Shown: positions 1 to 64,000 of the stretch, piece by piece | Numbering within the stretch: position 1 is the stretch's first letter | Layout of the letters: every line of letters starts with the position of its first letter | Assembly: GCF_014637725.1 (NCBI RefSeq) | Contig: NZ_BMFC01000001.1 | Coordinates: 64,632 to 128,631, forward strand | DNA: 64,000 nt | DNA from: Marivita lacus | GTDB lineage: Bacteria > Pseudomonadota > Alphaproteobacteria > Rhodobacterales > Rhodobacteraceae | Direction of reading: 5' to 3' | Program-made: the position numbers and the translations under genes | The notes under the pieces: generated by a model | The model's database searches: none | What the model was told of the DNA's origin: nothing | What the model saw: the letters and a program-made list of their open reading frames with translations, nothing else

Positions 1-849
<849 letters not shown>

Positions 850-891
850 TCCGACCACCCATGTGCCCAAGTTTATGGTAAGAGTACGCGC

Positions 892-921
892 AACCTGATC
901 CGCAAACAGGTTCGCTTTTTT
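892..921 (+). terminator. Weak hairpin with T-run between mreB and mreC
   Basis: A 6-bp inverted repeat AACCTG/CAGGTT with a 9-nt loop is followed after three bases by six T residues. It could act as a partial terminator or attenuator that lowers mreC-to-rodA transcription relative to mreB. The stem is short and the T-run lies just before the mreC Shine-Dalgarno region, so the call is weak. Confidence 0.35.
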
Positions 922-946
922 CGGGAGGCGCTTGGAAAGGGAAGTC

Positions 947-1852
947 TTGGCAAAGAACGGCACCAACAGCGAAGACTACACCACGCCGCTGCGGCGCTTG
1001 CTGCTGGCTGTGGTCATCCTGTGTCTTTTGGGTCTTTTCTTTGTCTGGCGGATCGACAGTCCTCGGGTCGAACGGTTCCGCGCGGCGGTCATCGACACGG
1101 TGATGCCGAGCTTCGACTGGGCGATGGCCCCCGTCACCGCCACCGTGAACATCGCCCGCGATTTCCGAAGCTATCAACGCATCTACGAACAGAATCAGGA
1201 ACTCCGTCGCGAGCTGCGCCAGATGACCGCCTGGAAAGAGGCGGCGCTGCAGCTCGAACAGGAAAACGCGAAGCTGCGCGACCTCAACAATGTGCGGCTC
1301 GATCCGCGCCTGACCTACATCACCGGCGTTGTGCTGGCTGATTCAGGCTCGCCCTTCCGCCAATCCGTTCTGATCAATGTCGGCTCGCGCGACGGGATTG
1401 TTGACGGATGGGCAACAATGGATGGCACCGGCCTTGTCGGACGCATCTCCGGCGTCGGGCCGAACACCAGCCGCGTGATCATGCTCACCGACGCGACCAG
1501 CCGCATCCCGGCGACGATTCAGCCCTCGGGCCAGCGCGCCCTGATCGTCGGTGACAACACGTCCGCGCCCCCCATCGACTTTCTGGAAAACCCCGACCAG
1601 GTGCGGCCCGGCGACCGCATCGTCACCTCGGGCGACGGCGACGTGTTCCCGCCCGGTCTGCTGATCGGTCAGGTGGCACAAGACCCCGGTGGGCGGCTGC
1701 GTACACGCCTTGCAGCCGATTATGAACGGCTCGAATTTCTGCGCGTCCTACGCGACCACGGTGCGCGTCGGGTGTCCAACCCCTCGGCGCTGATCTTGCC
1801 TGAAACACCCCCCGGCGCCACCGATGCCGCCGCAGTGGAGCCGGGCCAATGA
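947..1852 (+). CDS. mreC: Rod-shape determining protein MreC
   Basis: Bitopic membrane protein that links MreB to the periplasmic peptidoglycan synthases. It has a short cytoplasmic N-terminus, one transmembrane helix (about residues 17-34, LLLAVVILCLLGLFFVWRI), a coiled coil (about 65-110, rich in E, Q, L and R) and the beta-barrel MreC domain to about residue 280. The start is a TTG: 947 gives MAKNGTNSEDY, which fits relatives as I remember them, with an AAGGGAAG Shine-Dalgarno just upstream. A second TTG at 932, preceded by GGGAGG, would add five residues. The stop overlaps the mreD start (ATGA), indicating translational coupling. Confidence 0.94.
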   Translation: MAKNGTNSEDYTTPLRRLLLAVVILCLLGLFFVWRIDSPRVERFRAAVIDTVMPSFDWAMAPVTATVNIARDFRSYQRIYEQNQELRRELRQMTAWKEAALQLEQENAKLRDLNNVRLDPRLTYITGVVLADSGSPFRQSVLINVGSRDGIVDGWATMDGTGLVGRISGVGPNTSRVIMLTDATSRIPATIQPSGQRALIVGDNTSAPPIDFLENPDQVRPGDRIVTSGDGDVFPPGLLIGQVAQDPGGRLRTRLAADYERLEFLRVLRDHGARRVSNPSALILPETPPGATDAAAVEPGQ

Positions 1853-2388
1853 TGGACACAGGCCTCTTCCAGCTTTGGGGGATGCGGCTGCTGCTTGTTT
1901 TTCTGGCGCTGCTGATCCTGTTCTTCCACCTGCTGCCGCTCGACCCGGCCCCAAGCAACTGGGCTGGCCCGGATATTCTGGTGGCGCTGGTCTTCGCCTG
2001 GTCCGTGCGCCGTCCGGAATACGTTCCGGTCCTGCTCGTCGCGGGTGTCATGCTCTTGGCGGACATGATGCTGCAACGCCCGCCCGGTCTTTGGTCGGTT
2101 CTCGTGGTCTGTGCCGTCGAATGGCTCAAATCCCGCGAGCGACGGCAGCGCGAGACCACATTTGTTCTTGAATGGCTCACCTTCGCAGGTACCCTGATCG
2201 TGATCACGATCCTCTATCGCGCGGTGATGATGATCCTTATCCTTGCACCCGGCACGCTCACGCTGAGCCTTGTTCAGGTGCTGATGACGATCGCTTTCTA
2301 CCCGGTGGTTGTGGGCGTGTCATATTTTCTGTTCGGGGTGCGCAGATCCGCACCCGGTGACATGGATCGGTTGGGGCGGACCCTATGA
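1849..2388 (+). CDS. mreD: Rod-shape determining protein MreD
   Basis: Small integral membrane partner of MreC in the elongasome. The 179 residues are dominated by about five hydrophobic segments, starting with LLLVFLALLILFFHLLPL near residue 10, as expected for MreD. Sequence conservation in this family is low, so position is the main evidence: it overlaps mreC by four bases and mrdA by four bases inside the canonical cell-shape operon. Start ATG is fixed by the overlap. Confidence 0.92.
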   Translation: MMDTGLFQLWGMRLLLVFLALLILFFHLLPLDPAPSNWAGPDILVALVFAWSVRRPEYVPVLLVAGVMLLADMMLQRPPGLWSVLVVCAVEWLKSRERRQRETTFVLEWLTFAGTLIVITILYRAVMMILILAPGTLTLSLVQVLMTIAFYPVVVGVSYFLFGVRRSAPGDMDRLGRTL

Positions 2389-4328
2389 GACGAGCGCCAA
2401 AGGATACCGCGGAAAGCTTCCGCAAGATCTCGCGTCGCGGGGTGTTTCTTGGTGGCGTGCAGCTTGCCTTCGCGGGGGCACTGGGATTGCGGATGCAACA
2501 TCTGCAGGTCGATCAGGCCGATGAATTCCGCCTTCTGGCCGAAGAGAACCGCATCAACATCCGCCTCATTCCGCCCACGCGGGGCCAGATCTTTGATCGC
2601 AACGGGGTCATCATTGCCGGCAATGAACCCTCGTACCGCATCACCATGGTTAAGGAAGACGCGGGCGATGTCGATGACGTGATCGCGCGCCTGTCCTCGC
2701 TGGTCGAACTGGACGAGGACGAGTTGAACCGCGCACTGACGGAAATGCAACGCAGCGCGCCGTTCCTGCCCGTCACCGTCGCCGAACGCGTGACATGGGA
2801 CGACATCAGCCGCGTCGCCGTGAACGCCCCTGCCTTGCCCGGTGTCACCCCCGAGGTCGGTCTGTCGCGCATCTACCCCCGCCGGGGTGATTTCGCGCAT
2901 GTGGTCGGCTATGTCGGCCCGGTCAGCGAACGCGATCTTGCGCGTTACGAAACCCCCGATCCGGTGCTGCGCATCCCCCGGTTCCAGATCGGCAAGGTCG
3001 GGATCGAAGCCCGGCACGAAGACACCCTGCGCGGACGTGCCGGGGCCAAACGCGTCGAGGTGAACGCCGTCGGCCGCGTGATGCGCGAACTGGACCGCCG
3101 CGAAGGCACGCCAGGTGCCGACATGCAGCTGACCGTGGACAGCAGGTTGCAAAGCTACATCCAGGCCCGGCTTGGCGAAGAAAGCGCGTCGGTCGTCGTG
3201 ATGGACGTGAACAACGGCGATCTTCTGGGCATCGTGTCGTCGCCATCCTACGATCCCAACAAGTTCGTGCGCGGCATCTCGGTCGCGGATTTCGGCGAAT
3301 TGCGCGACAATGACCATCGCCCGCTGGCCTCGAAAACCGTGCAGGATGCCTATCCTCCGGGATCGACCTTCAAGATGGTCACGGTTCTTGCGGCGCTCGA
3401 TGCCGGTGTCGTGGCGCCCGAGGAAACAGTGTGGTGCCCCGGCCACATGGAAGTCGCGGGCCGCCGGTTCCATTGCTGGAAACGGGCGGGCCACGGCCAC
3501 ATGAACCTCGAACAGGCGCTCCGCGAAAGCTGCGACGTCTATTACTACGACCTTGCGCTCAAGGTCGGAATCGAACGGATTGCCGAAACCGCGCGGCGGC
3601 TCGGATTTGGCGAAGCGTTCAGCATCGGCATGTCGGCCGTCACCGAAGGCCTGGTTCCCAACAAGGAATGGAAAAAGCGCGAACGCGGCGCGGGCTGGGT
3701 CATCGGTGATACGGTGAACGCGTCGATCGGTCAGGGCTTCGTCCTCGGCTCGCCGCTTCAGCTTGCCGTGATGACCGCGCGTCTGGCGACCGGCAAGAAT
3801 GTCACACCGCGCCTCGTGCGACGGGTCAGCGGCGCGGAGCCCGAACTCGCGGAGGGCGAGGGTATGGGGTTCAACGAAAACCACCTGCGCCAGATCCGGC
3901 GCGCCATGTACGCCGTCACCAACGACCGGCGCGGAACAGCCTACGGGTCGCGCATCATCGACGAAACCGTTCGCATGGCAGGCAAGACGGGCACCAGCCA
4001 GGTAAGAAACATCACCGCCGCCGAACGGGCGCGCGGCGTGACCAGAAACGAAGACCTGCCCTGGAACCGGCGCGACCATGCGCTCTTCGTGAACTACGCA
4101 CCCTTTGAGGCCCCGAGGATCGCCGTGTCCGTCATCGTCGAGCACGGTGGTGGCGGGTCGGCGGCCGCCGCTCCGATCGCCCGCGACGTGACCCTGCAGG
4201 CGCTTTACGGGGAAGACCCGCCGCTTGACGTCTACCCCTCCAAGGATCGCGAACACATCCGGTCGCAGCAGGAGCGCCTGCAACAGGTGCTGCGCGACAA
4301 TGATCCGGATGGCCGGAGCCGCGCATGA
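2385..4328 (+). CDS. mrdA: Penicillin-binding protein 2 (peptidoglycan transpeptidase)
   Basis: Class B PBP that cross-links peptidoglycan during side-wall elongation, acting in the periplasm with RodA. A single N-terminal anchor (about residues 20-36) follows a basic tail. The dimerisation/pedestal domain contains the conserved RGQIFDRNGVIIA segment near residue 66. The transpeptidase active-site motif STFK is at residues 327-330, SCD near 385, and KTG near 533 (AGKTGTSQ). Length of 647 residues is normal. It overlaps mreD and rodA by four bases each, so the five genes should be co-translated. Confidence 0.97.
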   Translation: MRRAPKDTAESFRKISRRGVFLGGVQLAFAGALGLRMQHLQVDQADEFRLLAEENRINIRLIPPTRGQIFDRNGVIIAGNEPSYRITMVKEDAGDVDDVIARLSSLVELDEDELNRALTEMQRSAPFLPVTVAERVTWDDISRVAVNAPALPGVTPEVGLSRIYPRRGDFAHVVGYVGPVSERDLARYETPDPVLRIPRFQIGKVGIEARHEDTLRGRAGAKRVEVNAVGRVMRELDRREGTPGADMQLTVDSRLQSYIQARLGEESASVVVMDVNNGDLLGIVSSPSYDPNKFVRGISVADFGELRDNDHRPLASKTVQDAYPPGSTFKMVTVLAALDAGVVAPEETVWCPGHMEVAGRRFHCWKRAGHGHMNLEQALRESCDVYYYDLALKVGIERIAETARRLGFGEAFSIGMSAVTEGLVPNKEWKKRERGAGWVIGDTVNASIGQGFVLGSPLQLAVMTARLATGKNVTPRLVRRVSGAEPELAEGEGMGFNENHLRQIRRAMYAVTNDRRGTAYGSRIIDETVRMAGKTGTSQVRNITAAERARGVTRNEDLPWNRRDHALFVNYAPFEAPRIAVSVIVEHGGGGSAAAAPIARDVTLQALYGEDPPLDVYPSKDREHIRSQQERLQQVLRDNDPDGRSRA

Positions 4329-5464
4329 GTTATCTTGAATATACGGTCAAGACGGTCCCAACGGGCTGGCGCAAGATGCTCTTCATCAACTGGCCACTGG
4401 TCCTGCTGCTGACGGCAGTTGCAGGTGTCGGGCTGCTGATGCTCTATTCCGTGGCCGGCGGCTCCATGCGCCCCTGGGCAGATCCGCAGATGAAGCGCTT
4501 TGCCCTCGGGCTGACGCTCATGTTCGTTGTGGCCATGGTCCCGATCTGGTTCTGGCGCAACATGTCGGTGATGGCCTACCTTGTCGCGCTCGCGCTTCTG
4601 GTGGCGGTCGAATTCTTCGGCACGGTGGGCATGGGTGCGCAGCGCTGGATCAATCTCGGCTTCATGCGCCTGCAACCTTCCGAGTTGATGAAGGTCTCCA
4701 TGGTGATGGTGCTGGCTGCCTATTACGACTGGCTGCCGATCCGAAAAACCTCCCATCCAGTCTGGGTTCTGGTGCCGGTCTTCCTCATTCTGCTGCCTAC
4801 CTTCCTCGTGCTGACCCAACCCGACCTTGGCACGGCGCTTTTGCTGGTGGCGGGTGGCGGGCTGATGATGTTCCTCGCAGGTATCCACTGGGCCTATTTC
4901 GCAACTGTGATCACCGCTGGTGTCGCGGGCATCTACGCCGTATTCCTCAGCCGCGGCACAGAGTGGCAATTGCTCAAGGACTACCAGTTCCGCCGCATCG
5001 ACACGTTCCTCGACCCGTCCTCGGACCCGCTGGGCGCGGGCTATCACATCACGCAGGCCAAGATCGCGATGGGGTCGGGCGGCTGGACCGGGCGCGGTTT
5101 CATGCAGGGCACGCAATCCCGGCTGAACTTCCTGCCCGAAAAACACACCGATTTCATCTTCAACACCCTGGCAGAGGAATTCGGCTTTATCGGCGGCATT
5201 TCCCTGCTGATCCTCTATGTGCTGATCCTCGTCTTTTGCGTGGTGTCGGCGCTTCAGAACCGGGATCGGTATTCCTCGCTTCTGATCCTCGGCATCGGCG
5301 TCACCTTCTTCCTGTACTTTGCGGTCAACATGTCGATGGTCATGGGCCTTGCCCCGGTCGTCGGCGTTCCGCTGCCGTTGGTCAGTTATGGCGGATCTGC
5401 GATGTTGGTCTTGATGATCGCGTTCGGCTTGGTACAGAGCGCCCATATTCACAGACCGAGGTAA
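4325..5464 (+). CDS. rodA: Peptidoglycan glycosyltransferase RodA
   Basis: SEDS-family membrane polymerase that makes glycan strands from lipid II for cell elongation, paired with PBP2. The 379 residues contain about ten hydrophobic helices. The SEDS signature region near the C-terminus is visible (LPLVSYGGSAMLVLMIAFGL, about 352-371), as is the loop with FLPEKHTDFIFNTLAEEFGF (about 271-290) that holds the conserved acidic region. It is the last gene of the mre operon; the next gene starts only three bases after its stop and may share the transcript. Confidence 0.97.
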   Translation: MSYLEYTVKTVPTGWRKMLFINWPLVLLLTAVAGVGLLMLYSVAGGSMRPWADPQMKRFALGLTLMFVVAMVPIWFWRNMSVMAYLVALALLVAVEFFGTVGMGAQRWINLGFMRLQPSELMKVSMVMVLAAYYDWLPIRKTSHPVWVLVPVFLILLPTFLVLTQPDLGTALLLVAGGGLMMFLAGIHWAYFATVITAGVAGIYAVFLSRGTEWQLLKDYQFRRIDTFLDPSSDPLGAGYHITQAKIAMGSGGWTGRGFMQGTQSRLNFLPEKHTDFIFNTLAEEFGFIGGISLLILYVLILVFCVVSALQNRDRYSSLLILGIGVTFFLYFAVNMSMVMGLAPVVGVPLPLVSYGGSAMLVLMIAFGLVQSAHIHRPR

Positions 5465-5467
5465 GCC

Positions 5468-6403
5468 ATGCCGATCAACGTCCTGTTCGCCGCCCATGAA
5501 AAACGCTGGGCGCAATACGAAGCTCCGTTGCGCACCGCGCTGGACGAGATCGGCGTGGAATATTCGCTGGGCACCGACATGCCCCCATCCGAGGTGGATT
5601 ACATCGTCTACGCGCCCAGCTCCCCGGTGCAGGATTTCACGCCCTACACCCGGCTGAAGGCGGTTCTGAATCTCTGGGCCGGGGTCGAGGATGCGGTCGG
5701 CAACCCGACCCTCAACGTGCCCTATGCGCGCATGGTCGATGACGAAGGGCTGACGCAGGGCATGGTGGAATGGGTCATAGGCCACACCCTGCGCCATCAT
5801 CTTGGCATGGACGCCCATATCGTGAACCCGGATCACGCATGGGTGCCGGATGCGCCCCCCGTGGCAGCGGATCGCCCTGTCGGGATCCTTGGGCTGGGCG
5901 AATTGGGCAGCGCCTGCGGTCTGGCTCTTGCACGTCTTGGATTCCCGGTCAGCGGCTGGGCCCGCACCTCCAAAAAGATCGACGGCATCACCTGTCACAC
6001 AGGCACCGAAGGGCTGCACGATTTGCTAAGGCAGTCGCAGATCCTGATCCTGTTGCTGCCCAGCACACCCGCCACTGAAAATACCCTGAACGCCGAAACG
6101 CTGGCGCTGCTGCCCAAAGGCGCGTTCATCATCAATCCCGGTCGTGGACCGCTCATCGACGATGACGCGCTGCTGGCCGCCCTCGACAGGGGTCATGTCG
6201 CCCACGCCACGCTGGATGTCTTCCGCGTCGAACCGCTACCGCAGGATCACCCGTTCTGGGCGCATCCCCGCGTGACCGTCACGCCCCACATCGCGTCTGA
6301 GACCCGTGCCCCCAGCGCATCGCGCGCCATTGCCGAGAATATCCGGCGCGGCGAGTCAGGTGAGCCGTTCTTGTATCTTGTGGACCGGGACGCCGGGTAC
6401 TAA
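5468..6403 (+). CDS. D-2-hydroxyacid dehydrogenase, GhrA-like glyoxylate/hydroxypyruvate reductase
   Basis: Predicted cytosolic NAD(P)H-dependent reductase of 2-oxo acids such as glyoxylate or hydroxypyruvate. The Rossmann signature GILGLGELGSACGLAL is near residue 139. The catalytic region NPGRGPLIDDDALLAALDRG is near 222, and the catalytic His is in TPHIAS near 277. Length of 311 residues matches the GhrA branch rather than the longer GhrB/PdxB branches. A GAGG Shine-Dalgarno lies just before the ATG. It sits between rodA and rpe without a clear functional link; glyoxylate metabolism would fit the ethylmalonyl-CoA pathway genes elsewhere in the window. Confidence 0.87.
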   Translation: MPINVLFAAHEKRWAQYEAPLRTALDEIGVEYSLGTDMPPSEVDYIVYAPSSPVQDFTPYTRLKAVLNLWAGVEDAVGNPTLNVPYARMVDDEGLTQGMVEWVIGHTLRHHLGMDAHIVNPDHAWVPDAPPVAADRPVGILGLGELGSACGLALARLGFPVSGWARTSKKIDGITCHTGTEGLHDLLRQSQILILLLPSTPATENTLNAETLALLPKGAFIINPGRGPLIDDDALLAALDRGHVAHATLDVFRVEPLPQDHPFWAHPRVTVTPHIASETRAPSASRAIAENIRRGESGEPFLYLVDRDAGY

Positions 6404-6426
6404 GCCCGCATCAAAAGGAGCCCGCC

Positions 6427-7104
6427 ATGACATTTGACCGTTCGGTAAAAATCGCCCCGTCCATCCTTGCCTCAGATTTCGCCAATTTCGGAGCCGAGAT
6501 TCAGGCGGTTGAAGCACAAGGCGCCGACTGGATTCACGTCGATGTCATGGACGGCCATTTCGTGCCCAACATCACCTTCGGCCCCGCCACCTGTGCCGCG
6601 ATCCGTCCGCACATCAAGACAGTGATGGACGTCCACCTGATGATCGCACCAGTCGATCCCTATATCGACGCCTTCGCCAATGCCGGAGCCGATGTGATCA
6701 CCGCCCATATCGAGGCCGGACCGCATATTCACCGCACGCTTCAGGCGATCCGCGCCACGGGTGCAAAGGCAGGTCTCGCGCTCAATCCCGGCACCCCGGC
6801 CGAGGCCGCAGCCCCGCTTTTGGACATGGTCGACCTGATCTGCGTGATGACGGTGAACCCCGGTTTCGGCGGGCAGAAATTCATCCATTCCTGCGTGCAG
6901 AAAGTCGCCCAACTGCGCGAGATGATCGGCGACCGCGAGGTGCATATCGAGATCGACGGGGGCGTCGATCCCACAACAGCGCCTTTGGTCGTGGCCGCCG
7001 GCGCCGATGTGCTGGTCGCAGGCTCTGCCGTGTTCAAGGGGGGATCGGTGGACAACCCCGTCCCCTACGGCGAAAACATCCGCGCGATCCGGGCTGTGGT
7101 CTAG
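6427..7104 (+). CDS. rpe: Ribulose-phosphate 3-epimerase
   Basis: Interconverts D-ribulose 5-phosphate and D-xylulose 5-phosphate in the pentose-phosphate pathway. It is a 225-residue TIM barrel with the family motifs KIAPSILASDFANFG at the N-terminus, IHVDVMDGHFVPNITFGP near residue 36, DVHLMI near 68 and MTVNPGFGGQKF near 140. Metal-binding His and Asp residues are in place. A strong AAGGAG Shine-Dalgarno precedes the ATG. It ends convergently with the MaoC-like gene, overlapping by four bases. Confidence 0.97.
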   Translation: MTFDRSVKIAPSILASDFANFGAEIQAVEAQGADWIHVDVMDGHFVPNITFGPATCAAIRPHIKTVMDVHLMIAPVDPYIDAFANAGADVITAHIEAGPHIHRTLQAIRATGAKAGLALNPGTPAEAAAPLLDMVDLICVMTVNPGFGGQKFIHSCVQKVAQLREMIGDREVHIEIDGGVDPTTAPLVVAAGADVLVAGSAVFKGGSVDNPVPYGENIRAIRAVV

Positions 7105-7535
7105 GCTGCAACCTCAAACACGTTGATCCATTGCGCCACAAGCGCAGGTCGGTCGGTACCGTCGATCTGCACGGCAACGTCCCAGCGGACATTGTAGCGA
7201 CCGGGCTTTTCGATCACCTCGGCCACGCTGAACCGCCCCCGTATCTGCTGCCCCGCCCGAACCGGGCTGACAAAGCGGATGCGGTCAAAGCCATAGTTCA
7301 ACCCCTGAACCATGCCCGGTATCTCGGGCTGCACGTCATAGGACATGGCCGACAGCATCGCCAGTGTCAGGAACCCGTGCGCCATCGTCCCGCCCTGCGG
7401 CTGCATCCGCTCTGTGTCCAGATGGATGAACTGCCAGTCCTCGGTCACATCGGCAAAGGCGGTGATCCGCTCCTGACTGATCTCGTACCACCGTGACAGG
7501 CTGGGTGGCATGGCCCGCAAGGCGTCAGCGGACAT
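7101..7535 (-). CDS. MaoC-like (R)-specific enoyl-CoA hydratase/dehydratase
   Basis: Hot-dog-fold protein of the MaoC family, likely acting on acyl-CoA intermediates. The catalytic-type motif is present as TEDWQFIHLDTERM, where the family has D-x4-H; here the Asp-Trp-Gln-Phe-Ile-His pattern places Asp and His correctly. It is immediately downstream of an acyl-CoA synthetase on the same strand, so activation of a fatty acid followed by hydration or dehydration is plausible. The start is uncertain: ATG at 7535 (overlapping the upstream stop by 11 bases) gives about 144 residues, and ATG at 7511 gives 136; neither has a strong Shine-Dalgarno. Confidence 0.83.
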   Translation of the reverse strand: MSADALRAMPPSLSRWYEISQERITAFADVTEDWQFIHLDTERMQPQGGTMAHGFLTLAMLSAMSYDVQPEIPGMVQGLNYGFDRIRFVSPVRAGQQIRGRFSVAEVIEKPGRYNVRWDVAVQIDGTDRPALVAQWINVFEVAA

Positions 7536-9156
7536 CCGGCAACACGTAATCGGCAAATTGCTGGCGCAACGTGAGTTTCGACACCTTTCCCGTCGCGGTC
7601 AGCGGCAAGGCATCCACGAACACCAGATCGTCCGGCAACTGCCACTTGGCGAAATGCGGATCCATCAACGCGTGAATGTCCGCCAGCTTGGGTTGGCAGC
7701 CGTCTTTCGGGACAACCACCAGCACCGGGCGTTCATCCCATTTCGGATGCGCAATCGCGATCACCGCACAATTGGCCACCTCGGGATGCGACATGGCGAT
7801 ATTCTCAAGGTCAATCGAACTGATCCATTCCCCACCCGACTTGATCAGGTCTTTCGACCGGTCCTGAATGCTCAGATACCCGTCAGGGGATATGCTGGCC
7901 ACATCGCCCGTGCCGAACCAACCTTCGGCGTCGATGGCGGCCTTCGTCGCGTCTTCGTTGTTGAAATAGCCAGAAATGACGGCATTGCCGCGCACGTACA
8001 ACTCACCTACCGCTTTACCGTCATGCGGCAGGCGCTGACCGTCTTCACCAACGATCTTGAGGTCAACACCGAAGATGCGCCGCCCCTGCAGGGACTTGCG
8101 TGCCATGCGGTCGGCGAACGGTGCGTCGTTCATCGTGTTCGGCAACTGGCCTGTTGTGCCGACCGGGCTCATCTCGGTCATGCCCCAGGCATGGCAGACG
8201 TCGATGTCCCGTGCCTCAAAGAATTCGATCATGCTGCGCGGCGCGGCAGAGCCGCCGATCACCACTTGATCCAACGAAGACGGCGGTTTGCCGCGCGCCT
8301 CGATCTCGGCTCGCAGGCCCAGCCAGACCGTCGGCACCCCCCAGCTTGCCGTGACCTTCTCGCTCTCCATCAGGCCATACAGCGACGGACCATCCAGCTT
8401 GCCCCCCGGCATGATGAGCGACGCGCCGACGATGGGCGCGGCATAGGGCATGCCCCAGGAATTGACGTGGAACATCGGCACCACCGGCAAGAGCCGCGCG
8501 CCTTCATGCAAGGAACGCGGCAGCGTCACCGCAATGAAGAGCGCGTGCAGCACGGTCGACCGATGGGAATAAAGCGACCCTTTGGGGTTACCCGTTGTCC
8601 CAGATGTGTAGCACAGACTGGCCGCAGTCTCTTCGGGCAGGTCGGGCCAGTCATAATCCGTCGGGTGCGACGCGATCAGGTCTTCGTAGCAATGCAAGTC
8701 CAGCGCAGAGGTCGGCATATGCGAAGCATCTGTCATGACCACGATCTTCAAACCGGCGGGCAGATGATCCTTCAGCGCCTCAAGGATCGGCACGAAGGTC
8801 AGATCGACAAACAGCACCGTGTCTTCTGCATGGCCGATGATATACAGCATCTGCTCGGCAGACAGGCGCGGATTGATCGTGTGGCAGACCGCCCCCATGC
8901 CCGAAATCGCGTAGTAGAGCTCGAAATGGCGATGGCCGTTCCACGCGAGCGTCGCCACGCGGTCACCCTGCGTCACACCCAAGGCCGCCAGACCATGCGC
9001 CAGTTGCGCGGTGCGTTGAAAGGTCCGGGCATAGGTTTGGCGGTGCAGATCGCCTTCGGTGCGCACCGAAACGATTTCCCCGGCACCGTGAATTTCGGCG
9101 GCGTAGCGCAGCAACTCGATCACCGACAATGGCCGGTTCATCATCAATCCGTGCAT
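7525..9156 (-). CDS. Fatty-acyl-CoA synthetase (AMP-binding)
   Basis: Adenylate-forming enzyme that activates a medium- or long-chain fatty acid to its CoA ester using ATP. The phosphate-binding loop TSGTTGNPKG is near residue 184. The adenylation motifs AWGMTEMSP and GWFGTGDVASI, and the C-terminal lysine motif TATGKVSKLTLR, are all present. The 543-residue length fits this family. The ATG at 9156 is chosen because a perfect GGGAGGG Shine-Dalgarno lies four bases upstream; an earlier in-frame start at 9222 would add 22 residues without one. The gene overlaps the start of the MaoC-like gene. Confidence 0.93.
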   Translation of the reverse strand: MHGLMMNRPLSVIELLRYAAEIHGAGEIVSVRTEGDLHRQTYARTFQRTAQLAHGLAALGVTQGDRVATLAWNGHRHFELYYAISGMGAVCHTINPRLSAEQMLYIIGHAEDTVLFVDLTFVPILEALKDHLPAGLKIVVMTDASHMPTSALDLHCYEDLIASHPTDYDWPDLPEETAASLCYTSGTTGNPKGSLYSHRSTVLHALFIAVTLPRSLHEGARLLPVVPMFHVNSWGMPYAAPIVGASLIMPGGKLDGPSLYGLMESEKVTASWGVPTVWLGLRAEIEARGKPPSSLDQVVIGGSAAPRSMIEFFEARDIDVCHAWGMTEMSPVGTTGQLPNTMNDAPFADRMARKSLQGRRIFGVDLKIVGEDGQRLPHDGKAVGELYVRGNAVISGYFNNEDATKAAIDAEGWFGTGDVASISPDGYLSIQDRSKDLIKSGGEWISSIDLENIAMSHPEVANCAVIAIAHPKWDERPVLVVVPKDGCQPKLADIHALMDPHFAKWQLPDDLVFVDALPLTATGKVSKLTLRQQFADYVLPDVR

Positions 9157-9247
9157 CAAGCCCTCCCTTGCCTTCTGCCCTGTGGTTCCAGATACACTGA
9201 GCATCCGACAGACGCCGCGCAACCCCTAACCGCAAGGAAGCAAATCC

Positions 9248-10267
9248 ATGTCCGATACGATGTCCCGCGTCACCCTCGCCCGCCGGCCCAAGGGCGCCCC
9301 GGTGCCTGAAGACTTCAAGCTGGAAACCGGAACACTGCCCACCCCGGCGACAGACGAAGTCCTCATCGAAGTGACCCACCTGTCGCTCGATCCCTACATG
9401 CGCGGCCGCATGGATGACGTCAAAAGCTATGCGCCCTCGGTGGATCTGGGCGGCACCATGACGGGCCAAGGCGTGGGCCTGGTGCTCGAAAGCAAGGCCG
9501 AGGGCTTTGCCAAAGGCGACACCGTCACCGGCATGACCGGATGGGCCAGCCACGCCTGCCTGCCGGGATCGGAGCTGCGCAAACTGGATCCGTCCCTGCC
9601 ACCCTCCACGGCACTGGGCGTTCTGGGGATGCCGGGCCTGACTGGCTGGGTCGGTCTGCACAACTTTGGCAAACCCAAGGCAGGCGAAACGCTGGTCGTC
9701 GGGGCTGCCACAGGCCCGGTCGGCTCGATGGTGGGTCAGCTTGCCAAGGAGCTTGGCCTGCGCACCATCGCCATCGCCGGTGGTGCCGAGAAATGCCGCC
9801 TCGCCACGGAAACCTTCGGCTTTGATGCCGCCATCGACCACCGTGCCCATGACGACGCCGCGTCCCTGCGCGCCGCGATTGCCGAAGCCGCCCCCGGTGG
9901 CGTCGACATCTACTGGGAAAACGTCGCCGGGCAGGTCCTGGAGGCAGTAATGCCCCTGATGAACGTCCACGGGCGCATCCCGGTCTGCGGCATGATCGCG
10001 TGGTATGGCGGGTCGAACATCGCAGAGACCAACCAGTTGCCAGGCATGTGGCGCAGCATTCTGGTCAAGCGGTTGCATGTCTCGGGCTTCATCATCTTCG
10101 ACCATTGGGACGAGTTCCCGGCCTTCCTTGCCGATGTCGCGCCAAAGGTGGCCAAGGGCGAGATTGCCTATCTCGAAGACGTGGCCGAAGGTCTTGAAAA
10201 CGCGCCCAACGCGTTCATCGCTATGCTCAAGGGCGGCAATACCGGCAAGCAGATCGTCAAGCTCTAG
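9248..10267 (+). CDS. NADP-dependent oxidoreductase, zinc-independent MDR family
   Basis: Medium-chain dehydrogenase/reductase without the structural or catalytic zinc residues, of the type that reduces alkenals, alkenones or quinones with NADPH (CurA or leukotriene-B4 dehydrogenase-like). The N-terminus reads VTLARRPKGAPVPEDFKLE, the substrate-side motif SLDPYMRGRM is near residue 43, and the nucleotide-binding region GAATGPVGSMVGQLAK is near 152. Length of 339 residues is typical. An alternative ATG four codons in is possible. It is divergent from the acyl-CoA synthetase and ends convergently, by four bases, with the helicase gene. The true substrate is unknown. Confidence 0.9.
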   Translation: MSDTMSRVTLARRPKGAPVPEDFKLETGTLPTPATDEVLIEVTHLSLDPYMRGRMDDVKSYAPSVDLGGTMTGQGVGLVLESKAEGFAKGDTVTGMTGWASHACLPGSELRKLDPSLPPSTALGVLGMPGLTGWVGLHNFGKPKAGETLVVGAATGPVGSMVGQLAKELGLRTIAIAGGAEKCRLATETFGFDAAIDHRAHDDAASLRAAIAEAAPGGVDIYWENVAGQVLEAVMPLMNVHGRIPVCGMIAWYGGSNIAETNQLPGMWRSILVKRLHVSGFIIFDHWDEFPAFLADVAPKVAKGEIAYLEDVAEGLENAPNAFIAMLKGGNTGKQIVKL

Positions 10268-11796
10268 ATTTCGGTCTCAACCTCAAGCGCAAGGGGGGCC
10301 GCAGGCGCGGCCCTCAGATCATCGACCTGCAAAGGCCCGGACGGTTTCGACAAGCGGTTGCGCACCACCCAGTGCAACCGCGTCGAGGCCCGCGTGATCG
10401 CCACGTAGGCCAGCCGTTTCCACAAGGGCTGCCCCGCCTCGCTGCGCCCCATGCGGGCGGCGACTTCGAGGTCAGGTGCGAACACCTGAACCGTGTCCCA
10501 TTGTGAGCCCTGCGCCTTGTGGATTGTCACAGCAGCGCCATGCAGAAACGTGGCCCCCATGCGCGCGGCAAAGGGGATGAACGGCTCTTCCTCGTCCGGT
10601 TTCTCGATCTTGACGATAGAGGCAGCCGACACTTGCGGGTCTTCCGCCCCGATCACATGCAGGCGCGAAAACCCCGGCTTGCGCCCCGGCCCCAGATAGA
10701 TCACCTGCGCGCCCTTGATCAGGCCCCGCGCCTCAAGGTCCAGCCGTTTCTTGCGATGCTTGAGCGGCAGTTCCAGCCCGTCACAGATCAGCGGCTCGCC
10801 CTCCAGAAGCGAGTCCTCGGGTGCGCCATGCACCGCGCGGAAGGCGTTGATCAGCCGGATACGTGTCGCATTCCGCCAGACCAGAACCGGAGACCGCGCC
10901 ATCAGGTCCACTTCGACCCGCTGACCCAGAACAACACGGTCATCGGTGCGGGAAATGTCTTCGACCATCCTTTCGAAGCCGTAGAAATCAAGCTGCGGAT
11001 CAGCAAGCGCATGGGCCAGATCGAGAATGGGATTGTCCGCGTCCTGCCTGTGAATGCGGTTCAGGTTCAGCACCTGTGACGGGGCCAACGTTTCGAACAC
11101 CATCTTGCCGGACTGGTTCACCGGTGCCAACTGTGCCGGGTCGCCGAACAACAGCAGGTTCGGGAAAATCTCGCGCAGGTCCTCGACCTGCCGTTCATCC
11201 AGCATCGACGCCTCGTCGACGAACCCGATATCCAGCGGGTCTTCGCGCCGTTTCCAGCCGGTGATGAAATCCGATCCGCGCAAGCCCGCAGTCGCCAGCG
11301 CCGCAGGGATCGACTTGTGCAATTCGAAGGACACCTGCGCGCGGGCAAGCGCTTCTTCGGTCAGCCCCTCGATCTCGGGCTTGTCGCCATTGCCCATCAG
11401 CCATTCCGCGATGCGCTCATATTCGGGATCATAGACCGGCGTGTAGAGGATACGGTGAATGGTCGTCGCCGGAACTCCGCGCATCCGCAGCACGAACGCC
11501 GCCTTGTTGGTCGGAGCCAGCACCGCCAATGTCCGGCGGTCCTTGCGGCGACGGCCTTCGTAGTCGCCGGACACCACCTCTACACCCGCGCTATGCAGCG
11601 CCTTGCAGAGCTCGGCCAAGAGCAGCGTCTTTCCCGATCCGGCCTTGCCGGTGATCGCCATGATCCTGGCCTGACCCTCGCGCGGCGGCAGCAAAAGACC
11701 TTGGTCCAGATCGATGCCTGCCTCGCGCAGCATGTCGGCCACCGCATCATGCGCGGCAGCCTGATCTTCGGAATATGTGAGCGCGGGCAAGGTCAT
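10264..11796 (-). CDS. RecD-like superfamily 1 DNA helicase / AAA ATPase
   Basis: Stand-alone helicase of the RecD/Dda branch (510 residues). The Walker A motif AITGKAGSGKTLLLAEL is near residue 50, Walker B with FVDEASML near 193, helicase motif III-type GDPAQLAPV near 217, and the UvrD-type C-terminal motifs VTIHKAQGSQWDTV and LAYVAITRASTRLHWV lie between 423 and 475. It lacks the N-terminal RecB/RecC-interacting region of true RecD, so a RecBCD role is not implied. DNA repair or replication-fork processing is inferred. No neighbour explains it; it is followed on the same strand by luxI after about 40 bases in the opposite gene order. Confidence 0.88.
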   Translation of the reverse strand: MTLPALTYSEDQAAAHDAVADMLREAGIDLDQGLLLPPREGQARIMAITGKAGSGKTLLLAELCKALHSAGVEVVSGDYEGRRRKDRRTLAVLAPTNKAAFVLRMRGVPATTIHRILYTPVYDPEYERIAEWLMGNGDKPEIEGLTEEALARAQVSFELHKSIPAALATAGLRGSDFITGWKRREDPLDIGFVDEASMLDERQVEDLREIFPNLLLFGDPAQLAPVNQSGKMVFETLAPSQVLNLNRIHRQDADNPILDLAHALADPQLDFYGFERMVEDISRTDDRVVLGQRVEVDLMARSPVLVWRNATRIRLINAFRAVHGAPEDSLLEGEPLICDGLELPLKHRKKRLDLEARGLIKGAQVIYLGPGRKPGFSRLHVIGAEDPQVSAASIVKIEKPDEEEPFIPFAARMGATFLHGAAVTIHKAQGSQWDTVQVFAPDLEVAARMGRSEAGQPLWKRLAYVAITRASTRLHWVVRNRLSKPSGPLQVDDLRAAPAAPLALEVETEI

Positions 11797-11834
11797 GCGC
11801 GAACCCTATCGCGCCCACGCAGCAGGCACCAGCG

Positions 11835-12473
11835 TCAGGCAGCGTTCACACCCTGTTGCGGCACCACGTCACCGAAACTGGCCGCGAACCAGCCGCGCGA
11901 GACCTGCAACGGGATGCCCGCAACGCGTGATACCCGTTTTTGCGCCGCTTCGCTGAACTCCCACAAGCCGACGCTGATGGATTGCCGCCCCTCCCCTTTT
12001 GTACCCAACACCTCGGGAGCCGCGCCGATCCGATTGTAGATCCGCACCATGCGCGCATCGAACACACCGACAAAATGCTTGACCCCAAAGCCCTGCATGA
12101 TCTCTCCGCCTGCCAGCATCAACGCCGCCGCCATGCCGGGCTCCGAATGACGCGACAGGCAGAACCGCGTGCATTCCCAGATCAAGGGGCTTTGAAACGC
12201 CACACCACCGGTCAGATCAAGAAAATGCTCGTTCACCATGGTGCGCCCTGTTGTCGGCAGAAACCGCATCGACCCGCCATGCGCGCCTGCCGCCGTTTCC
12301 CAGATCGCGTAAAGCGGGTTCAGGTCGTCATAGGCATCGCGCTCCTGTCCTTGGGCATCGACCGTCACCTCCCACTCCAACCGGGTCTTGAACTGGTCCG
12401 CGCGGTCTTCGAACATGGTGCGGGCCAGACGCGGGTACTTGGCCAGTTGATCGCCGTACAGGTATCGAATCAT
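11835..12473 (-). CDS. luxI: LuxI-family acyl-homoserine lactone synthase
   Basis: Makes the N-acyl-homoserine lactone signal from S-adenosylmethionine and acyl-ACP. All the residues conserved in LuxI proteins are seen: R24, F28, W34, D46, D49, R70, F84, E100 and R103. Length of 212 residues is normal. The ATG at 12473 is preceded by GGAGG at a good spacing, but that Shine-Dalgarno is buried in a perfect stem-loop (12474-12505). It follows luxR on the same strand after 119 bases, so the two could be co-transcribed or luxI could have its own promoter. The acyl chain length cannot be read from the sequence. Confidence 0.95.
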   Translation of the reverse strand: MIRYLYGDQLAKYPRLARTMFEDRADQFKTRLEWEVTVDAQGQERDAYDDLNPLYAIWETAAGAHGGSMRFLPTTGRTMVNEHFLDLTGGVAFQSPLIWECTRFCLSRHSEPGMAAALMLAGGEIMQGFGVKHFVGVFDARMVRIYNRIGAAPEVLGTKGEGRQSISVGLWEFSEAAQKRVSRVAGIPLQVSRGWFAASFGDVVPQQGVNAA

Positions 12474-12505
12474 GAGCGTGTCCTCCGTTGCTGGAGGACA
12501 CGCTC
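12474..12505 (-). promoter_or_regulatory. Perfect stem-loop sequestering the luxI ribosome-binding site
   Basis: On the minus strand, the 13-base arm GAGCGTGTCCTCC, a 6-nt loop and the exactly complementary arm GGAGGACACGCTC run directly into the luxI ATG. The second arm contains the Shine-Dalgarno GGAGG and the first arm contains its complement CCTCC, so in mRNA the ribosome-binding site would be fully paired. There is no T-run, so it is not an intrinsic terminator. It might also, or instead, be a DNA operator, as it is a 32-bp dyad. Confidence 0.8.
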
Positions 12506-12592
12506 GTCTTCAGGGATGAATCGTTTCTTTTGTCACCGTACGTTGCATGGGCTCGGCGGAATCGTTTCCACTTTGGAACCAATCAGGCAGTC
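12506..12592 (-). promoter_or_regulatory. luxR-luxI intergenic region with a repeated GAATCGTTTC
   Basis: The decamer GAATCGTTTC (plus-strand reading) occurs at 12518-12527 and at 12559-12568, 41 bp apart, which is close to four helical turns. A small dyad TTCCA-AAG-TGGAA (minus strand) lies at 12567-12579. These lie where a luxI promoter and LuxR site would be expected. No canonical CT-N12-AG lux box was identified, so the assignment as regulatory DNA is an inference from position and repetition. Confidence 0.4.
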
Positions 12593-13321
12593 TCAGACAA
12601 CGATCTGTCCGCGCGCCATCGCGCGTGCGACGGCATGAGTGGTGTTCATCGCACCCAGCTTGAACCGGGCGCTTTCGATATAGACGCGCAGGGTGTGTTC
12701 CGAGATCGCCAGTGTTTCAGCCACCTGCGCCCGACTGTAGCCCACCGCAAGCAGCGTCATGGTTTCAACCTCGCGCGGCGACAGGGGCTGCGTCGGTTCA
12801 GGCTTGCGCCCCGGTTCCAGCATCAGCGCGGTCTGGTTGAAGTAATGCGCCAGAAGGATGAGGTCGCGGCGGTTGAGTTCGGTAAAGCTGTTCCATTGAT
12901 CGTCGTCACAGCTATGGCTCATCGTAAACAGGGCGAATTGACCGTTCGGACCGCGGATCGGGATGGAATAGCCCTGATGACCAACCCCGTGCGCCATCGC
13001 ATCTTTCATGAAGGCCCGCGCCGCCTTGCCGGACCAATCAAGCCGCTTCCAATCCACCGGGTGGAACCGCTGGTAGCAGCCGATCACGACCGGATCGATG
13101 CGCAAATAGCCCTTCTCGAGGTAACGGGCGACCCATTTCGGATCATAGGTGCCGCAGCCGTATTGAGTGCCATTGCTGGACACCCAGTGGTACACCATGT
13201 CGTCGACGGCGTAGTGATCGCGCAACCATTCGATGATGGTCTGCAATTCCTCAAGATGTTCGGCGCACTCCAGTCGTGCGATCACATCGTCCAGTTGAGG
13301 TACTTTCTCCAAGAAGCCCAC
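12593..13321 (-). CDS. luxR: LuxR-family autoinducer-binding transcriptional regulator
   Basis: Quorum-sensing regulator that binds an acyl-homoserine lactone and then DNA. The N-terminal autoinducer domain carries W63, Y67, D76, P77 and W91/W96, equivalent to the conserved pocket residues of TraR/LuxR. The C-terminal GerE-type helix-turn-helix (about 179-236, LSPREVETMTLLAVGYSRAQ) has the invariant Glu and Gly. The start is GTG at 13321 with AAGGGA seven bases upstream. A short ORF in another frame overlaps its first 71 bases. It is upstream of luxI, so the pair forms a complete local circuit. Confidence 0.95.
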   Translation of the reverse strand: MGFLEKVPQLDDVIARLECAEHLEELQTIIEWLRDHYAVDDMVYHWVSSNGTQYGCGTYDPKWVARYLEKGYLRIDPVVIGCYQRFHPVDWKRLDWSGKAARAFMKDAMAHGVGHQGYSIPIRGPNGQFALFTMSHSCDDDQWNSFTELNRRDLILLAHYFNQTALMLEPGRKPEPTQPLSPREVETMTLLAVGYSRAQVAETLAISEHTLRVYIESARFKLGAMNTTHAVARAMARGQIVV

Positions 13322-13466
13322 GGCTTATCCCTTTACCGCGCGCGCCGATCTCTGCCTGTGCAACCAATTGCGTATCGTCCAATTTGGCTGCCAGCGCATT
13401 CAGATCGTTCGCCGCGGCGAACGTCCTGAGGTCGGTCAACACATCAATGATCCAGTCATGTCCCAT
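13251..13466 (-). CDS. Small protein of unknown function upstream of and overlapping luxR
   Basis: The 71-residue ORF begins MGHDWIIDVLTDLRTFAAAN and continues with an amphipathic, helix-like segment rich in Ala, Leu and Asp. After about residue 42 it becomes Arg/Gly/Ser-rich and less protein-like, as if a frameshift has run it past an ancestral stop: GGATAA lies there in another frame. It has an AGGGTG-like ribosome site and lies directly behind the predicted promoter. It overlaps luxR by 71 bases, so it may act as a leader ORF coupling luxR translation. I do not recognise a family. Confidence 0.5.
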   Translation of the reverse strand: MGHDWIIDVLTDLRTFAAANDLNALAAKLDDTQLVAQAEIGARGKGISRGLLGESTSTGRCDRTTGVRRTS

Positions 13467-13487
13467 GACACCGTCACCCTGAGATAG

Positions 13488-13503
13488 TTAACGAAAGGTT
13501 AAC
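13488..13503 (-). promoter_or_regulatory. Perfect CtrA-type box (TTAA-N7-TTAA)
   Basis: The sequence TTAACGAAAGGTTAAC matches the alphaproteobacterial CtrA consensus TTAA-N7-TTAAC exactly, and the surrounding GTTAAC-N5-GTTAAC is readable in both orientations. It begins 21 bases upstream of the small ORF and spans the transcription start predicted from the promoter at 13507-13534. A site over the start point would be expected to repress. CtrA itself is not encoded here, so binding is inferred. Confidence 0.65.
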
Positions 13504-13506
13504 ACA

Positions 13507-13534
13507 ACTATAGCATGTGAAAAAATCTTGGCAA
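13507..13534 (-). promoter_or_regulatory. Predicted sigma-70-type promoter of the luxR operon
   Basis: On the minus strand TTGCCA (13534-13529) and TATAGT (13512-13507) are separated by 16 bases, a good match to housekeeping -35 and -10 elements in an AT-rich stretch. The expected start, about base 13500, falls inside the CtrA-type box. Confidence 0.5.
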
Positions 13535-13614
13535 ACTCCCTGATTTCAACTCCCCAATTATGGCGAGGATGAGAAATCCGATGGGACAGCCCCCCTTGCG
13601 TGCCGCTACAGCAT

Positions 13615-13647
13615 AAAAAAACCCGCGCACCGAAAGGCCCGCGGGTT
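13615..13647 (-). terminator. Intrinsic terminator of ccr
   Basis: On the minus strand the stem AACCCGCG/CGCGGGTT is followed by seven T residues, about 30 bases beyond the ccr stop codon. It should separate ccr transcription from the luxR promoter region downstream. Confidence 0.85.
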
Positions 13648-13676
13648 CGTGATAGCATCAAGACGTAAGCAGAGCG

Positions 13677-14963
13677 TTACGATCTGGCCGCAAGCGCGTC
13701 TTCGAACGTGCGCAACCCGGTCTTTGGGGCTTGCACCAGCACCGCCATATTGCCGGGCTTGTGCTCATTGCGCAGCATCTTGGTGTGGGCCTGCGGAATT
13801 TCATTCCACGGGAACACTTCGGACATGCACGGGTCCAGACGACGCTCCACCATTAACTGGTTCGCCGACGCGGCCTGCTTGAGATGGGCAAAATGCGATC
13901 CCTGAAGACGCTTCTGATGCATCCACATGTAGCGCACGTCAAAGGTACAGTTGAATCCGGTGGTGCCGGCGCAGATCACGACCATGCCGCCCTTCTTGCA
14001 GACCAGCGTGGAGACCGGGAAGGTCGACTCGCCCGGATGTTCGAACACCATGTCGACGTTCTTGCCCTTGCCCGTGATGTCCCAGATCGCCTTGCCGAAC
14101 TTGCGTGCTTCCTTGAGCCAGTCGTTGTATTCCGTGGTGCCCACCGTGGGCATCTGGCCCCAGCAGTTGAAATCCTTGCGGTTGATGACGCCCTTGGCCC
14201 CCATGGACATGACGAAATCACGCTTGTCCTCGTCCGAGATCACACCGATCGCATTGGCACCCGCCGTGTTGGCCAGCTGGATGGCATAAGACCCCAGCCC
14301 GCCCGACGCGCCCCACACCAGCACGTTCTGACCGGGCTTCAATTCATGCGGCGCGTGGCCGAACAGCATCCGGTAGGCTGTGGCCAGCGTCAGCGTGTAA
14401 CAGGCGCTTTCTTCCCATGTCAGGTGCTTGGGCCTCGGCATCAACTGCTGGGCCTGCACGCGGGTGAATTGCGAAAACGCACCATCCGGTGTCTCGTAGC
14501 CCCAGATCCGCTGGGTCGGAGACATCATCGGATCGCCGCCGTTACACTCCTCGTCGTCGCCATCATCCTGGTTGCAATGCACGACAACCTCGTCGCCAAC
14601 CTTCCAGCGCGTGACCTTGTCACCGACTTTCCAGACGATGCCGGCCGCGTCGGACCCAGCGATGTGATAGGGCAGCTTGTGACCGTCAAAGGGGCTGATC
14701 GGCTGGCCAAGGCCCGCCCAGACACCATTGTAATTCACACCGGCCGCCATCACGAGAACCAAGACTTCCTGGCTGTCGATCTCCCAGGTGTCGACCACTT
14801 CGACCGCAAAGGACTGCTCCGGCTCACCATGCCGTTCGCGGCGAATTGCCCAAGAGTACATCTGCTTGGGGACATAACCGAGAGGAGGCATCTCGCCGAT
14901 CTCGTACAAGTCTTTTTCGGGCGCATCATACGCCGCGATGCCGGTCTGCTGGTCGAGTGCCAT
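13677..14963 (-). CDS. ccr: Crotonyl-CoA carboxylase/reductase
   Basis: Key enzyme of the ethylmalonyl-CoA pathway: it reductively carboxylates crotonyl-CoA to ethylmalonyl-CoA with NADPH and CO2. The 428-residue MDR-type protein shows PYHIAGSDAAGIVWKVGD near residue 100, the nucleotide-binding VLVWGASGGLGSYAIQLA near 219, and the Ccr-specific NQDDGDDEECNGGDPM and FEHPGESTFPVS segments. ATG at 14963 is chosen because TGGAGG lies five bases upstream. It is transcribed away from the acyltransferase gene and ends in a clear terminator. Its partner ecm lies 1.7 kb away on the other strand. Confidence 0.97.
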   Translation of the reverse strand: MALDQQTGIAAYDAPEKDLYEIGEMPPLGYVPKQMYSWAIRRERHGEPEQSFAVEVVDTWEIDSQEVLVLVMAAGVNYNGVWAGLGQPISPFDGHKLPYHIAGSDAAGIVWKVGDKVTRWKVGDEVVVHCNQDDGDDEECNGGDPMMSPTQRIWGYETPDGAFSQFTRVQAQQLMPRPKHLTWEESACYTLTLATAYRMLFGHAPHELKPGQNVLVWGASGGLGSYAIQLANTAGANAIGVISDEDKRDFVMSMGAKGVINRKDFNCWGQMPTVGTTEYNDWLKEARKFGKAIWDITGKGKNVDMVFEHPGESTFPVSTLVCKKGGMVVICAGTTGFNCTFDVRYMWMHQKRLQGSHFAHLKQAASANQLMVERRLDPCMSEVFPWNEIPQAHTKMLRNEHKPGNMAVLVQAPKTGLRTFEDALAARS

Positions 14964-15043
14964 CGGAGCCTCCAAAAGTCATGTTCACGTCGTGCCGCAA
15001 TGCAGAATCGCAGCGTCTGACCCTGAAATATGATCGTCCTTGA

Positions 15044-15126
15044 AATTATGCAACCATAATTGCGCCATTTTTGTAATTTTATGACCGAGCAACTGCAGAA
15101 AAAATCTCGCGGCTGCAGAAATCTCT
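15044..15126. promoter_or_regulatory. Dyad and direct repeats upstream of ccr
   Basis: The AT-rich stretch upstream of ccr holds the inverted repeat AATTATG-CAAC-CATAATT at 15044-15061. It also has two copies of CTGCAGAAA, at about 15093 and 15113, each followed by ATCTC after zero or two extra As. Promoter or operator function for ccr is inferred from position only. Confidence 0.35.
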
Positions 15127-16469
15127 TACATCAAATGCTTGATGGAATTCGCATAGAATCCGACCAGCGGCTCCTGTCCCTCGGCCACCCTGATCCGCCC
15201 CGCCTCCTCGACCACCAACTGCCGCTCCATCAGGTTGCGCAGCCCGAATTCCACCGCGTAGTCGCGATTGTTGCGTGGAACATGTACCTGCGCCGATTCC
15301 AGTTGTTTCATCGCGTCAGTATAGACGATCTCGAGCGCGTCGCGTGTCATCGGACCGTTCTTCAACAGCAGATACGCGGTCAACGGGACCGGCAGCACCG
15401 GCACGGCAGCGGCGATGCGTGCCATGATCGTGGCGGACAACGCCTCCGGGCGAATGTCTCGCTCGGTCAGATGGCTCAGCGTCAGGGGCTCTCCGAAACT
15501 GACCGCTGCGTAACCGAAGCGATGGAACTTGCCGGTGATCCTCAGTCGGATCTGACGCAGGACCGCCATGAACACGACACTGATCCGCGCACGGAACTTG
15601 CGCTCTCCCTTGGCTTGCGCCTGCAAGAGGATCGTATCCTCGAGCACCCGGTCGTAATTCAGCGCGATCGGCACGAAAACCACATCGCGCTTGGCGCCTG
15701 CCGCCCCTTCGAGGATGTATTTCAGGATACCGACCTTCGGCCTTGCGAGACTGCCATCAAGGCTCAGCCCGCCTTCGGGAAACACCGCCTGCGTGACCCC
15801 CGCGCTGGTCGCCTGCTGGACGTATTTCGCCAACACCTTGCGATAGAGCTCGTTGCGCGATTTGCGCCGGATGAAATATGCCCCCATCGCCCGGATCAGC
15901 CGCGACAGGGGCCAGACCCGCGCCCATTCGCCGACCGCATAGGACAGCGCAGACCGATCCGCAGCAAGATAGGTGACCAGCACGTAATCCATGTTGGACC
16001 GGTGGTTCATCACGAACACAACCGTCGCCTTTGGATCGACATTGGCCAAACCCGCGTCCTGATGCACCATCCGCACCCGGTAGAGCGATGTGCTCAGAAA
16101 CCGCGCCGCCGTGATCGCAAAACCGAAATAGACCGACGCGGAAAAGGAGGGCACAATTTCGCGTGCATAGCGCCGCGCGCGCTCGAATGCCACATCTTCG
16201 CGGACACCCTCGGACTGGGCATGATCGACAATCGCCTGCGTCACCTCGGGATCATAGACCAGCCGCTGGATCATGTCCTGCCTGCGCAACAGCTTGAAGG
16301 GCTCGATCGGTCGGTCCAACCGTGCGTTCAGCCGCTTGACTGCTTTTTCCATCCGCCTGCGAAAGAACCACCGCACCGACGGGAACAGGAAATGCGACGC
16401 AAACGTCACCGCTGCGAAAAGCAGGATCAGAATGAAAGCCCAAAGCGGAAGCGTCACCTGCGAGGTCAT
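15126..16469 (-). CDS. 1-acylglycerol/glycerol-3-phosphate acyltransferase, PlsC-domain membrane protein
   Basis: Predicted membrane acyltransferase of phospholipid synthesis. One hydrophobic N-terminal helix (about residues 6-28) precedes a basic region. The acyltransferase motifs are NHRSNMDYVL (H-x4-D, near 177) and FPEGGLSLDG near 250, followed by the P-x-A-type motif VPIALNYDRVLED near 284. The 447-residue length is larger than PlsC and shorter than E. coli PlsB, so the acceptor, glycerol-3-phosphate or lysophosphatidate, is unclear. ATG at 16469 is preferred because the helix then lies at the N-terminus; an upstream in-frame start at 16598 adds 43 unconvincing residues. Confidence 0.85.
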   Translation of the reverse strand: MTSQVTLPLWAFILILLFAAVTFASHFLFPSVRWFFRRRMEKAVKRLNARLDRPIEPFKLLRRQDMIQRLVYDPEVTQAIVDHAQSEGVREDVAFERARRYAREIVPSFSASVYFGFAITAARFLSTSLYRVRMVHQDAGLANVDPKATVVFVMNHRSNMDYVLVTYLAADRSALSYAVGEWARVWPLSRLIRAMGAYFIRRKSRNELYRKVLAKYVQQATSAGVTQAVFPEGGLSLDGSLARPKVGILKYILEGAAGAKRDVVFVPIALNYDRVLEDTILLQAQAKGERKFRARISVVFMAVLRQIRLRITGKFHRFGYAAVSFGEPLTLSHLTERDIRPEALSATIMARIAAAVPVLPVPLTAYLLLKNGPMTRDALEIVYTDAMKQLESAQVHVPRNNRDYAVEFGLRNLMERQLVVEEAGRIRVAEGQEPLVGFYANSIKHLM

Positions 16470-16614
16470 GCCTGCATTCTTGCAACGAACCCGTGCGGGG
16501 TAAATGGCAAAGCGGATCCTGCCTGCAGATGCGACAACGCTCTGGCTTGGCTTGCCCCCGCGGCCTGACTTATGCTGTCGCGCAGCAGCCACGGTCACGC
16601 CGCAGCGCGGCGAA

Positions 16615-16644
16615 TTGACAAAGACATAAAGTTACGCGTATTCA
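16615..16644 (+). promoter_or_regulatory. Predicted promoter of ecm
   Basis: TTGACA at 16615-16620 and TATTCA at 16639-16644 are separated by 18 bases. They lie about 55 bases upstream of the ecm ATG, in the AT-richest part of the divergent intergenic region. The -35 match is perfect, the -10 is moderate. Confidence 0.45.
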
Positions 16645-16696
16645 TCACATCACGCAACAAGATTACAAACGCGAATCCCGCCCTGACGGAGCCGAC

Positions 16697-18673
16697 ATGA
16701 CCGACGCACAGACACCGACCCGTGACAAACCCTGGCTCATCCGCACCTACGCAGGGCACTCCACCGCGCAGGCCTCGAACGCGCTCTATCGTGGCAACCT
16801 CGCCAAGGGCCAGACCGGCCTATCGGTTGCCTTCGACCTGCCCACGCAAACCGGCTATGACAGCGATCATGTGCTCGCGCGCGGCGAAGTCGGCAAGGTC
16901 GGCGTTCCAGTCAGCCATCTGGGCGACATGCGCACACTGTTCGACCAGATCCCGCTGGAACAGATGAACACCTCCATGACGATCAACGCGACCGCGCCGT
17001 GGCTGTTGGCACTCTATGTTGCCGTGGCCGAGGAACAGGGCGCGGATGTCAGCCAACTTCAAGGCACGGTGCAGAACGACCTGATCAAGGAATACCTGTC
17101 GCGCGGCACCTATATCTGCCCGCCGAAGCCGTCTCTCAAGATGATCGGGGATGTGGCGGAATACTGCTACACCCATATCCCCAAATGGAACCCGATGAAC
17201 GTCTGTTCCTACCACCTGCAAGAGGCGGGCGCGACGCCCGAACAGGAACTGTCCTTCGCCTTGGCTACGGCTGTCGCCGTTCTGGATGAACTCAAGCCGC
17301 GCGTGCCCGACGAGGATTTCCCGGCTCTCTGCGGCCGCATCTCGTTCTTCGTCAACGCCGGCATCCGCTTTGTCACCGAGATGTGCAAGATGCGCGCCTT
17401 TGTCGATCTCTGGGATGAAATCCTCGAAACCCGATACGGCGTCACCGATCCCAAATTCCGCCGTTTCCGCTATGGCGTGCAGGTCAACTCCCTTGGCCTC
17501 ACCGAACAGCAGCCGGAAAACAACGTCTACCGTATCCTGATCGAAATGCTGGCCGTGACGCTGTCGAAAAAGGCCCGCGCCCGCGCCGTGCAACTGCCCG
17601 CCTGGAACGAAGCGCTTGGCCTTCCGCGCCCGTGGGACCAGCAATGGTCGATGCGGATGCAGCAGATCCTCGCCTACGAAACCGACCTTCTGGAATTCGA
17701 CGACCTGTTCGAGGGCAACCCCGCCGTCGATGCCAAGGTCGAACAGCTCAAGGAAGGCGCACGCGCCGAACTTGCGAACCTCGACTCCATGGGCGGCGCG
17801 ATCGGTGCAATCGACTACATGAAGGGCCGTCTGGTCGATTCAAACGCCGACCGCCTGAACAGGATCGAACGCAACGAGACAATTGTCGTCGGCGTGAACA
17901 AGTGGGTCGAAGGCGAACCCTCCCCGCTCCAGACCGAAGACGGCGGCATCATGACGGTCGATCCGGCGGTCGAGCAAGAACAGATCGACCGCCTGAACGC
18001 ATGGCGCGCGGAACGCGACGCTGACGCGGTGCAACAGGCGCTGGCTGATCTGCGTGCCGCTGCAAAGGAAGGACGCAACGTCATGCCCGCCTCCATCGCC
18101 GCCGCGCGTGTTGGTGTCACAACCGGTGAATGGGCCGGCGAAATGCGCGCCGTCTTTGGCGAATACCGGGGTCCGACTGGCGTCTCGAAATCCATGTCCA
18201 ACAAGACCGAAGGGCTGGACCACATCCGCGAAGCGGTGAACGCCGTCAGCGATCGCCTTGGCCGCCGCCTCAAGTTCCTTGTCGGCAAACCGGGCCTCGA
18301 TGGCCATTCCAACGGTGCCGAGCAGATCGCCTTCCGCGCCCGCGATTGCGGCATGGAGATCGACTATGAAGGCATCCGCCTCACCCCGGATCAGATCGTC
18401 ACGGCCGCACAGGAAAACGAGGTGCATGTCGTCGGCCTGTCGATCCTGTCGGGCAGCCATATTCCTCTGGTCGAAGACATGATGACCAAGATGCGCGATG
18501 CGGGCCTCGGCCATATCCCGGTGATCGTCGGCGGAATCATCCCCGATGAAGACGCCAAGCGGTTGCGTGCCATGGGTGTGGCCAAAGTCTATACCCCCAA
18601 GGATTTCGAACTCAACGCGATCATGATGGACATCGTCACCCTCGCCGATCCAAAGGCTGTTGCCGCCGAATAA
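16697..18673 (+). CDS. ecm: Ethylmalonyl-CoA mutase (MeaA type, coenzyme B12-dependent)
   Basis: Converts (2R)-ethylmalonyl-CoA to (2S)-methylsuccinyl-CoA in the ethylmalonyl-CoA pathway. The N-terminal TIM-barrel substrate domain has FDLPTQTGYDSDH near residue 49 and the mutase signature around MNTSMTINATAPWLLAL near 95. The C-terminal B12-binding domain carries D535-x-H537-x-x-G540 (LDGHSNG). The 658-residue length, lacking a separate small subunit, matches Ecm rather than methylmalonyl-CoA mutase, and ccr close by supports this. Start ATG follows a weak ribosome site. Confidence 0.95.
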   Translation: MTDAQTPTRDKPWLIRTYAGHSTAQASNALYRGNLAKGQTGLSVAFDLPTQTGYDSDHVLARGEVGKVGVPVSHLGDMRTLFDQIPLEQMNTSMTINATAPWLLALYVAVAEEQGADVSQLQGTVQNDLIKEYLSRGTYICPPKPSLKMIGDVAEYCYTHIPKWNPMNVCSYHLQEAGATPEQELSFALATAVAVLDELKPRVPDEDFPALCGRISFFVNAGIRFVTEMCKMRAFVDLWDEILETRYGVTDPKFRRFRYGVQVNSLGLTEQQPENNVYRILIEMLAVTLSKKARARAVQLPAWNEALGLPRPWDQQWSMRMQQILAYETDLLEFDDLFEGNPAVDAKVEQLKEGARAELANLDSMGGAIGAIDYMKGRLVDSNADRLNRIERNETIVVGVNKWVEGEPSPLQTEDGGIMTVDPAVEQEQIDRLNAWRAERDADAVQQALADLRAAAKEGRNVMPASIAAARVGVTTGEWAGEMRAVFGEYRGPTGVSKSMSNKTEGLDHIREAVNAVSDRLGRRLKFLVGKPGLDGHSNGAEQIAFRARDCGMEIDYEGIRLTPDQIVTAAQENEVHVVGLSILSGSHIPLVEDMMTKMRDAGLGHIPVIVGGIIPDEDAKRLRAMGVAKVYTPKDFELNAIMMDIVTLADPKAVAAE

Positions 18674-18700
18674 TCGGCCTTTCTTTTTCCACACAAATCA

Positions 18701-18734
18701 ACGGGCACGGGTCACTCTGTGCCCGTTTTCTTTT
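18701..18734 (+). terminator. Intrinsic terminator of ecm
   Basis: The stem ACGGGCAC/GTGCCCGT with a 10-nt loop is followed by TTTTCTTTT, 28 bases after the ecm stop codon. Confidence 0.85.
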
Positions 18735-18770
18735 GACAAGAGAAACATGCATCCGAATGATCTGGGAAAT

Positions 18771-18797
18771 GCGTCAATTGACGCTATTTCGCGTCAA
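18771..18797. promoter_or_regulatory. 14-bp palindrome plus half-site upstream of the hns-like gene
   Basis: GCGTCAATTGACGC is a perfect 14-bp palindrome at 18771-18784, and a further GCGTCAA follows at 18791-18797. The pattern GCGNC-N4-GNCGC resembles sites described for the redox regulator RegA/PrrA of Rhodobacter, but that comparison is from memory and the consensus is loose. The whole 18735-18949 stretch is unusually AT-rich for this window. Confidence 0.4.
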
Positions 18798-18949
18798 AAC
18801 AACTTTTCCTTGCGGATACTTTCACGACCAACAACCCTGTAGTGCGCGCATCTGGATTGAACTCCTCCGAAGAGAGGGATCGATTTGACTTTCAAAAAAA
18901 GAGGAGTATTCCCATTTCATTCTAAATTACAAAACACCCGGAGAAATTC

Positions 18950-19261
18950 ATGAGTATAGACCTCAACAACATGTCCAAAGAAGAGCTGAGAAAGCTCATC
19001 AAGGATGCGGAAAAAGCGCTCAAGACAATCGAAACACGCCGCTTGACCGAAGCCAAGAAAGCAGCTGAATCGGCCGCCAAGGAATACGGATTTTCGCTGG
19101 ACGAGCTTCTGGGGTCTCCCCTGAAAAAGGGCTCCAAGAGCGAACCGAAATACCGCAATCCCGCTGATCCGTCCCAGACCTGGACCGGAAAAGGCCGCAA
19201 GCCGAATTGGGTCAATGACGCTTTGGAAGCCGGAAAAACAATGGAAGATCTGAAGATCTGA
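18950..19261 (+). CDS. H-NS family nucleoid-associated protein (HvrA/Spb type)
   Basis: Small DNA-binding nucleoid protein. Residues 1-50 form a charged coiled coil for oligomerisation ([17 protein letters not shown] and following). The C-terminal H-NS DNA-binding motif is clear: [21 protein letters not shown] near residues 66-86. The 103-residue length is typical of alphaproteobacterial HvrA-like proteins. A GGAG ribosome site precedes the ATG. Its stop is separated by a single base from the deoD start, so the two are probably one transcript. The long AT-rich upstream region is typical of autoregulated nucleoid-protein genes. Confidence 0.92.
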
Positions 19262-19262
19262 C

Positions 19263-19967
19263 ATGACCATTCACATCGGAGCCGAGAAAGGCGACATCGC
19301 CGAAACCGTACTTTTGCCCGGTGATCCGTACCGCGCCAAATGGGCTGCGGAAACCTTTCTCGACAATCCCCGGATGGTCAACGAAGTACGCGGAATGCTT
19401 GGTTTCACGGGAACGTGGAACGGGCATCCGGTCACCATCCAGGGATCGGGAATGGGCATGCCATCCCTGTCCATCTACGCGAATGAACTCATCCGCGACT
19501 ACAATGCGAAAACCCTCATTCGCATCGGGTCCTGTGGCGGGATGCAGCCGCATGTGGGCATCCGTGACGTGATCCTGGCTATGACCGCAAGTACATTGTC
19601 CACACCGTCACGGGGCATTTTCAAGGAATTGAATTTCGCACCCTGTGCCGATTGGGGGCTGTTGCACGCCGCGTTCATCGCAGCCGAGGGCAAGGGTACC
19701 AAAACCCATGTCGGCGGCATCTATTCCTCGGATGTGTTCTACGACGAACGCCCCGATCTCAACGAACAGATGACCCGGCACGGCATTCTTGGTGTCGAAA
19801 TGGAAGCGGCGGAACTCTACAATCTCGCGGCTCGCCATTCGGTCCGGGCATTGGCAGTTCTGACGGTCTCTGACCACTTGCAGACCGGAGAAGCACTGCC
19901 CGCCAAAGACCGCGAACGCAGCTTTGGCGACATGGTGGACATCGCGCTCACAGCGGCCTTCAGCTGA
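19263..19967 (+). CDS. deoD: Purine-nucleoside phosphorylase, DeoD type
   Basis: Splits purine (deoxy)nucleosides with phosphate into the base and (deoxy)ribose 1-phosphate. The 234-residue hexameric-type enzyme shows the phosphate-binding GDPYRAKW near residue 20, RIGSCGGMQ near 94 and the nucleoside-binding [13 protein letters not shown] near 178. The catalytic Asp is in TVSDHL near 205. It starts one base after the hns-like gene stop. A terminator follows. Confidence 0.96.
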
Positions 19968-19973
19968 ACATCG

Positions 19974-20005
19974 AAAATACCGGGACATCCCTGTCCCGGT
20001 ATTTT
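19974..20005 (+). terminator. Bidirectional-type intrinsic terminator after deoD
   Basis: A perfect 14-bp stem, AAAATACCGGGACA paired with TGTCCCGGTATTTT around a 4-nt loop, lies seven bases after the deoD stop. The terminal A and T runs allow it to work in either direction. Confidence 0.85.
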
Positions 20006-20041
20006 CCTATTCCTGCCACATTCGGCTGCGACACCGATCCC

Positions 20042-20665
20042 ATGCCGAACTGGATCATTGATTTATATGTCTTGCTGACAAGCCGCGTGCCGATCCCGCG
20101 CATGCTGTTCCTGTTCAGCGCCATCACCCTGTCGCTCTTCACCCTGACAGCGCATCACCACGCGTCCCTGACGGAAATCGGCCTCGTGCTGCCGGTGATG
20201 TGTGCGCTGTTCGGACATGTCGCGGTCATCGCGGTCAAGATGCCGGACTCGCTCCAGACCTACGACCGCATCGGCATTCCCAATGCCGGGGGCCAACTGA
20301 TCCTGATCTGGCTCGCAGCCTATGCCGGGATCATGGCGCTGCCGTCACTCGCCGTGGCACAGGCCGCGTTCAGCCTCGCCATCACGGTCTATCTGTCCCT
20401 GTTTGTTGTCACCGTCTTTATGTTCGGCGATGGTGACAAGGTCGGCTGGTTCGCCCGCGACTGGGACGAAGGCCAGCGCAACGCAGCGAACTGGCATATC
20501 GTTCGGCTTGTCGCGTTGATCCTGCTGAACGAGCTTGCCGCACAATATGGCACCGCCTTTGACTGGATCATGGCAATCACGCTTGGCCCGATCGCGCTGC
20601 ATTACCTGATGCACTGGACGATCGTCGCCACACATCCCCACGACAGGACCACGCGCTCGGACTAG
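20042..20665 (+). CDS. Integral membrane protein of unknown function
   Basis: The 207 residues contain about five hydrophobic helices (about 18-35, 43-60, 80-100, 105-130, 155-190). There are a histidine pair after the first helix (AHHHASL) and polar loops rich in Asp and Gly (MFGDGDKVGWFARDWDEGQ). No family was recognised. Start ATG at 20042 has no strong Shine-Dalgarno. It ends convergently with the DUF1989 gene with a four-base stop overlap and stands alone between two terminators, so context gives no function. Confidence 0.7.
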   Translation: MPNWIIDLYVLLTSRVPIPRMLFLFSAITLSLFTLTAHHHASLTEIGLVLPVMCALFGHVAVIAVKMPDSLQTYDRIGIPNAGGQLILIWLAAYAGIMALPSLAVAQAAFSLAITVYLSLFVVTVFMFGDGDKVGWFARDWDEGQRNAANWHIVRLVALILLNELAAQYGTAFDWIMAITLGPIALHYLMHWTIVATHPHDRTTRSD

Positions 20666-21507
20666 CGCCCGTGGCTGCGGTCATACGCATTGACCTGCGG
20701 CGGCACCCAACGCTCCAACGCGCCCGCGGCAGGCTGCAACACCTCCACACGCAACGGATAACAGGCCGCCGCATCGCTGGTATGCTCGGCCGAACAATCC
20801 CCACCCGGACAGGCCGACAGCCCCCCCAGAAGGTCGATCTCGGCAAAGAAGGTCAGATGGTCCCCCGGCCGCACCGGGCTGGCCTTCATGAAATACTGCC
20901 CCGTATCGCGCGTGAAGCCGGTGCACATGAACACGTTGAGCACATCATGCACATGCGGTTCGGCCTCGACCAGCGGCAGGCCCGTGGCATCCGCCAGCGC
21001 CCGCGTCAGGTTCGAATGACAGCAATGGTGGTACTGCACCCCCGACAACAGATTGCCGGTGTAGGGATCGCAGCGCGTCCCGATCACGTCATGCACCGAC
21101 CCGCCATAGGCGTCGATCCCGTACCAGCCCAGGGTATCCTCCACGATCGTCGCCATCGGGCGCAGCGCCGGGAAAGAGGACCAGAGCCGCTCTCCTGTCG
21201 TGACATGCGCGCCGTGCAACGCGCGGGTCTTGCCGGAATAGAACCGCTCGGACAGGTCATGCGCGTTCCACAGGTTGAGATCTCCAACCTGCGGGCCCTC
21301 GACACTGGCGATGCGAAAGAACGATCCGGCAGGCACGCGGAAGGTGCAGGCCTCGCGCGGCGCCGCAATCGCAACATCCACAACTTCTGCCCCGGCCAAT
21401 GCCTGCGCATAAAGCGCAAGATCAGGCACCGGCAGCGTTTCGTTTGGATAACAGATCACCGGCGCAATCGCGCGGCGCGCGTCGGCATCCTCGGGGGCAT
21501 GTACCAT
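20662..21507 (-). CDS. DUF1989 / urea carboxylase-associated family protein
   Basis: Belongs to the DUF1989 family, found beside urea carboxylase or glycine-cleavage-like genes in other bacteria, although no such genes are here. The family pattern is seen: GDLNLWNAHDLSERFYSGKT near residue 75, a conserved run of Cys and His around GTRCDPYTGNLL and QYHHCCHSNLTRAL near 145-165, and HDVLNVFMCTGFTRDTGQY near 188. The Cys/His clusters suggest a bound metal. ATG at 21507 is preferred over TTG at 21513 because AAGGAT lies at a workable distance only for the former. Biochemical role unknown. Confidence 0.85.
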   Translation of the reverse strand: MVHAPEDADARRAIAPVICYPNETLPVPDLALYAQALAGAEVVDVAIAAPREACTFRVPAGSFFRIASVEGPQVGDLNLWNAHDLSERFYSGKTRALHGAHVTTGERLWSSFPALRPMATIVEDTLGWYGIDAYGGSVHDVIGTRCDPYTGNLLSGVQYHHCCHSNLTRALADATGLPLVEAEPHVHDVLNVFMCTGFTRDTGQYFMKASPVRPGDHLTFFAEIDLLGGLSACPGGDCSAEHTSDAAACYPLRVEVLQPAAGALERWVPPQVNAYDRSHGR

Positions 21508-21594
21508 GGGCAAGATCCTTTCACCGTCGGATCAAAGGACCGCAGAGCGGGGACAGGCGCAAGCCCGTCGCCTCTTCTCTTTCTCACAAATACG

Positions 21595-21626
21595 AAAAAA
21601 ACCCGCGCGCACCACAGGGCGCGCGG
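21595..21626 (-). terminator. Intrinsic terminator of the small membrane protein gene
   Basis: On the minus strand the 8-bp stem CCGCGCGC/GCGCGCGG is followed by GG and seven T residues. It lies about 40 bases beyond the stop of the 68-residue ORF, which supports that ORF being real. Confidence 0.8.
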
Positions 21627-21663
21627 CGGGAAGCCGTTGAAGCACAGGCACTCTCCAGCCCGT

Positions 21664-21870
21664 TCACATTTTTCCCGGCGGTCCCTTTTCAAGCTTCAGA
21701 CACAGCGTCGGACTCGATTCCGACTCCATCTCTGCCCCGCAGGCTGCACAGCGCCAAAGACCCGGCGCTGTGCGCCGCCAACGGCATTCGCGGGTCAGGG
21801 TCGTCGTCTTGTGCTGCCAGTAGAGATAGGCCAGCACGCCAAGCAAGAGAAGGATGAGAAAGATGGGCAT
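21664..21870 (-). CDS. Small membrane protein with a Cys-rich tail
   Basis: The 68-residue protein has a single N-terminal hydrophobic helix (MPIFLILLLLGVLAYLYW) followed by a basic, cysteine-containing cytoplasmic tail (CRWRRTAPGLWRCAACGAEM) that could bind zinc or form a rubredoxin-like knuckle. There is no obvious Shine-Dalgarno. A strong terminator follows at the right distance and orientation, so it is probably expressed. Function unknown. Confidence 0.55.
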   Translation of the reverse strand: MPIFLILLLLGVLAYLYWQHKTTTLTRECRWRRTAPGLWRCAACGAEMESESSPTLCLKLEKGPPGKM

Positions 21871-21927
21871 AGCTTGGTTTAACGGGCTAACGTCCCCACC
21901 TGCAACCCGGACGGGTCACCCCGAAAT

Positions 21928-21958
21928 GGAAAAGGCGAACAGTCCTGCCCGCCTTTCC
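21928..21958 (-). terminator. Probable terminator of sdhB
   Basis: On the minus strand the stem AAAGGCG/CGCCTTT with a 12-nt loop ends in a T-rich arm (CCTTTTCC) about 45 bases after the sdhB stop. Confidence 0.5.
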
Positions 21959-22000
21959 TTCATGTCGAAATTTAACCAACCAGTAAAATTGGCTGCCAAA

Positions 22001-22780
22001 TCACACGTGACGCTCGACCATCAGCTTCTTGATCTCGGCGATCGCCTTGGCCGGGTTCAGACCCTTGGGGCAGGTCTTGGCGCAGTTCATGATCGTGTGG
22101 CAGCGATACAACTTGAACGGATCTTCCAGATCGTCCAGCCGTTCACCAGTGGCTTCATCGCGGCTGTCGATGATCCAGCGGTACGCATGCAAAAGCGCTG
22201 CCGGTCCAAGGTACCGATCGCCATTCCACCAGTAGGACGGGCAGGCCGCCGAACAGGACCCGCACATCACGCATTCATAAAGACCGTCGAGCTTCTTGCG
22301 ATCCTCGATGGACTGCTTCCACTCTTTCGCAGGGCGGTTCGTCTTGGTCTCGAGCCACGGCATGATCGACGCGTGCTGCGCGTAGAAATGGGTCAGGTCC
22401 GGGATCAGATCCTTGACCACCGGCATATGCGGCAGCGGATAGATCTTCACATCACCCTTGATCTCGTCGAGACCGTAGATACACGCCAGCGTGTTGATCC
22501 CGTCGATATTCATGGCGCAAGAACCACAGATGCCTTCGCGGCAGGACCGGCGGAAGGTCAGGGTTGGATCGATCTCGGTCTTGATCTTGATCAGCGCGTC
22601 CAGAACCATCGGCCCGCACTTGTCCAAATCGACGAAATACGTGTCCACGCGGGGGTTTTCGCCATCGTCCGGGTTCCAGCGATAGATGCTGAACTTGCGC
22701 ACGTTCTTGGCTCCATCCGGCTTGGGCCAGGTCTTGCCCGTGCGGATGGTCGAATTCTTGGGGAGGGTCAGTTGAACCAT
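22001..22780 (-). CDS. sdhB: Succinate dehydrogenase iron-sulfur subunit
   Basis: Carries electrons from the SdhA flavin to ubiquinone through three Fe-S clusters. The [2Fe-2S] ligands are in [16 protein letters not shown] near residue 85, the [4Fe-4S] ligands in [12 protein letters not shown] near 171, and the [3Fe-4S] ligands in [17 protein letters not shown] near 228. Length of 259 residues is normal. Unlike the usual sdhCDAB order, it is separated from sdhA by 2.1 kb carrying two plus-strand genes and must be transcribed from the 22781-22927 region. It has no copy of the TGTGATCACA operator seen upstream of sdhC. Confidence 0.98.
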
Positions 22781-22927
22781 GGTAACTCTGTTGCCTTCCT
22801 GCCATCATATCAAGGACGCTGCAAAAATGCGCGTCACTCCTGAAGCAAATAGTATATCTTCAACGTGTCGTGTCTATGGGGCAACGGCCAAAAATAACAG
22901 GTAAACACAGGTAAAAAGAGTCCGAAG
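22781..22927. promoter_or_regulatory. Divergent promoter region between sdhB and the glycosyltransferase gene
   Basis: This AT-richer 147-bp gap must contain the sdhB start of transcription on the minus strand and that of the glycosyltransferase on the plus strand. A TATACT hexamer is present on the minus strand, without a good -35 partner. Two tandem ACAGGTAAA repeats lie at 22897-22905 and 22907-22915, one helical turn apart, just before the plus-strand gene. Confidence 0.4.
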
Positions 22928-23998
22928 ATGCAAAATGCCGCAGTCGCGAAGCCGCTGACAGAGAACAGGAAAATGCTGTGTCTGCCATCCACGGCAGGCA
23001 ACCCCTATCAGTCGTTGCTCTATTCGGAACTCCCCGGAAATTTTGACCGCACATTTGCCGGACCCGGTGCCCTTGATCGGCTGAACACCGAAGATTTCAA
23101 CCTCGTTCATATCCATTGGGACGACCGCATGTTCGGGCGCAGCGACGACAGCCAAGCCAACGAGGCCGAGCTGGACGCGGCCTTGGCCACGTTGCGCCGG
23201 TTCAAGGCGCGTGGCGGGCGGATCGTCTGGACCATCCACAACGACGCGCCCCACAAGGCACGCGACCTCGAAACCTTTCAGCGCGGACGCCGTGAACTTT
23301 GCAAACTCGCGCATGCGATCCACGTCCATGCCGACCATGCCGCCGATCACATGGTGTCCACCTACGACGCGCCCCGCAGCAAGCTGCATGTGATCCCGCA
23401 TCCCAGCTATCTCGGCGCCTATGAACCTGCGAAAAAAACCACCGCCCGCAAGCTGGCCAAGGCGGACACGCGGCAATTCCTGTTTTTCGGCATGTTTCGA
23501 GGGCCCAAGGGGGTCAATGGCATTGCTGACGTCGCAGGAAAGCTGACCAAACGCGAGGTACCCTATCACCTGCGCATGTATGGCAAGGCGTTTTCGTCTC
23601 AGGCGCGGATGCTGAACCTTCTCGAGCTCAACCCGAATGTCGACCTGCGCACGGACCGCATTCCCGACGAAGACATCCCCGAGATTTTCGGCGCATCTCA
23701 TGTTTTTCTGGCGCCCTATAAATCCATGTTCACCTCGGGATCGGTCATGCTGGCGCTCACCTTCGGCCTGCCGATCATCGGCCCGAATATCCGCGAATTG
23801 CGCGAAACCACCCCCGAAGACTGCCATGCGCTGCTCTATGATCCGGCCTCTCCGCGTGGCCTGATCCGCAGCATGCTGCAGTTCATCGAAATGTCGGACA
23901 CCGAGTTGCGCAAAGCCCGCAAGTCCTGTTTCGATTTCGCCAGGGATCGTGCGCCGAATGTGTGCAGCACCAAGATCGCGCGGCTTTTTACTAAGTAA
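22928..23998 (+). CDS. Glycosyltransferase, GT4-like
   Basis: Predicted sugar transferase of the GT-B fold, probably for a surface glycan or capsule. The protein has 356 residues and no signal peptide or membrane helix. The N-terminal half contains VHIHWDDRMFG and VWTIHNDAPHK, typical of acceptor-binding domains. The C-terminal half has FFGMFRGPKGVNGI near 197 and the nucleotide-sugar-binding stretch IFGASHVFLAPYKSMFTSGSV near 256, followed by LALTFGLPIIGPNI and a conserved Glu. It is followed after 20 bases by an FkbM methyltransferase gene, and the pair interrupts the sdh gene set. Confidence 0.82.
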   Translation: MQNAAVAKPLTENRKMLCLPSTAGNPYQSLLYSELPGNFDRTFAGPGALDRLNTEDFNLVHIHWDDRMFGRSDDSQANEAELDAALATLRRFKARGGRIVWTIHNDAPHKARDLETFQRGRRELCKLAHAIHVHADHAADHMVSTYDAPRSKLHVIPHPSYLGAYEPAKKTTARKLAKADTRQFLFFGMFRGPKGVNGIADVAGKLTKREVPYHLRMYGKAFSSQARMLNLLELNPNVDLRTDRIPDEDIPEIFGASHVFLAPYKSMFTSGSVMLALTFGLPIIGPNIRELRETTPEDCHALLYDPASPRGLIRSMLQFIEMSDTELRKARKSCFDFARDRAPNVCSTKIARLFTK

Positions 23999-24018
23999 TC
24001 CGGACCGAAAGTTTCCCA

Positions 24019-24882
24019 ATGTCGAACGCGTTTGCAAAACGTATCAAAACCCTTCGCGCCGCTTTGCGCTATGATGAAAAGCTGCATATTACTGATGTCG
24101 GTGCAAATCCGATGAACTTCGAAGCCCCGTACAAAGATCTTCAGGACAACGGCGACGTGGTGGTCACCGGCTTCGATCCGCAGGCCGAAACGCTGGTGAC
24201 GCTGACCGAAGGACGCGGCGAAGGCGACCGCTACCTGCCGCACGCAATCGGCGACGGCAAATCCCACATGCTCAACATCTACAAAGGGTCCGGGCTGACC
24301 TCGCTCCTGTCCATCCGCCGGCCGACCCTGTTTTTCCTCATGGGGCTCAAGCGCGCCGCGCAATTGGTAGAGACTGCGGAAATGGAAACGCGCCGCTTGG
24401 ATGACCTCGACGATATTCAGCGTATCGACCTGCTCAAGATAGACATTCAGGGCGCGGAAATGATGGTGTTCGAGAACGGCAAGGACAAGCTCGCGACTGC
24501 CGTCGCCGTGCACTCGGAAATCAACTTTTTCCCGCTCTATGACGATCAACCCAGCTTTGGCAATATCGACGTGACCTTGCGCAATCTCGGCTTCGTCCCG
24601 CATTCGTTCTATCATACCGTCACGCGGCATGTCCGATCTCGGTACCTGGGTCATGTGACTGACGCGAAACGCACCCATCTTCTGGATGGCGACATCCTAT
24701 ATTTCCGCGACCTGTCCTGCCCCGATGACTTGACCAGCGATCAGCTGCGTAAGATGGCGCTGATCGCGGACGGGATTTACGGATTTACAGATTACGCATT
24801 GCGCTGCATGGACGAACTGGAACGCCGCAACGAGGCGGATGAAGACTCTATCCTCGCCTATGTGAAGGCAGTCAATTCCTAG
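24019..24882 (+). CDS. FkbM family methyltransferase
   Basis: S-adenosylmethionine-dependent methyltransferase of the FkbM family, which often O-methylates sugars in surface polysaccharides. The AdoMet-binding motif is HITDVGANPMNFEAPYKDL near residue 23, and the family-typical LLKIDIQGAEMMVFENG is near 138. Length of 287 residues is normal. It follows the glycosyltransferase closely and its TAG stop overlaps the stop of the sdh-operon lipoprotein gene, read from the other strand. The substrate is presumably the product of the neighbouring transferase, which is an inference. Confidence 0.85.
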   Translation: MSNAFAKRIKTLRAALRYDEKLHITDVGANPMNFEAPYKDLQDNGDVVVTGFDPQAETLVTLTEGRGEGDRYLPHAIGDGKSHMLNIYKGSGLTSLLSIRRPTLFFLMGLKRAAQLVETAEMETRRLDDLDDIQRIDLLKIDIQGAEMMVFENGKDKLATAVAVHSEINFFPLYDDQPSFGNIDVTLRNLGFVPHSFYHTVTRHVRSRYLGHVTDAKRTHLLDGDILYFRDLSCPDDLTSDQLRKMALIADGIYGFTDYALRCMDELERRNEADEDSILAYVKAVNS

Positions 24883-25193
24883 CGCGTGATCAACAGCGCA
24901 GGCAAGCCTCTGGTCGCAAGGCACTGGATCGTCTCGGGTTTCGAGATGATATCGGTCACGATCTGCACCGTGCTTTCCGTCGCACCCGTCACGCCGTCCA
25001 GCGCCAGCGCGCGGATCTGCACGGCGCTGGCATTGTCGATCACGCAGTTCAGAGCAGGTTCAAGCGGCACGCCGGGAAACCGTTCGATCAGCACAGGCGT
25101 GATCGTCGATCGTGCCGCATCGCGGGCGATCTGGTCCTGCTGCTGCACGGAGCAGCCAGCCAGAACCAGAATCGTCGCAAACGCAAGACGCAT
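24879..25193 (-). CDS. Putative lipoprotein translated with sdhA
   Basis: A 104-residue protein with a lipoprotein signal peptide: [19 protein letters not shown], with the lipobox LAGC and modified Cys14. The mature part has two further cysteines (NCVIDNASAVQ and ETIQCLAT), probably forming a periplasmic disulfide. Its ATG overlaps the sdhA stop (ATGA), so it is translationally coupled to sdhA. Small ORFs at this position are common in Rhodobacteraceae sdh operons as I recall them. Role unknown; an accessory to complex II or simple co-expression are both possible. Confidence 0.75.
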   Translation of the reverse strand: MRLAFATILVLAGCSVQQQDQIARDAARSTITPVLIERFPGVPLEPALNCVIDNASAVQIRALALDGVTGATESTVQIVTDIISKPETIQCLATRGLPALLITR

Positions 25194-26998
25194 CAGAACG
25201 TCCGTTCCTTCGGCTTGATCTTCTCAAGCGAAATCCCGCCCTCGGCTTCCGTCGTCAGAGGGTCCTTGACCACTGGTCGATAGGCCAGGTCGGTCTTGTT
25301 TCCGTCGATCCGCGCGATGGTGTGGACACGCCAGTTTTCATCGTCGCGCGTGGTGAAATCCTCGTGCGCATGGGCGCCACGGCTTTCCTTGCGCGCCTCG
25401 GCGCCGGCGATCGTCGCCAGCGCGTTGGGCATCAGGTTGGTCAGCTCGAGCGTTTCCATCAGGTCCGAGTTCCAGATCAGGCTGCGGTCGGTGACCTTCA
25501 GGTCATCCACCTTGCCCGCAATCGCGATCATCTTGTCCAGACCTTCCTTCATCGTCTTGGAGGTCCGGAACACGGCCGCGTCAGCTTGCATCGTCTTCTG
25601 CATCTCAAGCCGCAGCTCGGCCGTCGGCACGTTGCCATTGGCATTGCGCAGACCATCGAAGCGGTCGAATGCCTTGTCCACCGACGCGGTGTTGGTCGCA
25701 GGCACGGCGCTGTTGCGGTCCACGACATCACCCGCACGGATGGCCGCGGCCCGGCCGAACACCACGAGGTCGATGAGCGAGTTTGACCCAAGACGGTTCG
25801 CCCCATGCACCGACGCACAGCCCGCCTCGCCCACGGCCATCAGGCCGGGAACAATGGCGTTCGGGTCTGTCTTGGTCGGGTTCAGAACCTCGCCCCAATA
25901 GTTCGTAGGGATACCGCCCATGTTGTAATGCACGGTCGGCAAAACCGGGATCGGCTCCTTGGTCACGTCGACACCGGCAAAAATCTTGGCGGATTCGGAA
26001 ATGCCCGGCAGACGTTCTGCCAAAGCCTCTTTCGGCAGGTGCGACAGGTTGAGGTGGATGTGGTCGCCTTCGTCCCCGACGCCACGCCCTTCGCGGATCT
26101 CCATCGTCATCGACCGCGACACGTAATCGCGGGGGGCCAGATCCTTGTAGTTGGGCGCATAGCGCTCCATGAACCGTTCGCCTTCGGAGTTGGTGAGATA
26201 TCCACCTTCGCCACGCGCGCCTTCGGTGATGAGACAACCGGAGCCGTAGATGCCCGTCGGGTGGAACTGCACGAACTCCATATCCTGAAGCGGCAGACCC
26301 GCACGGGCAACCATGCCGCCACCATCGCCAGTGCAGGTATGCGCGCTTGTCGCGCTGAAATAGGCACGGCCGTAACCGCCTGTCGCCAGAACGACCATCT
26401 TGGCGTTGAAGACATGCATCGTGCCGTCATCAAGCTTCCAGCAGATGACACCAGTACAGACGCCATCATCCGACATCATCAGGTCGATGGCGAAATACTC
26501 GATATAGAACTCGGCATTGTTCTTGAGCGACTGACCATAAAGCGTGTGCAGGATCGCGTGGCCGGTCCGGTCGGCAGCGGCACAGGTGCGCTGAACCGCC
26601 GGGCCTTCACCGAACTCGGTGGTGTGACCACCAAACGGGCGCTGGTAAATCTTGCCTTCCTCGGTGCGCGAGAACGGCACACCGTAATGTTCCAGCTCGT
26701 ACACCGCCTTGGGTGCTTCACGGGCGAGGTATTCCATCGCGTCCGTGTCACCCAGCCAGTCCGACCCCTTGACGGTGTCGTACATGTGCCACTGCCAGTG
26801 ATCCGGCCCCATGTTCGACAGCGATGCCGCGATGCCGCCCTGTGCCGCAACCGTGTGCGACCGGGTCGGGAACACCTTGGTCACGCAGGCTGTGCGCAAC
26901 CCCTGTTCGGCCATGCCAAGCGTGGCGCGCAAGCCTGCGCCGCCCGCGCCGACGACCACGACGTCATATTCATGCGTCTCGTATTCGTATGCAGCCAT
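25193..26998 (-). CDS. sdhA: Succinate dehydrogenase flavoprotein subunit
   Basis: Catalytic subunit that oxidises succinate to fumarate with covalent FAD. FAD-binding [21 protein letters not shown] is at residues 13-33. The flavinylated His is in [10 protein letters not shown] near 47. The active-site region [21 protein letters not shown] is near 396, and the C-terminal R-rich HAHEDF motif is present. The 601 residues are complete. It lies after sdhD and ends in an ATGA overlap with a lipoprotein gene. Confidence 0.98.
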
Positions 26999-27019
26999 AG
27001 TCTGTTTAGCTCCGATGTC

Positions 27020-27391
27020 TCAAAGGGCCATCTTGGCGATGGCAAAGATGCCGACGGCGGCCGCGCCGTAGCTGATGCCAGTCATGCCAAGGATGAGAAT
27101 TTTCTCCCAGATGCCGTGTACGTAGTCTTCGATCAGCACTTGGAAACCATCGTTGAAGTGCTTGAAGCCCACGATCAGGGTCAGGGCGGCGATGATCGCC
27201 GGGAAGGGACGCGCGTAGTAAGCCTGTACCTCCTCGAAGGACGACCCGAGGATTCCGCCGAAGGTGAAGACGAAGAACGGGATCAGCACCAGAAGCGCTA
27301 CCGACGATTTCTTCATCGCCCAGAAATGCTCGGTCCCGGATTTCGCGGCACCAAGGCCGATGGCGCGTTTGCGGTCTGTCAGAAAAGCCAT
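27020..27391 (-). CDS. sdhD: Succinate dehydrogenase membrane anchor subunit SdhD
   Basis: Integral membrane anchor that, with SdhC, holds heme b and the ubiquinone site. The 123 residues contain three hydrophobic helices (about 30-50, 60-78, 98-120), with a conserved HFNDGFQVLIEDYVHG between helices two and three that carries the likely heme/quinone-region His and the characteristic Asp-Tyr. It lies 10 bases after sdhC and 21 bases before sdhA. Confidence 0.95.
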   Translation of the reverse strand: MAFLTDRKRAIGLGAAKSGTEHFWAMKKSSVALLVLIPFFVFTFGGILGSSFEEVQAYYARPFPAIIAALTLIVGFKHFNDGFQVLIEDYVHGIWEKILILGMTGISYGAAAVGIFAIAKMAL

Positions 27392-27401
27392 GTTGCGCCC
27401 C

Positions 27402-27788
27402 TTACCAAAGAACGATGACGGAAAGGACGGTCAGGACAACCGAACCGATTACAGCGATCCAACCCAGCATTTCCGCGTTTTCGATTTCAAGCATCTTGGC
27501 ATTGTCCCAGATCAGGTGACGGATGCCGGCAAGCGTGTGATACCAGAGCGCCCAGAGCGACAGGAACATCACCAGATCGCCGAACCAGCTTGTGACAAAG
27601 CCGTTGGCAACAGCGAAATATTCCGGCCCCGTAGAGGCCGCGAGCAGCCACCAGACGATCATCAGCGATGCCACGATCAGGGCATTGCCCGTGATCCGCG
27701 TGAGGATCGACGTGATCGATGTCAGCTGGGGACGATATACTTGCAGGTGGGGTGACAGGGGTCGATTGCCCCGATTGACGTCAGCCAT
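27402..27788 (-). CDS. sdhC: Succinate dehydrogenase cytochrome b556 subunit SdhC
   Basis: Membrane subunit of complex II. The family signature RPLSPHLQVYRPQLTSITSILTRITGNAL spans residues 7-36, and the heme-ligand region WYHTLAGIRHLIWD is near 88. There are three helices. ATG at 27788 (MADVNRGNRPLSP) has an AGGAC ribosome site and gives 128 residues, the family length; the ORF remains open to 27860 but the extra N-terminus is not SdhC-like. First gene of sdhCDA-lipoprotein. Confidence 0.96.
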   Translation of the reverse strand: MADVNRGNRPLSPHLQVYRPQLTSITSILTRITGNALIVASLMIVWWLLAASTGPEYFAVANGFVTSWFGDLVMFLSLWALWYHTLAGIRHLIWDNAKMLEIENAEMLGWIAVIGSVVLTVLSVIVLW

Positions 27789-27905
27789 GGTCTGAGTCCT
27801 TTCCGGTTCCTTGAGTGCCTTTTTATGCCTTTTGAGAGCCATGTCACGCGGACCAACCACCCCGAGGCGCGGTTTTTTGGCGCAACCAGGCAGAAAAATC
27901 GAAAA

Positions 27906-27938
27906 TTGTGATCACAGCAACAAAAACTGTGATCACAA
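27906..27938 (-). promoter_or_regulatory. Tandem TGTGATCACA operator upstream of sdhC
   Basis: Two perfect copies of the 10-bp palindrome TGTGATCACA lie at 27907-27916 and 27928-27937, 21 bp apart start to start with an 11-bp spacer. Each is flanked outside by T or A to give TTGTGATCACA and TGTGATCACAA. They lie about 118 bp upstream of the sdhC ATG. The same pair with the same spacing occurs upstream of sucC, so this is most likely the operator of a shared TCA-cycle regulator binding as two dimers on one face of the helix. Confidence 0.8.
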
Positions 27939-28064
27939 GGGGCAATCTCCTAGAAACCTACTGTTTTACTAATGTTTTTTCGGGTGCCGCGATCTGCACC
28001 CACGCCGCACCGACATGCTCTCCTGAACACGCCTTTCGCACGATCATACCGTTGCCCAATGACG

Positions 28065-29096
28065 TCAGACCGGCATCAAGGCCCAGTAATCCAGATCCAG
28101 CAGGACATGCGGCAGGTATTTCCCGTCATCACCCTTCAACTCCATCGACCCGCCCGCCGATGTCGCCACCAGCCGCAAGCGCACAGCACCCACACCGGGG
28201 GCTTCGGTTTTCGCCTTGTCCAGCACTTCGGACCACGCCCGCACGGTGGTGCCGCTGAAACACGGGTTCGCATGTGCGCCCGCGTTCAGACCGACGATCA
28301 TCTGCGCATTGGCCAAGCCGTTGAACGACAGCGCGCGCGCCATGCTGATGACATGCCCGCCATAGATCAGCCGCTGCCCGTCAGGCCGGAACGTGGCATC
28401 AAAATGCACCTTGGCCGTGTTCTGCCACAGCCGCGTCGCCATCATGTGCTCGGCTTCCTCGACGGTCACGCCGTCCACGTGGTCGATCTTTTCCCCGATC
28501 TCGTAATCGCCCCAGCGATGTGGCTCGCCCGCCAGTTCGAAATCATAGCCTGTGAAATCGAGGCCCGCCGGAATGCTCAGATCCCCAACCGCGAGGACCG
28601 GTTTCAACTCAGGCACCACTGTCTCGGGCGCTGCGGCATCGGCATCGCGCTTGCGCACCATGACCCAGCGCACATACTCCATGACCAACTCGTCATGCTG
28701 GTTCAGACCGCGTGTCCGCACCCAGACCACGCCGGTCTTGCCGTTAGAATTCTGCTTGAGGCCGATCACCTCGGATTCCGACCGCAGCGTGTCGCCCGGC
28801 CAGACAGGTGTCACCCAACGCCCCTCGGCATAGCCCAGATTGGCCACCGCGTTCAGCGACACATCCGGAACCGTCTTGCCAAACACCACATGGAACGCAG
28901 CCAGATCGTCAATCGGCGCAGACGGCAAGCCACAGCTTTGTGCAAACAGGTCCGACGAATACAGCGCATGCCGCGCCGGATACAGCGCATGATAGAGCGC
29001 CCGCTCCCCACCCGACACCGTGCGCGGCACCGCGTGGCGGATCACCTGCCCGACCGTGTAATCCTCGAAGAACCGGCCTTCGTTCGTCTTGGTCAT
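28065..29096 (-). CDS. mch: Mesaconyl-CoA hydratase (MaoC-type double hot-dog)
   Basis: Hydrates mesaconyl-CoA to beta-methylmalyl-CoA in the ethylmalonyl-CoA pathway. The start ATG at 29096, behind GGGGGGCGCG, gives 343 residues, which is the length I recall for the characterised Rhodobacter enzyme. Two MaoC-like halves are visible: GRFFEDYTVGQVIRHAVPRTV with the following YHALYPARHALYSSD, and GDYEIGEKIDHVDGVTVEEAEHMMATRLWQNTAKVHFD. It is upstream of sdhC in the same orientation and downstream of the DUF1737 gene. Confidence 0.92.
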   Translation of the reverse strand: MTKTNEGRFFEDYTVGQVIRHAVPRTVSGGERALYHALYPARHALYSSDLFAQSCGLPSAPIDDLAAFHVVFGKTVPDVSLNAVANLGYAEGRWVTPVWPGDTLRSESEVIGLKQNSNGKTGVVWVRTRGLNQHDELVMEYVRWVMVRKRDADAAAPETVVPELKPVLAVGDLSIPAGLDFTGYDFELAGEPHRWGDYEIGEKIDHVDGVTVEEAEHMMATRLWQNTAKVHFDATFRPDGQRLIYGGHVISMARALSFNGLANAQMIVGLNAGAHANPCFSGTTVRAWSEVLDKAKTEAPGVGAVRLRLVATSAGGSMELKGDDGKYLPHVLLDLDYWALMPV

Positions 29097-29136
29097 CGCG
29101 CCCCCCTTGGACTTGGTCGCGGGTCGGTCGAGTGTG

Positions 29137-29340
29137 TCACTGTTCGCCAAGTTTCATCTCCGGATCGTAGGGTGTGTCGATCTCCTTGGTCACCGCCTGC
29201 CCACAGCGCATGACGCCGTTGGCATGGTCGAAGGCATAGGTCGGATCGCCGTAAAGCTCCCACCCCTTGCTCAGGGCCAGCGACACTTTATGGCAAAAGG
29301 CCGATGTGTCGTCTTCGGTCAAAAGTCGATAGATTTTCAT
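29137..29340 (-). CDS. DUF1737 domain protein
   Basis: The 67-residue protein matches the small DUF1737 family (KIYRLLTEDDTSAFCHKVSLALSKGWELYGDP...CGQAVTKEI). It is a soluble, single-domain protein with two cysteines and no known function. It lies between mch and nnrU on one strand, four bases from the latter, in the usual Rhodobacteraceae order. Confidence 0.85.
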   Translation of the reverse strand: MKIYRLLTEDDTSAFCHKVSLALSKGWELYGDPTYAFDHANGVMRCGQAVTKEIDTPYDPEMKLGEQ

Positions 29341-29343
29341 ACC

Positions 29344-29892
29344 TTACCCCGGAAACGGCCAGACGCCGAGCCATGCGTGAATGGCAGCAATCACGACAAA
29401 GGACACCAGCGTGATGACAACAAGAAGCACGTCCTTCTTGGCCTCGCCGGGCTGCGGACGATTCCAGACCGGCTCGGCGCGGTTGATGATGATCACCTCC
29501 AGCACCGCCCAGGCCAGCAAACCGCCGAACAGGATGATCGACGCCAGATCGCCATTCACCAACAGGTGCGCCACGGCCCAGATCTTGACCGAAACAAGCT
29601 GCGGATGCCGCATCTTGCCGCGAAGACGGCCAGTCGTGGCACTCATGCCGAAGACGAAAAGAGCGACCAGCATCAGCAGGTTGTTGATATGCACCATGAA
29701 ACTGGGCGGAGACCAGACGTGGATGAACGCGGCCCCGCGATAGCCCCAGATCATCAGGCCGATGCTGATCACCAGGGCTACGGTGACAATCAGCTTGCCG
29801 GTGTCGCCCATCGCGGCGCGCTGCTCTGGCGCGACACGTTTGAAGATATGGGCCCCGACCCAAATCAGCAGTCCGAGAACTAGAAGAGCCAT
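29344..29892 (-). CDS. NnrU family membrane protein
   Basis: Integral membrane protein of the NnrU family, first named in denitrification gene clusters of Rhodobacter but widespread in organisms that do not denitrify. The 182 residues contain about five to six helices. The family motifs are LLIWVGAHIFKRVAPEQRAAMG near the start, IWGYRGAAFIHVWSPPSFMVHINNLLML near 48, and RHPQLVSVKIWAVAHLLVNGDLASIILFGGLLAW near 95. No nitrite/nitric oxide reductase genes are in the window, so the nitrogen-oxide link is only by family name. Confidence 0.9.
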   Translation of the reverse strand: MALLVLGLLIWVGAHIFKRVAPEQRAAMGDTGKLIVTVALVISIGLMIWGYRGAAFIHVWSPPSFMVHINNLLMLVALFVFGMSATTGRLRGKMRHPQLVSVKIWAVAHLLVNGDLASIILFGGLLAWAVLEVIIINRAEPVWNRPQPGEAKKDVLLVVITLVSFVVIAAIHAWLGVWPFPG

Positions 29893-29897
29893 CTGGC

Positions 29898-30755
29898 TTA
29901 CCCCGCTTGGATGGTTTCGATTGCCTCTGCTTTTGCCAGTATTTCACGGGCAGTGGCAACGTGAAGGTTTTCGACGATCTTTCCATCGACCACCGCGACA
30001 CCCTGCCCTTCGGCCTCAGCCGTCTCGAACGCCGCGATCTGACGCCGTGCAAGGTCAATCTCTTCGGGCGCGGGGGCAAAGGCGGTGTTGGCGATGTCCA
30101 CCTGCGCTGGGTGGATCAGCGTCTTGCCGTCAAAGCCCATGTCGCGGCCTTGGATGCACTCGGCCTTCAGTCCCTCATCATCCTTGAACGCGTTATACAC
30201 ACCGTCCACAATCACCAGCCCCTCGGCCTTGGCCGCCAGCAGGCACATCGACAAAGACGTGATCAGCGGCAACCGATCCGCACGGAACCGGGTCTGCAAT
30301 TCCTTGGCCAGATCATTGGTGCCCATCACCATGCCTGCCATCTTCGGGTGCGCCGCAATCTCCGCCGCGTTCAGCATGCCACGCGGCGTTTCCATCATCG
30401 CCCAGATCGGCAGATCGCCGGTGATCTCGGCCAGCGCGTCAAGCTGCGCGGTGGATTCCACCTTGGGCAACAGCACTGCGTCACAATCCATCTGCGCCAC
30501 CACCTCGGCATCAGCCCGGCCCCAGTCGGACTCCAGACCGTTGATCCGAACGATCCGCACCCGCGCGCCGTATCCGCCGGTGGCCAGAGCCGCCTTCAAC
30601 GTCTCGCGTGCGGCGGGTTTTTCCTCCACCGCCACCGCGTCTTCCAGATCGAAGATGATCGCGTCCACAGGCAACCCGCGCGCCTTGTCCAGCGCCCGGT
30701 CCTTCGATCCCGGAATGTATAGAACCGAGCGATAGGGGCGGCTGCGCATGTCCAT
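29898..30755 (-). CDS. mcl2: (3S)-malyl-CoA thioesterase / CitE-like lyase-family protein
   Basis: CitE/HpcH-type TIM-barrel enzyme acting on malyl-CoA in the ethylmalonyl-CoA pathway; the thioesterase branch (Mcl2) releases malate. The 285 residues carry RSVLYIPGSKDRALDKA, the metal-binding IIFDLEDAVA, PKVEST and WAMMETPRGMLNA, and GFDGKTLIHPAQ near 200. The length is shorter than the Mcl1 malyl-CoA/beta-methylmalyl-CoA lyase, and its position beside mch and sdh favours Mcl2. AAGGAG lies six bases before the ATG. The lyase activity cannot be excluded from sequence alone. Confidence 0.8.
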   Translation of the reverse strand: MDMRSRPYRSVLYIPGSKDRALDKARGLPVDAIIFDLEDAVAVEEKPAARETLKAALATGGYGARVRIVRINGLESDWGRADAEVVAQMDCDAVLLPKVESTAQLDALAEITGDLPIWAMMETPRGMLNAAEIAAHPKMAGMVMGTNDLAKELQTRFRADRLPLITSLSMCLLAAKAEGLVIVDGVYNAFKDDEGLKAECIQGRDMGFDGKTLIHPAQVDIANTAFAPAPEEIDLARRQIAAFETAEAEGQGVAVVDGKIVENLHVATAREILAKAEAIETIQAG

Positions 30756-30944
30756 GGCGGTCTCCTTGACGTGTCTGCGTAATAATGTTGCGCCAGAGAG
30801 CTACATTCTTTTGCAAAAACTGCAAGGTCCGATGTGCCGCGCCGCAGAAAAAAGTGCTGCACCCGCATTCCGAACGCCGCGTTAACCAGATCACAACCGC
30901 TGCGCCCGACGCTCAGCCCATCACAGCTGAACAGGGGCAAGGCG

Positions 30945-31255
30945 ATGACACAGAACTTCTGGACCATGACGGTCCTCGCAACAGGCGCATTGATCGCGTC
31001 GACGACACTGACCCAAGCACAACAGAACTGCGCCGACCGCGCTTTGGTGATCGAACGGCTCGCCAGCACCTATGGTGAAACCCGCCAATCCATCGGCCTT
31101 GCGCAGAACAACACCATGGTCGAGGTCTTCGCTTCCACCACGACCGGAAGCTGGACAATCACCGTGACCAATGCCGCCGGTCTGACCTGCCTTGTCGCCA
31201 GCGGTGAGGCGTTCGAACGGCTGGCCGAAACCCTGCCGACCCCGGCCGAGGATGC

Positions 31256-31259
<4 letters not shown>
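30945..31259 (+). CDS. Small secreted periplasmic protein of unknown function
   Basis: The 104-residue protein starts at the ATG at 30945 (MTQNFWTMTVLATGALIAST), a clear signal peptide with likely cleavage after TQA near residue 25. The mature part contains two cysteines (NCADRAL and LTCLVAS) and a short domain VIERLASTYGETRQSIGLAQNNTMVEVFASTTTGSWTITVT that recurs in small Rhodobacteraceae secreted proteins, as far as I recall. An upstream start at 30834 lacks such a leader. It ends convergently with the TSUP gene, overlapping by four bases. Confidence 0.7.
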
Positions 31260-33121
<1,862 letters not shown>

Positions 33122-33147
33122 CGCGCCCTTTCGATTTCGCGTTCACG

Positions 33148-33176
33148 GGCCGCCCGGCATCGGGCGGCCTTCTTTT
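33148..33176 (+). terminator. Intrinsic terminator of mdh
   Basis: The perfect 9-bp stem GGCCGCCCG/CGGGCGGCC with a GCAT loop is followed by TTCTTTTG, 27 bases after the mdh stop. Confidence 0.88.
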
Positions 33177-33257
33177 GTGGGCCCAGTATCACTGTTCAAC
33201 GCAAACACTGCATGCGCCTCGTTCTTCGCGGTAGCAATATGGCCGACATGATGTAGC

Positions 33258-33277
33258 CTGCTCTCAAAAAAGAGCAG
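33258..33277 (+). promoter_or_regulatory. Hairpin immediately before the glycosyltransferase start
   Basis: The 7-bp inverted repeat CTGCTCT/AGAGCAG with a CAAAAA loop ends five bases before the ATG at 33282. The weak ribosome-binding sequence AGAG lies inside the second arm, so the hairpin could hinder translation. Confidence 0.4.
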
Positions 33278-33281
33278 CATT

Positions 33282-34244
33282 ATGTCCTTTACCCTGTTTT
33301 CGAGCCTTAAGAACGAGGGTCCATTCATTGTGGAATGGGTCGCATATCATCGCGTGATCGGCTTTGATCGCATCGTGATCGCGTCCAACGATTGCCAAGA
33401 CCGCTCGGACGGTGTTCTTGCCGCTCTGGACCGGGAAGGACTAATCGAACACCGACCGAATATCCTGTACGGCAAACTCTCACCGCAAATGCAAGCCGAG
33501 GCAAAGGCGCGGCGCGATGGCGTGTTCCGAAACGGCGACTACGTCATGTGGCTGGATCTTGACGAGTTCCTCGTGCCCCCAGAGCGCATGCCATCTGTAA
33601 GCGACCTTGTCCGCGCCTTGCATGCCAGGGGCGGAACGTCGATCTCGATCAACTGGCGCATCATGGGTGACAGTGGCTTTGCCGGCTTGCCGAACGGTTT
33701 TGTCCTCGACAAATTCACAGGAACCTCGAAGAGGTTTTTCCGGCTATCGTCCCCGGTCAAAACCCTGTTCCGCTACAGCGACGCCGTCGAACAACTCCAT
33801 CTGCACCGTCCGATCTGGATACAGGGAGCAGAAGACAGCGTGACGATGCTTGACGGATGCGGGGCGAAACTCGGACACGAGTATTTTACCGAACGCTTCC
33901 GCGACGGATCACCGAAAGGTGGGGTCGCTCCCCGAAACGGGTTCTCTCGTTTCGGACGCATCAATCACTACTGTGTCCGCACGCGCATGCTTTATGCACT
34001 GAAACAAGCCCGAGGATTGGGTTTCTTTGGTGGCAATGGCGCTCATCTCGCCCGCTATTCGGACACGTTCTTCGACCGCTTCAATCAGAACGTCGCCCAA
34101 TCCCATGACATCCTGCGATATCACGATTTGCTGGTCGATGAACACGCGCGCATCCTCAGCGTTTCCAACATAAAACGAGCGCATGAAGCATCGGTGAAAG
34201 CAACTTTGGCTGCCATGCCGTCGCTCGCGAGAACTGCAGCCTAG
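33282..34244 (+). CDS. Glycosyltransferase family 2 protein
   Basis: Predicted GT-A-fold sugar transferase of the type often annotated Glyco_tranf_2_4. The N-terminus has SLKNEGPFIVEWVAYHRVIG, the nucleotide-sugar/metal D-x-D motif is in MWLDLDEFLVP near residue 90, and an acidic/aromatic acceptor region follows. It has 320 residues and no signal peptide or membrane helix. It stands alone between the mdh terminator and the sucC operator, splitting mdh from the suc operon. Codon choice looks somewhat less G/C-ended than in its neighbours, although I did not compute it; transfer is possible. Confidence 0.82.
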   Translation: MSFTLFSSLKNEGPFIVEWVAYHRVIGFDRIVIASNDCQDRSDGVLAALDREGLIEHRPNILYGKLSPQMQAEAKARRDGVFRNGDYVMWLDLDEFLVPPERMPSVSDLVRALHARGGTSISINWRIMGDSGFAGLPNGFVLDKFTGTSKRFFRLSSPVKTLFRYSDAVEQLHLHRPIWIQGAEDSVTMLDGCGAKLGHEYFTERFRDGSPKGGVAPRNGFSRFGRINHYCVRTRMLYALKQARGLGFFGGNGAHLARYSDTFFDRFNQNVAQSHDILRYHDLLVDEHARILSVSNIKRAHEASVKATLAAMPSLARTAA

Positions 34245-34282
34245 CCGAGACGGAGATGTGATTCTTAACCGAAACATTATTT

Positions 34283-34315
34283 TTGTGATCACACGATTTT
34301 TAGCTGTGATCACAA
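34283..34315 (+). promoter_or_regulatory. Tandem TGTGATCACA operator upstream of sucC
   Basis: Two perfect TGTGATCACA palindromes lie at 34284-34293 and 34305-34314, with 21 bp between starts and an 11-bp spacer, about 112 bp upstream of the sucC ATG. Sequence, spacing, flanking T/A and distance to the start all repeat the arrangement upstream of sdhC, which points to one regulator for both operons. Confidence 0.8.
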
Positions 34316-34322
34316 ATGTCGG

Positions 34323-34356
34323 TTTTTTGCCGATTTGCCCGGCCTGCGGCAAAAAA
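34323..34356 (+). promoter_or_regulatory. Inverted repeat in the sucC leader region
   Basis: TTTTTTGCCG and CGGCAAAAAA form a perfect 10-bp dyad around a 14-nt loop, between the operator pair and sucC. As A residues follow the stem on either strand, it is not an intrinsic terminator in either direction. It may be a leader hairpin or a protein site. Confidence 0.4.
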
Positions 34357-34426
34357 GACGTTAAATGTTTCCTCGTCTGTCTCTTATATCGGCGAAAATC
34401 GAAGCAATAAACGGGACAGTTGACCG

Positions 34427-35620
34427 ATGAACATCCACGAGTATCAGGCGAAAGCCCTGCTACGCAGCTACGGCGCTCCGGTGTCGGATGGCCGCGTGGT
34501 CCTCAAGGCCGAAGAGGCCAAGACCAAGGCAGGCGAGATGGACGGCCCACTCTGGGTGGTCAAGGCCCAGATCCACGCGGGTGGCCGCGGCAAGGGCAAG
34601 TTCAAGGAAGACAGCGCTGGCGAAGCCGGTGGTGTGCGCCTGACCAAATCGGTGGAAGAAGCCGCCGAAGAAGCAAAGAAGATGCTGGGCCGCACCCTTG
34701 TGACCAAGCAGACCGGCGACGCCGGCAAACAGGTCAACCGCATCTATATCGAAGATGGCTCGGGCATTCAGACAGAGATGTATCTCGCCCTGCTGGTCGA
34801 CCGCCAGACCTCCCGCGTGTCCTTCGTGGCCTCCACCGAAGGCGGCATGGATATCGAGGAAGTCGCGGAACATACGCCCGAGAAAATCCTCAGCTTCTCG
34901 GTCGATCCCGCCACTGGCTACCAGCCGTTCCACGGCCGTCGCATCGCCTTCAACCTCGGTCTCGAAGGCAAGCAGATCAAGCAGTGCGTCCAGCTGATGG
35001 GCATTCTCTACAAGCTCTTCGTCGAAAAAGACATGGAGATGCTGGAAATCAACCCGCTTATCGTCACCGACGAAGGCGATCTGAAATGCCTCGACGCCAA
35101 GATGAGCTTTGACGGCAACGCCATGTACCGCCACCCGGATATCGCAGAACTGCGCGACACCACCGAAGAAGACCCCAAAGAGCTTGAGGCCTCCAAGTAC
35201 GACCTCAACTACATCGCTCTGGACGGTGAGATCGGCTGCATGGTGAACGGTGCGGGCCTTGCCATGGCGACGATGGACATCATCAAACTCTACGGTGCCG
35301 AACCGGCCAACTTCCTCGATGTGGGCGGCGGTGCGACACGTGAAAAGGTCACCGAGGCGTTCAAGATCATCACCTCGGACCCGCAGGTCAAGGGCATTCT
35401 GGTCAACATCTTCGGCGGCATCATGCGCTGCGACGTCATCGCGGAAGGCGTGATCGCCGCGGTGAAAGAGGTGGGCCTCAAGGTGCCGCTGGTTGTGCGT
35501 CTCGAAGGCACGAACGTCGAAAAGGGCAAGGAGATCATCCAGAACTCCGGCCTCGACGTGATCGCCGCCGACGACCTCAAGGACGGCGCCCAGAAAATCG
35601 TAAAAGCAGTAAAGGGCTAA
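34427..35620 (+). CDS. sucC: Succinyl-CoA synthetase beta subunit (ADP-forming)
   Basis: With SucD makes succinate and ATP from succinyl-CoA. The 397-residue ATP-grasp protein starts [16 protein letters not shown], the typical beginning, and has [15 protein letters not shown] near 46, [13 protein letters not shown] near 206 and the conserved [13 protein letters not shown] near 303. It opens the operon sucC-sucD-DUF805-sucA-sucB-MAPEG-lpd; sucD starts four bases after its stop. Transcription is likely controlled by the tandem palindromes upstream. Confidence 0.98.
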
Positions 35621-35624
35621 GCAG

Positions 35625-36509
35625 ATGGCCGTACTTATCGACGAAAACACCAAAGTCATCTGCCAGGGCCTCACCGGCTCGCAGGGGACATTCCACACCG
35701 AACAGGCCATCGCCTATGGCACCAAGATGGTCGGCGGCGTGACACCGGGCAAAGGCGGGATGACCCATCTCGACCTGCCCGTGTTCAACTCGGTCCACGA
35801 GGCCAAGCACGCGACCCACGCGAACGCGACCGTGATCTACGTGCCGCCGCCCTTTGCCGCCGACTCGATCCTCGAGGCGATCGACGCCGAGATGGAAGTG
35901 ATCGTCTGCATCACCGAAGGCATCCCGGTCATGGACATGATGCGCGTCAAGCGCGCGCTGGAGACCTCCAAGTCGCGTCTGATCGGCCCGAACTGCCCCG
36001 GTGTCATCACGCCCAATGCCTGCAAGATCGGCATCATGCCCGGCCACATCCACCGTCGCGGCAGCGTCGGCGTTGTGTCGCGCTCCGGCACGCTCACCTA
36101 CGAGGCGGTCAAGCAGACCACCGATGTGGGCCTGGGCCAGTCCACCTGCGTCGGCATCGGCGGCGACCCCATCAAGGGCACCGAGCATATCGACGTGCTG
36201 GAATGGTTCCTCGCAGATGACGAGACCGAGAGCATCATCATGATCGGTGAGATCGGCGGCTCTGCCGAGGAAGAAGCGGCGCAGTTCCTGGCCGATGAAA
36301 AGAAGCGCGGTCGCTGGAAGCCCACCGCCGGTTTCATCGCGGGCCGCACCGCCCCTCCGGGACGCCGCATGGGCCATGCCGGCGCGATCGTCGCGGGCGG
36401 CAAAGGTGGTGCCGAGGACAAGATCGAAGCGATGAAAGCCGCAGGCATCGTCGTGGCCGAAAGCCCCGCACAGCTTGGCGAAGCGGTGCTTGCCGCGATC
36501 AAGGGCTGA
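35625..36509 (+). CDS. sucD: Succinyl-CoA synthetase alpha subunit
   Basis: The CoA-binding and phosphorylated subunit. The N-terminal CoA site has [33 protein letters not shown] near residue 10, the [10 protein letters not shown] loop is near 123, and the active-site phospho-His is in [10 protein letters not shown] near 249. Length of 294 residues is normal. It is followed by a GC-rich hairpin (CCGGGC-ATTT-GCCCGG at about 36556) before the DUF805 gene, which may reduce read-through or stabilise the upstream mRNA. Confidence 0.98.
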
Positions 36510-36598
36510 CACGGGTGCCGGGTCAGAGGCCCCGGCCGACGCAAATCGGGTAGGCCGGGCATTTGCCCGGCTTGCCTCACTCCACAAGGAGACCAGAG

Positions 36599-37063
36599 AT
36601 GACGATGAACTTTCAGACTGCCATCCGCACCTGCCTTGTCGAAAAATACGCCAGCTTCCAGGGCCGCGCGTCGCGCTCTGAATATTGGTGGTTCTTTCTG
36701 GCCTTCCTGATCGGCGCCGTCATCACCCAGATGATCTGGTGGGGGCTCTACATCGTCTATGCCCTCGCCCTGCTCAGCCCGCTGCTGGGCGCAGGCTACC
36801 GGCGCTTGCAGGACACCGGCCGTCCGGGCTGGTACATCGTCATTCCCTTCGGCCTTGGCCTTGTGACCACGCTGCTCGCGCCAGACATGCCCGACCCCGA
36901 TGCAATGGCGGCCGGACAGATGCCCAACATGGGAAACATGGCGCTCTTCTCGGCGCTTGGCTTCGTGCAACTGATCGTCAGCCTGCTGTTCCTGTGGTGG
37001 CTGACGCGCCCGTCGCAACCAGAAATCAATGCCTACGGGCCTCCGCCCGCTCAACATTCCTGA
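36599..37063 (+). CDS. DUF805 family membrane protein
   Basis: The 154-residue inner-membrane protein belongs to DUF805: it has the family start FKGRASRSEYWWFFL-like segment (here FQGRASRSEYWWFFLAFL), GAGYRRLQDTGRPGWY near 66, and four helices. ATG at 36599 has AAGGAG seven bases upstream. It is inserted between sucD and sucA in the same direction, 33 bases before sucA, so it is presumably co-transcribed. No function is known for the family. Confidence 0.9.
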   Translation: MTMNFQTAIRTCLVEKYASFQGRASRSEYWWFFLAFLIGAVITQMIWWGLYIVYALALLSPLLGAGYRRLQDTGRPGWYIVIPFGLGLVTTLLAPDMPDPDAMAAGQMPNMGNMALFSALGFVQLIVSLLFLWWLTRPSQPEINAYGPPPAQHS

Positions 37064-37096
37064 TCCTGCCCGCCCCCAGAACCCCAAGGTACCGTC

Positions 37097-40063
37097 ATGA
37101 CAGACCAAAGCCCCAACGACCTCTTCCACGCTTCCAGCTTCATGCAGGGGCACAACGCGGCCTATCTTGAACAGATGTACGCGCGCTACGCGAGCGATCC
37201 CAGCGCGGTCGACGAGGCGTGGCAGGCGTTCTTCCGGCAGCTGGGCGATGACGAAGTCAGCGTCAAGAAAGAGGCGACAGGCCCAAGCTGGGCGCGCACC
37301 GACTGGCCGCCGCTGCCCAATGACGACCTGACGGCGGCGCTGGACGGTCAATGGCCCGTCGCCCCCGCCGAGGCGAAAAGCGCCGGTGACAAGATCAAGG
37401 CCAAGGCCGAGGAAAAGGGCGTTCAGGTCACCGATGACGCCATCCAGCGCGCCGTTCTGGACAGCATCCGCGCGCTCATGATCATCCGCGCCTACCGCAT
37501 CCGGGGCCACCTTGCCGCCGATCTCGATCCGCTGGGCATGCGCGAACAGACCGCGCACCCGGAACTTGAGCCGAAATCCTACGGCTTTACCGAGGCGGAC
37601 ATGGACCGCCCGATCTTCATCGACAACGTTCTGGGCCTCCAGATCGCCTCGATGCGCGAGATCCTCGACATCGTGCGTCGCACCTATTGCGGCACCTTTG
37701 CGCTGCAATACATGCACATCTCCGATCCCGAACAATCCGCATGGCTGAAGGAACGGATCGAAGGCTACGGCAAGGAAGTCGCGTTCACCCGCGAAGGCCG
37801 CAAGGCGATCCTGAACAAGATGGTCGAGGCCGAAGGCTTCGAAAAGTTCCTCCATGTCAAGTACATGGGCACCAAGCGCTTTGGCCTCGATGGCGGCGAA
37901 AGCCTGATCCCCGCGATGGAGCAGATCATCAAGCGCGGCGGCAACCTCGGCGTCAGGGACATCGTCATCGGCATGCCGCACCGGGGCCGCCTGTCGGTTC
38001 TGGCCAACGTGATGCAAAAGCCCTACCGCGCGATCTTCAACGAATTCCAGGGCGGCAGCTTCAAGCCCGAAGAGGTCGACGGCTCAGGCGACGTGAAATA
38101 CCACCTCGGCGCCAGTTCCGACCGCGAGTTCGACGGCAACACCGTCCACCTGTCGCTGACCGCGAACCCCTCGCACCTCGAAGCGGTCAACCCGGTCGTT
38201 CTGGGCAAGGTGCGCGCCAAGCAGGACCAGATCAGCGACAGCGAACGCCGTCAGGTCATGCCCATCCTGCTGCACGGCGATGCGGCCTTTGCCGGTCAGG
38301 GCGTCGTGGCGGAATGTTTCGCCCTGTCCGGTCTGCGCGGGCACCGCACCGGCGGCACCATGCATATCGTGGTGAACAACCAGATCGGTTTCACCACCGC
38401 CCCGCATTTCTCGCGCTCCTCGCCCTACCCGACCGACAACGCGCTGGTGGTCGAGGCGCCGATTTTCCACGTCAACGGCGACGACCCCGAAGCGGTTGTG
38501 CACGCCGCCAAGGTCGCGACCGAGTTCCGTCAGAAATTCGGCAAGGACGTGGTCATCGACATCTTCTGCTACCGCCGCTTCGGTCACAACGAGGGGGATG
38601 AGCCGATGTTCACCAACCCGTTGATGTACAAGAAGATCAAGCAGCAGAAGACCACGCTGTCGCTTTATACCGAACGTCTGGTCAAGGACGGCCTGATCCC
38701 CGAGGGCGAAATCGAGGACATGAAGGCGGCGTTCCAGTCGCACCTCAACGAGGAATTCGAGGCCGGCAAGAACTACAAGCCCAACAAGGCCGACTGGCTC
38801 GACGGGCGCTGGAGCCATCTCGACCGTCAGGACAAGGACGATTACCAGCGCGGCCAGACCGCGATCAGCCCCGACACGATGCAGCAGGTCGGTGAGGCGA
38901 TCACCCGCTTGCCCGATGGCTTCCCGGTGCACAAGACCGTCGCGCGCCTGCTCGAGTCCCGCAAGGAGATGCTCGAGACCGGCGTGAACTTCGATTGGGC
39001 CACCGCCGAAGCACTGGCCTTCGGATCGCTCCTGACCGAAGGCTACCCGGTCCGTCTGGCCGGTCAGGACAGCACACGCGGCACGTTCAGCCAGCGTCAC
39101 TCGGCGTTGGTGAACCAGGAAACCGAGGAACGGTACTACCCGCTCAACCATATCCGTGAAGGACAGTCGCGTTTCGAAGTGATCGACTCGGCCCTGTCGG
39201 AATACGCGGTGCTGGGTTTCGAATATGGCTACTCGCTGGCCGAACCCAACGCGCTGACCCTCTGGGAAGCCCAGTTCGGCGATTTCGCCAACGGTGCGCA
39301 GATCATGTTCGACCAGTTCATCAGCTCCGGCGAAAGCAAGTGGCTGCGCATGTCGGGTCTCGTGTGCCTCTTGCCGCATGGCTATGAGGGACAGGGGCCT
39401 GAACACTCGTCCGCCCGCCTCGAACGGTTCCTGCAGCAATGCGGTCAGGACAACTGGATCGTCGCCAATTGCTCGACCCCGGCCAACTACTTCCACATCC
39501 TGCGCCGCCAGCTGCACCGGTCCTTCCGCAAGCCGCTCATCCTGATGACGCCGAAATCGCTGCTGCGTCACAAGCTGGCCGTGTCCAAGACCGAGGAATT
39601 CACCACCGGGTCCAGCTTCCACCGCGTGCTCTGGGACGATGCGCAATATGGCAACTCGGAGACCAAACTGGTCAGCGACGACAAGATCGAACGCGTCGTG
39701 ATGTGCTCGGGCAAGGTCTATTACGACCTGCTCGAGGAACGCGACGCCCGTGGCATCGACGACATCTACATCCTGCGTTTTGAGCAGTTCTACCCGTTCC
39801 CGGCGATCTCTGCGGTCAAGGAGCTTGAACGCTTCCCCAAGGCCGAGATGATCTGGTGCCAGGAAGAACCCAAGAACCAGGGCGCCTGGACCTTCATGGA
39901 ACCGAACCTCGAATGGGTTCTGGGCCGCATCAATGCCACGCATCCGCGCCCCCGCTACGTGGGCCGCGCCACATCGGCCTCGCCCGCGACGGGTCTGGCC
40001 AGCCAACACAAAGCACAGCAAGCAGCACTCGTTGACGAAGCGCTGACGATCGAAGGGAACTAA
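37097..40063 (+). CDS. sucA: 2-Oxoglutarate dehydrogenase E1 component
   Basis: Thiamine-diphosphate-dependent decarboxylase of the 2-oxoglutarate dehydrogenase complex. The 988 residues start with the E2-binding N-terminal motif SSFMQGHNAAYLEQMYARYASDPSAV. The active-site HRGRLSVLANVMQKP is near residue 295, HLGASSDREF near 336, the ThDP/Mg region GDAAFAGQGVVAE near 394, and the C-terminal transketolase-like domain has RGTFSQRHS near 661 and EGQGPEHSSARLERFLQ near 765. It is three bases from sucB. Confidence 0.98.
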   Translation: MTDQSPNDLFHASSFMQGHNAAYLEQMYARYASDPSAVDEAWQAFFRQLGDDEVSVKKEATGPSWARTDWPPLPNDDLTAALDGQWPVAPAEAKSAGDKIKAKAEEKGVQVTDDAIQRAVLDSIRALMIIRAYRIRGHLAADLDPLGMREQTAHPELEPKSYGFTEADMDRPIFIDNVLGLQIASMREILDIVRRTYCGTFALQYMHISDPEQSAWLKERIEGYGKEVAFTREGRKAILNKMVEAEGFEKFLHVKYMGTKRFGLDGGESLIPAMEQIIKRGGNLGVRDIVIGMPHRGRLSVLANVMQKPYRAIFNEFQGGSFKPEEVDGSGDVKYHLGASSDREFDGNTVHLSLTANPSHLEAVNPVVLGKVRAKQDQISDSERRQVMPILLHGDAAFAGQGVVAECFALSGLRGHRTGGTMHIVVNNQIGFTTAPHFSRSSPYPTDNALVVEAPIFHVNGDDPEAVVHAAKVATEFRQKFGKDVVIDIFCYRRFGHNEGDEPMFTNPLMYKKIKQQKTTLSLYTERLVKDGLIPEGEIEDMKAAFQSHLNEEFEAGKNYKPNKADWLDGRWSHLDRQDKDDYQRGQTAISPDTMQQVGEAITRLPDGFPVHKTVARLLESRKEMLETGVNFDWATAEALAFGSLLTEGYPVRLAGQDSTRGTFSQRHSALVNQETEERYYPLNHIREGQSRFEVIDSALSEYAVLGFEYGYSLAEPNALTLWEAQFGDFANGAQIMFDQFISSGESKWLRMSGLVCLLPHGYEGQGPEHSSARLERFLQQCGQDNWIVANCSTPANYFHILRRQLHRSFRKPLILMTPKSLLRHKLAVSKTEEFTTGSSFHRVLWDDAQYGNSETKLVSDDKIERVVMCSGKVYYDLLEERDARGIDDIYILRFEQFYPFPAISAVKELERFPKAEMIWCQEEPKNQGAWTFMEPNLEWVLGRINATHPRPRYVGRATSASPATGLASQHKAQQAALVDEALTIEGN

Positions 40064-40066
40064 GAC

Positions 40067-41599
40067 ATGACAACCGAAGTGCGTGTGCCCACGCTGGGTG
40101 AATCCGTGACAGAAGCCACGGTCGCCACATGGTTCAAGAAGCCGGGCGACAGCGTTGCCGTGGACGAAATGCTGTGCGAACTGGAAACCGACAAGGTGAC
40201 GGTCGAAGTGCCCTCGCCCACCGCGGGTGTTCTTGCCGACATCGTCGCCAATGAAGGCGACACGGTCGGCGTCGATGCGCTGCTGGCCAATATCGCCGAA
40301 GCGGGCGAAGCCGGATCGGCCACCCCCGAGGAACGCCCCTCGGCCAAGGCCGCCGCTGCTGCCGAAGCCGTGTCGGACGATGCCAAGACCGTCGATGTCA
40401 TGGTCCCCACGCTGGGCGAGTCGGTCTCAGAAGCGACCGTTTCGACCTGGTTCAAGAAGGTCGGTGACACTGTTGCGCAGGACGAAATGCTCTGCGAGCT
40501 GGAAACCGACAAGGTGTCAGTCGAAGTGCCCGCTCCTGCCGCAGGTGTCCTGTCCGAGATCACCGCCGCCGAAGGCACGACCGTTTCGGCCGGTGGCAAG
40601 CTGGGTGTGATCGGTGGCAAGGCGGGTGCATCAGCCTCCGCCAGCGCGCAGGAAACCGCCCCCGCCCCGGCAGTCCAGCCTGCCTCGACCGGCGCCGGGG
40701 ATGTCGAAGACGCGCCCTCGGCGAAGAAGGCGATGGCCGAAGCGGGCGTCAGCCGCGATCAGGTCCAGGGCTCGGGCCGCGATGGCCGCGTGATGAAGGA
40801 AGACGTGGCCAAGGCCGTCGCCGCCGCAGCCAGCGCTCCCGCCGCACAGACATCGGCCCCGGTCTCCACGCCGCGCGCACCCGTCAGCGCCGATGATGCC
40901 GCGCGCGAGGAACGGGTCAAGATGACCCGCCTGCGCCAGACCATCGCCCGCCGCCTCAAGGACGCGCAGAACGCCGCTGCGATCCTGACCACCTACAACG
41001 AGGTCGACATGACCGAGGTCATGGCGCTGCGCAACGAGTACAAGGACCTCTTTGAGAAGAAACACGGCGTCCGCCTCGGCTTCATGTCCTTCTTCACCAA
41101 GGCCTGCTGCCACGCGCTGCGCGAAGTGCCCGAGGTCAATGCCGAGATCGACGGCACCGACATCGTCTACAAGAACTTCGTCCACATGGGCGTCGCCGCA
41201 GGCACGCCGCAAGGCCTCGTGGTGCCGGTCATCCGCGATGCCGACCAGATGAGCTTTGCGGAGATCGAGAAAGCCATCGCCGAAAAGGGCCGCCGCGCCC
41301 GTGACGGCAAGCTGTCGATGGCGGAAATGCAGGGCGGCACCTTCACCATCTCGAACGGCGGTGTCTACGGCTCGCTCATGTCCTCGCCGATCCTGAACCC
41401 GCCGCAATCGGGCATCCTCGGCATGCACAAGATCCAGGACCGCCCGATGGTCGTGGGCGGCGAGATCGTGATCCGCCCGATGATGTATCTCGCCCTCAGC
41501 TACGACCACCGCATCGTCGACGGCAAAGGCGCCGTGACCTTCCTCGTCCGCGTCAAGGACGCGCTCGAAGACCCGCGCCGGTTGCTGATGGATCTGTAA
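40067..41599 (+). CDS. sucB: Dihydrolipoamide succinyltransferase E2 with two lipoyl domains
   Basis: E2 core of the 2-oxoglutarate dehydrogenase complex (510 residues). Two tandem lipoyl domains are seen, about residues 2-77 and 107-182, each with the lipoylated Lys in ELETDKV. After an Ala/Pro/Ser linker comes the E1/E3-binding domain (about 206-245, [22 protein letters not shown]) and the catalytic domain with the active-site motif [12 protein letters not shown] near 480. Most E. coli-type SucB proteins have a single lipoyl domain; two is a lineage feature worth noting. It is followed by a palindromic repeat and the MAPEG gene. Confidence 0.97.
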
Positions 41600-41603
41600 G
41601 CCT

Positions 41604-41657
41604 GGTGCGCGCCAGCACGCACCCTACCGCGTTGTAGGGTGCGTGATCTCACGCACC
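41604..41657. repeat. Palindromic GC-rich intergenic repeat
   Basis: The arm CACGCACCCTAC (41616-41627) is paired with GTAGGGTGCGTG (41634-41645), and the latter also overlaps a smaller hairpin GGTGCGTG-ATCT-CACGCACC (41638-41657). A further GGTGCG copy starts the element. This REP-like family is common between genes in Rhodobacteraceae, as I recall. Here it lies between sucB and the MAPEG gene. Confidence 0.75.
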
Positions 41658-41670
41658 ATTCGGAGTGATC

Positions 41671-42060
41671 ATGACCCCCGAACTTACCGCCCTCACCCTC
41701 GCCGCCCTGCTGCAAGTCTTGCAATTCGCAGCCTATTCCGTCGTGGCGCAGATGCAGGTCGGCACCAAGAAGGCGCTTGGCCCGCGCGACACGCCTGTGC
41801 AACTCACCGGCAAGGCAGGCCGGCTTCAGCGTGCGATGAACAACCATTTCGAAGGGTTGATCCTGTTCGGCATCGCCGTCATGGTGATCACCTATTCCGG
41901 GCAGAACACCGAAGAGACGGCCCTTGCCTGCGGGATCTACCTCGTGGCGCGGGTGCTTTACGTGCCCGCCTATGTCTTCGGCTGGGTGCCCTGGCGCTCC
42001 CTCATCTGGGCGATTGGTTTCGCCGCCACGCTCTACCTGTTATTGGCGGCACTGATGTAA
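41671..42060 (+). CDS. MAPEG family membrane protein
   Basis: Small four-helix membrane protein of the MAPEG family (membrane-associated proteins in eicosanoid and glutathione metabolism). The 129 residues show the conserved RAMNNHFEGLILFGIAVMV stretch near residue 49, corresponding to the family RAxxNxxE motif, and ARVLYVPAYVFGWVPWRSLIWAIG near 90. ATG at 41671 is chosen because GGAG lies five bases upstream; a GTG at 41665 is the alternative. It is inserted between sucB and lpd. A glutathione-dependent role is only a family inference. Confidence 0.88.
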   Translation: MTPELTALTLAALLQVLQFAAYSVVAQMQVGTKKALGPRDTPVQLTGKAGRLQRAMNNHFEGLILFGIAVMVITYSGQNTEETALACGIYLVARVLYVPAYVFGWVPWRSLIWAIGFAATLYLLLAALM

Positions 42061-42079
42061 CTTCTTCTTGTCGAAAATA

Positions 42080-42119
42080 CCTCCGGGGGGAGGCCGCAGG
42101 CCGGGGGGCAGCGCCCCCC
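42080..42119. repeat. Cluster of three short GC-rich hairpins
   Basis: Within 40 bases lie CCTCC-GGGG-GGAGG (42080-42093), GGCC-GCA-GGCC (42092-42102) and GGGGGGC-AGC-GCCCCCC (42103-42119). The layout resembles a common Rhodobacteraceae intergenic element that starts AAATACCTCCGGGGGG. It probably shapes mRNA between the MAPEG gene and lpd. Confidence 0.7.
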
Positions 42120-42147
42120 TCCCCAGAAACCACAAAGGACCACGCTC

Positions 42148-43536
42148 ATGGCACAATACGACGTCATCATCATCGGCTCCGGCCCCGGCGGCTACGTGGC
42201 CGCGATCCGCTGCGCTCAGCTCGGCCTGAAGACCGCCTGCGTCGAGGGCCGCGAGACATTGGGCGGCACCTGCCTCAACGTGGGCTGCATTCCCTCCAAG
42301 GCGCTGCTGCACGCCACCCACCAGCTGCACGAGGCCGAGCACAACTTTGCCAAGATGGGCCTCAAGGGCAAATCGCCATCCGTCGACTGGAAACAGATGA
42401 TGGCCTACAAGGATGACGTGATCGGCCAGAACACCAAGGGCATCGAATTCCTGTTCAAGAAGAACAAGATCGACTGGCTCAAGGGCTGGGGCTCCATCCC
42501 CGAGGCGGGCAAGGTCAAGGTCGGTGACGACGTGCACGAAGCCAAGAACATCATCGTGGCCTCCGGCTCCGAGGCCAGCAGCCTGCCGGGTGTCGAGATC
42601 GACGAGAAGGTGGTTGTCACATCGACCGGCGCGCTCGAATTGCCGAAGATCCCGAAAAAGATGATCGTCATCGGCGCGGGGGTGATCGGGCTCGAACTGG
42701 GGTCGGTCTATTGCCGCCTTGGCACAGAGGTGCATGTGATCGAATATCTCGACGCCATTACGCCCGGCATGGATGCCGAGGTGCAAAAGGCCTTCCAGAA
42801 ACTGCTGCAGAAACAGGGTCTGACCTTCACGATGGGTGCCGCCGTGCAATCGGTCGACGCTGGCAAGAGCAAGGCCAAGGTCACCTACAAACTGCGCAAG
42901 GATGACAGCGAGCACGAGATGGACGCAGATGTGGTGCTCGTCTCCACAGGGCGTCGCCCCTTCACCGACGGTCTGGGCCTCGATGCGCTGGGGATCGAGA
43001 TGTCGCCGCGCGGCCAGATCAAGACCGACGCGCATTGGCAGACCAATGTCAAAGGCATCTACGCCATCGGCGATTGCATCGACGGCCCGATGCTGGCCCA
43101 CAAGGCCGAGGACGAAGGCATGGCCTGCGCCGAGGTGATCGCGGGCAAGGCGGGTCATGTGAATTACGGCGTCATTCCCGGCGTGATCTATACCCACCCC
43201 GAGGTCGCCAATGTCGGCATGACCGAGGAACAGCTCAAGGAAGCGGGCCGCAATTACAAGGTCGGCAAGTTCAGCTTCATGGGCAATGGCCGGGCCAAGG
43301 CCAACTTTGCCGCCGACGGGTTCGTGAAGATCCTCGCCGACAAGGACACCGACCGCATCCTGGGCGCGCATATCATCGGCCCGATGGCGGGCGATCTGAT
43401 CCATGAGATTTGTGTCGCGATGGAGTTCGGTGCGTCGGCCGAGGATCTGGCTCTCACCTGCCACGCGCACCCGACCTATTCCGAGGCGGTGCGCGAGGCG
43501 GCACTTGCCTGTGGCGACGGTGCCATCCACATGTAA
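42148..43536 (+). CDS. lpd: Dihydrolipoamide dehydrogenase (E3)
   Basis: Flavoprotein that re-oxidises lipoamide with NAD+ for the 2-oxoglutarate dehydrogenase complex. The 462 residues show the FAD-binding [20 protein letters not shown] at 6-25, the redox disulfide in [16 protein letters not shown] near 43-58, the NAD-binding [19 protein letters not shown] near 176, and the interface His-Glu pair in [16 protein letters not shown] near 440. It ends the sucCD-sucAB operon, so all parts of the complex are encoded together. Confidence 0.98.
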
Positions 43537-43893
43537 ACGCATGGCACGGGGGACGCCTTTTTCATAAGGCTTCCCCCAAGCGCGGTTCAACGCGCCTGTC
43601 CCTGCGGTCTGCAAACCGCGGTATCCCGGCTCTTCGAAGAACCCTATGATCTCTGAAAGAAGCGGCGCCGCCCCCTTGGGCCGACGGTTTTTTCTTTATC
43701 GGGGAAGTCTCCCCGGACCTGTACCCCGTTCGGGGCCTGTGAAACCGGTTTCTCAAGGTCGGTGTGTCACCACCTGAACGAAAAAACCATCTTCAGATCG
43801 CGGTGTGGGAGTGACCCTCTCCGCTCGTTGCGCAACGTGGGCGCAAATTGCCGTCCACGCGTTAAGGTTTTGCCAATCAACCGTGCGGTCACC
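43537..43893. other. 357-bp non-coding region rich in perfect inverted repeats
   Basis: No convincing gene is seen here between the convergent ends of lpd and the oxidase gene. There are at least six inverted repeats in 225 bases: GGGGGA-c-GCCTT/AAGGC-t-TCCCCC (43548-43577), GCGCG/CGCGC (43580-43595), GCGGT/ACCGC (43604-43619), GGGGA/TCCCC (43701-43714), CCCCG/CGGGG (43724-43735) and GAAACCGGTTTC (43741-43752). GACCT (43716) and AGGTC (43756) could enclose the last two in a multi-branched fold. A TTTTTTCTTT run at 43688-43697 may end lpd transcription. A structured RNA is possible but unproven. Confidence 0.5.
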
Positions 43894-44499
43894 TCACCAC
43901 ATGCGCGGGATCGCGTTCGCCTCGTAATTCGCGTCATACTCCGGACCGCCCAGCGCCCCGTCACTTACATCGGCCATGATCTCGCCCACAGTCGGCAATC
44001 CTTCGGGCAGAGGCGCGCCGTCCCATAGCCCCGACCGCATCAGCGCCTTGGCGCATTGGGTATAGACCTCGGCCACCTCGGTCACGATCACGGTCGCGGG
44101 CAGCATGGTCTTTTTGCGGAACGTCTCACGCAGATCGGCATCGTCGGTGATCCACGCCCGGCCATTGACCCGCACGGTGGTCTTTGTGCCGGGGATCATG
44201 AACAGGAACGCGATGCGCGGGTCCTCGATCAGGTCACGCAGCGCATCGAGCCGGTTGTTGCCCTGCCAGTCCGGCATCAGGATCGTGCGCGGGTCCGACA
44301 CCCGAACCACCGGCTCGATGTCCCCGCGCGGCGTGCCATGGGTGCCGTGGGGTCCGGCCGTCGAGATCACGCAGAACCGCGCCGCCTCGACCCAGCGGCG
44401 ATAGCTGGGGGTCAGATGGTCCGCGACCTTGGTCAGCGATGCGGGCACCGGTGCGCCATAGAGCGCCTCCAGATCCGTGATGGTCTCAATTCGGCGCAT
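43894..44499 (-). CDS. Pyridoxamine 5'-phosphate oxidase-family flavoprotein
   Basis: The 201-residue protein has the split-barrel FMN-binding fold of the PNPOx-like superfamily, in the MSMEG_1061-type branch. Visible family features are ARFCVISTAGPHGTHGTPRGDIEPVVRVSDP near residue 40, ILMPDWQGNNRLDALRDLIEDPRIAFLFMIPG near 73 and TTVRVNGRAWITDD near 107. It is not a true pyridoxal-phosphate synthase by these motifs. It overlaps the plsC-like gene by 14 bases at its start, so it is translationally linked to the ftsEX-plsC operon. Substrate unknown. Confidence 0.85.
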   Translation of the reverse strand: MRRIETITDLEALYGAPVPASLTKVADHLTPSYRRWVEAARFCVISTAGPHGTHGTPRGDIEPVVRVSDPRTILMPDWQGNNRLDALRDLIEDPRIAFLFMIPGTKTTVRVNGRAWITDDADLRETFRKKTMLPATVIVTEVAEVYTQCAKALMRSGLWDGAPLPEGLPTVGEIMADVSDGALGGPEYDANYEANAIPRMW

Positions 44500-45220
44500 G
44501 GAATCCCGCCTCCGCGTTCAGCCGGTCAGACGCGGTTTCGATCCGCGTTTCCAGCAGTTTCAGGAACTCGTGTCGCGGCAGTCCCGGCGGGATCGGTTCG
44601 AGGAATTCGACAACCGCCGTGCCCGGTTTGCGGTAGATGCCGCGCTTGGGCCAGAACAGCCCGACATTGGCCGCCACCGGCACGCAGGGCTGGCCAAGCT
44701 GTTCGTACAGAACCGCAGTGCCAACCTTGTAGGGCACCTTGACGCCCGGCGCGATCCGCGTGCCCTGCGGATAGATGATCAACTGCCCCGCCGTGGCTTT
44801 GCCCTCATGCACCGCTTCGACCATCTGCTTGATCGCGGCACCGCGCTTGCCCCGGTCGACCGGAATGCATCCGATCCTCAGCCCGTATTGCCCGACGATG
44901 GGCGCGTACATCAGAAGGCGTTTCATGATGAACTTGCCCGCCGGCAGCGCCGAGAACACCATGAACACGTCCAGAAAGCTCTGGTGCTTTGCGGCGACGA
45001 TACATTCGTAATCGGGCGGCGTGCCCCGGATCTCGGTCTTGAGACCGATCATCCACGGCGCGGCCCAACGCACGAAGCGCGACACGTTCATGCAGCCCGC
45101 CCGCGCCCCCCGGCGCGACACCAGGGCCCATGGAAACAACCCGAGGCCGATCACCGCGATGGACAGGTAGACCGCGATGATGAACAGCAGCGACCGCACC
45201 CACTGGATTGCATATGCCAT
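44486..45220 (-). CDS. plsC: 1-acyl-sn-glycerol-3-phosphate acyltransferase
   Basis: Inner-membrane acyltransferase that converts lysophosphatidate to phosphatidate. The 244 residues start with a membrane anchor (about 8-28) and contain the acyltransferase motif AKHQSFLDVF (H-x4-D) near residue 77 and the phosphate-acceptor motif IYPQGTRIAPG near 150, with VPVAANVGLFWPKRG near 187. It overlaps ftsX by one base (ATGA-type junction) and is the third gene after ftsE-ftsX. A second, larger acyltransferase of this superfamily is at 15126-16469. Confidence 0.93.
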   Translation of the reverse strand: MAYAIQWVRSLLFIIAVYLSIAVIGLGLFPWALVSRRGARAGCMNVSRFVRWAAPWMIGLKTEIRGTPPDYECIVAAKHQSFLDVFMVFSALPAGKFIMKRLLMYAPIVGQYGLRIGCIPVDRGKRGAAIKQMVEAVHEGKATAGQLIIYPQGTRIAPGVKVPYKVGTAVLYEQLGQPCVPVAANVGLFWPKRGIYRKPGTAVVEFLEPIPPGLPRHEFLKLLETRIETASDRLNAEAGFHAPN

Positions 45221-46125
45221 CAGGCCAGTTCCTCCAAAACGCGCCGCGCCGCATAGCGCGTGGCGACAAACGCGACCAGCCCTGACAGCGGCGGGATCAG
45301 GATGACCCAGACCCAGCCGATGCCCTGGATGCTCAGATCGGTCAGCACCCCTGCGGTGTCATTGCCCGAGGGCACAAGAACCAGCGCGATGATGCCGGTC
45401 AGCGTGCCAAAGGCCGCCCCGGTCAGGGCGCGCAGGGCAAAGCGCCGGACAAAGGCGCTGGCGATATAGGTGTCCTTGGCCCCGACCAGCCGCAGCACGG
45501 CGATCACCTGCGCATTGGCGGCAAGGGCGGCATTGGCGGCCAGCGTGACCATAGCGGCTGTGGCCGTCGCGATGAGCAGGATCGACGCCCAGCCCAACAA
45601 ACGCAGGCGCGATGCCGCGTCGATCAGCGGACGCCGCCAGCGGGCATGATCGTCCAGCACGGCGGCAGGCGCCTCGGCGGCAAGCCGCAGGCGCAGCCCG
45701 GCGGCATCATAGCCCGTGTCGGTCTCCAGGATGTCGATGAGTTGCGGCAGCGGCAGATCGTCGATGGGCAGGTCCGCGCCCAGCCACGGGATCAGCAGGT
45801 CACGCTGTTCTTCGGGCGTGAGCGCGCGGGCATCGACAATCCCGGGCGTGGTGCGCAGCACGCGCAGCGCCGCTTCGGTCTGGGTGGCGACCTCTCCTGC
45901 CGGGGCCGAGATGCGCAGGGTCGAGGCTTGCGCCAGCTCGTTGCCCCAGCGATCCGCCACGCGTCCCGCAGCCAGCGACAGCGCCAGCGCAAAGACCGCG
46001 AGGAAGGACATCGCGAAGGCGCTGAACAGCGTCAGACGCGCGGTAAAGCCGGTGGGAGGAACGACGCGATCCGCGCGTTCGTCGAATTGCAGCATCCGTG
46101 CTGCGGCCCGCAGATCGAACTTCAC
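45220..46125 (-). CDS. ftsX: Cell-division protein FtsX (ABC-type permease)
   Basis: Membrane partner of FtsE that regulates peptidoglycan hydrolases at the division site. The 301 residues have the FtsX topology: a short cytoplasmic N-terminus with helix one (about 28-52), a periplasmic domain to about 170, then three helices (about 178-200, 225-248, 270-290). It starts inside the ftsE stop (four-base overlap) and overlaps plsC at its end. Conservation is low, so the FtsE partner is strong support. Confidence 0.92.
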   Translation of the reverse strand: MKFDLRAAARMLQFDERADRVVPPTGFTARLTLFSAFAMSFLAVFALALSLAAGRVADRWGNELAQASTLRISAPAGEVATQTEAALRVLRTTPGIVDARALTPEEQRDLLIPWLGADLPIDDLPLPQLIDILETDTGYDAAGLRLRLAAEAPAAVLDDHARWRRPLIDAASRLRLLGWASILLIATATAAMVTLAANAALAANAQVIAVLRLVGAKDTYIASAFVRRFALRALTGAAFGTLTGIIALVLVPSGNDTAGVLTDLSIQGIGWVWVILIPPLSGLVAFVATRYAARRVLEELA

Positions 46126-46799
46126 AGGTCCGCCCCCGCCATCTGAAGCCGCCGGTTCGAGATCCGCAGCACGCGCGTCTGAACCTGCGCCTTGGCGGCG
46201 CGGATCAGGCCCAGATCATGGGTGGCGATCAGGATGGTCTTGCCCATGCGGTTCAGTTCCACGAGCAGCGTCAGAAGGCGTTGCGACATCTCCCAGTCGA
46301 TATTGCCCGTGGGCTCATCGGCGAGGATCACATCCGGCGACATGATCACCGCACGGGCCAGCGCGGCGCGCTGGCGTTCCCCGCCCGACAACTCGGGAGG
46401 CAGCGCATTGGCGCGCGCGGACAGCCCGACCCAGGCCAGCAATTCCCTGAGATTGGCATCCGCCGCATCCGGCTCCTGCCCCGACACCGCCAGCGGCAGG
46501 GCCACGTTTTCGGTCACCGGCAGATGGTCGAGAAACTGGCAGTCCTGATGCACGACACCGATCTTGCGGCGCAGGATCGCGACGTCATCCCGGCTCAGCC
46601 CGCGCACGTCACGGTCGAACAGGCGGACGTGGCCGGCAGTGGCCTGAAGCGCGCCGTAGCACAGTTTGAGAAAGGTGGTCTTGCCCGACCCGGACGGTCC
46701 GGTGAGGAAGTGAAACGACCCCGGCGCGACGTTCAGGGTCATGTCCGTCAACAGTTCTCCGCCGCCGTAACTGTAGGCCACATTTTCCAACTCGATCAC
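46122..46799 (-). CDS. ftsE: Cell-division ATP-binding protein FtsE
   Basis: ABC ATPase that drives FtsX. The 225 residues carry Walker A (LTGPSGSGKTTFLKLCYG, near residue 33), the signature LSGGERQRAALARAV near 138, and Walker B with VILADEPTGNID near 160. This order and length match FtsE rather than lipoprotein-exporter ATPases. First gene of the minus-strand operon ftsE-ftsX-plsC-oxidase, with its promoter in the region before 46983, divergent from the zinc-ribbon gene. Confidence 0.96.
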   Translation of the reverse strand: MIELENVAYSYGGGELLTDMTLNVAPGSFHFLTGPSGSGKTTFLKLCYGALQATAGHVRLFDRDVRGLSRDDVAILRRKIGVVHQDCQFLDHLPVTENVALPLAVSGQEPDAADANLRELLAWVGLSARANALPPELSGGERQRAALARAVIMSPDVILADEPTGNIDWEMSQRLLTLLVELNRMGKTILIATHDLGLIRAAKAQVQTRVLRISNRRLQMAGADL

Positions 46800-46874
46800 G
46801 GCGGTCTTGTCCCTGCCCCTTGTTAGGCGTTGTTGTGCCTGAGCATCGTGCGGGTTTCAATGCGCCGGTGTGGC

Positions 46875-46914
46875 CACAATAGGCATTTACATGCGGTTAG
46901 GCGCGCCTATTGTG
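46875..46914. promoter_or_regulatory. Nested inverted repeats between ftsE and the zinc-ribbon gene
   Basis: CACAATAGGC (46875-46884) and GCCTATTGTG (46905-46914) form a perfect 10-bp inverted repeat with a 20-bp spacer. Inside and overlapping the right arm is the 12-bp palindrome TAGGCGCGCCTA (46898-46909). The element lies in the shared promoter region of ftsE (minus) and the zinc-ribbon gene (plus), so an operator for one or both is likely. Confidence 0.6.
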
Positions 46915-46982
46915 CCTTTTCAACAAGGTACACGGGGGTTGGGCGCAAAATCGCGGCCAGCTGAGTTGGGGGCAACGGGCAA

Positions 46983-47867
46983 ATGCGGCTGAAATGTCCA
47001 AGTTGCGGGGCGCAGTACGAGGTCCCGGATGATGTCATCCCCGAGGATGGCCGGGATGTGCAGTGCTCCAATTGCGGCAACACCTGGTTCCAGGCCCCTG
47101 ACCTCAGCGCCTCTCCCGAAGCGATCGAAGCCGAGGCAAAGGCCCCCAAGGATGCGGTCTGGCATCCGGAGGTGGACGCCGACATTGCCGATCGCCCGTC
47201 GATCAACCAGGACGCCACTCCCGGCAGTTCCACCCCGCCAAACTCACCCAAGCGCCGCGAGCTTGATCCCTCGATTGCCGACATCCTGCGCGAGGAGGCC
47301 GATATCGAGGCCCGCGCCCGCCGTGCCAATGCAGGCGGGATCGAGGAACAGCCCGATCTTGGCCTTCAGGAACCCGAAGACGAAGCCGCCAAGCGCGCGC
47401 GTCAGGCGCAGGAGCGCATGCGCAAGCTGCGCGGCGAAGACACCGAGGCCGCCGCGGCTGCCGCAGCCAGCGCTGCCGTGACGCAGCGTCCGAAATCGCG
47501 GCGCGACATGCTGCCCGACGTGGAAGAAATCAACCAGACCCTCCGCGCGTCGAACGAACGGCGCGAAATGCGCAGCGTGCAGGCCGATCTTGAAGACGAT
47601 GACGAACCGACCGGCGGGTTTCGGCGCGGTTTCATCTACACGATCCTGCTTTTTGCCGTGGCAGCCGCACTTTACATCTACGCGCCGCAATTGTCCGAGT
47701 CCGTGCCGCAGGTGAAGGTGCCGCTGGACAGCTACGTGGCGATGGTCGACCAGGGTCGGGCATGGCTCGATACGCAGATCGCAACGCTCATGAGCCTGAT
47801 CAACGGCGCTTCGGTGGATGCGCCCGCAGAGGCTCCGGCAGACGCACCCGCCACGGACGGGTCGTAA
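46983..47867 (+). CDS. Zinc-ribbon (MJ0042-type) membrane-anchored protein
   Basis: The 294-residue protein begins with a zinc ribbon of the MJ0042 type (MRLKCPSCGAQYEVPDDVI...QCSNCGNTWFQ, with two C-x2-C pairs, residues 1-37). A long, charged, Ala/Glu-rich and probably disordered or coiled region follows, to about residue 210. A single helix, GFIYTILLFAVAAALYIYAP (about 214-234), leaves a short C-terminal tail outside the membrane. Such proteins are common in Rhodobacteraceae beside ftsEX and have no assigned function. Divergent from ftsE; shared regulation is possible through the nested palindromes. Confidence 0.85.
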   Translation: MRLKCPSCGAQYEVPDDVIPEDGRDVQCSNCGNTWFQAPDLSASPEAIEAEAKAPKDAVWHPEVDADIADRPSINQDATPGSSTPPNSPKRRELDPSIADILREEADIEARARRANAGGIEEQPDLGLQEPEDEAAKRARQAQERMRKLRGEDTEAAAAAAASAAVTQRPKSRRDMLPDVEEINQTLRASNERREMRSVQADLEDDDEPTGGFRRGFIYTILLFAVAAALYIYAPQLSESVPQVKVPLDSYVAMVDQGRAWLDTQIATLMSLINGASVDAPAEAPADAPATDGS

Positions 47868-47880
47868 GACGCTGAAAGAT

Positions 47881-47943
47881 ATGGCAGGCTGCCATGACGG
47901 CCCAGCGGATTTGGACCTATCTGTGCAAACGGTCTGGCCCTAA
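47881..47943 (+). promoter_or_regulatory. Candidate operator region upstream of the aminotransferase
   Basis: A small dyad ATGGCAG-G-CTGCCAT lies at 47881-47895. Two degenerate copies of a CTGGACYTAA-like element follow: TTGGACCTAT at 47911-47920 and CTGGCCCTAA at 47934-47943, 23 bp apart. CTGGACYTAA direct repeats are described for TauR, a taurine regulator, upstream of tpa in Rhodobacter. The match is partial (8/10 and 9/10). Confidence 0.4.
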
Positions 47944-48030
47944 CGCCGGATTTCTGTTCCGATCAGAATGGACCTGCCAGAGCGACATTCGCATCCGGCC
48001 CATTGTGATTCTCAAACGGAGGTGACGACC

Positions 48031-49419
48031 ATGGACGGTACATTGACCAAGAACGACCTGAGCCACGTGGTCGAAGCCGATCGCGCCCATGTCTGGCACC
48101 ACCTGATCCAGCACAAGCCGTTCGAGACCAACGATCCCCGGATCATCGTCGAGGGCAAGGGCATGCGGGTCTGGGACCAGAAGGGCAAGGAGCACCTTGA
48201 TGCCGTGTCGGGCGGTGTCTGGACTGTGAACGTGGGCTACGGCCGTGAAAGCATCGCCAAGGCGGTCTATGACCAGCTGATCAAGCTGAACTACTTTGCC
48301 GGGTCCGCCGGGTCGATCCCCGGTGCACTGTTTTCGGAAAAGCTGATCTCGAAGATGCCGGGCATGACCCGCGTCTACTATACGAACTCCGGGTCCGAGG
48401 CGAACGAGAAAGCCTTCAAGATGATCCGCCAGATCGCGCACAAGCGCTATGGCGGCACCAAGCACAAGATCCTTTACCGCGACCGCGATTACCACGGCAC
48501 GACCATCGGCTGCCTGTCGGCGGGCGGTCAGGACGAGCGCAACGCGCAGTACGGGCCGTTCACGCCCGGTTTCGTGCGTGTGCCGCATTGCCTTGAGTAC
48601 CGCGCGGGCGATCAGGGCGCACCGACCGAGAATTACGGCGAATGGGCCGCGGACCAGATCGAACAGGTGATCCTGCGCGAAGGCCCGGACACCGTCGGCG
48701 GCCTGTGCCTCGAGCCGGTGACTGCAGGTGGTGGCGTGATCACCCCGCCGCAGGGCTACTGGGACCGCGTGCAGGAGATTTGCCGCAAGTACGACATCCT
48801 GCTGCATATCGACGAAGTGGTCTGCGGCGTGGGCCGCACCGGCACTTGGTTCGGCTATCAGCATTACGGCGTGCAGCCTGACATGGTGACGATGGCCAAG
48901 GGTGTCGCCTCTGGCTATGCCGCGATTGCCTGCCTTGTGACCACCGAGGACGTGTTCTCGATGTTCAAGGACAATGCGGATGATCCGATGAACTATTTCC
49001 GCGACATCTCGACCTTTGGTGGCTGTACGGCCGGCCCGGCAGCGGCGCTGGAAAACATGCGGATCATCGAAGACGAAGGCCTGCTCGAGAACACGACCGA
49101 AATCGGCCACTACATGCTCGACCAGCTTCACGCTTTGGCAGACAAGCATGCGGTCATCGGCAATGTGCGCGGCAAGGGCCTGTTCCTGGGCGCCGAACTG
49201 GTCGAGGACCGCGAAACCCGCAAGCCGATGGCGGAAAAGCGGGTCCAGAAGGTGGTGGCCGACTGCATGCAGCAGGGTATCATCATCGGGGCCACCAACC
49301 GCTCGTTGCCGGGCTACAACAACACGCTCTGCTTCAGCCCCGCACTGATCGCCACCAAGGACGACATCGACCAGATCATCGCCTCGGTCGACGAAGCCCT
49401 GGGCCGCGAATTTGCGTGA
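48031..49419 (+). CDS. tpa: Taurine-pyruvate aminotransferase-like class III aminotransferase
   Basis: PLP-dependent transaminase that would move the amino group of taurine to pyruvate. The 462 residues start ...DLSHVVEADRAHVWHHLIQHKPFE, a pattern characteristic of Tpa. The PLP-phosphate site YTNSGSEANEKAFKMIRQ is near residue 118, the pyridine-stacking Asp is in LLHIDEVVCGVGRTGTW near 258, and the Schiff-base Lys in MVTMAKGVASGYA near 290. ATG at 48031 follows GGAGG; the frame is open to 47968 but without a ribosome site. The GNAT gene overlaps its end by four bases. No taurine transport genes are here, so a related omega-amino acid is possible. Confidence 0.75.
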   Translation: MDGTLTKNDLSHVVEADRAHVWHHLIQHKPFETNDPRIIVEGKGMRVWDQKGKEHLDAVSGGVWTVNVGYGRESIAKAVYDQLIKLNYFAGSAGSIPGALFSEKLISKMPGMTRVYYTNSGSEANEKAFKMIRQIAHKRYGGTKHKILYRDRDYHGTTIGCLSAGGQDERNAQYGPFTPGFVRVPHCLEYRAGDQGAPTENYGEWAADQIEQVILREGPDTVGGLCLEPVTAGGGVITPPQGYWDRVQEICRKYDILLHIDEVVCGVGRTGTWFGYQHYGVQPDMVTMAKGVASGYAAIACLVTTEDVFSMFKDNADDPMNYFRDISTFGGCTAGPAAALENMRIIEDEGLLENTTEIGHYMLDQLHALADKHAVIGNVRGKGLFLGAELVEDRETRKPMAEKRVQKVVADCMQQGIIIGATNRSLPGYNNTLCFSPALIATKDDIDQIIASVDEALGREFA

Positions 49420-50117
49420 GTGATCCCCTGATCACGGGCCAGCGCTTGAATGCGCTGGGCCAACCCATCGGTTTGCCCCTTGCCGATACATCACCCCGCC
49501 CGGTGCCCCCGCGCACCGACATGGTGGGGCGTTATTGTTCCGTGGTGCCGTTATCGCCGGACCATGCGGATGATCTGTATTCGGCGTTCCGCGCGGATCA
49601 CGAGGATCACATCTGGACGTATCTTCCCAACGGCCCCTACCACGATCCCGCCGATTTCCGCGCATGGGTCGATCAAGCCGTCACATGGGATGATCCGCTG
49701 ATGCACGCCATCCTCGTGAACGGGCGCGCGCTGGGTCATGCCAGCTACCTGCGGATCACACCTGCCAGTGCCAGCATCGAGGTCGGGTTCATCACCCTGT
49801 CTCCAGCTCTGCAACGCACCCGTGCTGCGACCGAGTTTCAGTTCCTGATGATGCAGCGCGCCTTTGAGGACCTGGGCTATCGACGCTATGAATGGAAATG
49901 CGATGCGCTGAACGCGCCGTCGCGCAAGGCAGCGCTGCGGCTGGGCTTCACCTATGAAGGCACGTTCCGGCAGGCGACCCACTACAAGGGCCGAAACCGC
50001 GACACTGCGTGGTTCTCGATCCTCGACGGTGAGTGGCCCGCGCTGAAGCAGCGGTTCGTGCGGTGGCTGTCGCCCGACAATTTCGACGCCCACGGGATGC
50101 AGAAATCCGCGCTCTGA
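49416..50117 (+). CDS. GNAT family N-acetyltransferase (RimJ/RimL type)
   Basis: The 233-residue acetyl-CoA-dependent transferase resembles the RimJ/RimL-type acetyltransferases that modify N-terminal amino groups or small amines. The C-terminal half shows VGFITLSPALQRTRAATEFQFLMMQRAFEDLGYRRYEWKCDALNAPSRKAALRLGFTYEGTFRQATHYKGRNRDTAWFSIL, the usual acetyl-CoA-binding and beta-bulge region. The GTG start at 49416 overlaps the aminotransferase stop (GTGA), so the two are translationally coupled. The acceptor is unknown. Confidence 0.88.
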   Translation: MSDPLITGQRLNALGQPIGLPLADTSPRPVPPRTDMVGRYCSVVPLSPDHADDLYSAFRADHEDHIWTYLPNGPYHDPADFRAWVDQAVTWDDPLMHAILVNGRALGHASYLRITPASASIEVGFITLSPALQRTRAATEFQFLMMQRAFEDLGYRRYEWKCDALNAPSRKAALRLGFTYEGTFRQATHYKGRNRDTAWFSILDGEWPALKQRFVRWLSPDNFDAHGMQKSAL

Positions 50118-50264
50118 CCGCGCCTGCCTGCCAACCGATCTGCACCGAAATGAGGCGACACCAAGCGGGGCTGTTGCCACGGGGTCAATTCCTGCAGAAA
50201 ACGGCAAACACACCTGCAATATGTGCAATGGTGTTTTTCGAGGAATGCACTATCAAGAGATCAT

Positions 50265-50276
50265 GTTAGCGCTACC
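50265..50276 (+). promoter_or_regulatory. Possible LacI-family operator upstream of the glg operon
   Basis: GTTAGCGCTACC is a near-perfect 12-bp dyad with the central CG step and AGCGCT core typical of LacI-family operators; one of the six pairs is mismatched. It lies about 33 bases before the glgP start, where a repressor would block transcription or early elongation. No LacI-type gene is in the window. Confidence 0.4.
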
Positions 50277-50309
50277 GAAAACTTGTGCACGATTTTGGAA
50301 CACCCCTGG

Positions 50310-52676
50310 ATGACCATGAAAACCGATATTCTGAACCGTCTGAAATACTCTCTGGGCAAGGACGCCGAGAACGCCTCGACCTATGACTGGCGCATCGCGC
50401 TGTCCCTGGTCCTGCGGGATCAGATGGTCGAAACGTGGTTCAGGTCGACCCGGGAAACCTATGCCGCTTCACCCAAGAGGGTCTATTACCTGTCGATGGA
50501 GTTCCTGATCGGGCGGCTGATCGAGGACATGATCGCGAACCTGCGCATGGAGGACACGGTCAAGACCGCGATCGCCGAACTGGGGCAGGATTACGATACC
50601 ATCGTGCATGACGAACCCGACGCCGCGTTGGGCAATGGCGGGCTGGGGCGGCTGGCTGCGTGCTTCATGGATTCGCTGGCCACGCTGGGCATTCCCGCCT
50701 TCGGCTACGGCATCCGCTATGAGCACGGGCTGTTCGAGCAGAGCTTTGCGCAGGGGCAGCAGGTCGAAAAGCCGGAAACATGGCTGACCCAGCGCCATGC
50801 GTGGGAATTCGAGCGCCCGGAGGCGCGGTATCGCATCGGCTTTGGCGGTCATGTCGAACACCGCGACGGCAGCGCACGTTGGCACCCCGGCGAGGTGGTC
50901 ATGGCCACCGCGCATGACACGCCCGTGGTGGGCTGGAACGGCGACTGGGGCAACACGCTGCGGCTGTGGTCGGCGGAGCCGTCCAAGGATTTCGATCTCG
51001 AAAGCTTCAACCGGGGCGATTACCTTGCCGCAGGTCGGTCCGAGGCGCTGGCGCGCACGATCAGCCGGGTGCTGTATCCCGACGACACCACCGAAAGCGG
51101 CAAGGAACTGCGCCTCAAGCAGGAATATTTCTTTACCGCCGCGTCGATCATGGACCTGCTGCGCCGCTATCTGGCCGATCACGACGACATCCGCGATCTG
51201 CCCGACTATGTGGCGATCCAGCTGAACGACACGCACCCGGCCATCGCCGGTCCGGAACTGGTGCGCATTCTGGTGGATGAGCACGGCCTGCCAATGGACG
51301 AGGCGATCCCGCTGACCCGTCGCTGCCTGGCCTACACCAACCACACGCTGCTGCCCGAGGCGCTGGAGCGCTGGAGCGAGCACCTGATGGGCCGCACCCT
51401 GCCGCGTCACCTCGAGATCATCCGCGCCATCGAGCACGCGCACCAGACCGAGTTTCCAGACAGCCCGCGCATTCTGGATCATGGCGATGTGCGCATGGGG
51501 GAATTGGCCTTCATCATGGCCCACAAGGTCAACGGAGTGTCGGCACTGCACACCGAACTGGTGAAACAGACGGTCTTTGCCGATCTGCACCGCATTCACC
51601 CGGACCGGATCATCAACCAGACCAACGGCATCACACCGCGCCGCTGGCTCTATGGCTGCAACCCGTCGCTGCGCCACCTGATCACCGACGCGATCGGCGA
51701 AGGCTGGGTCACCGATCTGGAACAATTGACCGCGCTCAAGGACAAGCGTGACGATGCGGCCTTCATCGACGCGTTCATGGCGTCCAAGCGCGAGAACAAG
51801 GTCAACCTGTCGAACTGGATCGGTCAGACAATGGGCGTCGCGCTCGACCCCGACGCGATGTTCGACGTGCAGATCAAGCGCATCCACGAATACAAGCGCC
51901 AGTTGATGAACCTGCTCGAAACCGTCGCGCTGTGGAACGAGATGCGCGACAATCCGAACGCAGATTGGACCCCGCGCATCAAGATCTTCGGTGGCAAGGC
52001 GGCTCCAGGCTACTTCGTGGCCAAGGACATCATCCGCCTGATCAACGACGTGGCGCAGGTGATCAATGCCGATCCGGTCACGGGCGACAGGCTCAAGATC
52101 GTCTACCCGCCGAATTACAACGTCACCATGGCCGAACGGCTGATCCCTGCGGCGGACCTGTCGGAACAGATCTCGACCGCGGGCAAAGAGGCCTCGGGCA
52201 CCGGCAACATGAAATTCGCCCTGAACGGCGCGCTGACCATCGGCACGCTGGACGGTGCGAACGTGGAAATCCGCGATCATGTCGGGACCGAGAACTTTTT
52301 CCTCTTCGGCCTGACCGCGCAGGAGGTGATGGAGCGCCGCACGCATCACGGCTATTCCCGCGCCGCGATCGAGGCCAGCCCGCGTCTGCAACGGGTTCTG
52401 GGCCAGATTGCCGAAGGACGTTTTGCACCGCAGGACCCAAGCCGCTATCATGGGCTTGTGGGGATGCTTTATGATCACGATTATTTCCTTGTGACCTGTG
52501 ATTTCGACAGCTATTTCGACACGCAGCGTCGCGCCGACATGGTCTACCAGACCCCGGAGAACTGGGCGGCGATGGCGCTTGTCAACACCGCCAGCATGGG
52601 GTGGTTCTCCTCGGATCGCACGATCAAGGGATATGCACATGACATCTGGGGCGCGAAGAGCGTGCTCTCGGCATGA
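50310..52676 (+). CDS. glgP: Glycogen/alpha-glucan phosphorylase
   Basis: Releases glucose 1-phosphate from the non-reducing ends of glycogen. The protein has 788 residues from the ATG at 50310. It has RVYYLSMEFLIGRLIEDMIANL near residue 57, GNGGLGRLAACFMDSLATLGIPAFGYGIRYEHGLF near 110, and the PLP-Lys in ASGTGNMKFALNGALTIGTLDGANVEI near 629. The ATG at 50310 is preferred to the open frame from 50223, which begins with non-homologous residues. First gene of the glg operon; its stop overlaps the glgB start. Confidence 0.95.
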   Translation: MTMKTDILNRLKYSLGKDAENASTYDWRIALSLVLRDQMVETWFRSTRETYAASPKRVYYLSMEFLIGRLIEDMIANLRMEDTVKTAIAELGQDYDTIVHDEPDAALGNGGLGRLAACFMDSLATLGIPAFGYGIRYEHGLFEQSFAQGQQVEKPETWLTQRHAWEFERPEARYRIGFGGHVEHRDGSARWHPGEVVMATAHDTPVVGWNGDWGNTLRLWSAEPSKDFDLESFNRGDYLAAGRSEALARTISRVLYPDDTTESGKELRLKQEYFFTAASIMDLLRRYLADHDDIRDLPDYVAIQLNDTHPAIAGPELVRILVDEHGLPMDEAIPLTRRCLAYTNHTLLPEALERWSEHLMGRTLPRHLEIIRAIEHAHQTEFPDSPRILDHGDVRMGELAFIMAHKVNGVSALHTELVKQTVFADLHRIHPDRIINQTNGITPRRWLYGCNPSLRHLITDAIGEGWVTDLEQLTALKDKRDDAAFIDAFMASKRENKVNLSNWIGQTMGVALDPDAMFDVQIKRIHEYKRQLMNLLETVALWNEMRDNPNADWTPRIKIFGGKAAPGYFVAKDIIRLINDVAQVINADPVTGDRLKIVYPPNYNVTMAERLIPAADLSEQISTAGKEASGTGNMKFALNGALTIGTLDGANVEIRDHVGTENFFLFGLTAQEVMERRTHHGYSRAAIEASPRLQRVLGQIAEGRFAPQDPSRYHGLVGMLYDHDYFLVTCDFDSYFDTQRRADMVYQTPENWAAMALVNTASMGWFSSDRTIKGYAHDIWGAKSVLSA

Positions 52677-54880
52677 CGGATGTGACGCCCCTGATCGACG
52701 CGAGTACAGCGCAGACCATCGCACAGGGGCGGCATGGCGATCCGTTTGCAGTGCTGGGCCTGCACGAGGTGGATGGCGCACTGGTGCTGCGGGCGATGCG
52801 TCCCGAAGCGGACGGCGTGGAGGTGATCGACGCCAAGACTGAGCGGACTTTGGTGACGCTTGATCCCGTAGGCGACGGGCTCTTCGCCGGGGTCATCCCG
52901 CGCCGGAAAAAGCGATTCCCCTACCTGCTGAGGATGACACGGGGCGCCGATGTCTGGGACGAACAGGACGCTTATGCGTTCGGCCCGAAACTGGGCGATC
53001 TGGACGAATATCTTCTGGGCGAAGGCACACATAACCAGCTTTGGGATGCCCTTGGTGCGCATGTCTGCACACATGAGGGCACCGAGGGCACCCATTTCGC
53101 TGTCTGGGCACCCAATGCGCTGCGCGTATCTGTCGTGGGCGATTTCAACGGCTGGGACGGTCGCCGCCACGTGATGCGCAGGCGCGGTGCCACCGGGGTG
53201 CACGAGATTTTCCTGCCCGGCCTTGGGGACGGCACGGTCTACAAGTACGAACTGATCGACGGTGCAGGCAATGTGCTGCCGCTCAAGGCTGATCCGGTGG
53301 GCTTTGGCGCGGAACTGCCGCCTGCGACCGCCTCTGTGGTGCGTGACCTGCGCGGCTATGACTGGGCCGATGCCGGGTGGCTGCAACAGCGCGGTGCCAA
53401 GCAGACGTTCGACCAGCCGATCTCGATCTACGAGGTGCATCTGGAAAGCTGGCGGCGCGTGCCCGAAGAGGGCAACCGATCGCTGACCTATCTTGAACAT
53501 GCGTCGATGCTGGTGGACTACGCCCGCGACATGGGGTTCACCCATATCGAGTTGACGCCGGTGTCGGAATACCCGTTCGGCGGGTCGTGGGGCTATCAGC
53601 CCGTGGGCCTGTTTGCGCCCACCTCGCGCTTTGGCACGCCACAGGAGTTTCGCGCCTTTGTCGATGCCTGCCACGCGGCGGGCCTTGGTCTGATAATCGA
53701 CTGGGTGCCGGGGCATTTCCCGTCGGATGCGCACGGCTTGGGCCGGTTCGATGGCTCTCCGCTCTACGAGCATGCCGACCCCAAGGAAGGGTTCCATCCC
53801 GACTGGAACACGCTGGTCTACAACTACGGCCGCACGGAAGTGCAGAACTTCCTGATTGCAAACGCGAAATTCTGGTTCGAGGAATACCATATCGACGGGC
53901 TGCGCGTGGATGCCGTGGCCTCTATGCTCTACCGCGATTATTCCCGCAAAGAGGGCGAATGGGTGCCCAACAGCCAGGGAGGGCGCGAGAACCTTGAAGC
54001 CATCGCATTCCTGCAACGCATGAACGAACTGGTCTATGCCGCCGATGACAGCATCCTGACCGCAGCCGAGGAAAGCACCGCCTTTCCGGGCGTCAGCGCG
54101 CCGACCAGCACGGGCGGGCTTGGGTTCGGCTTCAAGTGGAACATGGGGTGGATGAACGACACCCTGCGCTACATGGCCGAAGACCCGATCAACCGGAAAT
54201 ACCATCACGACAAGATGACCTTCGGGCTGCACTACGCGTTCTCGGAAAACTTCATCCTGCCGATCAGCCATGACGAGGTGGTGCATGGCAAAGGGTCGAT
54301 GCTGGGCAAGATGCCGGGCGACGACTGGCAGCGCTTTGCCAACCTGCGGGCCTATTACGGGTTCATGTGGGGCCATCCCGGCAAGAAGCTGTTGTTCATG
54401 GGCTGCGAGTTTGCGCAAGCGCAGGAATGGAACAACGAAACCAGTCTGGATTGGCACCTGCTGGACCATCCCCCGCATCAGGGGATGCAACGGCTGGTGC
54501 GCGATCTGAACACGCTCTACCGCGCGACACCTGCGCTTTATCGCAAGGACAGCAGCGAGGACGGGTTTCGCTGGATCGACGGCGGCAATGCGGCGGATTC
54601 GGTGTTTTCGTGGATGCGCTACGGGACCGAAGGCGATGCCCCCGTTCTGGTGGTGGCGAACTTCACCCCCGTGCCGCGCACCAATTACCGCATCGGTGTG
54701 CCGCACAAGGGGCACTGGGCCGAACGGCTCAATTCGGATGCAGCGCTTTACGGAGGGACCGACACGGGCAACGCGCAAGGCGCAGAGGCGCAGGACATCT
54801 CGATGCATGGCTGTGCCTGGTCCATCGAGATCACCGTGCCGCCACTGGCGACCGTGTTCTTTCAACTCGCGACTGACTGA
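52673..54880 (+). CDS. glgB: 1,4-alpha-glucan branching enzyme
   Basis: Introduces alpha-1,6 branches in glycogen. The 735 residues have an N-terminal domain (about 1-110), the CBM48 domain ([24 protein letters not shown], near 143), and the GH13 barrel with [14 protein letters not shown] near 343. The catalytic Asp is in [14 protein letters not shown] near 409, the Glu in [14 protein letters not shown] near 462, and the Asp in [14 protein letters not shown] near 531. ATG overlaps the glgP stop. It lies next to glgC with a 32-base gap. Confidence 0.97.
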
Positions 54881-54912
54881 ACAGGGACATGACACACAGG
54901 GGGAGGAAAGAC

Positions 54913-56172
54913 ATGAGGGAAGACAGGTTCAGCCTGGCGCAGCAATCCATGGCGTTCATTCTTGCAGGCGGTCGGGGGAGCCGCCTCAAGGAAATGACCG
55001 ACATCCGCGCAAAACCCGCCGTTTATTTCGGCGGCAAGACCCGGATCATCGACTTTGCCCTGTCCAATGCCGTCAATTCCGGCATCCGGCGCATCGGCGT
55101 GGCCACACAGTACAAGGCGCACAGCCTGATCCGTCACATGCAGCGCGGCTGGAGCTTCTTTCGCGCCGAACGCAACGAGTCGCTCGATATCCTGCCCGCC
55201 TCGCAGCAGGTCAACGAGGACAACTGGTACAAGGGCACCGCAGATGCCGTGACCCAGAACATCTCGGTCATTCGCGGATACGGTCCGAAATACGTGCTGA
55301 TCCTTGCGGGCGATCACATCTACAAGCAGGACTATTCCCTGATGATCGAGGACCATGTCCGGTCCGGCGCCAAGGTCACGGTGGGCTGCATCGCCGTGCC
55401 ACGCGAAGAGGCCAAGGGCTTTGGCGTGATGCATGTGGACGACAGCGACAAGATCCTCGATTTCGTCGAAAAACCCGCCGATCCCCCCGCGATGCCCGGC
55501 GATGAGACCAAGTCGCTCGCCAGCATGGGGATTTACGTGTTCGAGGCGGAATACCTCTATGAGATCCTCGAAAAGGACGCCGAGAACCCGGCGTCGGAAA
55601 ACGATTTCGGCAAGGATATCATCCCTGCCATCGTGGCGGAGGGCGGTGCTCGCGCGCATCCGTTCAGCCGGTCCTGCGTCATGTCGGGGCTCGAGACCGA
55701 GCCCTACTGGCGCGACGTGGGCACCATCGACGCCTATTGGCAGGCCAATATCGACCTGACCGATTTCGAACCGGCGCTCGACATCTACGCGACCGACTGG
55801 CCGATCTGGACCTATTCGGAACTCACACCGCCCGCGAAATTCATCCACAACGAGGAAGGTCGTCGCGGACAGGCGGTGTCGTCGATGGTATCGGGGGGCT
55901 GCATCATCTCGGGCTCGTCACTCTATCGCTGCCTGCTCTTCACCGGGGTCAAGACGCATTCGTTTTCCCAACTCGAAGGGGCGGTGGCCCTGCCCTATGC
56001 CGAAGTGGGCCGCCGCGCCTATCTCAAGAACGTGGTGCTGGACCGGGGGGTGAAGATCCCGCCGGGTCTGATCGTGGGCGAAGATCCCAAGGAAGACGCC
56101 AAGAGGTTCCGCCGCACCGAGAGCGGCATCTGCCTGATCACGCAAGCCATGATCGACAAGCTGGGGAGGTGA
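54913..56172 (+). CDS. glgC: Glucose-1-phosphate adenylyltransferase
   Basis: Makes ADP-glucose for glycogen synthesis from ATP and glucose 1-phosphate. The 419 residues from the ATG at 54913, preceded by GGAGGA, start [30 protein letters not shown], with the nucleotide-binding GGRGSRL loop. [16 protein letters not shown] is near 136, and the sugar-phosphate-binding FVEKPADPP near 186. The C-terminal beta-helix carries regulation in this family. An upstream ATG at 54889 would add eight residues. GlgA begins one base after its stop. Confidence 0.96.
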
Positions 56173-56173
56173 C

Positions 56174-57607
56174 ATGAAGGTCCTGATGGTCGCCTCGGAA
56201 TGTGCGCCCTTCGTGAAAACGGGGGGCCTCGCGGATGTGGTGGGCGCTTTGCCCGCTGCATTGGCGCGGGTGGATGTGGACGCACAGGTGGTGTTGCCCG
56301 CTTATCCGCCGCTTTTTCCGCTGCTGCCCGAAGGGACCGAGGTTACCCGGTTCGACGATCTGCCGGGCGGACCCGGTCGCATCGTCAAGGTCACGGCACA
56401 AGGTATGACCCTGCTGCTTCTGGACGCGCCGCAGCTGTTCGACCGTCCCGGCGGGCTTTATGTCGACGAGAGCGGCACCGACTGGCCCGACAACCACCTG
56501 CGCTTCGGCGCCCTGTCGATGGCGGGGGCGCGCATCGCGATGGGGGCGATCGAGAAATACCAGCCGGACGTGCTGCACGCGCATGACTGGCAGGCGGCGC
56601 TGTCACCTGTCTACCTGCGCATGGCAGGGCGAGACACGCCGCGATCCATCATCACCATCCACAACATCGCCTTTCAGGGGCGCTTCGGCCCACAGGTTCT
56701 GGACAGGCTGCACCTCAAGACCGACTGGTTTCATCCCGAGGGGCTGGAGTTTCACGGCGATCTGAGCTTTCTCAAGGGCGGGCTGATATTCTCGGACCGG
56801 ATCACCACGGTCAGCCCGACCTATGCGCGCGAAATCCTGACGCCCGAGTTCGGCATGGGGCTTGAGGGCGTGCTGCAGGCCCGTGCCCCCGTGCTGAGCG
56901 GCGTGTTGAACGGAATCGACACCGACGCCTGGAACCCTGCGGAAGACATCACGCTGGCCGAGCCCTATGACGCAAAGAGCCTGAAGCGCAAGGCGGCGAA
57001 CCGTATCGCGCTGAGTGAACAGTTGGGTCTGGAGACCGGCAGCGCGGGTCCGCTTTTCTGCGTGGTCAGCCGCCTGACCAGCCAGAAGGGGCTCGACGCG
57101 GTTCTGGGCGCGGTGCCACATCTGGTGGAGCACGGCGCGCAATTGGCGGTGCTGGGCAGCGGGCAGCCCGAGCTGGAACAGGGATTCCGCGATGCTGCAC
57201 AGGCCCATCCCGGTCAGGTGGCCACCCATATCGGCTATGACGAGCGGCTGTCGCATCTGTTTCAGGCCGGAAGCGACGCCATCCTGATCCCGTCGCGGTT
57301 CGAGCCTTGCGGCCTGACCCAGCTTTACGGCCTGCGCTATGGCACCCTGCCCGTCGTTGCCCGCACCGGCGGGCTGGCCGACACGGTGATCGACGCCAAT
57401 GTCGCCGCGCTGATCGCCAAGGCGGCCACCGGCTTTGTCTTCACCGATGTGACGACACCGGGTCTGGAGCAGGTGATCGACCGCGTGATCGCGGCCTATG
57501 CCGACCCGAAACTGTGGCAATCCATGCAGCGGGCGGCTATGCGTCATCCGGTGAGCTGGGACAGCTCTGCCAAAGCCTATCGTGACCTTTATGCCGATCT
57601 TGCCTGA
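56174..57607 (+). CDS. glgA: Glycogen synthase (ADP-glucose)
   Basis: GT5 glucosyltransferase that extends glycogen using ADP-glucose. The 477 residues begin with MKVLMVASECAPFVKTGGLADVVGALPAALA, containing the KTGGL nucleotide-binding motif. In the C-terminal Rossmann domain are FEPCGLTQLYGLRYGTLPVVARTGGLADTV near 376, the family-specific E-x7-E region. Length is typical. The glgX ATG overlaps its stop by one base (TGATG). Confidence 0.96.
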   Translation: MKVLMVASECAPFVKTGGLADVVGALPAALARVDVDAQVVLPAYPPLFPLLPEGTEVTRFDDLPGGPGRIVKVTAQGMTLLLLDAPQLFDRPGGLYVDESGTDWPDNHLRFGALSMAGARIAMGAIEKYQPDVLHAHDWQAALSPVYLRMAGRDTPRSIITIHNIAFQGRFGPQVLDRLHLKTDWFHPEGLEFHGDLSFLKGGLIFSDRITTVSPTYAREILTPEFGMGLEGVLQARAPVLSGVLNGIDTDAWNPAEDITLAEPYDAKSLKRKAANRIALSEQLGLETGSAGPLFCVVSRLTSQKGLDAVLGAVPHLVEHGAQLAVLGSGQPELEQGFRDAAQAHPGQVATHIGYDERLSHLFQAGSDAILIPSRFEPCGLTQLYGLRYGTLPVVARTGGLADTVIDANVAALIAKAATGFVFTDVTTPGLEQVIDRVIAAYADPKLWQSMQRAAMRHPVSWDSSAKAYRDLYADLA

Positions 57608-59711
57608 TGACCTATCACGCCACCGTTTCCACACAGCTTGAGCCCGGCTCCCCGTCGCGGTTGGGGGCGCATTTCGACGGCGGCGGGACCAATTTCGCGG
57701 TCTTCTCGGAACATGCCGAACAGGTGTTCCTGTGCCTGTTTTCGCCGGACGGCACGCGCGAGGAGATGCGCCTGTCGCTGCCCGAACGCACTGGCGCGGT
57801 GTGGCATGGCTATTTGCCGGGCGTGCAACCCGGCACGCTGTATGGCTACCGTGCGTCGGGTCCCTACACGCCCGAGGCCGGGCATCGCTTCAACCGAAAC
57901 AAGCTGTTGATCGACCCCTATACGCGCGAATTTCACGGCAGTTTCACCGATCACACCGCCACCTTCGGCTATCTGAATTCCGCCCCTGAGGCGGACCTGT
58001 CCTTTGACAGCCGCGACAGCGCGCCTTTCGTGGCCAAGTCGGTCGTGTCGGACCCGGCGCTGTTCCCGCTCGATGCGCAGCCGCTGGAGCGCGGCTGGCA
58101 CGACACGCTGATCTACGAAGCGCATGTCAAAGGCCTGACGCAGCGTCACCCTGACGTACCCGAAGACCTGCGCGGCACCTATGAGGGGCTGGCCACGCCC
58201 GCCATGCTGGACCACCTGACCAAACTCGGCGTGACGGCAGTTGAACTGCTGCCGGTGCAGGCGATCCGGTCCGAAGGTGCGCTCACGGCGCGGGGTCTGG
58301 TGAATTACTGGGGCTACAACACCATCGGGTTCCTTGCCCCCGAGCCACGCTATTTCGGCCCCGCCGGTGTGCGCGGCTTTCGCGCGATGGTCGATCGCTT
58401 TCACGCCGCCGGCATCGAGGTCATTCTGGATGTGGTCTACAACCATTCCGCCGAGGGCGATCACCTTGGACCAACCCTGTCGTTCCGGGGTCTGGACAAT
58501 GCCAGCTATTACCGGCTGCAGGCCGACCAGCCGCGCTATTATGTGAACGACACGGGCTGTGGCAACACGCTCGACACGACACATCCGTTCGTCATTCGCC
58601 TGATCCTCGACAGCCTGCGCTTCTGGGTGCAGGCGATGGGGGTCGATGGGTTCCGGTTTGATCTGGCCGCCACGCTCTGCCGCGAACCTGCCGGGTTCGA
58701 CCGGACCGGGCGGTTCATGACGGCGCTGCGGCAGGATCCGGTGCTGGCGGGGGTCAAGCTGATCGCGGAGCCGTGGGATATCGGCCCCGGTGGCTACCAG
58801 TTGGGCGGGTTCCCGGCCAAGTTCGCGGAATGGAACGACCGCTACCGCGACACGGTACGCAAGTTCTGGCGCGGCGACACGCACGGTGCACAGGAGCTGG
58901 GATCGGCGTTGTTGGGCACCGCTTACCTGTTCGACAAACGCGGACGGCGGGTCTGGTCCTCGGTCAATTACGCAGCGTCCCATGACGGCTTCACCCTGGC
59001 CGACACGACGCAATACGAACACCGTCACAACATGGCCAATGGCGAGGGCAACCGCGACGGGCACAAGGTCAATTTCAGCGACAATCTGGGCACCGAGGGG
59101 CCAAGCGACGATCCCGCGCGCCGCGACATGCGCGCGCGGCGTCAGCGCAACATGCTGGCCACCGTGTTCCTGTCGCAGGGCACGCCGATGCTGCTTGCAG
59201 GCGACGAAGGCGGGCACAGCCAGCGCGGCAACAACAACGCCTATTGTCAGGACAATGCCACCACATGGATCGACTGGGCGTCGCTCGATCCCGACCAGAT
59301 CGCCTTTACCACCGCGCTGTCGCAATTCCGGCGGGACACGCCGATCCTGCGGCAGATGGATTTCCTGCACGGCGCCACGCGCCCGACCGACCACCGCAAG
59401 GACGTGGAATGGCGCGGCTTTGATGGCACGCCGCTGAACTGGAGCAATGACAGCCTGTCGAGCCTCTGCCTGCACCTGCGTGGCAATGCCGAGAGCGTGG
59501 CGGGCAAGGCGACACGGGACGAGGTGCTTTTGGCCTTCAATCGCGGCAATCACGACCTCGACCTGCTGCTGCCGCCCACAATCCACGATGTCTGGGTGCG
59601 CGAGATCGACACCGCCGAGGCTGCGCAACACCCGACGCCCGTCGACGGCGCGCGCATCCGCGTGCCTGCGCAATCGGTCAGCGCCTTTGTCCTGCGGGTC
59701 GGGTCAACCGG

Positions 59712-59715
<4 letters not shown>
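57607..59715 (+). CDS. glgX: Glycogen debranching enzyme
   Basis: GH13 isoamylase-type enzyme that removes short branches of limit dextrins for phosphorylase. The 702 residues begin with a CBM48 domain (SRLGAHFDGGGTNFAVFSEHAEQV). The barrel shows NYWGYNTIGFLAPEPRY near 234 and EVILDVVYNHSAEGD near 271. The nucleophile Asp is in DGFRFDLAATLCRE near 347, the acid Glu in KLIAEPWDIGPGGYQLGGFP near 384, and the third Asp in AASHDGFTLAD near 457. It overlaps glgA and malQ. Confidence 0.95.
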
Positions 59716-63286
<3,571 letters not shown>

Positions 63287-63295
63287 GCGGCTGCC

Positions 63296-64000
63296 CTAGC
63301 CGTGCCGGACCCGCAAACGGGACGCGCGGCGGGTCAAGACCTGACGACGCGCAAACGCGACGATAAACAGCGCCGTCAGGATCAGGATGATCGTCGGCGC
63401 GGGCGCGCTGTCGAGGAAGAAGCTGAGATACGTGCCCAGCAGCATCGCGCCCATGTTGAGGATCACCGCCACCCAGAGCATCGTCCGGAACTGCCGCACC
63501 AACAGGAACGCGATCGCCCCCGGCGCGATCAGCAGTCCGATGGCAAGGATCAGACCCACCGCCGACAGGGTGGCCACGATGGTCAGTGACAGCGCCGTCA
63601 GCAGCCCGTAATGCAGCGCGTTGACCCACAGCCCCGAGGCCTGCGCCTGCGCGGGATCAAAGCTGTGCAGCAGCCAGTCCCTCCACTTGAGTACCAGCAC
63701 CCCGGCGACCAGCGCCGAGATGATGCCTGCGGTCCAAAGCTCGTGCGGCTCCACCCCCAGCATGTTGCCGAAGAGGATGTGATCCAGATGCGCGTTTGTC
63801 TCGACCGAGACATAAAGCACGATGCCAAGACCGAACATGCCCGAGAATACGACACCCATCACCGTGTCCTCTTTCACCCGGCTGTTGCTGGACAGGTACC
63901 CCGTGGCCAGCGCGCAGGTCATTCCGGCAGCAAAGGCGCCGATGATCAGCGGGATGCCAAGGATATAGGCCAGCACGATCCCCGGCAGCACCGCGTGGCT
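63296..64000 (-). CDS. sitD: Mn2+/Fe2+ ABC transporter permease, SitD-like (5' end cut by window)
   Basis: Inner-membrane permease of a divalent-metal ABC transporter. The frame is open to the right edge, so the N-terminus is missing; about 234 residues are present with around seven hydrophobic helices. Motifs of the SitD/MntB type are SHAVLPGIVLAYILG at the cut end, NSRVKEDTVMGVVFSGMFGLGIVLY near the middle, and HLDHILFGNMLG. A zinc-specific ZnuB role is the alternative, but the KEDTVMG and HLDHILFG segments favour the manganese/iron branch. Partner genes would lie beyond the window. Confidence 0.88.
   Translation of the reverse strand, partial: SHAVLPGIVLAYILGIPLIIGAFAAGMTCALATGYLSSNSRVKEDTVMGVVFSGMFGLGIVLYVSVETNAHLDHILFGNMLGVEPHELWTAGIISALVAGVLVLKWRDWLLHSFDPAQAQASGLWVNALHYGLLTALSLTIVATLSAVGLILAIGLLIAPGAIAFLLVRQFRTMLWVAVILNMGAMLLGTYLSFFLDSAPAPTIILILTALFIVAFARRQVLTRRASRLRVRHG

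Follow-up and report, generated by a model that had tools for sequence, protein, structure and literature searches.

The analysed window, 64,000 nucleotides of the Marivita lacus genome, carries the genes of succinate dehydrogenase on one strand and those of succinyl-CoA synthetase and 2-oxoglutarate dehydrogenase on the other (Table 1). Pfam assignments bear out the sdhCDA, sucCD, sucAB and lpd genes of the first-pass annotation but amend its operon contents in two respects: sdhB had not been mentioned, and sucD is separated from sucA by an open reading frame encoding a DUF805 domain, so that a single sucCD-sucAB-lpd transcript is plausible but unproven.

Table 1. Genes and putative control elements of the sdh and suc operons (window coordinates)
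Feature	Position	Strand	Remarks
sdhB	22001..22780	-	Pfam Fer2_3; parted from sdhA by an inserted plus-strand gene pair
sdhA	25193..26998	-	Pfam FAD_binding_2 + Succ_DH_flav_C
sdhD	27020..27391	-	Pfam Sdh_cyt
sdhC, first gene of the sdh operon	27402..27788	-	Pfam Sdh_cyt; start codon checked
GTGACA element, possible sdhC promoter -35	27842..27847	-	Inference from conserved GTGAC
Tandem operator before sdhC	27907..27937	.	Two TGTGATCACA palindromes, centres 21 bp apart; exact match
Tandem operator before sucC	34284..34314	.	Two TGTGATCACA palindromes, centres 21 bp apart; exact match
sucC	34427..35620	+	Pfam ATP-grasp_2 + Ligase_CoA
sucD	35625..36509	+	Pfam CoA_binding + Ligase_CoA
sucA, 2-oxoglutarate dehydrogenase E1	37097..40063	+	Pfam
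sucB, dihydrolipoyl succinyltransferase E2	40067..41599	+	Pfam
lpd, dihydrolipoyl dehydrogenase E3	42148..43536	+	Pfam Pyr_redox_2 + Pyr_redox_dim

Before each operon stands a 31-bp unit, TGTGATCACA-N11-TGTGATCACA, with exact palindrome copies at 27907-27916 and 27928-27937 on the sdhC side and at 34284-34293 and 34305-34314 on the sucC side. The gap from the pair to the ATG is 118 bp for sdhC (27788, minus strand) and 112 bp for sucC (34427). The two units share both palindromes, a T before and an A after them, whereas their 11-bp spacers are unlike apart from some matching bases. Tandem arrangement, distance, gaps, like outer flanks and unlike spacers had all been described in the first pass and proved exact on recheck. 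The 21-bp spacing would be fitting for two dimers bound on one face of the DNA.

Allowing up to three mismatches, the pair occurs at only two places in the whole 4.77 Mb genome, before sdhC and before sucC, and the reversed-pattern control at none, which indicates more than a chance occurrence. The single exact palindrome is found at 10 places (reversed control: 1). Four of these belong to the two pairs, one precedes a GntR gene, and the remaining five, judged by their ORF frames, lie within or overlap coding ORFs.

Conservation of the tandem operator in Rhodobacteraceae

The first-pass annotation had proposed an operator shared by sdh and suc, and had named absence of the pair from the sdh and suc promoters of relatives, or its scatter inside genes, as evidence against the proposal. 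The family-wide search that it suggested, covering the motif pair and the genes downstream, found that, of 394 Rhodobacteraceae genomes, 340 have the pair when up to two mismatches are allowed, against 0 for the reversed pattern in the rows listed; within the genus, 17/17 genomes have it. All 30 family loci fetched, which are those retrieved and not a random draw, have sucC (23) or sdhC (7) as the gene after the pair, and sucC or sdhC likewise follows it in 5/5 further family loci; for the fetched loci the outcome thus favours the shared operator. The distance to the start codon is also kept, at 105–112 bp for sucC in 24 of 26 loci and 106–143 bp for sdhC in 10 of 11. A free-gap search with the core GTGATCAC yielded 75 distinct pairs among the first places listed, 63 of them 21 bp and six 20 bp apart, so that the spacing is mostly two helical turns in relatives as well; the reversed control gave one place each in genomes G243 and G340.

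Across a class-wide sample, the pair was present in 5 of 385 genomes (reversed control: one place, in G470). Four of the five carriers are Rhodobacteraceae, a family with five members in the sample, and the pair therefore looks like a trait of this family. The sole pair found outside it (locus L204) adjoins a gene for a GntR/FCD protein.

A candidate regulator and its relation to AkgR

None of the 26 GntR-domain matches of the genome falls within the window, in agreement with the earlier statement that the regulator is not encoded there. One of them, P0001, combines GntR and FCD domains and is encoded on a contig other than that of sdh and suc. A single exact TGTGATCACA begins 17 bp ahead of the start of its gene. 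Among the 110 closest orthologue loci (at least 77.8% identity, species partly repeated), 107 have the palindrome with at most one mismatch within 300 bp before the regulator gene and the other three have it at two mismatches; in 59 loci its first base lies 17 or 18 bp ahead of the regulator's start, and most of the 110 loci have one copy. The palindrome also precedes the regulator gene in Paracoccus denitrificans.

As for which regulator co-occurs with the pair, a check likewise suggested in the first pass, P0001 orthologues show strong co-occurrence. At E < 1e-70, a cut chosen after a gap in the list had been seen, they are present in 356 of 394 genomes, and the GTGATCAC pair occurs in 351 of these 356 versus 10 of 38 genomes that lack an orthologue at this cut (Fisher 1.7e-29, uncorrected for kinship). 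With the orthologue cut at E 1e-25 the counts are 356/372 versus 5/22, and for the two-mismatch pair at the stricter cut 330/356 versus 10/38. Nine of the ten genomes with a pair and no orthologue at E < 1e-70 are listed as 70–93% complete, the tenth (G114) as 100%; five genomes have the orthologue and no exact-core pair, among them G040, which has a pair at two mismatches. These genome lists were compiled by eye, and their totals match the printed tallies.

That a different regulator, for instance a second FCD-type GntR protein, binds the pair and AkgR shares only the half-site is very unlikely. The genome does offer candidates, given its number of GntR-domain matches and one further protein that matches P0001 (E < 1e-25), and the protein encoded next to the pair at L204 is just 26% identical to P0001. 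Against this, the gene of P0001 is the only GntR gene preceded by one of the genome's exact sites, and its orthologues strongly co-occur with the pair.

The usual metal site of FCD domains has Asp-His-His-His ligands. In P0001, N137, H141, H184 and D206 are invariant in 85/85 orthologues, the metal-site positions having been aligned by eye only; in the same by-eye alignment position 139 is acidic throughout, with D in 14 orthologues and E in 71. The best solved relative by sequence is McbR of E. coli (PDB 4p9f, E 6.2e-21), a protein whose function differs from that of AkgR.

P0001 is very probably AkgR (RSP_0981) of Rhodobacter (Cereibacter) sphaeroides, matched by gene position in sister species and not by the RSP_0981 sequence. 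In the genus that probably includes R. sphaeroides, five genomes have one P0001 orthologue each; four of the loci were fetched, and in three of them the orthologue adjoins sdhB. The gene order there is lpd-sucB-sucA-sucD-sucC, mcl, mch, sdhC-D-A-B, akgR. The assignment is based on this order next to sdhB, which matches the RSP numbers cited in PMC4344238. The earlier guess of a GntR-type regulator was thus well placed.

The AkgR regulon is a known system in R. sphaeroides. There, sucCD, sdhCDA and the genes for 2-oxoglutarate dehydrogenase are predicted targets of the GntR-family regulator RSP_0981 (PMC4344238), and GTGATCAC is given among AkgR sites (PMC6365646). M. lacus has the corresponding marks, namely the core GTGATCAC, operators before sucC and sdhC and, by position in sister species, an orthologous regulator gene. 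The motif, the targets and the direction of control ascribed to AkgR here follow papers that cite its mBio 2015 description. The setting of akgR differs: in M. lacus it lies on a contig separate from sdh and has a single site, whereas in the probable R. sphaeroides genus it adjoins sdhB (three loci) and no exact core was found before it in four loci of four genomes (L198–L201), so that autoregulation is not universal.

Possibly new are the fixed geometry of the tandem pair and the lone site by which akgR would be autoregulated. A literature search on a GntR pair at sdh and suc was headed by PMC4344238, and none of the titles listed deals with a tandem operator. Of the 12 papers listed for the exact 10-mer, none concerns this subject by title; in the one bacterial paper among them (PMC12724174) the 10-mer sits inside a cloning primer. 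For PS417_07240 of Pseudomonas simiae, which is GntR-like and regulates the use of deoxyribonate, the proposed site is also GTGATCAC, near its own gene start (-47 to -40); its targets are other genes, and the passages describing it name one palindrome, in contrast to the pair at sdhC and sucC (PMC6365646).

There is next to no chance that the pair is a CRP/FNR-type or CceR site. Its half-sites resemble the TGTGA and TCACA of CRP, which lie 6 bp apart, but in TGTGATCACA they abut with a gap of 0, and the first-pass view that this is not a canonical CRP/FNR site stands. CceR (RSP_1663) is, like AkgR, a predicted regulator of central carbon metabolism in R. sphaeroides, with sdh among its targets; however, it belongs to the LacI family and has a motif other than TGTGATCACA, given as GTT-N6-8-AAC (PMC4344238), and the palindrome holds no GTT...AAC.

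Promoter context and proposed sign of control

GTGAC follows the pair in 10 of 11 sdhC loci (after 58–60 bp in nine and 48 bp in one) and in 1 of 26 sucC loci. A sigma-70 scan gave two matches (3.3 expected), neither near a pair. About 10 bp downstream of the pair, a T-rich tract is conserved in both the sdh and suc promoters, by information counts that leave out L056, L067 and L198 (long leaders or near-duplicate). This tract, together with two palindromes able to pair with each other and a terminator-like listing of the sdh copy, could speak for an RNA stem-loop with a T-run, acting as terminator or attenuator. We consider such a role highly improbable and, after a scan, set it aside: the region has about as many terminator-like sites as chance predicts (16 versus a mean of 15.3), a hairpin requires neither self-palindromic arms nor a loop fixed at 11, and most akgR loci have a single copy.

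Instead, with high confidence, we read the tandem palindromes as AkgR operators, at which paired dimers most likely activate sdh and suc, while the single akgR site most likely serves autorepression. One AkgR dimer would bind each TGTGATCACA, and two dimers with centres two turns apart would occupy one helix face on the upstream side of each promoter, sdh and suc alike. The paired dimers would most likely bring about a coordinated activation of transcription for succinate dehydrogenase, succinyl-CoA synthetase and 2-oxoglutarate dehydrogenase, and the single palindrome near the akgR start codon would most likely let AkgR repress its own gene. We infer binding, activation, autorepression and cooperation between dimers from sequence.

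Many FCD-type GntR proteins are repressors, and the akgR site is placed where a repressor would sit. AkgR at the pair might accordingly repress sdh and suc until relieved by a TCA-cycle metabolite, yet this is unlikely, because the conserved distances to sucC and sdhC put the pair probably upstream of the promoter, and AkgR is termed a transcriptional activator in PMC6365646. Extending the activator reading, we tentatively suggest that operator layout itself may set the sign: the 21-bp-locked pair upstream would activate the TCA operons, perhaps because it brings the alpha subunit of the polymerase to the T-rich tract, a lone dimer at the start of akgR would repress, and the distant relative at L204 may use the pair for another regulon.

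A TCA-cycle regulator known from a single phototroph is thereby extended to most of the genera sampled in a large bacterial family. The sequence signature, a pair at 21 bp, is sharp and predicts the regulator's targets. Paired upstream sites versus a single site at its own start could provide a simple rule by which one protein both activates and represses.

The tandem operator and its conservation

The window holds four copies of the palindrome TGTGATCACA, arranged as two pairs, each with a centre-to-centre distance of 21 bp (see the table). A search of the whole M. lacus genome for the pair, allowing up to three mismatches, returned only the places before sdhC and sucC and none for the reversed pattern; the single exact palindrome was found at 10 places genome-wide versus one for its reversed control. 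The tandem operator that the first-pass annotation had placed before both operons is real and functional-looking, and was well judged.

Coordinates of the operators and of neighbouring features
Feature	Sequence	Position	Strand	Remark
Tandem operator before sdhC	window	27907-27937		start codon 118 bp away
Tandem operator before sucC	window	34284-34314		start codon 112 bp away
GTGAC element	window	27842-27847	minus	downstream of the sdhC pair
Glycosyltransferase and FkbM-type methyltransferase genes	window	22928-24882	plus	inserted; separate sdhA and the adjacent small gene from sdhB (these three on minus)
Mesaconyl-CoA hydratase-like and HpcH/HpaI-type lyase-like genes	window	28065-30755		between suc and sdh
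Exact palindrome before GntR-family gene	contig C5	27612-27621		begins 17 bp before gene start
Two cores before akgR orthologue	G187:C1	3357949-3357969		centres 13 bp apart
Pair outside the family	L204	991-1021

The pair is clearly conserved family-wide. With up to two mismatches it is present in 340 of 394 Rhodobacteraceae genomes (393 genera; none in the rows for the reversed control). Within the M. lacus genus, 17 of 17 genomes have it. Listing the genes downstream of the pair in relatives, as the first-pass annotation had proposed, gave sucC in 23 and sdhC in seven of the 30 loci fetched from the family search, and one or the other in 5/5 additional family loci from three genomes. In a class sample of 385 genomes, five of them family members, five carried the pair, four of these belonging to the family (reversed control, one place).

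The sole pair found outside the family adjoins a gene for a GntR/FCD protein with 26% identity to P0001, the GntR/FCD protein of M. lacus, and distant relatives may therefore use the same paired layout. On the other strand at this pair lies an open reading frame whose start, by eye, resembles that of an exported protein.

Spacing and promoter surroundings

When two GTGATCAC cores were allowed any gap of 3 to 32 bases, 361 of the 394 genomes had a match (reversed control, one place in each of two genomes). Among the 75 matches listed, the centre distance was 21 bp in 63, 20 bp in six and other in six. Of the 63 listed 21-bp pairs, 80% have G or C at the first and last spacer bases, and A/T accounts for 67-74% at the middle seven, so the spacer, described initially as unconserved, differs in sequence between places but is not fully free. 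The pair lies 105-112 bp from the sucC start in 24 of 26 loci (149 and 176 bp in the remaining two) and 106-143 bp from the sdhC start in 10 of 11 (190 bp in the other). This upstream, nearly fixed position and the two-turn spacing fit a proposed arrangement of two dimers on one DNA face, as had been suggested, that would act on the downstream promoter.

Both promoters share a T-rich tract roughly 10 bp downstream of the pair (sucC, 25 loci; sdhC, nine). The GTGAC element follows the pair by 58-60 bp in nine of 11 sdhC loci and by 48 bp in a tenth, and was seen in one of 26 sucC loci; at sdhC it could serve as a -35 promoter element or bind a different regulator.

Among six genus relatives fetched, the plus-strand insertion of two genes between sdhA and sdhB recurs in one (L228), and sdhA, the small gene and sdhB are contiguous in four; in L231, sdhB was not found up to the end of the fetched stretch. 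The sdhB of the M. lacus strain may need its own promoter. The hydratase-like and lyase-like genes occupy the same place in two other genomes (G051 and G397).

The probable regulator gene and its own site

A CRP/FNR site, already dismissed in the first-pass annotation, is excluded by the half-site gap, and a site for CceR, the LacI-family central-carbon regulator of R. sphaeroides, by its different motif. The guess at a GntR-type regulator was borne out by a likely candidate: P0001 (216 aa; GntR and FCD domains; best solved relative by sequence, E. coli McbR) has the palindrome before its gene and co-occurs with the pair. Allowing one mismatch, 107 of 110 orthologue loci have the palindrome in the 300 bp ahead of the gene, with 59 of the best sites beginning 17 or 18 bp upstream of its start. 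The orthologue of Paracoccus denitrificans is likewise preceded by it. In one genome (G187), two cores with a different spacing stand just before the akgR orthologue. An RNA hairpin is a less likely reading of the pair, given its fixed spacing, the lone palindrome found at most akgR loci and a number of terminators at chance level.

P0001 orthologues (E < 1e-70, a cut picked after a gap was noticed in the list) occur in 356 of 394 genomes, and the GTGATCAC pair in 351 of these versus 10 of the 38 others (Fisher test, 1.7e-29, kinship ignored). Another E cut gave 356/372 versus 5/22, and the two-mismatch pair 330/356 versus 10/38.

The usual metal ligands of FCD domains are Asp-His-His-His. Aligned by eye, P0001 has Asn137, His141, His184 and Asp206 at these positions, each invariant in 85/85 orthologues, with residue 139 acidic; its effector pocket may therefore differ from the usual one.

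Relation to AkgR of R. sphaeroides

AkgR is reportedly RSP_0981 (mBio 2015). A plasmid of R. sphaeroides strain 2.4.1 matched G395 (96% over 3.7 kb) and G051 (86% over 2.5 kb), and the genus of both was therefore taken as Cereibacter. G051 has the order lpd, sucB, sucA, sucD, sucC, mcl, mch, sdhC, sdhD, sdhA, sdhB, akgR, and a pair stands ahead of both sucC and sdhC; since the gene order agrees with the RSP numbers, P0001 is the RSP_0981 orthologue by position. Whereas M. lacus akgR has a single exact palindrome, no exact core was found before akgR in four loci of the likely Cereibacter genus, so autoregulation appears to vary.

The system is already known from R. sphaeroides. In PMC4344238, RSP_0981 is a GntR-family protein predicted to control sucCD, sdhCDA and the 2-oxoglutarate dehydrogenase genes, and PMC6365646 gives GTGATCAC among the sites of AkgR, an activator. 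Two features that are clear here, a pair mostly 21 bp apart and a lone site where the regulator's own gene starts, go unmentioned in the consulted passages of both papers.

Most likely, each palindrome would bind one AkgR dimer, and the two dimers upstream of sdh and suc would cooperate to activate both; the activating sign follows the wording of PMC6365646 and the position of the pair. That the AkgR pair would instead repress sdh and suc is improbable, though compatible with the sequence. Alongside activation of the two operons, one AkgR dimer at akgR would most likely repress its own gene, as the position of that site alone suggests.
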